From a virus, in IMG/VR virus record IMGVR_UViG_3300025141_000410, positions 1 to 33,271 of that record: a stretch of 33,271 nt of DNA. One strand, written 5' to 3'. Below the pieces are notes generated by a model, which ran no database searches, had not been told where the DNA came from, and worked only from the letters and a program-made list of their open reading frames with translations. Every line of letters begins with the position of its first letter. Positions within the stretch are counted from its first letter, which is position 1. Below, piece after piece: positions 1 to 33,271 of the stretch. Made by a program: the position numbers and the translations under genes.

Positions 1-174
1 ACTGTAAGCATCTTTTACCAGCCGCTCTATGTCGTCAGCGGCTAACTGGGTTTCAAAAACCTTTCTCAAAGTTTCGCTGTCTATATCGGCAGTGTCTTTT
101 CCCATGCCAAAGATCTCATTGACCTCCTCTTCCTCTTTAATATATTCTCGCCAGTTTTCAAGTAGGAGCCTCAT
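1..174 (-). CDS. 5' part of an unrecognised gene, cut by the window edge
   Basis: The frame opens with an ATG that overlaps the stop codon of the preceding gene (171-2336) as ATGA, and it stays open for 58 codons to the window edge. The visible product starts MRLLLENWREYIKEEEEVNE and is acidic and helical-looking. The four-base overlap is the same coupling used elsewhere in this window, which is the main reason to believe it. The start motif (hydrophobic-ENWR-x-Y) resembles the C-terminus of the preceding protein (LCESWRRWSEK). I do not recognise a family and cannot assign a function from 58 residues. Confidence 0.7.
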   Translation of the reverse strand, partial: MRLLLENWREYIKEEEEVNEIFGMGKDTADIDSETLRKVFETQLAADDIERLVKDAYS

Positions 175-2336
175 TTTTCTGACCATCTTCTCCAGCTTTC
201 GCAAAGCCTTCCGTAAGAAATACTTTCATTGGTGGCCTCTTGGGTTTCTTCTTGTGCGTCATCATTGTATTTTTCTGGCCAATGCTGTTTGCCAGACTTG
301 GCCATTTCTGCGGCATTGTTGAGAATGTGCTTTGCAAGAGCGTCGTGGAAGGTATCTAGATTTTTGTCGAGCCACGCCATATATTGGAGGGCCCTCAAAT
401 CATCCAAGGGTACTCTCACAATTCTGAGTTGCGAGGTGACTGTTCCTCCCTCATCCAAATCGACGTCGTAGGTTTCCCAATTTGCCTTAACCGGATCGCG
501 GGTCTCGCCATATAGGACCACCTCATTCACAAACATCTCCCCCTGCTTCTCGGACTCCTTGCCGGAATCATACGCTAGTGGCCATGTTTCGCTCCATGCG
601 CTCTTCAGGGCATTCCAGTGGTCATCCCTCAATTGGCGCAATTGGTTTTGAATCCAGGCCTTTCTATCTGTGTCATCTGCAATGTTCCGTGATGCACCAC
701 GGGGGGTCGGGGTTTTCATCTCATCGATGCCGAGGGCCCGGGCGATAGGTATCTGCATTTCAGAGGGAGCCTTTTGTTCGAAATCAAGCTTGCCCCTATC
801 GAAAGACATCTCAAAATTTTTCATTTTTGCTTTTTTAAGTTTCTGGAAAATTTCTTTCTTTTGATCATATTCTTCGGAAGTAGTAATTCCCTGTTCTCTC
901 ATTTCTTCGAGTGCTTCTTCTAAAATAGTATCATACGCCTGGTCGATCTCTGACATTCTATTCAAAAAAGATTTAAAGCCCTCCAATCCCTCGACCTCAT
1001 CATAATCCGGACGGAAACTCATCCTTATAGAGCCCTCACCATAGGTGTCGGCTTCTATTTCATCTGGGTATACATAGTTATTGTCGGCGGCTTCCCTAAA
1101 GATACTCACGATCTCATCCTCGCGGTCGTCGAAATCTGTTTCTTCTCCGTCGTCGTCCTTAGCATATTGGAGGTCATCCGGGAGATCCCAGTAGGTACCA
1201 CCATCCCAATAGTATTTCCCCTCGTCATAACTGTCAAAACTGACATGAACATTTGAAAATTCGTAGCCATCGTGCATCTCTTGAAAATCCTCATGCCGTG
1301 GGCCGGCTGGATTCTCTTCGTTGTGATAAGAAGCTGAGGCGAATAGTTCGTTTTTGGCGTTGGTGAAGACTATCGTCATTGCCTCTTCTAGGGCGTCCAG
1401 ATTCGGCGTAGTGATATCTTCTTCCTCAATTTCAGAATCGTAGTCTTGCGCGGTCATCATCTCTTGCGCGAGCTTCTTGATATTTTCTGTAAAACTGATG
1501 TCCTGCGGAGCAGCATGGAATTCTTCCCACTCTTCGTACACCTTTTCGTAATCCGCAAAATGGGCACCAATAAGATTTTTTATGACGTGGGCGTAAAAGT
1601 CATCCTCGCCGATTGAGTCGTCGGCCGCATCGTAAATCTCCTCTGGGTCGATATCGCCGTAATTATCTTTATCGTAGACTAAGGCAATTTTGCGGCCGTC
1701 GTCATCTTCGTCGAGGTTTTTCATCATGATCATGTAGAAGCTTTTACCGTCGCCAGTATATTGATCGAAATAGTTTTGGCTCTGGGTTGCCGAGATGCAC
1801 CACCTTGTTCCCTGACCATAGTAACAGGAGGCTTCAGCGGTGTCTGGTCTTATCATCCAAAAATCATCATTTTCAAATAGGTTTGTCGAGCCTTCTTTGG
1901 CAATTTCGCGCTTTTTTCTTCTTTTTTGCTTCTGAGAGAGGCCCAGTTGTTTAACGGCAGATAAGACATCGTCTACCGTCTTATATGCATTGAGATCCCG
2001 GTTCTTTAGCCTCTGATGGCTTGTGTGAAACTTATCTACTGCATCACCTACGACCCTGTAGGCCGAATAAATCTCTCGTTCGTCTTCTGGGGTGCGGACA
2101 TCCGCTCCAGAGTCAGCGTGCTTCTTTCGCCATGGTTCTGTTATCTGCGCAAACTGCTTTACTGCCCACATCAAATATTTATTATTTCCAGAAGGATCCC
2201 GCTCGGACAGACGATCTATCCAAAGAGGATCGACTTGAGAATATTTCTTTTTTGTGTCTTCGAGTCTCCCCTCGGCGAGGAGCTGTTCTTCGTTTAGGGT
2301 TGCCCATCGGCGCATGCCTTCAAAAAATTGTTTCAT
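171..2336 (-). CDS. Large acidic phage protein with a GTRWC motif, function unknown
   Basis: This 721-residue, strongly acidic protein has many Asp/Glu clusters. A Trp-Cys motif (YGQGTRWCIS, about residues 173-182) is followed by NYFDQY and a hydrophobic strand FYMIMM near 200. I recall this arrangement from uncharacterised large-phage proteins but cannot name a domain with certainty. A basic patch (KQKRRKKREIAK, about 136-147) precedes it. The N-terminus (MKQFFEGMRRW) and C-terminus (LCESWRRW) carry similar aromatic-Arg motifs. The ATG overlaps the stop of the DUF6356 gene (ATGA), and its own stop overlaps the next gene, so it is translationally coupled on both sides. No signal peptide or membrane segment is visible. 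It could be a virion-internal or a host-directed protein; nothing in the sequence decides this. Confidence 0.85.
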   Translation of the reverse strand: MKQFFEGMRRWATLNEEQLLAEGRLEDTKKKYSQVDPLWIDRLSERDPSGNNKYLMWAVKQFAQITEPWRKKHADSGADVRTPEDEREIYSAYRVVGDAVDKFHTSHQRLKNRDLNAYKTVDDVLSAVKQLGLSQKQKRRKKREIAKEGSTNLFENDDFWMIRPDTAEASCYYGQGTRWCISATQSQNYFDQYTGDGKSFYMIMMKNLDEDDDGRKIALVYDKDNYGDIDPEEIYDAADDSIGEDDFYAHVIKNLIGAHFADYEKVYEEWEEFHAAPQDISFTENIKKLAQEMMTAQDYDSEIEEEDITTPNLDALEEAMTIVFTNAKNELFASASYHNEENPAGPRHEDFQEMHDGYEFSNVHVSFDSYDEGKYYWDGGTYWDLPDDLQYAKDDDGEETDFDDREDEIVSIFREAADNNYVYPDEIEADTYGEGSIRMSFRPDYDEVEGLEGFKSFLNRMSEIDQAYDTILEEALEEMREQGITTSEEYDQKKEIFQKLKKAKMKNFEMSFDRGKLDFEQKAPSEMQIPIARALGIDEMKTPTPRGASRNIADDTDRKAWIQNQLRQLRDDHWNALKSAWSETWPLAYDSGKESEKQGEMFVNEVVLYGETRDPVKANWETYDVDLDEGGTVTSQLRIVRVPLDDLRALQYMAWLDKNLDTFHDALAKHILNNAAEMAKSGKQHWPEKYNDDAQEETQEATNESISYGRLCESWRRWSEK

Positions 2337-2530
2337 TTTCTATTCTCCGGTAATTTTGATTCTAAAAATTTAATTAGGGATCTCACATCGGATCCTAGAG
2401 GCGGGCAGATATCTGGGAAGATCGAGTGCAAAAACTGGCCGAAAGAAGCCAGAAATAAGGTTGAACCTATTTCAAAGGCATGTCGGAAGTGCTCGAAGTA
2501 TCCCTCATTAACGTCTTTTAAGTGTCCCAT
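2333..2530 (-). CDS. DUF6356-like small protein
   Basis: The 65-residue product has the layout I associate with DUF6356: M-x-HL at the start, a YFEHFRHA helix, a hydrophobic stretch (STLFLASFGQFLHSIFP, about residues 23-39) and a conserved HSIFP, ending in a short basic/acidic tail. The hydrophobic stretch could be a single membrane-associated helix. The family occurs in bacteria and phages and has no known role. The start is ATG at 2530 with no clear Shine-Dalgarno sequence, 10 bases after the preceding stop, so it may depend on translation of the upstream gene. Its stop overlaps the start of the 721-residue gene. Family assignment is from memory of the pattern, not a search. Confidence 0.75.
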   Translation of the reverse strand: MGHLKDVNEGYFEHFRHAFEIGSTLFLASFGQFLHSIFPDICPPLGSDVRSLIKFLESKLPENRK

Positions 2531-2540
2531 CGTTCTATAA

Positions 2541-3425
2541 TTAGTCTTTTTTATACAATAAATCCGTTATTTTAGAAGAATAAGACTGGGGATTGCAAGA
2601 AAATAATTTAATAACTTCTTCTGGTATTTCATGACGAAATTCAAATCTTTTGTCTTTTTTATAAAAGTTCTTGACATTTTTAAAGACCTGCCTTTCAACA
2701 GCTTCTATCTTGGGAGAATAATACCTGTAAATATTGGGATTATAGGCGTCCCGGCCATTGCGTGCACCCTTTATACCCGCGTCTTTCATCATCTGCGTGA
2801 TTTTAAACTTTGCCATCGTATCGGAGTAATCGAAATCATTCACCTTATCCTGGTCCAGATATGATATCGCCACAAGATCCTTTCTAACTCTTCCTGACGT
2901 TTGATTTCCGAATCTATCTGATGGGTAGAAAATAACTTTTTGAATGAAATTATCTTCGGTGTCCAGCGAATCATGATTATGCTCCATACCAGAGCGAACA
3001 TGAAACCAATCAAAAATCCTAGATTTTCCAACTTCCTGTCTCCTTACGGGCGGTAATCCTCGAACACCCCTGTCATCAAAAATAACTAGCTTATTAAATT
3101 CAAACCTGCCTAATCTAGAGTTGCTGGTAACTGCCTTGAGTTTATTATCTTGTATACTAATAGCCTCTGTCTTGTCTGACATTGGTAGTTGGCCACCCAA
3201 AGATAGCGCGGCTATGAGCCTTTGCCAAATTATTTCTTTATTTGACCCTTCGAGTCCGAGGAACGAGAAGTCAAAACTTCCCTCAAGTACGTCAAACTGA
3301 AAAGGAATGGCGGGCTCCACAAAAACACAAGGAAGAGCGCTATAATAAGAGTATAGAAGAGCATTCAGGCCAGAGCCGATAACGATTGTTTCATAGAAAT
3401 ACTCATGTTTGTCGAGTTTTGGCAC
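2541..3425 (-). CDS. Rossmann-type FAD/NAD-binding-like protein
   Basis: This is a 294-residue protein. Residues 9-37 form a beta-alpha-beta with a dinucleotide-binding pattern: YETIVIGSGLNALLYSYYSA, then a strand CVFVEP ending in an acidic residue. This is how FAD-dependent oxidoreductases begin. A second strand followed by DDRGVRGLPP (about 113-125) fits a flavoprotein-like domain, but the usual C-terminal FAD motifs are not evident and the protein is short. It could be a reduced, non-catalytic relative. The start is GTG at 3425. It lies inside the end of the short 3403-3546 frame, a 23-base overlap, and no in-frame ATG is nearby. The substrate is unknown. The flavin assignment is inference from one motif. 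Confidence 0.6.
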   Translation of the reverse strand: MPKLDKHEYFYETIVIGSGLNALLYSYYSALPCVFVEPAIPFQFDVLEGSFDFSFLGLEGSNKEIIWQRLIAALSLGGQLPMSDKTEAISIQDNKLKAVTSNSRLGRFEFNKLVIFDDRGVRGLPPVRRQEVGKSRIFDWFHVRSGMEHNHDSLDTEDNFIQKVIFYPSDRFGNQTSGRVRKDLVAISYLDQDKVNDFDYSDTMAKFKITQMMKDAGIKGARNGRDAYNPNIYRYYSPKIEAVERQVFKNVKNFYKKDKRFEFRHEIPEEVIKLFSCNPQSYSSKITDLLYKKD

Positions 3426-3546
3426 GCTCTCTCATTTTTTCTCTAATGGTCTTTTTTGGGCTTGGGGTTTCAAGTAAAACCTCCTTATTGCCCATCGTCT
3501 CCTTGATGAGGCCCTTCAACATATTGATGAACTGTTCGTTTGTCAT
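3403..3546 (-). CDS. Small 47-residue protein, unknown
   Basis: A frame of 47 codons starts at ATG 3546, four bases after the stop of the GroES-like gene, with a very good ribosome binding site (TAAGGAG, six bases before the ATG). The product starts MTNEQFINMLKGLIKETMG and ends in a basic tail rich in Arg and Lys. It overlaps the GTG start of the next gene by 23 bases. The strong Shine-Dalgarno and the otherwise empty space favour a real gene. It may also serve to deliver ribosomes to the weak GTG start downstream. No family is recognised. Confidence 0.6.
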   Translation of the reverse strand: MTNEQFINMLKGLIKETMGNKEVLLETPSPKKTIREKMRERAKTRQT

Positions 3547-3550
3547 TTTA

Positions 3551-3817
3551 TTACTCCTTAAGAATCCCCACAATGTGATTTTCTAATACTAAATAGACGC
3601 CACCTTCGCCAAAATCTACTTCTTCGATCATATGAGACAGAACAACAACCTGTTGGCCCGGGCCAATGGGGGGTTTAACATCCGGAGAAATAGAAATAAT
3701 TCTTACTTTTTCATATTTCTCCACCTTTTGATAATCATCAGGCAGGGCAATAAAACTATTACTCTCGCGTGGTGTTCTCTCGATCAATAAATATCTATTT
3801 CGTGGCTCAAATTTCAT
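3551..3817 (-). CDS. groES: GroES-like co-chaperonin (gp31-type)
   Basis: The 88-residue product follows the GroES layout. An N-terminal strand RYLLIER is followed by a flexible loop with a hydrophobic tripeptide IAL (residues 23-25) in the place of the GroES mobile loop that docks onto GroEL. A GPGQQVVV turn resembles the GroES 'vGD.V.f' region, and the closing strand YLVLENHIVGIL matches the GroES C-terminal strand. Phage co-chaperonins such as T4 gp31 and RB49 CocO replace host GroES on host GroEL, typically for capsid protein folding. No GroEL is present here, so host GroEL would be the partner. The start is ATG with GGAGGAAAT just upstream, 11 bases after the reductase stop. T4 gp31 is longer; this size is closer to cellular GroES. 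Confidence 0.8.
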   Translation of the reverse strand: MKFEPRNRYLLIERTPRESNSFIALPDDYQKVEKYEKVRIISISPDVKPPIGPGQQVVVLSHMIEEVDFGEGGVYLVLENHIVGILKE

Positions 3818-3828
3818 ATTTCCTCCAA

Positions 3829-6057
3829 TTATTTACTTCCCCGCAGGGCCTCTAGGTATTCTGTTGGCATCTCACAGGCTCCGCCGGCACAGGCGGATTC
3901 TGATTCAAATTTTACATTGTTCTCTTCTTCGCACATCGATGTCCAATCGACATCTTGATATTCTTGGGCTAATTTTTCCCACAATTTTAAGTTATAAACA
4001 TCTTTTAGGCAGTAGGTCATATTCCGGGTGTTACCACCAAAGTGACTATCTGCGAACTTAATTGCGGCTTTAGCCCACTCTTGTTTAACTGGGGATGCCT
4101 CGTGTAGTGGCTCGCCAACTCCCAAGAGGCAGTCGCATGCGGCCCACAAATCTCCAGCGAAAGAGGTGAGTGCCCGCTCGATGACGCCAGAAGCAAAAAA
4201 AGAACCGGGACCATACTCTCGAAGGATATCATTTGGATAAGGGACAGCACAGAAAGGGGCCTGGGGATAATCTTTGTCTCCGGAGTTTGGGATTAGGGAA
4301 ATTCCAGCAAAATACTTTCTATTCTTATAAATGTAGTCGGCGATTTCGTCCCATTCGTTCTCTCGAATATGAATGGTATTGGAAACATTGTGACTTAGCC
4401 ATGGCTTGGCACACAAATCTTTGTTGGTTCCGTATCGGACCCAGTTCTGTTGTGTTAATTTGACACTTTCCAGTAGTCTCGATGCATCAATTTGATTTTT
4501 TGTCTTGGCGCCCACGGGGACTTCACAAAGAAATGTAATGACTTCTGTTACACCATTTGGATCCCAGACGGATTTTTCCACGGCGCGATGGTTAAACTTT
4601 TTAAAGTGCTGGACTGGATTCTCTTGCACATTTGCCTGGACTCGGCGGAAATATCTTTTAGCATGGTGAGGATGAATCCCCGAAGCAGTACCAAGAATAC
4701 AGCTCGTTGATCCCGCCGGTTTTACACAGGTTGTTCTGGCGGCTTGATTAATGCCGATAACATTTGCTACATATTTATTTGTCTCTTTGACGACTTTTGC
4801 GCCGTCGCGTTGAACTTGTGCGTCAAAAAGAGTTTCCGGGTTATCCATCATGCCAGTAATTGACACGCCTAAAAGGGATTCGCGTCGTGTAATTCTCTCT
4901 GTCACTTCTCCCAAATAAGGGAAGCTAGTATATGCCGACTGGAGCGTGCCAATAATAGCAGCGGCGCGGCAGGCGTTGTGAAAATTCTCTGGAGTGTTTG
5001 CCTTCTTGCCATTGATTTCTGTCAGATTGCAGAACTGCCAACCAGATTCGCCGGTTTCAATGTCTACGGGGTATAGTCCAATCTCCACACACGGATTGAA
5101 CCCCATCTCCGTATTGTCCGCCCAGACAAACCCGGGCTCCCCATATTCGCGGACCCATTCCATTAGTTGGTTGAAGGTCTCTTTGGTAGTTTCATCTCTT
5201 ACGAGCAGGGCGCTGTTGTTTGAGCGGCCTCGCTGGGGATTTTCAACGAACCAATTGCCAGTTTTTGCTGTGGCCATCTCTTGGTCATCCGGGGAGAATA
5301 GGGCAATTGTGGCAGAGCGACGAACTCCGCCAGATATCACAGCATCAGCGGCATGCATGATAATATCATAAATATTGATGGGACTTAGGCGGGCTCGGTT
5401 TTCGTAACCTAGGCTGGCTTCGAATACTTCTCGGATTTTTTCCAAAGAGCGCTCAAGGCCGGCTGGGCCCGGTGCTTTTGCGCCAGAACTCAAGGGTGAG
5501 CCTGCGGGTCTAATCTGAGAATAATCAAATTCAACGTTGAGGCCGACATACTCATCAAACTCAGGGCCTCCTCCGAAATAACTATTCACTAGAACGCCTA
5601 CTGCGTCGGCCCATCCCTCAATTGTATCCGGAACGACAAAAATTTTAGGAGGAGAAATCCTGCTTGGGCGTGCAGCTAACGGGAGTTGATCTATATGGTG
5701 TTTTTGAACAGAAAATCCGATGCCACAGCCACACAAAAGAAGATACATTAGCTCCTGAAAGGACCTAGTGCGGTTGATGTGACCGAAACCACAGTTATAT
5801 ACGCGTGCATTATGTTTAAAGATTGGTGTTCCACCGAACTGAAGAATTCTTTGAGATCCCAAGACCTCCTTCTTTTGAACTGCCGATTCTGCCTCCTCTA
5901 TCAGATAGAGGGCCTCTTTATTATCTTTAAACTTCTCCCTATGCATATCAAAAACCCGCGTTACTTGTTCTTTCCACGTCTCGCGTCTTTGGCTTTCTGG
6001 CAAATATTTTGCATATTTTGCAATTCTTGTATATTCTTGTAGTGTGTTAATTGACAT
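3829..6057 (-). CDS. nrdJ: Adenosylcobalamin-dependent (class II) ribonucleotide reductase, monomeric RTPR type
   Basis: This 742-residue enzyme reduces ribonucleotides to deoxyribonucleotides using coenzyme B12. Visible key residues are Cys89 (VYNCGFGHI), the catalytic group Asn321-Cys323-Glu325 (FNPCVEIGL), Cys343 (QFCNLTEI) as partner of Cys89, and a C-terminal CAGGAC pair (Cys723 and Cys728) that would re-reduce the active site. The conserved DAVISGGVRRSA segment is at about 238-249. Length and cysteine layout match the single-chain Lactobacillus leichmannii RTPR rather than two-subunit class I enzymes. No small subunit or NrdG activase is present, as expected for class II. The ATG follows the helicase stop immediately (TAG then ATG), with GGGGGA inside the helicase end. 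It lies in the replication block and would supply dNTPs for phage DNA. Host or environmental cobalamin would be required. Confidence 0.93.
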   Translation of the reverse strand: MSINTLQEYTRIAKYAKYLPESQRRETWKEQVTRVFDMHREKFKDNKEALYLIEEAESAVQKKEVLGSQRILQFGGTPIFKHNARVYNCGFGHINRTRSFQELMYLLLCGCGIGFSVQKHHIDQLPLAARPSRISPPKIFVVPDTIEGWADAVGVLVNSYFGGGPEFDEYVGLNVEFDYSQIRPAGSPLSSGAKAPGPAGLERSLEKIREVFEASLGYENRARLSPINIYDIIMHAADAVISGGVRRSATIALFSPDDQEMATAKTGNWFVENPQRGRSNNSALLVRDETTKETFNQLMEWVREYGEPGFVWADNTEMGFNPCVEIGLYPVDIETGESGWQFCNLTEINGKKANTPENFHNACRAAAIIGTLQSAYTSFPYLGEVTERITRRESLLGVSITGMMDNPETLFDAQVQRDGAKVVKETNKYVANVIGINQAARTTCVKPAGSTSCILGTASGIHPHHAKRYFRRVQANVQENPVQHFKKFNHRAVEKSVWDPNGVTEVITFLCEVPVGAKTKNQIDASRLLESVKLTQQNWVRYGTNKDLCAKPWLSHNVSNTIHIRENEWDEIADYIYKNRKYFAGISLIPNSGDKDYPQAPFCAVPYPNDILREYGPGSFFASGVIERALTSFAGDLWAACDCLLGVGEPLHEASPVKQEWAKAAIKFADSHFGGNTRNMTYCLKDVYNLKLWEKLAQEYQDVDWTSMCEEENNVKFESESACAGGACEMPTEYLEALRGSK

Positions 6058-7419
6058 CTATTTTCCCCCATCCTTCTTAGTTTTCTTATATAATTTAATT
6101 AATTTCTTCTCTTGTCTCTTCTTGGCTTCCTTCTTGACTTCCCCGATAGTTTCACCAGTTGAGGACTGAACATTTATTGTTACATTCGAAGTGTCCATAT
6201 GAATTGGATAAATTAGTCCATCGGGACCATTCCTATTCTTAGCAACAAAAATACGTCCAGTGTTAGCCAATTTGTCTTCCGCCGTTCTGGATATTGAAAA
6301 AATAAAATCTGCAACAAAACATTTGTTAAAAGCCTCCGATATTGATTCCATTGTAATAACTTCGGCATTCAATCCAGAACGATTTGTTTGAGAAGCAGTC
6401 CAGACACAACAACTGTATGTCTGAGCAATTGCTCGAAGCTGTTCATAAATAGTCTCCAGTTCGTGCCTTTTCTCTCTTAATGTTGAAATTGGTCGTAATA
6501 AATCTCCATAGTCAACAAGAACCATGTCGGGCTTAAACCCCCGAGTCATTAATTTCTCTATATGGTTTTTCAGTGTCTGACAACTAGCTGACTTTGTGGG
6601 ATATTCTTTTACGATTAGTTGGCCCTCAATCATCTGAACCTTTTCGTAAATTTCTTCTTTGAAGTCCTTCAAATCGTTAAGGGGAACGTTGGTTATACAA
6701 CTATCGAAACGAGAACCAACGACCGTTTCTGATAATTCCAGCGTATAATATACTACGTTCTTTCCCGCCTTTAATGCTTGGGCGCCAATGTGAACAAGAG
6801 CCATACTCTTTCCGGCGCCAGTGGGAGCAATAACTACCCCCAACTCCCCTTGGCCTAGGCCCTGATGAGTGATCGCGTCCAGCTCTTCCCAGCCGGTACC
6901 AATGGGGTTTCTGGCCTTGAATAAAAAGCGTTGTTCAAAGTCCTTCACATAGTCATGGCCAAAATTAGAGTCCGATCCGAGCTTCAGCGCTTCATTAATA
7001 ACTTGCGAAATCTCATCAAAAGAAGAATTTTTTAATAACTTCACCGACTTGAGCATCGCCTCTTTCAATTTCTGCTTTCTGCAAAAGTCAAGAGATGTCT
7101 CAATAATATACTCGGAATCTTCGATTCTCGTCTTAGAGATTCTAGCGAAAAAGTGCCTAAGCTGTTGCTGGACCGATTCATTTTCCGTGCCGATCTCTGT
7201 CCGCAAAATAGAGGTCATAATCTTTTCTGTCGGATGGACAGAATACTTTTCCCGATATTTCTTGACCAGTTGAACAAATGTCTGAAGGTATTTAAGCTCC
7301 AGAAAATTAATATTCAAAACCTCAAACATCTGATCTGCGAATGGTCGGTCGACCAAGATCAGGTGACATAAAGTTTCCTGAAAGTCTTTGCCATATTGGC
7401 TAAAGTCTTCCTTTGACAT
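6058..7419 (-). CDS. Replicative DNA helicase, DnaB/gp41 type
   Basis: This 453-residue RecA-fold hexameric helicase is expected to unwind DNA 5'-3' at the phage fork. A DnaB-like helical N-terminal domain occupies about residues 1-150. The Walker A motif is APTGAGKS (198-205), followed by the DnaB-type helix and strand NVVYYTLELS (221-230), and Walker B is MVLVDYGDLL (299-308). A glutamine-containing WTASQTNRSG segment (motif H3/H4) comes later, followed by ISRTAEDK and a C-terminal lysine-rich tail. No primase domain is fused and no DnaG/gp61-like primase is in the window. The start ATG has AGGGGG upstream. An exact TTGACA-N17-TATATT promoter ends about 20 bases before the ATG, giving a leader of roughly 14 bases. 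Confidence 0.93.
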   Translation of the reverse strand: MSKEDFSQYGKDFQETLCHLILVDRPFADQMFEVLNINFLELKYLQTFVQLVKKYREKYSVHPTEKIMTSILRTEIGTENESVQQQLRHFFARISKTRIEDSEYIIETSLDFCRKQKLKEAMLKSVKLLKNSSFDEISQVINEALKLGSDSNFGHDYVKDFEQRFLFKARNPIGTGWEELDAITHQGLGQGELGVVIAPTGAGKSMALVHIGAQALKAGKNVVYYTLELSETVVGSRFDSCITNVPLNDLKDFKEEIYEKVQMIEGQLIVKEYPTKSASCQTLKNHIEKLMTRGFKPDMVLVDYGDLLRPISTLREKRHELETIYEQLRAIAQTYSCCVWTASQTNRSGLNAEVITMESISEAFNKCFVADFIFSISRTAEDKLANTGRIFVAKNRNGPDGLIYPIHMDTSNVTINVQSSTGETIGEVKKEAKKRQEKKLIKLYKKTKKDGGK

Positions 7420-7439
7420 CGAGCCCCCTTATCTATCTT

Positions 7440-7468
7440 AATATAACATGAGATTCTGAACCTGTCAA
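7440..7468 (-). promoter_or_regulatory. Sigma70-type promoter for the helicase
   Basis: Minus strand: TTGACA (7463-7468), 17-base spacer, TATATT (7440-7445) preceded by ATGT, as at the SSB promoter. The -35 overlaps the stop codon of the exonuclease gene. The predicted start near 7433 gives a leader of about 14 bases that still contains the AGGGGG ribosome binding site. Confidence 0.82.
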
Positions 7469-8424
7469 GCTTTACTTGAAATTCTTTTGAATGTTGAAAA
7501 TAGGTCGGACGTATTCCAGTTTCCAAAGCCATCTTCAGCCATGCGCTTAATTACTTCTGTTTTGTTGAACCGAGGCTCGAAATTATCAAGAGCGTGCTTT
7601 ACTCTGTTTTTCGCGTCTAGGGACATTGATGGGGAATATAATTGCATAATTTTATAATTTTCCGCGATTATCTTCTCTGCATCACATATCGAGGAAAAAG
7701 CCTTTAAGCCCGTATTGTCGTTCTCACAAAACTCGATAAGATCATCAATGGTTACAGGTTTTTCTTCTGCGAAAAATGGCATTCTTTTTGAGATTGTTCC
7801 CAGACCCACACCCTTGACTCCCGGTAGGTTATCGGACTTATCGCCGGCCATTGCACGCGCCAGTGCAAAATTTGTGGGGTGAATCTTAAATTCCTCTAGG
7901 ATCCTAGGCTTATTAACAAACTTTTTTTGAATTGGGCGATAAAGCACGGTCTCTTCGTCGCATAGCTGGAAGAAATCTTTATCACTTGAAATGATAATTT
8001 TTTGCCAGCCCTTATAATTAGGGGATTGAGTGATATATGAGATAACATCATCTGCTTCAACCCTTTCTGCCATCAATTGAATGACTGGCATATGATTTAG
8101 CATTTCCATAAGCCTGAATTGCTGCCACACCTTGTTTTGCATCTCTTCGTCTTTTGTTAGGACTCGGACGTCGCGATTGAGGCGAATCGGCTTTCGGCCC
8201 TCCTTATAATTTGGGTTAACCTCTTTTCTTTTTTGAGATCCGCCGGCGCCGTCCCAAGCAATAATAATCTCATCTGGCTTCATCTCTCTACAGAGCTTTT
8301 GTAGAATCCCGAGGAACCCCTTGTAGCCTCCGATTGGCTGGCCGTTCTTAGATAGGCTTGGGTTAACAATGTACGCTCGGAAATACGCATTGAGCGCGTC
8401 AATAATCATTACTCTTTTCATCAT
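7465..8424 (-). CDS. 5'-3' exonuclease / flap endonuclease (FEN/RNase H type)
   Basis: The 319-residue protein has the FEN superfamily layout: Asp9 in VMIIDALNAYFR, IIAWDG near residue 55, the metal-binding cluster VEADDVIS, SSDKDFFQL, and the helix-three-turn-helix AGDKSDNLPGVKGVGLGT (DNA binding). It resembles T4 RNase H and bacterial Pol I 5' nuclease domains. It would remove RNA primers and flaps from Okazaki fragments, which fits a polymerase in this genome that lacks any 5' nuclease domain. A perfect-consensus promoter lies immediately upstream, so a transcript from it would begin at or within a base or two of the ATG. The stop codon lies inside the -35 box of the helicase promoter. Confidence 0.92.
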   Translation of the reverse strand: MMKRVMIIDALNAYFRAYIVNPSLSKNGQPIGGYKGFLGILQKLCREMKPDEIIIAWDGAGGSQKRKEVNPNYKEGRKPIRLNRDVRVLTKDEEMQNKVWQQFRLMEMLNHMPVIQLMAERVEADDVISYITQSPNYKGWQKIIISSDKDFFQLCDEETVLYRPIQKKFVNKPRILEEFKIHPTNFALARAMAGDKSDNLPGVKGVGLGTISKRMPFFAEEKPVTIDDLIEFCENDNTGLKAFSSICDAEKIIAENYKIMQLYSPSMSLDAKNRVKHALDNFEPRFNKTEVIKRMAEDGFGNWNTSDLFSTFKRISSKA

Positions 8425-8430
8425 ATTTTT

Positions 8431-8459
8431 ATTATATCCTAAGTTGGAGAGATTGTCAA
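8431..8459 (-). promoter_or_regulatory. Full-consensus sigma70 promoter for the exonuclease
   Basis: Minus strand: TTGACA (8454-8459), exact 17-base spacer, TATAAT (8431-8436): all twelve consensus bases and ideal spacing. The predicted transcription start (about 8423-8425) coincides with the ATG at 8424, so transcripts from here would be leaderless or nearly so. Confidence 0.85.
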
Positions 8460-9020
8460 GAGAAAATCCACATATTTAGACATTATTATGTCTCCAGCCT
8501 CTTCGTCGGGCGAATTCATCCATGCCCACATCCAAGTTTTTTTGAGATTTTCAATTTTTTGTCTATGAATAGAGATTTCATCCTCGAACATCGCTATCTG
8601 AATTTCAGAAATTTCTGGCAATTCTACGCCCACCTCGTTGGCTATCTTATGCAGAGACAGGATTTTATCCTCGTCTGCTGCCTCGGTAGCTTCCATGAAT
8701 TTCTCCTCCTTCTTTTCTTTTTCAGGAAGAGGAAGGTCGATGAGTTTATCCGGGTGGGTTACTGTTGCTATCTTCTTGAATAGATCTCTAGTCTCTTTTC
8801 TGGTTGACTTTTTCTTCTTGGGTGCGGCCTGTTTTGGCTTTTTTACCGGGGGGCGCAGTTTATCTATTGCGCCTAGCTCTCTAGCCTTGTTGTCAAACTC
8901 CTTGGAGAACTCATCCATTTTTCTATCGAGGAGAGTCTTGTGATATTTTAAGTCATCTTCAAGAAATTTAAGCTCCGAGAGGAGCTTATCATATTTCATT
9001 TTCAAAAGATCATTGGCCAT
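8439..9020 (-). CDS. J-domain (DnaJ-like) protein with N-terminal coiled coil
   Basis: The 193-residue protein begins with a charged helix likely to form a coiled coil (about residues 5-50) and a Lys/Pro-rich linker (about 55-75). It then contains TRDLFKKIATVTHPDKL (about 77-93) with His89-Pro90-Asp91, the HPD motif that J-proteins use to stimulate Hsp70 (DnaK). The following helix EEKFMEATEAADEDKI fits J-domain helix III. There is no Gly/Phe region or zinc domain, so it is a minimal J-protein that would recruit host DnaK. It sits between uvsX and the exonuclease, so its target may be a replication protein; that is inference. The ATG at 9020 has only a weak ribosome binding site. The end overlaps the exonuclease promoter region. 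Confidence 0.72.
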   Translation of the reverse strand: MANDLLKMKYDKLLSELKFLEDDLKYHKTLLDRKMDEFSKEFDNKARELGAIDKLRPPVKKPKQAAPKKKKSTRKETRDLFKKIATVTHPDKLIDLPLPEKEKKEEKFMEATEAADEDKILSLHKIANEVGVELPEISEIQIAMFEDEISIHRQKIENLKKTWMWAWMNSPDEEAGDIIMSKYVDFLLTISPT

Positions 9021-9055
9021 ACTACCAAGTAGTTTCTCGGTCGGCGAATGGCAGC

Positions 9056-10162
9056 CTAGTCTTCTGTTTCATAAAAATCTTCTGCTTTACCTTGGCGATT
9101 ATCAAACTTGTAAATTACTTCTTCATCGATGATCTGATAAACTCTTTGTCGGAACTTATCATCCTGCATCTTTTCAACCCACTTGGTTGCTTGGAACTTT
9201 TCGGTTGATCCATCCTCAAATACCATCGTATACCAAGCGCCGGATTGTAAAATATTATCAGAACCCTTCACGGCATCGAAGAGAGACTCGTCATCTTGAA
9301 TGACAACCTCATCGCCGCCCCACAAAATTCGGAAATTACATCGTCTGCCGGCAGTACCGAAGCGAGACTTCTCTAGCTTTACCTTGACTTCGGAGCCAAT
9401 TCTAAATCCGTTCTTATCCAGGACAAAGCTGGCTTTTGCCTTGCGGCCTGTGAGCCATATTCGAAGAGAATAGGCATAGCTCATGGCCTTTCCGCCAGGA
9501 GTAACATAGGGAGTCGTCATGGCCTCCGATGCAATTCTGGTGATATTTGTTTTTAACTGATTCAACACTAGCAGGGTGGCGCCTGCATTTGCGATTTGAA
9601 TTGTGAGTTTTGACATTGCTCGGGCAAGGATTCTGGCCTTCATTGCCATCTGTGACATGGGGTCGAAACTACCCTCCACTTCGCTTTCGCAGGGAGTCAA
9701 AGCCAAAGAGTCCCAGATAAACAACATCTGACTGCCAGAGCCCAAAAGCTCTTCAATTGTTTCTAAAACAAATTCTACCGAAGAGGCTTGGATATATAAA
9801 AGCCTATCTAGATCGCAGCCCGCGTTCGATAAAAAAGATGGATCGATGGCCGACTCTGAATCAAAATAAACGACATCAATCCCCATCTTTTGGGCGTTTG
9901 CTGCGATTTGCGCGGCCATATAGGATTTTCCTGTTGCCTCTAAGCCGGCTATCTCGACCACTTTGCTAACAGGAATTCCTGCTAGTTTTCCTCGACAGAC
10001 GATTGAATCAAGCCAGCGAGAACCAGTGGGGATCCACTGTGTTACTTCTGTCGGATTCTCTTTTTTGAGGTCAAAAGCCACATTCATACCGGCTTTTTTA
10101 TTGACAAGCTTCCTCATTTCTTCCATAGATAGGGCGCCCGTTGTTTTTGACTTTCTTGGCAT
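9056..10162 (-). CDS. uvsX: UvsX/RecA-like recombinase
   Basis: This 368-residue RecA-fold strand-exchange protein is expected to form filaments on ssDNA for recombination-dependent replication and repair. Walker A is GLEATGKS (residues 73-80). It is followed by VVYFDSESAID with a conserved acidic residue, Walker B QMLFIWDSLAL (about 145-155), and the L2-region pattern LVLNQLKTNITR. TPYVTPGGKAMSYAYSLRIWL matches the RecA/UvsX segment around the subunit interface. The C-terminus is acidic (YETED), as in RecA and UvsX, where it modulates DNA binding. It lies downstream of the ssDNA-binding protein, its usual partner. No UvsY-like mediator is recognised; the small basic protein between them is a candidate by position only. 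Confidence 0.95.
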   Translation of the reverse strand: MPRKSKTTGALSMEEMRKLVNKKAGMNVAFDLKKENPTEVTQWIPTGSRWLDSIVCRGKLAGIPVSKVVEIAGLEATGKSYMAAQIAANAQKMGIDVVYFDSESAIDPSFLSNAGCDLDRLLYIQASSVEFVLETIEELLGSGSQMLFIWDSLALTPCESEVEGSFDPMSQMAMKARILARAMSKLTIQIANAGATLLVLNQLKTNITRIASEAMTTPYVTPGGKAMSYAYSLRIWLTGRKAKASFVLDKNGFRIGSEVKVKLEKSRFGTAGRRCNFRILWGGDEVVIQDDESLFDAVKGSDNILQSGAWYTMVFEDGSTEKFQATKWVEKMQDDKFRQRVYQIIDEEVIYKFDNRQGKAEDFYETED

Positions 10163-10336
10163 TTATTGTTTACTCCTTACATATTCTCGCAGGCGACGAT
10201 GGCGGTCTCGGCGCTCTTTGGCTTCCTCGTGCTTTTTCTGTTGCTTTGCAACCTTCGCCGCCTTTGCTTTCAATTTTCTTTTTGCACTCTTGCGCGCGAT
10301 GCGAGCTTGGCGGCGTTGTAGCCCTTCTTTTGACAC
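10163..10336 (-). CDS. Small, very basic protein between SSB and UvsX
   Basis: I prefer the GTG at 10336, because GGAG lies six bases upstream. It gives 57 residues: MSKEGLQRRQARIARKSAKR and then a run of Lys, Arg and Ala with a helical pattern, ending RLREYVRSKQ. A longer frame from GTG 10378 would translate through a strong hairpin and is less likely. The stop is directly adjacent to the uvsX ATG. The protein is roughly half Lys/Arg/Ala with few hydrophobic residues, so it is probably a single charged helix that could bind nucleic acid. Its position between gp32-like and UvsX-like genes raises the possibility of a recombination mediator or accessory factor, but there is no sequence proof of that. 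Confidence 0.65.
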   Translation of the reverse strand: MSKEGLQRRQARIARKSAKRKLKAKAAKVAKQQKKHEEAKERRDRHRRLREYVRSKQ

Positions 10337-10355
10337 AATTTTCTCCAAAGGTGAA

Positions 10356-10382
10356 AGCGGGCGGCCCGAAGGCCGCACCGCT
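10356..10382 (-). promoter_or_regulatory. Very stable UUCG hairpin after the SSB gene
   Basis: On the minus strand the RNA would form an 11-bp stem (AGCGG, one bulged U, then GCGGCC; loop UUCG; GGCCGCCCGCU). UUCG closed by C-G is an exceptionally stable tetraloop, known from T4 mRNAs. Only a short U run (UUUC) follows, so it is at best a weak terminator. It is more likely an mRNA-stabilising or processing element protecting the SSB message, or an attenuator lowering the downstream genes. It begins 14 bases after the SSB stop and ends before the GGAG of the basic-protein gene. Confidence 0.75.
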
Positions 10383-10396
10383 ATAGGGGGGATTTA

Positions 10397-11176
10397 TCAG
10401 CTTCCAATTAATTCGTTAAAAGCACTAACTACGTCTGGTACCGCGTTATTTGTGGTTGTGGCGCCACTATCCACATAAACCTCGGAATCATCTCCTTCCA
10501 AAGAGGAGATAAACCCATCCAACGCAGCCTGGACCTCTTCCTGTGTCTTTTTCGGAAACAGGCCGTCGATATTTGGAATATTGCTCATCAAGCGCGAACA
10601 CTCTTCATCGCCACCGATGGCGTCATCGCAAAGCGGTGAAGTACGTCGGCGAGGAGTTAGCGTGGTCTTGGGAAAATTCGCTCCCGGTGGCTTTCCATAA
10701 GTGAGGGTCAGGTCGGTTCCGTCATCGACATCTGTAATATCTCCGTACTCTGGATTGAGCACCAAATTAAGCAAAGACTCATAAGCAGTTTTACCATAGC
10801 CCCAAATTCGAATACCTTGGTCTTCTTCTGTTCGAACCATGACAGGTGAAAAGAAGCGCTGTCGGGGACTAAGGTCCTTGGCAAGCTTCATTGTGTCAGG
10901 ATCTTGTGTTTTGTTGAATTCTTTCCAGAGCTGGTCCTTAAAAGTACAGATTGGGCAACTTTCTCCATGATTCTTGTTTGGACAAAGAAGACCACCCCTT
11001 TGATCTGGGCCCAAGTTGTAGTGGAACCAATAATCCTTAAACGGGTCGCCATCTTCCGTTGGTACAATACGAATTACTTGAGTACCATCTTGCGGGCGCC
11101 AAAAAGACCCTCCCGCTTTTCCGTTGTTTTTTACACTGTCGAGCCGTGCTCGAATTTTTGCGATATCTAATGCCAT
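10397..11176 (-). CDS. gp32-like single-stranded DNA-binding protein
   Basis: The 259-residue product matches T4 gp32 in layout. A basic N-terminal segment (MALDIAKIRARLDSVKNNGK) is typical of the cooperativity domain. The core OB-fold carries a zinc site: Cys65, His70, Cys74 and Cys77 in CPNKNHGESCPIC. An acidic C-terminal part (EGDDSEVYVDSG) would contact replication and recombination partners. It coats ssDNA at forks and recombination intermediates and works with UvsX, the helicase and the polymerase. The start has TTAAGGAG ten bases upstream. A strong sigma70-type promoter overlapping a 17-base palindrome lies about 75-105 bases upstream, and a UUCG hairpin follows the stop, both consistent with high and separately controlled expression. 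Confidence 0.9.
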   Translation of the reverse strand: MALDIAKIRARLDSVKNNGKAGGSFWRPQDGTQVIRIVPTEDGDPFKDYWFHYNLGPDQRGGLLCPNKNHGESCPICTFKDQLWKEFNKTQDPDTMKLAKDLSPRQRFFSPVMVRTEEDQGIRIWGYGKTAYESLLNLVLNPEYGDITDVDDGTDLTLTYGKPPGANFPKTTLTPRRRTSPLCDDAIGGDEECSRLMSNIPNIDGLFPKKTQEEVQAALDGFISSLEGDDSEVYVDSGATTTNNAVPDVVSAFNELIGS

Positions 11177-11250
11177 GTTATTTTCTCCTTAATGAAATTG
11201 TGCCATTGGCTAAAGTAAAGACGACAAATCTCTCGTCTTTCTATTATATA

Positions 11251-11279
11251 ATATAACATTTTTTTGAATGCTTGTCAAG
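11251..11279 (-). promoter_or_regulatory. Sigma70-type promoter for the SSB gene
   Basis: Minus strand: TTGACA (11274-11279), exact 17-base spacer, TATATT (11251-11256), preceded by TGT as an extended -10. A second TATAAT lies seven bases further on. The predicted start near 11244 leaves a leader of about 68 bases before the SSB ATG. A short hairpin is possible in the leader (11217-11241, GACGA/TCGTC with a bulged extension). A perfect 8-bp inverted repeat overlaps the -35. Confidence 0.85.
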
Positions 11280-11284
11280 CATTA
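11268..11284. repeat. 17-base palindrome over the -35 box
   Basis: AATGCTTG-T-CAAGCATT is a perfect inverted repeat of 8-base arms around one base. It contains the whole -35 of the SSB promoter, so a dimeric repressor bound here would block RNA polymerase. No U run follows on the minus strand, so it is not a terminator for the upstream gene. The core CTTGACAAG recurs at the internal promoter at 11726-11754. Confidence 0.6.
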
Positions 11285-11288
11285 TTTT

Positions 11289-11543
11289 TTATTTTTCGAA
11301 GCTTTCAAGACTCTCAATATCAAAAATCTCGACCTCTCCAATAATCGTGTTTCTATTAAAAACGCGAAATCCTTGCTTATCTAAATCCCAAACAAGATTA
11401 CTTCCTTCAGTAAGGCTTGTTTTTTTACCAGTACCCTTCGTTTGAGAGATGAAAAATCCTTCTGGAAGATCTTTGAGATTAACAAACCTCATCGTTCTTA
11501 AGCTTCCGTCTTTCTTTCTAAAAATTCCTAAATTTGCTTTCAA
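11289..11543 (-). CDS. Small SH3/WYL_2-like protein (DUF2693-like)
   Basis: This 84-residue beta-rich protein starts with LGIFRKKDGSLRTMRF and ends with a strand set VWDLDKQGFRVFNRNTIIGEVEIF. This 'KKDG-x-x-R ... VWD-x-x-K-x-G-x-R-x-F' layout is the one I associate with the WYL_2/DUF2693 family of small phage barrels; the assignment is from memory. The start is TTG and overlaps the stop of the tubulin-like gene as TTGA, with GGAAG just before, so translation is coupled. An internal promoter about 180 bases upstream, inside the preceding gene, could express it separately. Its role is unknown; a nucleic-acid or protein-binding barrel is plausible. Confidence 0.7.
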   Translation of the reverse strand: MKANLGIFRKKDGSLRTMRFVNLKDLPEGFFISQTKGTGKKTSLTEGSNLVWDLDKQGFRVFNRNTIIGEVEIFDIESLESFEK

Positions 11544-12379
11544 CTTTCTTCCTGTGTTTGAATGTATGGTGTTCTCGCTATGACATATCCCAGATCATAT
11601 TCATAATCTGTTGAATAAACTGCATATGTCACACTGAGGTCTTCCGATGTCTTTGATTTAATTTGTGACTTAAGGCGGCCGAATAAACTGCTATCTGTCT
11701 TTAACTTGTTCTCGTTTATACTATAAATATAACACTTATCTCGGACCTTGTCAAGAGAAAAAAACATTTTTTCTTCATTTTTTTCCGCGTCAAAGATTCC
11801 AATCGTGACAATGCGATGAGTTTCTTTTGATTTTTCTATCTTACCGATTACCGGACTTGTATTATTAAATACATTTATCATGTGAAACGTAGATGCGAAG
11901 ACTTCATTTAGCTTGTCATAATATCCAATAATTGGGGCGCCCCCAAGGACAAAGTCCAGACGAGAATTCGAAATTAAATATATTTCATCAAAAACGGCAG
12001 AGCGCGTATATTCCTGAAGAACTCCAAATACAACTCTGTCTTGCATCTCCTGAATTTTGTTGAGGAGCTGGCATTCTGGCTTAATATAAATAATCGAAAT
12101 TGGCAAGTTTTTGATTTTCTCAAGAATTCTTAAAGAAGCGCACGAGATCTTGCCAGAGCCTCCGACAATAAAAAAAGTTTTTCCCTTAATACCCTTAAAG
12201 AATGCCTTTAGTTTCGGAAAATCGTGCTTTTCATATTCCTCGGCAGAATCAAGTTCTGGGGCATTATAGCACCCCTCTCCCTCGATACCCACATCGATTT
12301 TAAATATTTTATATTGAGGGTATTGAGAAAGTGCGCCTGCCATGGCACAGCCAGCCTTACCTAAGCCAATAATATTCAT
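11540..12379 (-). CDS. Divergent tubulin/FtsZ-like protein (N-terminal GTPase-fold)
   Basis: The N-terminal half of this 279-residue protein tracks the tubulin/FtsZ GTPase domain. A first strand and glycine loop NIIGLGKAGCAMAG (residues 2-15) sit where FtsZ has GVGGGGGNA. Strand KIFKID (24-29) follows. FFIVGGSGKISCASLRILEKI (69-89) sits where FtsZ has the signature GGGTGTGAAP, followed by strand ISIIYIKPE (compare VAVVTKPF). FDEIYLISNSRL (130-141) sits where FtsZ has VDSLITIPNDKL, then a helix YYDKLNEVFASTF with the conserved Asn (158). The G-box is degenerate (GGSGKIS), and no clear NxDxxD/E catalytic T7 loop is visible, so GTPase activity and polymerisation are uncertain. The C-terminal part is short. 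Some phages encode tubulins (PhuZ, TubZ) that position phage DNA. It starts at ATG 12379 with GGAGGA upstream, two bases after the polymerase stop. An alternative is another Rossmann-like nucleotide-binding protein. Confidence 0.55.
   Translation of the reverse strand: MNIIGLGKAGCAMAGALSQYPQYKIFKIDVGIEGEGCYNAPELDSAEEYEKHDFPKLKAFFKGIKGKTFFIVGGSGKISCASLRILEKIKNLPISIIYIKPECQLLNKIQEMQDRVVFGVLQEYTRSAVFDEIYLISNSRLDFVLGGAPIIGYYDKLNEVFASTFHMINVFNNTSPVIGKIEKSKETHRIVTIGIFDAEKNEEKMFFSLDKVRDKCYIYSINENKLKTDSSLFGRLKSQIKSKTSEDLSVTYAVYSTDYEYDLGYVIARTPYIQTQEES
11726..11754 (-). promoter_or_regulatory. Internal sigma70-type promoter in the tubulin-like gene
   Basis: Minus strand: TTGACA (11749-11754), 17-base spacer, TATATT (11726-11731) with TGT just before it. 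All three elements match the SSB and helicase promoters although the site lies inside coding sequence. A transcript would start near 11719 and could express the 84-residue gene and beyond. The -35 is within CTTGACAAG, the same palindrome core as at the SSB promoter. Confidence 0.7.
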
Positions 12380-12381
12380 AG

Positions 12382-13563
12382 TTATCCTCCAACCTTCTGT
12401 AAGTTTCCAAAATTTTGACCGACACCTACGTTAACCTTGAATTTTCCGAGTGCCGTATCGGAAAAGATATCTATAATTTCGGGTATTTTTTCCTTGTCTT
12501 CTACCGAAAGGTCCAATACAATAGAATCATGGATCGGGAAAGCAACATATGATTTACATCCTTTTAAATAATTAGATACTTTTATCATTTGTCTCAAAAC
12601 ATTTTCTGCACATGTACTCTGAATGATGTAGTTGAGGGCCGTTCTTTCTTCGGATGGAATAACCTTGTTCCAAAAGGTCGTCACTTGACCCTGAGTGAAG
12701 TACTTTTGTACCACAGATTCTCTATCATATGCGAGGGTGCACAGGCGGTCATCGCTTTCTGGATTGTAAAGCCAAGCAAAAATTCTCTTTTTGGCCTCAT
12801 CTCTCGTAATTGAGCCTTGGAAAATATTCTTTATATTCCACTCATGAAGATCGCCCTCGGGCTGCCTCTCTCCCTGTAAGGAGAGAAGCGTCCTTAACTC
12901 TGCCGCGTTAAAATCAAGTTCCACAAAATAATCGTTATGAGGTTCGATCACACAGCGAAACTCTTTCTTTAGGGTTAGGATGGGGAAGCTCTTTGGGGAC
13001 GTAGTTAGACGCCCGGTCTTTGTTCCGTAGATATTAAATTTACAAGAAGGCTCGATCTTGTTTAAGTTTTGTGCGAACTTCCTATGGCCGGCCTTAAACA
13101 TAGATAGATTTTTTGTATTCAGATTGAGCCTTCGGTATTTCATGTCTTCAATGATCTCAACTAATGAAACTAGATAATCATAGTTTTTAGGCCTTTTATA
13201 ATTCTCGAAGACATGTTCACAAATTTGATTTTTAATGTGACAGAATTCCATGAGAAATTTTCTAGGAACTAAGTCGAAAAAGCAATTATTATCGAGCGAT
13301 ACGCGGCTCGTTGCGAATGACTTAATGAATGCCTTAAATTTATCGCTAATGTCTCTCCAGCGAGGCTGTAGGGCCTCCGGGCACACCTCGTCCAGGGTCT
13401 TACCCCCACAGTACAGATTGGCGTATTCGATTTGGCGACCTTTTAGAAATCCCGAGTATGACCAAGTATGAGATAGGCCTGTTGGCAGCCTCTCACCGAA
13501 AACGAGGTCATCTAGATATAGGCCGATGCAATCTTTCTTGTCATCAAGTGTCTGAAAAAGCAA
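12382..13563 (-). CDS. polA: Compact family A DNA polymerase (polymerase domain only)
   Basis: The 393 residues cover just a Pol I-type palm and fingers with a reduced thumb. TGRLTTS (183-189) matches the TGRLSS segment. Motif A is ELDFNAAELR with Asp217. Motif B keeps the E. coli Pol I spacing exactly: Arg254, Lys258, Phe262 and Tyr266, with Asn where Pol I has Gly. NYIIQSTCAENV matches the motif before the last palm strand. Motif C is HDS (345-347), where most family A enzymes have HDE. No 3'-5' exonuclease domain is present and no exonuclease-like gene precedes it. The start is TTG at 13563, with AGGA six bases upstream and no in-frame ATG nearby. A promoter lies 155-183 bases upstream, inside the previous gene. 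It would be the replicative polymerase working with the UvsX, SSB and helicase genes downstream, unless another polymerase exists outside the window. Confidence 0.88.
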   Translation of the reverse strand: MLFQTLDDKKDCIGLYLDDLVFGERLPTGLSHTWSYSGFLKGRQIEYANLYCGGKTLDEVCPEALQPRWRDISDKFKAFIKSFATSRVSLDNNCFFDLVPRKFLMEFCHIKNQICEHVFENYKRPKNYDYLVSLVEIIEDMKYRRLNLNTKNLSMFKAGHRKFAQNLNKIEPSCKFNIYGTKTGRLTTSPKSFPILTLKKEFRCVIEPHNDYFVELDFNAAELRTLLSLQGERQPEGDLHEWNIKNIFQGSITRDEAKKRIFAWLYNPESDDRLCTLAYDRESVVQKYFTQGQVTTFWNKVIPSEERTALNYIIQSTCAENVLRQMIKVSNYLKGCKSYVAFPIHDSIVLDLSVEDKEKIPEIIDIFSDTALGKFKVNVGVGQNFGNLQKVGG

Positions 13564-13576
13564 AAATAGTCCTGTG

Positions 13577-14884
13577 TTATTTATAAGATTTAACTATGTC
13601 TCTTATATATTCGTCGAATTCTTCAAAGGGGAGGGGATCTTGGGTCCTATATTTCTCCCTGCTTGCGAGATAATAATAAGATCCCTCTGTTGATGGAATG
13701 TCTTGGAATACTTTATTAATATAACTCAAAGATCGCCGAATGTCAACATATTTCTCATAATCTAACGATCTTTTTTTAATTTTGTCCAATTGGTCGCTAT
13801 CAAAGTCAAGATTCTTTTCTTGATTTTTTAGATCAATATAAAATTTTAGCCAGTACCTGTCTGTGTATTTGTTGTCAAATTCTTCTTTTTTGTATTTTTG
13901 TCTAACGATCCTCTCTCTCTTTAGGCAACCACTAGCTTCTATGGTTTCTTTGATGAACGACGGAAAGCGGTTTCTGTAATCCCTGTATGATGAGAAGAAT
14001 AAATTTTTTAATATTGTAAGATCTTGCAGATAGGCCCTCTGAAAGGCTTGATCAAAAAAGGAAAACAGGCCGTTCCAGCTGGGTTTTGCCGTGACGACTT
14101 CGGAGGCTAAATTGAACACGAGCCTCCACGGGGCGTTATAATCTACGAAAAACCCATATTTTTCGGCCATGCCAATATAATAGGGGAAAAGCGCGTGGTC
14201 AGCAAACTCCAGCTTATCGCTATTTTTTGAAAAATCTAAATCTGCTATTTCGATGCATAGGCCGCTATTTCTGATATTTGAACGGTAAATTAAACAAAAA
14301 GAAGAAAAATTCACGGCGCCCATTTGAGTCGACAAGATTAACAAATGTTCTCGAAAGATCTTTACGAAGCTTTCAAAATCTACAATCTCCTTTGCCTTCT
14401 TTTGGGCCTGGACATAGGCCCCGAAAGAGCCTTTCAAATAATTCTCAACCCACGAATTATAGGATACATTTATATCCTCGAATGCCTTGACTGCCTTCAT
14501 GTCTGAAATATGAGGAATATCTGGCGGTATTTTTCCAGATGCAACGTCTATTGAAATTTCCTCTCTCATGGAATTAAACGCCGATGTCACGAAGGCAAGT
14601 GCGTGTTGATTTTCAGCGTCGTATATGGGCGCAAGGCCTAGCTTTTTTGGAGTTACAGCATAAAAATCCGTGTCAATTCTGCCGTATAAATAATTTTCAA
14701 ATTTTTGGAAATTCCTAATCGGCATTAAGTGAGAATCGCCGGTAAAGGACGGAGTATCAGAATATGCTAACTCCCTGAAAAGCACGTTGCTATAGAAACT
14801 TCTGCGGCTGCCAGTTTTATTTGTGGCTTGAAGCGCTGTTTTTCTATTAAATTTTTTAATTCTTTTTTCGAAATCAGAGGCCAT
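13577..14884 (-). CDS. Unrecognised 435-residue protein, probably structural
   Basis: The product is rich in aromatic and charged residues, with a basic N-terminus (FEKRIKKFNRK) and no signal peptide, membrane helix or repeats. I do not recognise a domain. It follows the 1216-residue hub candidate by 16 bases, with AAAGGAG before its ATG, and so belongs to the tail/baseplate transcription unit. The last part of its coding sequence contains the promoter for the polymerase gene. Position suggests a baseplate or virion component; the sequence itself does not show which. Being the last gene before the replication block, it could also be a regulatory or packaging protein. Confidence 0.8.
   Translation of the reverse strand: MASDFEKRIKKFNRKTALQATNKTGSRRSFYSNVLFRELAYSDTPSFTGDSHLMPIRNFQKFENYLYGRIDTDFYAVTPKKLGLAPIYDAENQHALAFVTSAFNSMREEISIDVASGKIPPDIPHISDMKAVKAFEDINVSYNSWVENYLKGSFGAYVQAQKKAKEIVDFESFVKIFREHLLILSTQMGAVNFSSFCLIYRSNIRNSGLCIEIADLDFSKNSDKLEFADHALFPYYIGMAEKYGFFVDYNAPWRLVFNLASEVVTAKPSWNGLFSFFDQAFQRAYLQDLTILKNLFFSSYRDYRNRFPSFIKETIEASGCLKRERIVRQKYKKEEFDNKYTDRYWLKFYIDLKNQEKNLDFDSDQLDKIKKRSLDYEKYVDIRRSLSYINKVFQDIPSTEGSYYYLASREKYRTQDPLPFEEFDEYIRDIVKSYK
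13718..13746 (-). promoter_or_regulatory. Sigma70-type promoter for the polymerase unit
   Basis: Minus strand: TTGACA (13741-13746), exact 17-base spacer, TATATT (13718-13723). It lies inside the end of the 435-residue gene and encodes YVDIRRSLSYI there. The predicted start near 13711 is about 150 bases before the polymerase TTG. It lets the polymerase, tubulin-like and SH3-like genes be transcribed without the late tail genes. Confidence 0.72.
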
Positions 14885-14900
14885 TTATTTCTCCTTTTAC

Positions 14901-17900
14901 CTATTTTGGAACAGGAATGTCCACGGCGGCGCCGGTGGGCTTGCTTGAACAACCACCACCCGATTCAGATGCGGCGGCGGCGTTGGGTGTTTCTCCATCG
15001 CCGGAAAATTCAAAAAGGGCGCGGATTTTTGTCTCGTATTTACCACTCTCAACAAAGCTTTCCACTTTTGTTATAACGTGATATCCCCCCAGCCCTAGTT
15101 GGTTCGCCGGCGTGTTCGGATGAGAGGGATTTCCTAGGCCTGTGCCTAGACCAATTGGATTCACATAAATCATCTGGCCTGGCCAGAAGATGGTATTTCC
15201 AATCAAGGTCAAGTCGACATTATAAACTGCTGCAAGTTGAGCCAGGGGGTTTAGCGCGTCTTGCTGCATTCTCGCCTCGCGAAGGTAGGGCGCGTCTACT
15301 TTTGAAAAACTCACCTCTTTTACAAGACCCCGGTCGCGGCCAAGGAAAAGGTGAAAAATACCCTCAAGGGCGTCCCTCTCCTCTCTTGTCTCCGAGCTAT
15401 CTATGGGGGGCCCAAGGCGCCTGTAGGCATTTGCGTCAATTAAATAAAATATGGAGACATGAAAAGAATTTTTTAAGGTTTGTTCATGCACCTGCGTGCG
15501 CTTAACTAGCGATTTTGGCCCTTTGGTTTCCCAATGACCAAAATTAAGATGAGCGGCGGGGAAAAAGTCGCCGACATCCGGAAATATCCTGATAAGTTCC
15601 AGCGGGTTGAGGCCCAGGTGATTTCTTGCAATTGCGGGAGGCAGGTTCCCCTGGATGCTTGGAAGGTTTGTGGAAGTTGTTTTAAGTATCAAATTCGGAA
15701 TTTCATAATAAGCACCATCATACGACTGTCTCCACGCTTTGCGGAATTTTGCGCTGTCAAAGCATTTTTTATTTAGAAACGGGACTACGACATCTTGTAA
15801 AAAATCTATTAAAAAAAGATGAAGTGGATATTTCTGGAGTGCTGGGTCGACAACCCTCTTAATATACCACTGATTGAATATCTCTAAGGAAATAGGGACC
15901 GAAGCTAGGTTAACGTATGAAGACTCTTCGGAGGCCTTTATCGTCAGTGGGTGCGCGGGGTCGCCCGACTGAACGATCTCGGCATCATGGAGTTTTTTTT
16001 GTTCCTCAATGGTGCGCTTGCCATCAGCTGATCCGGCCGGTATTCTTACCTCTTTTCTTGTCTTTGTCATAATAAAGTCACCAAAGAGAAAAACTAAGTT
16101 TCTAAGTTCTATGCCGCTAATAAGACTAAGCTGCTGACTCTGATTGGCAGGGTCGCGAGCATTTTTCGCGAATTTAACAACGGTATTTATTAAATCTCCA
16201 AAATAAAACCACGGGATATACATTGCTTCCGGGTCGTTGGGATCCACAATAAACCCCATATCAGCCAAGTCATCGGGAGTTTCATCCGGAGTCTCATCTG
16301 AGGTTGGTGTTCCGCCTTCCTCTTCCTTCTTTTTCCGCCTTTCTTCGGCTTTTGTTGCCGGGTGATTATCCGGATATGTGTCTACTAGTCTTTTTTCGAG
16401 CGAAGTCTTCAAACCGTCCTTCAGATTGTCACGGGTTGCTTTTATGCTTTTTAGAACGTCCTTCTTGCTAATTCTCAGCGCGTCTGCGGGGCCTTTGGAT
16501 TCGAAATTTGCTCTACCCTCCATTTCTTTGCCGGCGATGGCCTTCCTGAGATCTTCTATACTTTTAATCTTTGTAAAATATATCTTATCCTGCAATTCGT
16601 TTATTATAGCCGAAGAGAGGTTATCTCTTGAAGTTTCTGTAATCTCTACAATTCTGCTGCGGGCCGTATCTTGAGCCGATTCTGATCCGCAAGTTTTCTT
16701 TAGATTCTCAATTTGGGCTAGGGCTTCATTGACCTTCTCTTTTATCTTCGGGGTTGATAAAATATCGAGCCTCGGGTCGGAAGTCAGTGCCTCCATCCTA
16801 GCTCGGTAGGTGATTGTTAGCTCAAATGTGCCCTCCTGAGTAAAAGAAAATTCATGGTCAATAAGCGTTAGAAAAAGCGACATCTGTTGAGTTGCTATCG
16901 ATCGTGGGAGATTCCTTGTAGTGTGTTCCAGTTTATTATTTGGGGCCCAACCAACAACTGCCTTAACTTCGTAAAACCTCGGATCATAGACGTTTTTATC
17001 CGATATTGCTTTTTTCTCTTCTTTGGGGGAGCTTAGGGCGAGGTCGTCTTTACCATCGCCTGCCGAACGCTCTACGCGTCCAGCGAGAATTTTCTTTTTC
17101 TTTTTGGATTTTTTAGGCTCTTTCGGCGCAGGGGTCTTTTTTGACGGGGGCCTCAATAATAAATCCTCATATTTAAAAGAGTGAGTTTTTCCGCTTATTG
17201 TATCATAGCCCGTATGGGCAGCGAGCAGATCATCAAAACTCTGAAAATACAATACTAATTTTGCTGTTATATCGTTTCTTACTGTTGCTGGGTTTGTTCC
17301 ATTCATTTGCCAGTCGAAACTCTTTATTCCTACGCCACTTCTGGAGTGGAAGGGGGAGTCGCCCGTGCCGCCATCAAAATAAAGCTCGACATCCTTATCT
17401 ATTTTATTTGTTTCTTCGTTGAAATATGTCTTATAGAGGCGAATCATCGGAGTTAATTGTGAGGCCTCGTGTGTTTTAATGTCCATAAAAGAATTTGAAT
17501 AAGGGTCATAAGTCATCTTGTTGATGGAGGTACCGTGCGAGGCATATGCCAAATAGACAGACTCATCGTACCTCTTCGCGAACACGACCGGGTGTTCTTT
17601 TATAGCGTCTTTGGCAATGTGGAAGACTTCGTTCGGCTGGTGATTGGCCGTGAACGAGCCGATGTTTAGTCTTAAAATACATTGCGTAGATTCTCGGAGT
17701 TGGGAATTCCAGAATTCGTCATCTTTGTTTGCGAGGGCCGTTTGTTGCATAAAATCATCGGCGCTTAACTCGGTGCCGTGTCTCAACTTTCTCACGGCCG
17801 CGTCATAGGCCATGGCTGCAAGCAGAGATGCCTCGTCGTTTCCTGTTGGGCGGTCGCCCAATTTCTCGATGGCGGCTTCAATGGCCGCTTCCTCGTTTTT

Positions 17901-18551
17901 CCGGGCGCTATCCGTGTTTTGATAAATATATAAAAGAACACCCTTGAAACTAACGACTAGTGGCGCCTCTTGTGGCTTGATAAAAGCATATCTGCTGCTC
18001 CAGCCAGACGAAGTCCAAGCCTTGGAAACCTGCGGATCTAAATATGCCGGGAGATATTCTGGAGGGAGATTGATTATCGCACCAAGAAGATAGAAAAGGG
18101 CCTTCATGAAGTGACCATCTTGGGATTTGTCTTTTTCAACCACCCATTGATCAAGATTTGCGCGCAGATCCGCGATTCTTTCTGCCCGGGGAGGGTCGTC
18201 GGTGATACCGGCGATCACATTGCTGATAAATTTGAGTGATGGAATTTTATCGCCATCCCATTCCTTACCAATAAACTGACTAAAGTAGCTATTATACGAG
18301 GCTACATTATAATTTTTAGGCTTTCCGCTCGAATCTGGGGCTTTTGCTATTTTGCTCCAAGCTGGAATTTGCAGCGCCTCGTCTTCCTGAAGAGGGCCTG
18401 CTAGAGTAGCCCACTTCGAAGCACCTGGTTCGATTGCCTTTTCGAGGAATGATTGCTCGTTGGGAGAAAACTTTCCAAACGGTTTATTTTCCTCGTATTT
18501 GTTCTCACTGTACCAGTGAGATAAGTAAAATGTAGATCTGTCATTGGCCAT
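14901..18551 (-). CDS. Large baseplate hub candidate (gpD/gp27-like C-terminus)
   Basis: This is a 1216-residue protein. Two charged linkers break it into parts: a Lys/Pro/Ser stretch (KKTPAPKEPKKSKKKKK, near residue 480) and a Glu/Pro/Thr stretch (EERRKKKEEEGGTPTSDETP, near 730-750). The last 150 residues contain a LysM-like pattern (LAQLAAVYNVDLTLIGNTIF then WPGQMIYVNP) and YHVITKVES plus a beta-rich end. This resembles hub proteins of contractile tails, where such segments precede a final strand set. It ends in an Ala/Ser/Gly tail. Context (tape measure, tube-cap-like and LysM proteins immediately before it) supports a baseplate location. No lysozyme or peptidase active site is recognised. 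The start is ATG with GGGAGG upstream. The hub assignment rests on position and the C-terminal pattern only. Confidence 0.75.
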   Translation of the reverse strand: MANDRSTFYLSHWYSENKYEENKPFGKFSPNEQSFLEKAIEPGASKWATLAGPLQEDEALQIPAWSKIAKAPDSSGKPKNYNVASYNSYFSQFIGKEWDGDKIPSLKFISNVIAGITDDPPRAERIADLRANLDQWVVEKDKSQDGHFMKALFYLLGAIINLPPEYLPAYLDPQVSKAWTSSGWSSRYAFIKPQEAPLVVSFKGVLLYIYQNTDSARKNEEAAIEAAIEKLGDRPTGNDEASLLAAMAYDAAVRKLRHGTELSADDFMQQTALANKDDEFWNSQLRESTQCILRLNIGSFTANHQPNEVFHIAKDAIKEHPVVFAKRYDESVYLAYASHGTSINKMTYDPYSNSFMDIKTHEASQLTPMIRLYKTYFNEETNKIDKDVELYFDGGTGDSPFHSRSGVGIKSFDWQMNGTNPATVRNDITAKLVLYFQSFDDLLAAHTGYDTISGKTHSFKYEDLLLRPPSKKTPAPKEPKKSKKKKKILAGRVERSAGDGKDDLALSSPKEEKKAISDKNVYDPRFYEVKAVVGWAPNNKLEHTTRNLPRSIATQQMSLFLTLIDHEFSFTQEGTFELTITYRARMEALTSDPRLDILSTPKIKEKVNEALAQIENLKKTCGSESAQDTARSRIVEITETSRDNLSSAIINELQDKIYFTKIKSIEDLRKAIAGKEMEGRANFESKGPADALRISKKDVLKSIKATRDNLKDGLKTSLEKRLVDTYPDNHPATKAEERRKKKEEEGGTPTSDETPDETPDDLADMGFIVDPNDPEAMYIPWFYFGDLINTVVKFAKNARDPANQSQQLSLISGIELRNLVFLFGDFIMTKTRKEVRIPAGSADGKRTIEEQKKLHDAEIVQSGDPAHPLTIKASEESSYVNLASVPISLEIFNQWYIKRVVDPALQKYPLHLFLIDFLQDVVVPFLNKKCFDSAKFRKAWRQSYDGAYYEIPNLILKTTSTNLPSIQGNLPPAIARNHLGLNPLELIRIFPDVGDFFPAAHLNFGHWETKGPKSLVKRTQVHEQTLKNSFHVSIFYLIDANAYRRLGPPIDSSETREERDALEGIFHLFLGRDRGLVKEVSFSKVDAPYLREARMQQDALNPLAQLAAVYNVDLTLIGNTIFWPGQMIYVNPIGLGTGLGNPSHPNTPANQLGLGGYHVITKVESFVESGKYETKIRALFEFSGDGETPNAAAASESGGGCSSKPTGAAVDIPVPK

Positions 18552-18570
18552 CAGGGCCTCCCTTTAATAA

Positions 18571-18927
18571 TTAGAATTTGTTGAAATAAGTCAACACCCT
18601 TTCATATGAAATTGGGACCATGATCGTGTCCCCAAGATTGATGTGGCTATCCGTTGGAGTCTGATTAAACCAGGCAATCAGGTACCACAGTTTTGCGTCT
18701 CCGTAATATTGGTGTGCAAGCTTATATAGCCTATCTCCGCGCTTCCAGATATAAGAATCGAAGTCAATTGACTGTCTCCTTTCTAGAGTTAACTCTGGAA
18801 ATGTGGGTGTAATATACTGCGTGATTTTCTTAATATTTCTCTTCTCTATCAGTTCTTGATAAATTTCTTCAGCCGTACCTGCTTCCGGGTTATTTATTCT
18901 TTCTTGCCTTCCTGTATATCTAGACAT
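18571..18927 (-). CDS. LysM-type baseplate protein (gp53-like)
   Basis: The protein has 118 residues. The C-terminal half, WKRGDRLYKLAHQYYGDAKL then WYLIAWFN and LGDTIMVP, is a LysM-like fold of the kind found in T4 gp53 and short baseplate wedge/hub proteins of other contractile tails (P2 gpX, Mu). The N-terminal half is charged and probably extended. In virions such proteins hold tube and baseplate parts together rather than bind peptidoglycan. The ATG has AAAGGAAAAAG upstream. It is followed 19 bases later by the 1216-residue hub candidate and preceded by the tube-cap-like gene. Confidence 0.85.
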   Translation of the reverse strand: MSRYTGRQERINNPEAGTAEEIYQELIEKRNIKKITQYITPTFPELTLERRQSIDFDSYIWKRGDRLYKLAHQYYGDAKLWYLIAWFNQTPTDSHINLGDTIMVPISYERVLTYFNKF

Positions 18928-18939
18928 CTTCTTTTTCCT

Positions 18940-19893
18940 TTATCCTGGCACTTCAGATGTGCCTTGGCCCCTTGAAATTTTCTGGCTTGTATCAGTCGGA
19001 GCGTTGCTTGGACTTTTACTGGACGTGGATTTAGTAGAGTCGGATGTGTCGGCCCCTATATCGCTTGCGGCGGACTGGGTAGCCTTTGCAGCGGTGGCCG
19101 ATGAGCGCGCGCTTTTGGCTGCGATCTGTCTGGCTGCGGATGCGAGATCAGACTGTATTTCGTATTCTAGGACGTCAAGTGTCTTTTTGGCAACATGGGG
19201 TGGAAGATTGGGAAAACTCCCCAAATCAGATGGCCATTTGGCGCTTGCGTCCCACCCAATTGTGTCTTTATGTAACACTGTCATTGTGCAGGAGAATCTC
19301 AAAAGCTTTGGCATCAACTCTTCATACTCGTTGCCGTCCTGTGCTTTATCGTGATCATGATCAAAAACGCCGGCTTCAAGATCTGGAGAGAAAGATACCC
19401 CGGATAAAGTAACATACAGGCCATCTCCGTCGGGGGATTTTATAAAATTTCTAAATTTAACTTTAATGATTGGGGATTTATTAATTGTTGTGACGTTTTG
19501 GGACCTTAGATAACCCGGATATAACATTCTAATTAATTCAGCTGCGGCGCGCATGTTGTGGCGCCCTTCCGCAGCGGAACCAGCAGGGCAGTCCCAGCCT
19601 AAACTTATAGTTCTTGTTGTATTCCTAAATGTCTGAATTGGATCATTTCGGCCGTAGACCTGCTCACTGTTCCACTCACTTTGATATTCATCAGTAAATT
19701 CTGTCAAAAATGCTTTAAATTTTACACTTTCGCCACTAATCACAGACGTAAACTGTATAAAATTGTCCCACTCATTTGCATAAGTATTTGACGCGTCTGA
19801 GAATGTAGTTAGGCCCTCTGAGCGTCCCTGAATTCTTCCGTTTGATCCGAAAGGTCTGTTTTTTACTATTTCTTGTTTTTTATCGTCTGACAT
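18940..19893 (-). CDS. Tail tube-associated baseplate protein (gp48/gp54-like candidate)
   Basis: This is a 317-residue protein. Residues about 60-175 contain FKAFLTEFTDEYQSEWNSEQ, FRNTTRTISLGWDCPA and AAAELIRMLYPGY, a pattern I know from conserved marine-phage tail proteins placed after the tape measure. By synteny with T4 (26-51-27-28-29-48-54) it could be the gp48/gp54-type tube initiator. The last 75 or so residues are an Ala/Ser/Thr/Lys-rich low-complexity tail, probably disordered. The ATG lies 12 bases after the tape-measure stop, with TGGAA upstream. An ACTATTTA motif about 90 bases upstream may be a late promoter. Exact family is uncertain; tail location is well supported by context. 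Confidence 0.72.
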   Translation of the reverse strand: MSDDKKQEIVKNRPFGSNGRIQGRSEGLTTFSDASNTYANEWDNFIQFTSVISGESVKFKAFLTEFTDEYQSEWNSEQVYGRNDPIQTFRNTTRTISLGWDCPAGSAAEGRHNMRAAAELIRMLYPGYLRSQNVTTINKSPIIKVKFRNFIKSPDGDGLYVTLSGVSFSPDLEAGVFDHDHDKAQDGNEYEELMPKLLRFSCTMTVLHKDTIGWDASAKWPSDLGSFPNLPPHVAKKTLDVLEYEIQSDLASAARQIAAKSARSSATAAKATQSAASDIGADTSDSTKSTSSKSPSNAPTDTSQKISRGQGTSEVPG

Positions 19894-19905
19894 ATAAAAG
19901 TTCCA

Positions 19906-22377
19906 TTATGCTATTGAGGGTGTTCCACTGTTTGTATTGAGCGGCTTAGCGGCGGCTTCTTGTACATCCGCCGTGAAGTATCTTTTAAATAGTGGGTCAC
20001 ACTTAATTTCTACAACCACTTTTTGTGTGGCCGGGGATTGACTTGCGGCGGTCGATGTTGAGCCTGCACCATGGGCTTTGTCGACCACGGCCTTTCCTGT
20101 CCCAACGAGGGCTGCTCCCGGAATGAGAGCGAGGGCGGTAAGCGGGTTTAATAACATTGCTCCGGAAGTCAACATTGCTCCCGCGCCTATCATTCCCATG
20201 CCCGCTCCAATTTTAAGAATATTGTCGGCTGTTTCGGAAGTAACTTCATTCATTCTTTGGAACAAATTAGCCATGCTTGCAATTTTTTCGCTGTCGATAG
20301 AATAAAGTGCTAAGCCAACGAGGCTGATTGCACCAGCCAGAATTATCATAGCGTAACTTCCCATCGCTGCCACGGTTAGGGCCCCTATGAGGCTCCACAG
20401 CCCAACAACAGCTAGACCCATCTTTTCTGGAGTCAAAACATTAAGAAATCCCGTCAGAGAATTAACCAGAAGACTCACCCCAAAGCCGGCCATCAGGGCA
20501 GCAAATCCCACAGCTAAAATAACTCCAACGGCGCCGGCGACGAGGGCGGCTTGCGGGCCTGCAATGAGGGCACTAACAGAACCTATCATTGTGGCCATTG
20601 CAAAACCAAAGGCGACGATGGCGACGGAGGATGCAAGGATTTGCCCTGCGTTCATTTTTGCGAACTCTGCGACAAGGAAAGAAATACCATATGCTGCCAT
20701 CGCGATGGAGGCGCCCAATGCTAGGAGTACGAGGCTTAGAGTAAGGAGGCCTGATTTTCCGTCTTTAGCTGCCTTCGAGACATTCTTTATGCCCTTGGCG
20801 ATGGATTTTGAAGATTTCTCCACTGCTTTGCCACCTTTTTTTGCGGCCGGCGTGAAGAGGCCGAAAGCTGTGGCGACTCCCTTTATGGCGGCGCCGAGGG
20901 GACCGAAGAAGAAGCCTGTCACTTTTAAAAGCGGTGCCAGAGCTAAAAGCACGAGAATCGATTTTTGAGCGAGGGGATTGAGTTCTTGCCACCATTGGGC
21001 CACGCCTTTAAGGAGCGGGATTATCCACTGCATTTGAAGTGCGAATGTTCGCATCAACTGGTTCATTTCGTCTTGAAAATTATTAAATTCTTTTGACTGG
21101 GCTGCTAATTCCTGGATTTCTGCTGAAGACATATTCGCTTCCGTAGCCATTCCGTCGAAATTACCAGCCATTACTAGCGCCAACTCGTTGACGTCTGCCA
21201 AGCCGGCTGCGGAGGCGATTGCTTTTCTTTCGTAATAGGACATTTGATCAAAGCTTTTTCCTGAATCTCTCAAGCCATCGCTTAATTTCTTCATTCTTTC
21301 TGTCGGATCTGTCTCCATTACCATTTCCATAGAATTTAAGAATGGACCTCCGAGGAGGGCGTTTAGCTTTCCTACAGATTCTGCTGCTCCCTCAAATGTA
21401 TCGAATTGTTCTGTAATATTTAGTAATTGCTCGACTTCCATGTTGGCGTTTCGGGCGGCGATTGATAATTTCTTGAATGTCTTTCCTGCCTGTTTTCCGA
21501 AAGCTGCGAGCTTAGGGCCGGCGGACTTAAATTGATCTGCCATTTCAGCAGGAGGCATGCCCACCTCTTGAGCTAGTGAAAACAGTTCTCTCTGATATTT
21601 GGTGGACTCTGTGACACCCATGCCCAGAGTGGCTGTCATGAATTGTATATTGCCAGTTGTAGTGTCGGCCGAGACTCCAAATTTATCCAAGAGCGCTGTC
21701 GTGTCCGCAATATCAGCGCGGTTGACTTTGGAAATTTTGTTGAGGCCTTTTATATTTTTAACCATAGACGTCATTGATTCGTTGGCTATGTCCATAGATA
21801 CGCCGTGTTTATTCATGCGATCTTCGAGAGAAACAAGCTCGGAGCCATATATTTTCGTGGCGCCGGTTTGTTGATTAAAAGAAACCAGAGCGTCATCTTG
21901 TGCTTTTGCTAAAGACCACGTCGCTTGAGCGAATTTCAAGGACATGCCATATGCAAAGTTTTGTGCGGAGAATACTTCGCCGAACTTGTTTTTCAGGGCT
22001 GAAAGACCCTCTTCTTGCTTGAGCATTGCGGCGACAGAGCCAAGCATAGAATCTTCGAATTTCTTATTTAGGCCGATCATGCCGCCTAGATCTTCTGCTA
22101 TCTTTTCGCCGGCTTTAATTGAATCTTTCTTGACCTTATTTAGCTCTTTTTGGGCGATGATTTGTTCTCGGAGTTGCTTGAGTTTTTCGTCCGAGTGCGG
22201 CTCCTCAAGCTTCATTATCCTAAGCTTTTCTTGCATTAAGGCGATTTGGTCATCTAATTTATCGCCTAGATCATCATAGGACTGTGCAAGGCGTTCGTTG
22301 ATGTCAGCTTCTCGCTCTCTGGCGTCGGCTAGCCTTTTCGCGTTTAATTCTGCGTTTTTTTCTTCATCACCTGCCAT
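19906..22377 (-). CDS. Tail tape measure protein
   Basis: The protein has 823 residues. The first 150 are charged heptad-like helix (coiled coil). A long helical middle is followed by a run of hydrophobic segments from about residue 470 to 700 (for example SILVLLALAPLLKVTGFFF and LLTLSLVLLALGASIAMAAY), typical of tape measures whose C-terminal part inserts into the host inner membrane on ejection. Small-residue repeats (Ala/Gly) dominate. It is the longest helical protein between tube and baseplate genes, where the tape measure is expected. Length sets tail length; 823 residues would imply a tail of roughly 120 nm if the usual 1.5 A per residue holds. The C-terminal 60 residues are polar. It starts at ATG 22377 with AGGGAT upstream. 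Confidence 0.88.
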   Translation of the reverse strand: MAGDEEKNAELNAKRLADAREREADINERLAQSYDDLGDKLDDQIALMQEKLRIMKLEEPHSDEKLKQLREQIIAQKELNKVKKDSIKAGEKIAEDLGGMIGLNKKFEDSMLGSVAAMLKQEEGLSALKNKFGEVFSAQNFAYGMSLKFAQATWSLAKAQDDALVSFNQQTGATKIYGSELVSLEDRMNKHGVSMDIANESMTSMVKNIKGLNKISKVNRADIADTTALLDKFGVSADTTTGNIQFMTATLGMGVTESTKYQRELFSLAQEVGMPPAEMADQFKSAGPKLAAFGKQAGKTFKKLSIAARNANMEVEQLLNITEQFDTFEGAAESVGKLNALLGGPFLNSMEMVMETDPTERMKKLSDGLRDSGKSFDQMSYYERKAIASAAGLADVNELALVMAGNFDGMATEANMSSAEIQELAAQSKEFNNFQDEMNQLMRTFALQMQWIIPLLKGVAQWWQELNPLAQKSILVLLALAPLLKVTGFFFGPLGAAIKGVATAFGLFTPAAKKGGKAVEKSSKSIAKGIKNVSKAAKDGKSGLLTLSLVLLALGASIAMAAYGISFLVAEFAKMNAGQILASSVAIVAFGFAMATMIGSVSALIAGPQAALVAGAVGVILAVGFAALMAGFGVSLLVNSLTGFLNVLTPEKMGLAVVGLWSLIGALTVAAMGSYAMIILAGAISLVGLALYSIDSEKIASMANLFQRMNEVTSETADNILKIGAGMGMIGAGAMLTSGAMLLNPLTALALIPGAALVGTGKAVVDKAHGAGSTSTAASQSPATQKVVVEIKCDPLFKRYFTADVQEAAAKPLNTNSGTPSIA

Positions 22378-22390
22378 TAATTAAAAATCC

Positions 22391-22732
22391 CTATTTAAAC
22401 GGCCACTTAATGCCCGTCTTTTTTTCGAAAGCATCTGTGGCCTTCTTAAGTCGTGATTTCTGCTTATATGTTTTGGCATCATTTAAACCATATTGCTTTG
22501 CTGTCTCGATGTATTTCTTTTCATTTCCGACTGCTTTCGCAAACGCCTTGATGTCTCCCGACTTACCACGAATTCCTCCGGCGATGTGCGGAATACCAAA
22601 CATGTGCTTAATGATATTTTCAACCCAAAAACCCATCATTCTCAAAAAACTTTCGTTCAATTGATCATTCTTTTTTAATTCTTCGAGATCAATTATGACC
22701 TCAACAATTTCGCCTTCATTTAGAGATTCCAT
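22391..22732 (-). CDS. Small tail-region protein, unknown
   Basis: This is a 113-residue protein with an acidic N-terminus (NEGEIVEVIIDLEELKKND), a central helix FLRMMGFWVENIIKHMFG, a glycine-rich turn GIPHIAGGIRG, and a basic C-terminal half (KTYKQKSRLKKATDAFEKK). It lies directly before the tape measure (13 bases) and is the first gene after a terminator and an ACTATTTA promoter, so it opens a transcription unit. Genes in this place are often tail assembly factors. I do not recognise the family. Confidence 0.75.
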   Translation of the reverse strand: MESLNEGEIVEVIIDLEELKKNDQLNESFLRMMGFWVENIIKHMFGIPHIAGGIRGKSGDIKAFAKAVGNEKKYIETAKQYGLNDAKTYKQKSRLKKATDAFEKKTGIKWPFK

Positions 22733-22749
22733 ATATAAACCCTCACTAC

Positions 22750-22759
22750 ACTAAATAGT
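22750..22759 (-). promoter_or_regulatory. Candidate late promoter motif (ACTATTTAGT)
   Basis: The minus-strand sequence CTACTATTTAGTG lies 18 bases before the ATG of the 113-residue gene and directly after a terminator. The same ACTATTTA core occurs before three other structural genes. No -35-like TTGACA accompanies it, as in T4-type late promoters read by a phage sigma factor. Confidence 0.55.
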
Positions 22760-22764
22760 AGTTA

Positions 22765-22796
22765 TAATAAAAAGAAGCCGGGTTTACCGGCTTCTT
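22765..22796 (-). terminator. Intrinsic terminator after the gp26-like unit
   Basis: On the minus strand AAGAAGCCGG-TAAAC-CCGGCTTCTT forms a 10-bp perfect stem with a 5-base loop, followed by TTTATTATAA. The stop codon TAA of the 22784-23050 frame lies in the loop. It separates the sheath/tube/hub-assembly unit from the tape-measure unit. Confidence 0.85.
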
Positions 22797-23050
22797 GTAC
22801 TTTTACCCGTCGAGCGTGATTTCTTTGCTGATCTTTCAGCAGCTTCATTTTCTTTTTCCATCTGCTTAATCAATTTTTCCAAAAACCAACGTCTAATTGT
22901 AATTGGCAAGTTATAGGCTTCCGTAAAAGACCAGCCGCCATAATATTTTAAAACAAAAAATTCTTCGTATACATTCTCGATGTATTTATCACTTAGGCCA
23001 AAAAAAGTCCGTAGTAAACGGCACCTCCATTTGATCCGTTTCGTAGTCAC
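22784..23050 (-). CDS. Second frame of the gp26-like gene, probably reached by frameshift
   Basis: The frame is open for 88 codons from a GTG at 23050 and overlaps the gp26-like gene by 62 bases. The first 15 residues (MTTKRIKWRCRLLRT) look like out-of-frame translation. From GLSDKYIENVYEEFFVLKYY onward it looks like a real protein: a compact helical segment with GGWSFTEAYNLPITIRRWFL and then a charged tail ending in Lys/Arg/Ser. That protein-like part begins exactly at the T7 run (23000-23006). No ATG and only a weak ribosome binding site exist for independent start. A +1 (or -2) shift would add 71 residues to the gp26-like product (352 or 353 in total). Independent start at GTG is the alternative. 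It is in the place where tail assembly chaperones (lambda G/GT, P2 E/E', Mu) use frameshifts; T4 has gp51 here. Confidence 0.65.
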   Translation of the reverse strand: MTTKRIKWRCRLLRTFFGLSDKYIENVYEEFFVLKYYGGWSFTEAYNLPITIRRWFLEKLIKQMEKENEAAERSAKKSRSTGKSTRSR

Positions 23051-23843
23051 AACTTTCGCAAGTGAAACTTTGAGCTAAATCAACGTTGGGTACGATTTTT
23101 TCATAGGCCTCTCTAAGATATCTGGCGTCTCTTGCCGGCATATTATCAATAAAAGATTTTATTGTTACGTTGTCGATTCTTTCATTCACTGACACAATCA
23201 TTAAATTAAGTTGGTCTGTTAACGAAGATTCTGGTAGATTTCTCTTTTTCTTTTCTGCCGATGATTGTAGTAGGTATTTTTCGTCTTTTCCTGTGAAAAG
23301 CCTCACCTCTACATTCACTTTTGTTGCTGGAGTTTTTATAATAAATGTCCCTCCAGACTTTTCGGAGATCTCATATTCTTCGAAATCAGTGCCCGAATTG
23401 ATATTTCCAGACTCCAAATCAAAGGAGAACTTATTGGTTGTGGCGCAGACTGGGCATGTTACCTGGGTATCATAGCTTGGGCCGTAGCCAGTTACTCTGG
23501 CGCCAATAAGAATTGCATTTTTATCCCCCACATATAGGGAATCTAAATTGATTCTTTTATCTACAAGGATATTCTGCAAGAACCTATCAAGAGCTATGCC
23601 CTTCTTAAGGAGCGCCCTTGATGTCAAAATATCTTCATCTTTCGCCGTCATATGACGAATTTCCACCACACTTTCGTTGTGCAATGGATGATCTTCTGAA
23701 TAATAGCGGCCTTCTGTTGGAAGTTCGACAAATTCTGTTGGTGTCGAAAAATCAAGAGGGGCCATGTTTGGCGGAAGGGATGAATCCTCCGCCTTATTTT
23801 TACTTTCGGCGCCTCCGGTGCGCCGAGAATTATTTCTAGCCAA
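22989..23843 (-). CDS. gp26-like baseplate hub assembly / tail assembly protein (T4_baseplate family)
   Basis: The 284-residue protein matches the T4_baseplate (gp26) pattern: FVELPTEGRYYSEDHPLH, VEIRHMTAKDEDILTSRALL, VGDKNAILIGARVTGYG, then a zinc-type pair CPVC (near 128-131) with a second pair CESC near 262-265, ending EVPFTTDFFWPK. In T4 gp26 is needed to build the baseplate hub but is not found in the finished baseplate, so an assembly chaperone role is likely. The ATG is at 23843, after the tube gene. The end TTT TTT TGG sits on a run of seven T where a second frame takes over. It starts 20 bases after the tube stop. Confidence 0.82.
   Translation of the reverse strand: MARNNSRRTGGAESKNKAEDSSLPPNMAPLDFSTPTEFVELPTEGRYYSEDHPLHNESVVEIRHMTAKDEDILTSRALLKKGIALDRFLQNILVDKRINLDSLYVGDKNAILIGARVTGYGPSYDTQVTCPVCATTNKFSFDLESGNINSGTDFEEYEISEKSGGTFIIKTPATKVNVEVRLFTGKDEKYLLQSSAEKKKRNLPESSLTDQLNLMIVSVNERIDNVTIKSFIDNMPARDARYLREAYEKIVPNVDLAQSFTCESCDYETDQMEVPFTTDFFWPK
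23000..23006 (-). other. Putative slippery heptamer T7
   Basis: On the minus strand GAC TTT TTT TGG CCT AAG TGA (gp26-like frame) can be read after a one-base forward slip as TTT TTT GGC CTA AGT GAT. Phe-tRNA can re-pair in any frame on the T run, and the zero-frame stop is only three codons after it. The protein-like part of the second frame begins here. Confidence 0.6.
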
Positions 23844-23863
23844 ATATCACCTCACATTTCATT

Positions 23864-24451
23864 TTAGCTACTGCCGGGATTAAAGAAAGTATTGCCATCA
23901 ACGTCTTTTCCATCAGGACGCTTTGCTCCAGTTTCGGAGGAAAGCTGGGTTTCGATTATCGCCCAGTCATAACGGATTGTTAAAGTAATCTCTGTCATAT
24001 CATCACTTGAATAATCCAGATCTCCATATGTAACGCCTGTAATAAACGGGTTCCACAGGGTCCAGGTTTCAAGCGCGTTTCCAACAGAATCGATCTGAGA
24101 GATAACTACTGATCCCATTGCTGCGACTGATGCCTGCTTTGAAATGGTTGTTGTATCTGTCACGTCTTTGGGGGGATTGTATCCGCCTGCTCTGATGATT
24201 GCGGCTGTATTAATTGCTGCATCTGGACTAACTGGGTCAACCAAGGTGACTGTCACGTCTGCCCACTCAGCTCGGCCTGGATAATAGAACTTATGGTTCA
24301 AAAAATTGTGTTCAACTGTTGAGATTGAAATTTCTGGCTTTTTACAGGTTTTGGCGTACCAAGTTGCCCCGTTAGGCATTCTACCTATATCAACCAAAAA
24401 TCTATATGCTCTTTTCGGATCTTCAAATTGTGCATCTGTCCAAAACGCCAT
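23864..24451 (-). CDS. Tail tube protein (gp19-like)
   Basis: This 195-residue major tube subunit has the gp19 layout: FEDPKRAYRFLVDIG at the start, WYAKTCKKPEISISTVEHNF, then KFYYPGRAEWADVTVTLVDP, all typical of T4-type tube proteins, and a final strand MTEITLTIRYDWAII. Tube proteins stack as hexamers inside the sheath. It follows the sheath gene, as usual. The ATG has AAAAGGGAG upstream, and an ACTATTTAG motif lies 36 bases before the ATG, so it can be transcribed on its own at high level. Confidence 0.92.
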   Translation of the reverse strand: MAFWTDAQFEDPKRAYRFLVDIGRMPNGATWYAKTCKKPEISISTVEHNFLNHKFYYPGRAEWADVTVTLVDPVSPDAAINTAAIIRAGGYNPPKDVTDTTTISKQASVAAMGSVVISQIDSVGNALETWTLWNPFITGVTYGDLDYSSDDMTEITLTIRYDWAIIETQLSSETGAKRPDGKDVDGNTFFNPGSS

Positions 24452-24486
24452 TTAACTAATTCTCCCTTTTGTCAAGTCTTGTACTT

Positions 24487-24496
24487 CTAAATAGTA
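24487..24496 (-). promoter_or_regulatory. Candidate late promoter motif before the tube gene
   Basis: Minus-strand TACTATTTAG lies after an A/T-rich stretch (CTTTTTAAA), 36 bases before the tube ATG. It shares ACTATTTA with the sites before the sheath, the 127-residue gene and the 113-residue gene. Confidence 0.55.
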
Positions 24497-24518
24497 TTTA
24501 AAAAGTTTATTCGTCCGT

Positions 24519-27500
24519 TTAATCATCAAAAGATGCTCCCGTTCTGGTGATTACAAAATCAACTGCGATAAACTCGATTGCTCTAGCCGGCTTGAGGAAG
24601 ATTTTAGCATACATAATGTTTTGATCTACCAAGTCTGGCGTTGTGGTGGTGTCGTCTAAGATAACCCTCCATTCGCTCAATCCCAAACGAGACTGAACGC
24701 TGGCTAAAAATGGCCTAACTTCTCCCAAGAACCTATTCCAAGTTACTTGGACATTTTGATCAAACAAAATTCCTGAAGAAATTCTTGAGACCTGTTTCTT
24801 AATGTAGATCAGTAGTCGACGAACATTAATTCGGTCGAGCGCGGAGCGAGTAACTTGAAGCGTTTTTTGTCCGAATACGACCAGGCCTTCCGATGGGAAA
24901 GAGGCGATTGGATTAATATTTGCTTCATATAGTTTATCTCTATCTTTAGAGGTAAGTCTCTTAGTGATGTTGGTTACTGGCCATCCGGCTGAACCGTCTG
25001 TTAAGCCACCGCGATTGAATCCTGCGGGTGCAAACCAAACCTCTGATTTAGCCTGCGAAGAGGCCAGAGTACCCAGAGCAACTACAGATGGAGGAGCCCA
25101 TAACAAGTTGTTGGAGATGGTGTCTAGCAGCTGAACCCATGGGTAGTAGGTGCATGCGTAAGAGGAGTTGATCCCCCTGTCTCTCAGGCCGTCGACACAT
25201 TCAGAAATTGTGAATTGGTTTCTTTGTTCGAATGTGTTAGTCGAGTCGGTGAACGGAGTGTATACATCCGGCAAATCGATGATGGCGAGTGCATCACCTC
25301 TGTCCTCGCATGTATCTATCACATGTTGAGTTAAAGTTGAATTGGTCACACCTGGGATCGTCACGATATTGCATTCGACGAATTCTGGATCCTTTATTGT
25401 GTCCACAGCTCTCTTGATGGAGTTATAAGCATAGTTTGCAGTATCTAAGTCGCCGCCAGCGCTGAGAATTCCATTTCTAAACGGCTCTGCCTCTGTAATG
25501 TCGAGACCATCAAAGCCACCATAAAGAGGTGCTACAATTTTGTCGTAGCCGGCGCTCAAGATTGACTGCCAAGATCCCTGGGCCGTGGCCGAGTTGCCAT
25601 TCTTCCTCGCATCCTGCTTCCAGAATGATGTGGCCGAGCCACTAGTTACGACGTCGTCAAGAGTTACGGTCCAGCTATATTCCACCAAGTCATCGCTGAT
25701 GCCCGCCAAGGTATCTTCGGAGGTTACCCCATCGGGGCGTCTCCAGAGGTAATCCCCCCAAGAAGAATCTTTTCTGGATGAATTTCTGGAAATTGTTGAC
25801 ATTGGCCCGAAGCACGCATCAGTTGGATCGGCGAGGCCGCCGTCAGAGGCAGAAAGTCTCAAAAGTTGTTTTGGAAAGTCAAGCTGCAATCCGGTAACTG
25901 TACAGGTACCGTCGCCCAACCAAATTCCGTCGGCTGGACAAATCTCTCCGGCTGGCGCTGTGGCACCCGGTGTCGAACCAGAGGCCAACACAAAGGCGTT
26001 AGCTGGGATTGCACCAGATTTGGTGTAATTGATTGTTTTAAATCTGAGAGGACCAGTGACACCGAAAGGAAGCATTTTTGGATTAAGACCTGAAACATCT
26101 GGATTCATGTCCACTCTAATATACTTTGACTTGTTAGCGTATTGGCCGTATTGTCTCAGTACTCTCTGTGTATAATCAAAGCTATAATAGGTATCTCCGA
26201 TGACTCTTCCTATGAAGTTTTCAGAGGCGGGGTTTAGGTTTACGTTTGTCCACCTTTCCACTATCTGTATAACATTATCTCTATCGGAGGCTGCTCTAAC
26301 TACAATACTAAAAGAGCCATATGGGTCCGACTTGTTTGTAGATGCCTTTATATCCTGAACTGCAATCTTAAGATTGTTCTGGATCCATCGTCCGCCGTCT
26401 AGCGAAACGAACCGGAATAATTTTGTCATGGCTGAAGGATCAAAGGCTGCGAAGTCGTTCGATAAATCTTGAGAAAAGAAATAACCGGTTTTGGCTGTCT
26501 GAAAGTCGATGCCCTTGTAATCGTCTCTATCTAGGGAACCTGATGCCAAGGGGAGCAAGACTGCTCGGGATGACCTATCAAGGCCGCCGAGAGCTTCTTC
26601 AACATCTGTCTCGAAAGACTCTCCGAGCCAATATAGGTTTTCTCCGTTTTTAAGGGTCGTTGGGTTGACGAATGCATCGTTGGTTAATTGTGGATTTGTA
26701 TTCAGAACACTCCGAATATTCAAATCACTGTCTCTATCAAAATTAAATGCAGTTGAAAGCGTGGGGCTTCCACCTGGGGTGGTTGCCCCAGTTGTGCTCG
26801 CGATTGCGAAACCTAGTCCCGCAACAGCATCGCCTCCCGTAATATCAATTATTGATGACGTTCCGTCTTTGGAAAGCGTTGTAAGGACAAGGTCTGGATC
26901 TGCATTTTGTGTTACAGTTAAGCCAGCGATTGCTGCCTCGATGACCGCTTTTGCCTCTGCAAAAGTTACCTGTGCATTGTTGGCAACGTTTCCTGCGCCG
27001 TTTGCAACACCAATCGAGATTCCGGTGTCTGTCAATGTGCCGGCGGTGCCGGCCGTTACGTTAACTTCCGATGAAGATCCGGCAGAATCTGAACGAATAT
27101 CAACCGCGCCGGCGTTAAGAAGGGCGCCGCCTCCAGTTAAAGTGGCATTAATTTTATCAGCCACCAAGAGGGCGCTGTTTTCTGAGCCGTCAAAGGTGAT
27201 GATCTGGCCGGCGCCATTATCTATTTCTATCGTAATCGTTCCGGCGGATCCGAGGAATGCGCCGGCGCCGCCGGCTTTGACTGCTTGAGTGGCTGTCGTA
27301 AAGGTCGCTGTTGCAGGTGCGCCGCTGTCGACCTCGATGGTAATATCGTTGGCTCCAGCAGATGCGTCCCAACCCGGCGCGCCGGCAGTGGTACCCTCGA
27401 CCGAGGCGGCCGTGGTCGTGGATTGATCCTGCGTATTAAAAATGTTTAACTTAAATTGTGAATTTGCGCCTTCGGATTCAATTGCGGCACTGTTGCCTAC

Positions 27501-28049
27501 AAAAGACGCCTCGCCGCCTGAAATGGTCTTGAGTACTTCGCCACCTAGAGCAATGGAGCCCGAGTTTACATATATAACGGCACCAAGAGTACCTGTCGCG
27601 TTTATGGCTGCTGAAGAACTTGGGAATACAAAGATTCCATATGCTCCACCTGCCGTAGACGGAGAGCGAGTTGCATCAGTTCTCCATCCGGAGAGGGCGA
27701 TACCAGCTCCGTCATTCTCAGGGTTGTCCTCTCCTAAGAGGCGTACCATCGTAATTGGGCCGACATCGGCCTTCAAATAGGCCATGGCGGCGTAAGCTGC
27801 ATATGTTGGTGCTGTGAGATTTCCATCTCTCCAAACATCCCCAGATGGTCCTTCGCCGGGAATGGGATTTCCAAACACCTGAACGAATTCTGAAGGAGAG
27901 CTTACAGAGACTGGGCGCATGGTGGGGCCCATTCTAGTCCTTCCGATAACAACTGGGCCAACTGCCTGCTTGATCGCAGGGAGTTGTGAATTGTCGACTT
28001 CACTCAGAAAAATACCCGGTGAAACAAATTTAAATTTCTTAACTGACAT
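24519..28049 (-). CDS. Tail sheath protein with a large inserted domain
   Basis: The 1176-residue protein is almost twice the size of T4 gp18 (659). The N-terminus (FVSPGIFLSEVDNSQLP, VVIGRTRMGPTMRPV) and the C-terminus (IKKQVSRISSGILFDQNVQV, FVITRTGASF) are clearly of the contractile-sheath family. Residues about 130-440 form an extra region rich in Gly, Ala, Ser and Thr. It contains repeated strand patterns such as ITIEIDNGAGQIITFDG and VDIRSDSAGSSSEVNVTAGT, which recall the inserted Flagellin-IN type modules of flagellar hook and phage sheath proteins. This part would sit on the outside of the tail and may stick to the cell surface or matrix. It starts at ATG 28049 with AAGGAG upstream, with an ACTATTTA motif 49 bases before the ATG. 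Confidence 0.92.
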   Translation of the reverse strand: MSVKKFKFVSPGIFLSEVDNSQLPAIKQAVGPVVIGRTRMGPTMRPVSVSSPSEFVQVFGNPIPGEGPSGDVWRDGNLTAPTYAAYAAMAYLKADVGPITMVRLLGEDNPENDGAGIALSGWRTDATRSPSTAGGAYGIFVFPSSSAAINATGTLGAVIYVNSGSIALGGEVLKTISGGEASFVGNSAAIESEGANSQFKLNIFNTQDQSTTTAASVEGTTAGAPGWDASAGANDITIEVDSGAPATATFTTATQAVKAGGAGAFLGSAGTITIEIDNGAGQIITFDGSENSALLVADKINATLTGGGALLNAGAVDIRSDSAGSSSEVNVTAGTAGTLTDTGISIGVANGAGNVANNAQVTFAEAKAVIEAAIAGLTVTQNADPDLVLTTLSKDGTSSIIDITGGDAVAGLGFAIASTTGATTPGGSPTLSTAFNFDRDSDLNIRSVLNTNPQLTNDAFVNPTTLKNGENLYWLGESFETDVEEALGGLDRSSRAVLLPLASGSLDRDDYKGIDFQTAKTGYFFSQDLSNDFAAFDPSAMTKLFRFVSLDGGRWIQNNLKIAVQDIKASTNKSDPYGSFSIVVRAASDRDNVIQIVERWTNVNLNPASENFIGRVIGDTYYSFDYTQRVLRQYGQYANKSKYIRVDMNPDVSGLNPKMLPFGVTGPLRFKTINYTKSGAIPANAFVLASGSTPGATAPAGEICPADGIWLGDGTCTVTGLQLDFPKQLLRLSASDGGLADPTDACFGPMSTISRNSSRKDSSWGDYLWRRPDGVTSEDTLAGISDDLVEYSWTVTLDDVVTSGSATSFWKQDARKNGNSATAQGSWQSILSAGYDKIVAPLYGGFDGLDITEAEPFRNGILSAGGDLDTANYAYNSIKRAVDTIKDPEFVECNIVTIPGVTNSTLTQHVIDTCEDRGDALAIIDLPDVYTPFTDSTNTFEQRNQFTISECVDGLRDRGINSSYACTYYPWVQLLDTISNNLLWAPPSVVALGTLASSQAKSEVWFAPAGFNRGGLTDGSAGWPVTNITKRLTSKDRDKLYEANINPIASFPSEGLVVFGQKTLQVTRSALDRINVRRLLIYIKKQVSRISSGILFDQNVQVTWNRFLGEVRPFLASVQSRLGLSEWRVILDDTTTTPDLVDQNIMYAKIFLKPARAIEFIAVDFVITRTGASFDD

Positions 28050-28098
28050 CTAAGAGATCTCCTTCTAATGACACAAATTAGATTACTTTATCACATTA

Positions 28099-28106
28099 TA
28101 AATAGT
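28099..28106 (-). promoter_or_regulatory. Candidate late promoter motif before the sheath gene
   Basis: Minus-strand CAAACTATTTATAATGTG lies 49 bases before the sheath ATG. It shares the ACTATTTA core. The A/T-rich bases after it and the 94-base intergenic gap (28050-28144, otherwise empty) fit a promoter with an untranslated leader. Confidence 0.55.
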
Positions 28107-28144
28107 TTGCGAAAACACGAAAGTCTCAATAATTATTGATTTGA

Positions 28145-28528
28145 CTAGTTCTTCTTTTTGAAAAATCCAGAGCGGCCCGTAGCGTCTGGAAGAATATACT
28201 CATATTCTGCTTCGGCCGGGACGCCATATAGTTCTCGGAGGGATTCTTTTTTCCTAGTTAAGGCTTCAGAAGTTTTATCAAGCGCAATGAAGATTTTTTT
28301 CTCTGTCAATTTTGTCTTATAAAGAAATACCCTTAGATCGTCATGTATTTTTCCTATATGATCATCAAGATTTTTGGTTGTGGCAGCGTCTTTCCAAGGT
28401 ACTTCGACTACATCGGGTAGCGGCTTTTCTTCTTTGGGAACTTCTATTACGGTCTCTTCTAACTCTTCTTCCGGCGCTTCTATTTGGGGGCCCTCTTTTG
28501 AAAATAATCTAGCCAACTTTTTGAACAT
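28145..28528 (-). CDS. Small acidic protein before the sheath, unknown
   Basis: I choose ATG 28528 (127 residues, MFKKLARLFSKEG). GGAGGAG lies seven bases upstream, and a longer frame from 28582 would cross the promoter motif and the terminator's U run. The product has a short basic amphipathic start and an acidic Glu/Val/Pro-rich segment (PEEELEETVIEVPKEEKPLP, about 19-38). A helical middle follows, with LDDHIGKIHDDLRVFLY and LTEKKIFIALDKTSEALTRK, and then a basic end (GFFKKKN). No family is recognised. As the first gene after a terminator and with its own late promoter, it may be a tail or neck accessory protein. Confidence 0.72.
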   Translation of the reverse strand: MFKKLARLFSKEGPQIEAPEEELEETVIEVPKEEKPLPDVVEVPWKDAATTKNLDDHIGKIHDDLRVFLYKTKLTEKKIFIALDKTSEALTRKKESLRELYGVPAEAEYEYILPDATGRSGFFKKKN

Positions 28529-28550
28529 AGCATTTCTCCTCCGGTTCAAA

Positions 28551-28560
28551 ACTAAATAGT
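28551..28560 (-). promoter_or_regulatory. Candidate late promoter motif before the 127-residue gene
   Basis: Minus-strand ACTATTTAGT lies immediately after the terminator U run and 22 bases before the ATG. It is identical over 10 bases to the site at 22750-22759, which also follows a terminator. Confidence 0.6.
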
Positions 28561-28562
28561 AT

Positions 28563-28598
28563 AAAAAAAAAGACCCTCCCACTTTTTGTGGGAGGGTC
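28563..28598 (-). terminator. Strong intrinsic terminator after the tail fibre gene
   Basis: On the minus strand GACCCTCCCAC-AAAAA-GTGGGAGGGTC is an 11-bp perfect G/C-rich stem with a 5-base loop, followed by nine T. It lies 40 bases after the fibre stop codon. Confidence 0.95.
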
Positions 28599-28637
28599 AG
28601 ATAATAAATTATAAACTTATATATCTTTTAGTTTGAA

Positions 28638-31600
28638 TTACGATTGCAAATCGTATGCTTTAATGCCAAACAGGCTAATAACGTCGCCTTCTGCGAGGGC
28701 GATGTTCGTAGTGAAGCCATAGATGAGGCCGCCAGCGTCAGCCAACCAACTGATTTCGGTGTATGGATTCATAACCAGACCGTTAAGAGTGGCATGAATT
28801 ATTTCACTCATTGGATCTAGGCCTGCGCCAGCGACGAAGTTGTACGACACTCCAATGGCCACATCGGATGGGAGAGGGGGCATGAAGGCCACCTGGAACC
28901 TATCGTGAAGTGCAACAAGGTCAGCCTTCATATTTGTAACGTCTAGGTCATTCGATGTTTCATAATCTGAAAGATCAGTAGCTACGTCGAGGACGGCTTG
29001 GTTGTTGGAAATGACATAAGCGTCATATTCAGCTTCAAGTGCAGCGCGTAAACCAATTTCAGCAGCCAGAGCAGCGTCATTGGAGACTTCATAGGCAGCT
29101 TCTTTCGCTTCTTGAGTGTCAAGGGCGGCTTGAATTCCAACTTCGGCAGCGGAGGCGCGAGCGGTTTCAGCAGCCAGAGCTGCGTCATTGGAGACTTCAT
29201 AGGCAGCTTCTTTCGCTTCTTGAGTGTCAAGAGCGGCTTGAAGGCCAGCGTCACCGGCGGCGAACTCAGAGCGAACTGCGTTACGGTCGATCAATGCAAG
29301 AGCTTCTTGAGTAGCGATGTCACCATCAATCTCGGCAGAAATCACACCATGAAGTGCAGTATCAGCAGCAGCGAAGTCAATGCGGATTGAAGAATCTTCA
29401 GCGTCGAGGAGACCCATCTTGGTGCTATAAGCACTCTTATGGCTGGTCAATTCAGTCTGAATAGCCTGCTCTCTGATAACTGATGCTGAGAAAGCTGAGA
29501 CGTCAGCAGCAGCGAAGTCAATGCGGATTGAAGAATCTTCAGCGTCGAGGAGACCCATCTTGGTGCCATAAGCTGTGAGATGTGTCGCGAGTGCCGCTTC
29601 GTCAGCAGCGTTTGCGCCTTGAATAGATACGATATCAGAAATAATATCACTATCAGCCAACTCATAAGCAGCAACCAATTCTACCAACTGATCAAGGTCA
29701 ACATCCGAACCTGAAAGAAGGGCATCAATGCGACCCCTTTCGACTCCGACAGCAGCGTCATTGGAGACTTCATAGGCAGCTTCTTTCGCTTCTTGAGTGT
29801 CAAGAGCGGCTTGAAGGCCAGCTTCGACTCCCATTGCACGAGCAATTTCAGTTGCCATTGCAGCGTCTGCGACAACTTTAGCGTCAACGACTTCCTGGTC
29901 GTGAACGACCTTTGCGTCAGCGATTTCGGTGCGAATTAAAGCGCGGTCCGTGTCGCCATCAAGCTCATTTCCATCAACGTCAGTTTGAAGAGCGGCTAGG
30001 GCAGCGTCATTGGAGACTTCATAGGCAGCTTCTTTCGCTTCTTGAGTGTCAAGAGCGGCTTGAAGGCCAGCTTCGACTCCCATTGCACGAGTTTCTTCGG
30101 CAGCCAGAGCTGCGTCATTGGAGACTTCATATGCAGCTTCCTTCGCTTCTTGAGTGTCAAGGGCGGCTTGAAGGCCAGCTTCGACTCCCATTGCACGAGT
30201 TTCTTCGGCAGCCAGGGCAGCGTCGGCAATGACTTTTGCATCAACGATAGCTTGGTCTGCAAGAACTTTTGCAGCTGCGATGGAAGAGTCGCGATTTGAC
30301 TCATTGAGAGTGCGAGCAGCGAGAGCAAATGCTCTTTCTGTAGCGTCACCGTCAGAGCGGTCTTGTTGCTCTTGAAGCATTTCACCGTCAGCGACGACTT
30401 TAGCAGCAGCAATTTCTGCGTCAGAAGTTGCTTTCGCAGCTGCGATTGCAGCGTCACGGGCTGTTTCGTTGGCAGTACGAGCAGCGAGAGCGAAAGCTCT
30501 TTCGTCTGCATCGCCTTGAGCGCGGTCAGATTGCTCTTTAGCCATTTCAGCGTCTGCGACAACTTTAGCGTCAACGATAGCTTGGTCTGCAAGAACTTTT
30601 GCAGCTGCGATGGAAGAGTCGCGATTTGACTCATTGAGAGTGCGAGCAGCGAGAGCAAATGCTCTTTCATCCGCATCGCCTTGAGCGCGGTTAGCAATTT
30701 CATTCGTGATTGAAGAAATAATGTCGGTATCAGCCAACTCATAAGCAGCAACCAATTCTACCAACTGATCAAGGTCAACAGTTGAGCCTGAAAGAAGGGC
30801 GTCAATGCGACCCCTTTCGACTCCGACAGCAGCGTCATTGGAGACTTCATAGGCAGCTTCTTTCGCTTCTTGAGTGTCAAGAGCGGCTTGAAGGCCGGTT
30901 TCGACTCCCATTGCACGAGCAATTTCAGCAGCCAGAGCAGCGTCATTGGAGACTTCATATGCAGCTTCTTTCGCTTCTTGAGCGTCAAGATCGATTTGAA
31001 GGCCTTCTTCGGCGTTCCTTGCACGAGCTTCTTCGGTGCCAATAAGAACTTCCATTTCCATAATATCAGTATCTAATTTTGCTTTGTTGACGATCATTGC
31101 GCCAACACCGGAGCCACGGACGCCATAATCGAGCGTGTCGAGACCGATGCCAATAAATTCAAGCGGCAAACCATCAACGGAGAGGGATCCCGGGGCTGCT
31201 CCAGCGGAAACAGCGAGGGATGGAGTTGCGAACTCGCCTGAGAGTTCAGCGTCATATTCATCATGCGATTGCATTCTCACCTGATCGTGATGAATTCTTG
31301 TGCGGACGACTGTGGCGCCGCCACCGCCGCCGTTACCGGCGCCGCTGTCAAAGGCTACAATTGCGACTGATGCGCTACCTACCACTGGCGCAAAGCCTGG
31401 ATTCAAGTCGAAAGTCAGCTCAACAAGGTTGCCTGGACTTTCTGATTCTGCGTCTCCAAGTTCGGTTTCGAGCGTGGCGACTACCTGCGCAGTGAGGACG
31501 ACTGTTTCTACAGGGAAATCGGTGCCATTGAGCGTGTATCCGAGGATTATGTCTGAGGCGCCGGGGCTAGACGGTGTCTGAAAAGAGCCATCGCCGTATT

Positions 31601-33271
31601 CGTCTGTGAAGCGGATTTTCATGCCATCGTCATCCATGGTTTCGTGGATAATCGCGCTGTCAAAGACAAAGCGCGCTACATCCCCCTGTACGAACGCGGG
31701 GGCTCCTGCATACGGCACGCCTGTGAGTGTTTCTAGAAGCACTCCGGCGCTGGAGTAGATTTCTACTTTGGGTTCGGACGGGTAGGCGTCAATTTGCATC
31801 CCGCCTAATTCTACATATAAATTTGTCATATTATTGTTTTCTCCTTGGGTTTCCCCATTGTTATTATATAATTCTATAACCTCATTTTCTGAAAGTGCTC
31901 GGTCATAGATAAGCACTTGATCTATATCGCCGTTCAACCACCCAGAAGGGTTGGTGGAGTTAGCGCTGTATGAACCAATTCTCACTGGAACATCTGAAAG
32001 GAAAGAACCTGTGATGTTTGTCAAGGTACCCTCCAGCTGGCCATCCACATAAAAATGAAGACTTGGGCCGCTCCTAACGTATGTTAACATGTGCCATTGA
32101 CCGTCATTGATGACAGTTTCGGCATAAACAGCAGGTTGTGTTGCATCTGCACCCTGTTTGCTTCTCCAGCCGACTGTCACATTCCCGGCGGCTTGAATAT
32201 TCGAGGCTAAATAGGATTTGGAGCTTCCGCCGTATGCTTCTCGCGCCATGTAAACCATGCCTTCTGTCGCCTCTGTTCTGACCCACATTGAAAATGAGGC
32301 ATCTGAACCCCAGATGTCGCCCAAGCTTTGGTCTAAGAGGATTTCTCCGCTTGTGCCATTAAGTTGAGCGTATGATCTACCAGCGGCTGTCTCAAATGTT
32401 GCACCATTTACTGTTCCATCGTTCGATCCAATAGAATCAGTTGCATCAGTGTCAAGAACATATTTTGCAACCAATCCGTCTTCGAGATCCAGTGTGGAAG
32501 AATGAAGTTCTGTCACTTCGGAGGCACTTAGTGCCCTGTTCCAGATGTGTAAATCATCCATTAAGCCACGGACGTGAATGTTGGGGTATGTATCTGCACC
32601 AACTCTATATGGAGCACTGCTGTTCCAAGGAACATAAGTAAGGGCACCGGAATTATCCAATGTGCCGTCTAGATAGACAGCGACAGTAGAGCTATCCCAT
32701 GTAACCGTGACCAAATTCCACTGTCCTGCAACAAGTGCATCAGTTGATGTAATTGATTGTACACTTGCCGAGTTACTGTTATAATGCCGAACTCTGACGT
32801 TGCCAGATGTCGGCAGAACATCGATCATGAACGACGGCATATCTGACCCGTGAACATGATCAGATATTAATGTTTGATAACTATCGAAATTATCAGGTTT
32901 CACCCAAACACTGAATGTGTATGGCCCGCTTGAGCCGATGTTGAGGCTTTCAGGGATTTGTGCATAGTCTCCATGAGCCGACAGGCGGAGCACATCGCGG
33001 TTGTTGGTGGTCTCAAAAGAAGCCCCACCGTGAGATGTACCATCGTTGGATCCAACTGAGTCAGTAACATCAGTGTCAAGAGCATATTTTGCAACAAGGC
33101 CGTCTGTTAGAGCTGGCGGAACATATGGTTCTGCTCCTGCTGCATGTAGAGTTGTGACTTCGGCATCTGAAAGCTGTCTATCCCAGATTCTTAAATCATC
33201 CATCGATCCGTCAAGATACTCACCATACTCCGCATAGACAGAACCGATTCTCATGCCGGATCCAGCACTAA
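28638..33271 (-). CDS. Tail fibre with LamG domains and coiled-coil repeats (5' end outside window)
   Basis: The frame is open to the window edge. The first visible ATG (33254) lies in the middle of a LamG fold (RIGSVYAEYG then MDDLRIWDRQLS), so the true start is upstream. Counting from that ATG, a LamG-like (concanavalin-type) domain covers about 49-258 and another about 260-470, each ending in the MDDLHIWNRALS-type strand. These often bind sugars. A beta-rich part follows (about 480-720) with a Gly-rich turn (SGAGNGGGGG). A repeat array covers about 730-1405, in which QEAKEAAYEVSNDAA occurs seven times and three longer repeats are interleaved. This is a likely trimeric coiled-coil shaft. 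The C-terminal 130 residues form a beta-rich end (FGIKAYDLQS at the stop). It should recognise the host surface. A strong terminator follows. Confidence 0.88.
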   Translation of the reverse strand, partial: SAGSGMRIGSVYAEYGEYLDGSMDDLRIWDRQLSDAEVTTLHAAGAEPYVPPALTDGLVAKYALDTDVTDSVGSNDGTSHGGASFETTNNRDVLRLSAHGDYAQIPESLNIGSSGPYTFSVWVKPDNFDSYQTLISDHVHGSDMPSFMIDVLPTSGNVRVRHYNSNSASVQSITSTDALVAGQWNLVTVTWDSSTVAVYLDGTLDNSGALTYVPWNSSAPYRVGADTYPNIHVRGLMDDLHIWNRALSASEVTELHSSTLDLEDGLVAKYVLDTDATDSIGSNDGTVNGATFETAAGRSYAQLNGTSGEILLDQSLGDIWGSDASFSMWVRTEATEGMVYMAREAYGGSSKSYLASNIQAAGNVTVGWRSKQGADATQPAVYAETVINDGQWHMLTYVRSGPSLHFYVDGQLEGTLTNITGSFLSDVPVRIGSYSANSTNPSGWLNGDIDQVLIYDRALSENEVIELYNNNGETQGENNNMTNLYVELGGMQIDAYPSEPKVEIYSSAGVLLETLTGVPYAGAPAFVQGDVARFVFDSAIIHETMDDDGMKIRFTDEYGDGSFQTPSSPGASDIILGYTLNGTDFPVETVVLTAQVVATLETELGDAESESPGNLVELTFDLNPGFAPVVGSASVAIVAFDSGAGNGGGGGATVVRTRIHHDQVRMQSHDEYDAELSGEFATPSLAVSAGAAPGSLSVDGLPLEFIGIGLDTLDYGVRGSGVGAMIVNKAKLDTDIMEMEVLIGTEEARARNAEEGLQIDLDAQEAKEAAYEVSNDAALAAEIARAMGVETGLQAALDTQEAKEAAYEVSNDAAVGVERGRIDALLSGSTVDLDQLVELVAAYELADTDIISSITNEIANRAQGDADERAFALAARTLNESNRDSSIAAAKVLADQAIVDAKVVADAEMAKEQSDRAQGDADERAFALAARTANETARDAAIAAAKATSDAEIAAAKVVADGEMLQEQQDRSDGDATERAFALAARTLNESNRDSSIAAAKVLADQAIVDAKVIADAALAAEETRAMGVEAGLQAALDTQEAKEAAYEVSNDAALAAEETRAMGVEAGLQAALDTQEAKEAAYEVSNDAALAALQTDVDGNELDGDTDRALIRTEIADAKVVHDQEVVDAKVVADAAMATEIARAMGVEAGLQAALDTQEAKEAAYEVSNDAAVGVERGRIDALLSGSDVDLDQLVELVAAYELADSDIISDIVSIQGANAADEAALATHLTAYGTKMGLLDAEDSSIRIDFAAADVSAFSASVIREQAIQTELTSHKSAYSTKMGLLDAEDSSIRIDFAAADTALHGVISAEIDGDIATQEALALIDRNAVRSEFAAGDAGLQAALDTQEAKEAAYEVSNDAALAAETARASAAEVGIQAALDTQEAKEAAYEVSNDAALAAEIGLRAALEAEYDAYVISNNQAVLDVATDLSDYETSNDLDVTNMKADLVALHDRFQVAFMPPLPSDVAIGVSYNFVAGAGLDPMSEIIHATLNGLVMNPYTEISWLADAGGLIYGFTTNIALAEGDVISLFGIKAYDLQS
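29073..31000 (-). repeat. Internal repeat array of the tail fibre
   Basis: Seven copies of a roughly 50-base unit encoding QEAKEAAYEVSNDAA begin (plus coordinates) near 29073, 29182, 29750, 30003, 30112, 30831 and 30940, nearly identical at DNA level. Interleaved are three copies of a roughly 50-residue unit with ERAFALAARTLNESNRDSSI, two copies of GRIDALLSGSxVDLDQLVEL and two of KMGLLDAEDSSIRIDFAAAD. Near-identity in DNA, not only in protein, points to recent duplication or gene conversion. Confidence 0.9.

Follow-up and report, generated by a model that had tools for sequence, protein, structure and literature searches.

A predicted, much reduced tubulin-fold protein encoded in the replication operon of uncultured T4-like phages

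The window (the whole stretch of DNA analyzed, 33,271 nucleotides of IMG/VR virus record IMGVR_UViG_3300025141_000410) contains a replication operon, in which a gene for a 279-amino acid protein, the target of this study, follows the DNA polymerase gene. The features of this operon, with the evidence for each, are as follows.

12382 to 13563, minus strand: family A DNA polymerase (PolA), 393 amino acids, TTG start, upstream of the target (PF00476, E 8.6e-14; phrog_17, E 1.9e-19)
12386 to 12390, minus strand: Shine-Dalgarno sequence GGAGG of the target gene (sequence)
11540 to 12379, minus strand: target, predicted tubulin/FtsZ-fold protein, 279 amino acids (open reading frame from ATG; relatives; AF2 model; PDB fold matches)
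11289 to 11543, minus strand: 84-amino acid WYL_2/Sm-like protein (PF10902, E 1.8e-4, below cut-off; phrog_1086, E 6e-6)
10397 to 11176, minus strand: gp32-like single-stranded DNA-binding protein, SSB (PF08804, E 2e-13; phrog_1192, E 3e-28)
9056 to 10162, minus strand: UvsX/RecA recombinase (phrog_97, E 7e-57)
7465 to 8424, minus strand: exonuclease (phrog_107, E 1e-32)
6058 to 7419, minus strand: DnaB-like replicative helicase (phrog_19, E 3e-80)
3829 to 6057, minus strand: ribonucleotide reductase, RNR (phrog_367, E 6e-105)

On this minus strand, the target ATG is located 2 bp beyond the end of the polymerase gene (12379 vs. 12382-13563), and the 84-amino acid gene, which overlaps the target stop codon by 4 bp, sits between the target and SSB. 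The first-pass annotation had placed the target between DNA polymerase and SSB and away from any centromere-like array; both statements hold, with one small gene intervening before SSB and with no centromere-like repeats or iteron array detected in the 9-15 kb region of the window. The polymerase of this T4-like myovirus is a very small family A enzyme (393 amino acids, PF00476 only). A GroES-like co-chaperonin is found at 3551-3817 (phrog_3188, E 0.001). Elsewhere in the window, a 1216-amino acid open reading frame with no PHROG match (14901-18551) separates baseplate-like genes from the replication operon. The tail sheath protein (24519-28049; 1176 amino acids) is matched as a sheath mainly in its C-terminal half (residues 633-1174), suggesting large insertions, and a 1538-amino acid open reading frame (28638-33254), the N-terminal part of which matches uncharacterized PHROGs, contains imperfect in-frame tandem repeats of 54/108/165 nt.

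The open reading frame at 11540-12379 is a real gene. The motifs initially quoted for it were all present in the translation: GLGKAGC at residues 5-11, FFIVGGSGKISCAS at 69-82, IIYIKP at 96-101, IYLISNSRL at 133-141, and a helix with a conserved Asn (N158). Since they are conserved across 135 family sequences (52 clusters at 70% identity, on which conservation was computed), these motifs are not due to chance. No Pfam, PHROG, or NCBIfam model matched the 279-amino acid protein above noise; PF00091 gave no match to it, and 0 of 13 records reached the gathering score of that model. The Pfam Tubulin model was matched weakly, below cut-off, by 5 of 55 family members (best E 0.0014). When cultured-phage records were searched by tblastn, the protein itself gave one chance match only (E 5), and three divergent family members gave no match. 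The family has been overlooked so far because no PHROG, and no Pfam or NCBIfam model above its cut-off, recognizes it.

The gene was sought in related phages, as had been proposed in the first-pass annotation. A first scan of viral contigs gave 70 relatives, at least 523 were confirmed in IMG/VR with the alignment as the query, and an extra divergent clade was recovered with the member L067. Thirteen columns were invariant in the alignment of 55 family sequences. Among the 52 clusters, G7, Y23, L83, Y98, P101, Q122, R126, N138, and N158 were 100% conserved, and G5 (98%), D29 (96%), and G76 (96%) were nearly invariant. The family is large, uncultured, and core to its phages. Searched with E. 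coli FtsZ alone as the query, viral contigs yielded nothing. Separately, at least 69 viral contigs of up to 101 kb contain a canonical FtsZ ~50% identical to that of E. coli, either phage-borne or bacterial carry-over.

An AF2 model of the protein, built from the 55-sequence alignment (pLDDT 92.9, pTM 0.91), consisted of two domains in the arrangement of FtsZ: a Rossmann-like N-domain, the core helix H7, and a C-terminal sheet domain. The best 50 matches in a PDB fold search were all FtsZ or TubZ (E 6e-12 to 2e-10; TMq 0.65-0.73), and their alignments spanned both domains at full length (300+ columns); a TM of ~0.7 with an rmsd of 4-5 Å represents a distant match. The best matches in the viral structure library (BFVD) were phage proteins named FtsZ, cell division protein, or tubulin. 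The closest one listed, A0A6J5RW92 ("FtsZ Cell division GTPase" of an uncultured Caudovirales phage; TMq 0.79, E 3.5e-11), differs in its length of 452 amino acids and its identity of 11%, and was compared by structure alone. When the family profile was aligned with seven FtsZs using hhalign, the match was weak taken alone (E 0.003, probability 10%); the register was colinear with FtsZ in the same order through T4-S5-S6-H6-H7, in agreement with the motif order first described. The alignment-based model and the structure search thus bear out the description of a reduced, divergent relative, and the 279-amino acid protein, as modeled, almost certainly belongs to the tubulin/FtsZ superfamily.

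The elements of the nucleotide site and of the regions in which the protein departs from FtsZ were mapped as follows.

12347 to 12367, minus strand: T1 glycine loop GLGKAGC, residues 5-11 (conservation in 52 clusters)
12293 to 12301, minus strand: T2, K27-I28-D29 vs. N43-T44-D45 of FtsZ (ungapped alignment by eye)
12134 to 12163, minus strand: T4/G-box equivalent GGSGKISCAS, residues 73-82 (hhalign and conservation)
12077 to 12079, minus strand: P101, T5-region proline (100% of clusters)
11966 to 11968, minus strand: N138, equivalent to E. coli FtsZ N165 in T6 (100% of clusters; hhalign register)
11864 to 11923, minus strand: core helix H7, residues 153-172, with invariant N158 (DSSP of the model; hhalign register)
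11816 to 11863, minus strand: residues 173-188, at the place of FtsZ T7 (GxxNxD) and H8 (conservation; DSSP)
11570 to 11815, minus strand: reduced C-terminal domain, residues 189-270, mainly beta with one long helix at 232-243 (DSSP)

T1, likewise matched to FtsZ by eye, was also well conserved at L6 (96%), A9 (94%), G10 (96%), and C11 (92%), and D29 in T2 is by eye the counterpart of FtsZ D45, invariant in the seven-FtsZ alignment. The hhalign register puts N158 on E. coli FtsZ N186, a position that we take to be the base-contact site of H7 (B. subtilis FtsZ D187, β-tubulin N228). The guanine-contact Asn pair, N138 and N158, was invariant in all 52 clusters; N165 of E. coli FtsZ, with which N138 aligns, contacts guanine in T6 (PMC8456036). 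Conserved positions were enriched in the mapped site (12 of 41 vs. 4.1 expected; hypergeometric P ~1e-4), a value that is indicative only because the site was hand-picked and overlapping evidence was used to name it.

Other parts of the FtsZ machinery have been lost. T4 is two residues shorter than the GMGGGTGTG stretch of FtsZ, and the family carries a GSGxISG-like sequence in place of the FtsZ signature GGGTGTG ([SAG]GGTG[SAT]G); T3 (GLGAG in FtsZ) has no counterpart. In the region of T7 (residues 173-188), no column was 85% or more conserved and no conserved acid was found among the 52 clusters, so that the initial description of a degenerate G-box with no visible NxDxxD/E loop was accurate. 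DSSP assigned no H8 helix to the same residues of the AF2 model, a short hairpin stands where H9 would be, and the protein, which stops nine residues past the last strand, has neither a C-terminal helix nor a tail. The fold and the retained Asn pair argue for guanine-nucleotide binding, which we regard as probable from these residues, while the absence of T3, T7, H8, and H9 speaks against hydrolysis of the canonical kind and against a canonical protofilament interface. Between binding without canonical hydrolysis and complete loss, the former appears likelier, since both Asn residues that contact guanine are kept, as are T1 and T2. Catalysis could come from another residue; some family members have E or D at residue 175.

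Among known tubulins, FtsZ gave the best fold match in the PDB, extending across both domains (TM up to 0.73), and shares the T1 glycines, the T2 Asp, the T6 guanine-contact Asn, and the position of H7. However, identity in the structural alignments was only 11-15%, T3, T7 (GxxNxD), H8, H9, and the C-terminal peptide of FtsZ are absent and T4 is shortened, and FtsZ belongs to a division cluster, whereas the present gene belongs to a phage replication operon. TubZ (Bacillus plasmids; phage c-st) has the same fold (TM 0.66-0.71) and is likewise encoded by an extrachromosomal element, but its C-terminal helix and tail and T7 have no equivalent here. Family searches in this region of the window revealed no TubR-like neighbor as in a TubZRC cassette, the neighbors being PolA, the 84-amino acid gene, SSB, and UvsX. 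PhuZ of the phiKZ/201phi2-1 jumbo phages is also a phage-encoded tubulin-fold protein; it retains the catalytic aspartate of T7 and ends in a helix and tail (PMC3678025), whereas our gene sits in 120-191 kb contigs with a T4-type gp23 capsid. The one PhuZ sequence compared, that of 201phi2-1, gave no profile match to the family (hhalign E 0.11 over 16-25 columns). The existence of degenerate tubulins is not in itself a novelty, because divergent members of the superfamily exist in the cellular, multi-domain FtsZl/Tubulin_2 families with PF13809 (Makarova and Koonin 2010; PMC2875224); no match to PF13809 was reported for any of the 55 family members. By the features examined (T4, T7, and the C-terminal region for FtsZ; the cassette for TubZ), the protein is neither FtsZ nor TubZ, and its sequence reveals no kinship with PhuZ. 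A comparative survey of jumbo phages recognized two types of phage FtsZ/tubulin, PhuZ and TubZ, both serving positioning or segregation (PMC7824862), beside which the present family would be a third kind.

The gene order of related loci, on one strand, was baseplate genes, a 435-amino acid gene, PolA, the tubulin-like gene, (the 84-amino acid gene), SSB, UvsX, exonuclease, DnaB, and RNR. With overlapping loci treated as separate, PolA was upstream of the tubulin-like gene in 135 of the 142 loci with enough flank, and SSB was close downstream in 156 of 167; several loci with no close SSB carry it further downstream. The 84-amino acid gene was detected in 37 of 147 loci. In Mantel tests, for which 82 complete loci were available, the distances of the tubulin-like protein correlated with those of PolA (r 0.907) and SSB (r 0.859) as well as those of PolA did with SSB (r 0.828), with 0 of 999 permutations in each case, so that the gene is passed on together with the replication module. 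A role in replication seems fairly likely from the synteny and from the co-divergence with PolA, although a slot beside the polymerase is no proof of a replisome role because phage operons carry regulators too.

The tubulin-bearing contigs are mostly marine and T4-like: they contain a tail sheath, a gp23-type capsid in all 10 of the long contigs, and 120-191 kb of sequence. Family B polymerase was found in 0 of 8 long contigs, and the T4-type sliding clamp domain in 0 of 11 using PF02916, a single Pfam model with no true positive among the contigs. The only match in genome contigs, CP070664.1 (a WOR-3 MAG), contains phage replication and tail genes between bacterial genes, joined across N runs; it looks chimeric for this reason and gives no host. 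The nearest cultured operons are those of Flavobacterium phage immuto and, less close, Microcystis phage Mel-JY01. A scan with the SSB of these phages gave 80 immuto-like loci, none of which had a tubulin-like protein near SSB. Instead, 76 of the 80 carried an unrelated ~150-amino acid family (hhalign E 0.5 against the tubulin-like protein) with a conserved ILVHRKKESNTLYTINALN motif, lying between PolA and SSB in every locus where PolA could be located; the copy of phage immuto is at L233:1346-1801. Neither of the cultured genomes and none of eight long immuto-like contigs contained the tubulin-like gene or a Pfam tubulin, and the ~150-amino acid family was absent from eight long tubulin-bearing contigs, apart from one stray match (E 0.01) inside a 2,596-amino acid frame. 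One and the same slot is thus occupied by either gene. The AF2 model of the ~150-amino acid protein was confident (pLDDT 85) and had no PDB match below E 0.1, leaving an identification as RegA unsupported.

The explanation that we prefer, about as likely as not, is a joint one: the protein is a reduced tubulin-superfamily core component of the replication operon in a large uncultured T4-like myovirus lineage that uses family A polymerase, and would act as a hydrolysis-deficient, guanine-nucleotide-binding replisome scaffold. GTP or GDP would be bound on the N-terminal face and GTP would not be hydrolyzed by the canonical T7 route; from these two properties a nucleotide-dependent scaffold would follow, in the form of a stable dimer, a short oligomer, or a non-dynamic filament, which may organize or anchor the phage replisome, unlike the dynamic PhuZ spindle. 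The non-hydrolyzing scaffold mechanism, taken separately, is a tentative proposal drawn from the pattern of kept and lost residues.

The closest rival, which we consider unlikely, is a replisome accessory that does not polymerize: a monomer or dimer sensing GTP/GDP and touching PolA or SSB, for example to aid processivity or regulation, without forming any filament. The lost T7, H8, and H9 make up the bottom half of the longitudinal interface, the protein co-diverges tightly with PolA, a sister lineage of Immutovirus-like phages fills the slot with a ~150-amino acid non-tubulin protein, and no T4-type clamp was found, all as this reading would have it. On the other hand, the clamp result depends on one model, the conserved features of the N-domain are equally fit for a filament, and contact with PolA or SSB is putative. 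A dynamic, PhuZ/TubZ-like cytomotive filament that positions replicating phage DNA using non-canonical catalytic residues (e.g. the E/D at 175) comes next and is improbable: the fold search indicates the same superfamily and phages offer precedents (PMC7824862, PMC13282480), but the T7 region has no conserved acid, H8, H9, and the C-terminal tail are missing, the gene has no centromere-like array nearby, and PhuZ gave no profile match. Last among the functional readings is a decoy for host FtsZ, in which a nucleotide-bearing top face lacking T7 would cap or poison the filaments of FtsZ and stop division. A nucleotide face that looks intact, combined with a defective bottom face, is what a cap might be expected to have; nevertheless, in these mostly marine contigs the gene is core, keeps its synteny, and co-diverges with PolA, whereas genes for host takeover tend to vary and to lie elsewhere, and the sequence is far from any FtsZ, so this reading is very improbable. 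Of the initial suggestions of a pseudo-GTPase, a scaffold, or a decoy, non-hydrolyzing binding thus remains the likelier part, with the kept Asn and T1/T2 in its favor, and the decoy is weakened by the fixed operon place and the co-divergence. Another Rossmann family of the TrkA-N or dehydrogenase type can be dismissed at the level of the model, because the Pfam matches pointing that way are weak (13 of the 55 members match TrkA_N, best E 0.005, and 3 match Sacchrp_dh_NADP, best E 0.0008), whereas the listed PDB matches are all FtsZ/TubZ, full length, and two-domain (E 1e-11). Neither a fold lacking the tubulin N-domain nor a confident dehydrogenase match, which the first-pass annotation had named as contrary outcomes, was obtained, and the tubulin reading survived.

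The preferred scaffold reading, put in its broadest form and with some reserve, is that a catalytically dead, minimal tubulin-fold protein may be a constitutive component of the replisome or replication site in widespread uncultured marine phages. As a strongly reduced branch of its own, core to a large T4-like lineage that is uncultured, the family poses two directly testable questions: whether the tubulin fold is functional without T7-driven hydrolysis, and what role a tubulin has at the replication fork. If the reading is true, this would be the first tubulin at the DNA replication machinery rather than in a dynamic cytomotive filament.

Follow-up and report, generated by a model that had tools for sequence, protein, structure and literature searches.

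The window, a 33,271-nucleotide stretch of viral DNA, carries a group of tail genes on its minus strand, in the order sheath, tail tube, gp26-like gene (ORF1), second frame (ORF2), a 113-aa ORF and tape measure. The same order, with or without the small ORF, was found in homologous phages. The relevant features are, in the direction of transcription:

23864..24451, minus strand: tail tube protein (gp19-like), sub-threshold match to PF06841 (E=2.4e-5).
22989..23843, minus strand: ORF1, gp26-like, putative short "G-like" product of 284 aa, PF12322 and phrog_150.
23843-23841, minus strand: TTG start codon of ORF1, with GAGGTGA upstream.
23004..23027, core 23024-23007, minus strand: upstream hairpin adjoining the slip codon, dG -7.8 kcal/mol.
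23000..23006, minus strand: T7 run and proposed slip site TTT TTT T(GG), the point of the phase switch; TTY YTT TGG in 117/117 unique junctions.
23003-23001, minus strand: proposed P-site TTT, with slip to the TTT at 23002-23000 and GGC (22999-22997) as next codon.
22989..22991, minus strand: stop codon TGA of ORF1; the TGG codon begins 9 nt before it.
22784..22999, minus strand: ORF2 past the shift, a 71-aa DUF6760-like (PF20546) helical domain with third-position variation, putative "T-like" extension.
22772..22796, minus strand: strong intrinsic-terminator-like hairpin overlapping the end of ORF2 and preceding the 113-aa ORF and the tape measure gene, dG -16.2 kcal/mol, z -6.1.
22391..22732, minus strand: 113-aa ORF without a family match, between ORF2 and the tape measure gene.
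19906..22377, minus strand: probable tape measure protein of 823 aa, assigned by position and by annotation in homologous phages.

ORF1 matched PF12322 (T4_baseplate) with E=5.6e-15 and 56.1 bits (curated cut-off 24.5) and phrog_150 with E=2.4e-18. Its 3' end reads GAC TTT TTT TGG CCT AAG TGA on the minus strand. The frame of ORF2 is open from a GTG at 23050 to the stop codon at 22786-22784, lies in the +1 register (equivalent to -2) with respect to ORF1 and overlaps it by 62 nt. Upstream of the slip site it contains no ATG, and its only possible start is the GTG at 23050, which lacks a good Shine-Dalgarno sequence. With a +1 shift, the product would have 281 + 71 = 352 aa. The sequence, frames and lengths at this junction are as described in the initial annotation, which had proposed a programmed frameshift in the gp26-like gene. 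The arrangement is that of the G/GT type: between the tail tube and tape measure genes lie two overlapping ORFs that a conserved putative shift site connects, here with the 113-aa ORF as an extra element before the tape measure.

Several other minus-strand genes of the window were annotated. The tail sheath protein (24519-28049) has 1176 residues, of which only residues 883-1168 match sheath domains, and it therefore contains a large extra N-terminal or inserted region. The 1538-aa protein encoded at 28638-33254, with laminin-G/ConA-like domains followed by long degenerate repeats, is probably a fibre or adhesin. A B12-dependent ribonucleotide reductase-like protein (PF02867, PF21995) is encoded at 3829-6057. 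The segments 12382-13563 and 13577-14884 contain the C-terminal part of a family A DNA polymerase (PF00476, 8.6e-14) in a short ORF with a TTG start, preceded by a 435-aa ORF without a family match; the polymerase of this phage, whose tail is T4-like, may be split or unusual.

In order to compare the junction across homologues, IMG/VR was scanned with each ORF. This yielded approximately 160 loci, of which 156 were usable; one contig, seen twice (L019/L161), was left out because of an indel in ORF1. The usable loci comprised 117 distinct junctions, from which 100 representatives at ≤90% identity were taken. The two frames stand in the +1 relation in all 156 loci. The slip sequence is TTT TTT TGG in 105 of the distinct junctions, TTC TTT TGG in nine and TTT CTT TGG in three, and the stop codon of ORF1 follows the start of TGG by 9 or 12 nt in 117/117. 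The P-site codon is never TTC in these junctions, compared to 27% TTC among the other Phe codons of the same genes. An in-frame TTY-YTT-T occurs in 100/100 representative junctions and only three times among 27,233 other codons of these genes; since the sequences are related, such counts do not represent independent events. The junction is well beyond chance, and it combines a conserved +1 overlap with a P-site codon that can re-pair in the +1 frame.

Three further scans, based on a family alignment, on Flavobacterium phage immuto and on Microcystis phage Mel-JY01, gave 238 loci with a readable ORF1 stop. The ORF2 profile detected a relative in the +1 frame at 236 of them (E<1e-3). A fourth scan with SP-15 as query returned only SP-15 itself. 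TTT CTT TGG is found in 19/40 representatives of the Flavobacterium group. Three others contain TTT CTA TGG; this sequence is compatible only with slippage at TTT-C, and the +1 move must there fall one codon earlier (TTT to TTC). A hidden ORF2 in the +1 frame was found in the cultured phages Mel-JY01, immuto, SP-15, LIS04, RM378 and GXN1 and in a 484-kb uncultured phage; apart from Mel-JY01 and immuto, these distant cases were assigned by visual inspection of frames and motifs. In the GenBank records of immuto, SP-15, LIS04 and GXN1, ORF2 is missing or another small ORF is annotated in its place, in the wrong frame. Among bacterial genomes, a single MAG contig was recovered. It also carries a gp26 relative and is probably a phage.

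The frame change itself is visible in the pattern of substitutions. Among the 100 representatives, variation falls on third codon positions, those of frame 0 up to the slip site and those of frame +1 from the first GGC onwards, whereas frame +1 upstream of the slip shows no protein-like conservation. Twenty-four of the 100 have no ATG, GTG or TTG in frame two upstream of the slip, 19 have a frame-two stop codon within 15 nt upstream of it, and 84 have no start with a Shine-Dalgarno-like element in this frame. ORF2 is therefore probably read by ribosomes arriving from ORF1. These sequences establish both the change of frame and its place, and the second frame becomes protein-like at the T run, as the initial annotation had stated. 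The homologue comparison thus lends strong support to programmed frameshifting from the gp26-like gene into the second frame.

The same data bear on the possibility that ORF2 is a separate gene, translationally coupled to ORF1 and expressed from an internal start such as the GTG at 23050 or another weak start codon. This GTG is present in the window, ORF2 of Mel-JY01 is annotated with a TTG start, and at many loci an ATG, GTG or TTG lies further upstream in frame two, where some separate initiation is possible. However, no start codon is conserved, the upstream frame-two codons lack protein-like conservation, and an internal start leaves the invariant TTY YTT TGG unexplained. A second frame with its own ATG and a good ribosome binding site had been named beforehand as evidence against a frameshift. 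Within the +1 clades, T run and frame relation are both retained, and no conserved frame-two start or ribosome binding site was found. In some homologues ORF2 does have an ATG of its own near the end of ORF1 (62 unique cyanophage-type junctions, and also P-SSM2 and 121Q), but there it lies in a different register. In 121Q (L169, 2205-2414) and in a 595-kb uncultured phage (L164), a small ORF after gp26 overlaps the stop codon as TAATG in the third frame, which is a separate-start version of the arrangement. For the group studied here, a separately initiated ORF2 is considered unlikely.

Given a frameshift, its direction has to be deduced, as the initial annotation had left it at +1 or -2. Mu uses a -2 shift; P2, for which -2 had likewise been given, uses -1. 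A Mu-like -2 slippage of the ribosome on the T run would lead to the same register, and the T7 run allows re-pairing in most sequences. The variants TTC TTT TGG (9/117) and TTT CTT TGG (3/117, and 19/40 in the Flavobacterium group) discriminate between the two moves. In both, the P-site tRNA can pair again on TTT after moving by +1, whereas a -2 move meets mismatches. In the CUU-U variant the +1 move is that of prfB. On the 3' side of the slip, most synonymous sites vary freely, and no clear structure beyond that of synonymous recodings was found; the absence of such a structure also counts against -2. The register proposed in the initial annotation holds, and the ambiguity in its sign can be removed: by elimination, the direction can be called +1 rather than -2, the latter being quite improbable.

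Slippage of RNA polymerase on the T7 run, giving mixed mRNAs with one base lost or two gained, would also suit a homopolymer. Yet variants with just three to four consecutive T keep the register and the conservation, and neither the codon-framed selection nor the 5' hairpin described below is expected under polymerase slippage, which makes this explanation very improbable. A sequencing or assembly error, to which homopolymers are prone, or a decayed gene is refuted by the recurrence of the same junction in more than 300 contigs and several cultured phages, including variants without a homopolymer.

In addition to the slip site, the RNA directly upstream of it is under selection. The initial annotation had not noted this upstream hairpin, nor the DUF6760-like identity of the second domain or the relation to T4 gp26 and gp51 (see below). 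Synonymous sites are strongly constrained from -30 to -7 upstream of the slip, and the codons used there deviate from the background: GAG in 77/79 cases versus 36%, CCG in 67/100 versus 13%, GCG in 32/47 versus 14% and GAC in 59/61 versus 31%. In the window this segment can form the hairpin GAGGU[G]CCGU-UUACU-ACGGACUUU (-7.8 kcal/mol). The mean hairpin stability in the representatives is -5.39 kcal/mol compared to -1.34 kcal/mol after synonymous recoding, and the hairpin is more stable than recoded versions in 93/100; this excess is limited to the last ~70 nt of ORF1. Pairs were counted in a ten-pair and in a six-pair version. In the ten-pair version, pairing is present in 82% of cells, compared to at most 60% for slid controls. 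It shows 14 double changes versus 4.4 in shuffles, and most of these replace GC by AU at a single pair. In immuto-type phages the corresponding position is occupied by a hairpin with a different sequence (GATTCC TATC GGGGTC; GGG in 25/38 versus 6%), whose stability exceeds that of recoded versions in 30/40. The same is true of 35/56 in the Mel-JY01 group, where about a third of the loci show no such excess. Conservation thus exceeds the needs of the protein, both in synonymous constraint and in hairpin stability, as expected for a stimulator in cis. The sequence GGAGGT was considered as a Shine-Dalgarno stimulator and rejected: it lies ~19 nt from the P codon, which is too far, and is better read as the 5' arm of the hairpin. 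On 70S ribosomes, +1 shifting at CUUUGA has been shown to increase when a hairpin is placed against the E site (Huang et al., PMC6321510). We infer that the hairpin may play this role in the present gene.

Related systems differ from this one in direction, stimulator or product. They include the chaperone genes lambda G/GT, SPP1 17.5/17.5* and P2 E/E', which shift by -1 on X XXY YYZ; the window has a +1 shift site YTT T with a 5' hairpin, in protein family PF12322. Nearest among known cases are the HF1-group haloarchaeal myoviruses (HSTV-2, HF1/HF2), for which a +1 chaperone shift at TTT-CGC has been predicted in the two CDS between tail tube and tape measure (PMC7230728). These viruses have archaeal hosts, no hairpin is described there, and HF2 gave no match to PF12322. 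E. coli prfB shares the YTT U slip (CUU U) and an mRNA duplex against the E site. In contrast to the window, it has a stop codon in the A site instead of TGG, an SD:anti-SD duplex instead of an mRNA hairpin, and autoregulation instead of a product ratio as its role; instead of the prfB-type Shine-Dalgarno sequence 3 nt upstream, the window has GGAGGT ~19 nt upstream, as part of the hairpin. The reporters of PMC6321510 likewise have a hairpin juxtaposed to the E site, which there stimulates +1 shifting, but they were designed with a 12-bp stem, whereas the hairpin of the window group is natural, with 6-10 pairs and some covariation. SPP1 gp17.1* and Listeria phage PSA also have +1 shifts in phage structural genes; the slip of gp17.1* is CCC-U, and the products are structural proteins (in SPP1 the tail tube) and not chaperones. 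A published shift in a gp26-type gene was not found in a search of mostly openly available papers.

The extension encoded by ORF2 has a conserved peptide with third-position variation. In the window it matches DUF6760 (PF20546) with 7e-6 and 26.4 bits, just under the curated cut-off of 27; with E≤0.1, 25/25 members match this family. The predicted structure of ORF2 consists of three helices (pLDDT 84), and that of ORF1 has a pLDDT of 88. A fold search of both models against the PDB gave no significant match, the known tail chaperone fold of HK97 (2ob9) appearing at E=2.2; a PDB sequence search with the ORF1 profile gave nothing, and no paper on DUF6760 was found among those searched. The gene occupies the same place as the chaperone genes of lambda. 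By position and homology, the 352-aa product is probably a GT-like tail chaperone and the gp26-like protein its G-like counterpart. In lambda, G and GT bind the tape measure and GT recruits the tube protein (PMC5009743). Frameshifting of tail chaperones has been called conserved except in T4 (PMC5009743).

The reading to which we assign a probability of about 0.87 is that one gene gives rise to two proteins by a +1 slip aided by a 5' hairpin, and that these form a G/GT-like chaperone pair. Most ribosomes would reach the TGA and produce the 284-aa gp26-like protein. A fraction would pause with peptidyl-tRNA-Phe on the second TTT and TGG in the A site. The hairpin would refold on leaving the ribosome, press against the E site and push the ribosome forward, taking the role of the internal Shine-Dalgarno duplex in prfB. 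The tRNA would then move one base forward, from TTT to TTT, with GGC as the next codon, and the shifted ribosomes would complete the 352-aa protein with its helical C-terminal extension. In the assembly of the contractile tail, the short form would act like G and the long form like GT; the common domain would handle the tape measure and the extension would recruit the tube protein. The occurrence and frequency of the shift, its stimulation by the hairpin and the chaperone roles are inferred.

This reading can be extended to T4, which has two genes and no frameshift. Both T4 gp26 and gp51 belong to PF12322 (8e-65 and 2e-53) and are paralogues, gp51 having an additional C-terminal domain; in the T4 sequence used (L171) they are encoded at 3803-4429 on the minus and 4480-5229 on the plus strand. 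Both are hub assembly chaperones (PMC3004832). A direct profile match from marine ORF2 to T4 gp51 was not found, and the direct comparison with gp51/phrog_634 (baseplate hub assembly catalyst) is weak (0.036 in 2/25 members). The marine ORF2 is linked to gp51 solely via the cyanophages. The alignment of the marine with the cyanophage long form covers 266 columns and continues across the shift site (E=4e-9, a single comparison). For ORF2 alone the value is 6e-4, better than 20 column-shuffled controls, and the marine ORF2 profile matches cyanophage ORF2 with 1e-6. The profile of the cyanophage second domain in turn matches the C-terminus of gp51 (3e-7) and not gp26; phrog_634 matches cyanophage ORF2 with 6e-28 and the C-terminal part of gp51 with 1e-23, and gp51 spans nearly all of phrog_150. 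By this transitive link, the short form appears to correspond to T4 gp26 and the long form to gp51.

The cyanophage genes themselves (L428-L507, and L417, which is P-SSM2) end with NNT TTT TTC NNN stop. In P-SSM2-type gp26 genes TTT TTC precedes the last sense codon in 62/62 distinct junctions, compared to only 15% TTC among the other Phe codons. They carry a conserved -1 heptamer, U UUU UUC, the same one that has been proposed for the chaperone of SPP1 (PMC6316719). Their ORF2 lies in the -1 frame, with a conserved ATG five bases downstream of the first base of the ORF1 stop codon. P-SSM2 and many relatives also contain GGAGGG/GGAGGGT ~9 nt upstream. A -1 frameshift is likely in cyanophage gp26, and it is possible that ORF2 is expressed by this shift, by re-initiation, or by both.

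On comparative grounds, a single gene thus appears to supply a marine T4-like phage and hundreds of its relatives with two versions of a tail-building helper protein, a task that in T4 may fall to the separate genes 26 and 51. We give roughly even odds to the wider proposal that the gp26 family ancestrally produced a short and a long chaperone by frameshifting, that T4 is derived and has fixed the two as genes 26 (short) and 51 (long), and that at the +1 sites described here an upstream hairpin drives +1 shifting, naturally and in many phages. The family would then combine +1 shifts with a 5' hairpin in this group, immuto and Mel-JY01, +1 shifts in SP-15 and RM378, and -1 shifts on U UUU UUC in the cyanophages. 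T4-type contractile tails would follow lambda in relying on two chaperone products, something that a major review denies to T4, and the old puzzle of gp26 and gp51 would become testable. Moreover, hundreds of natural +1 sites with a 5' hairpin would be at hand for a mechanism known mainly from designed reporters.
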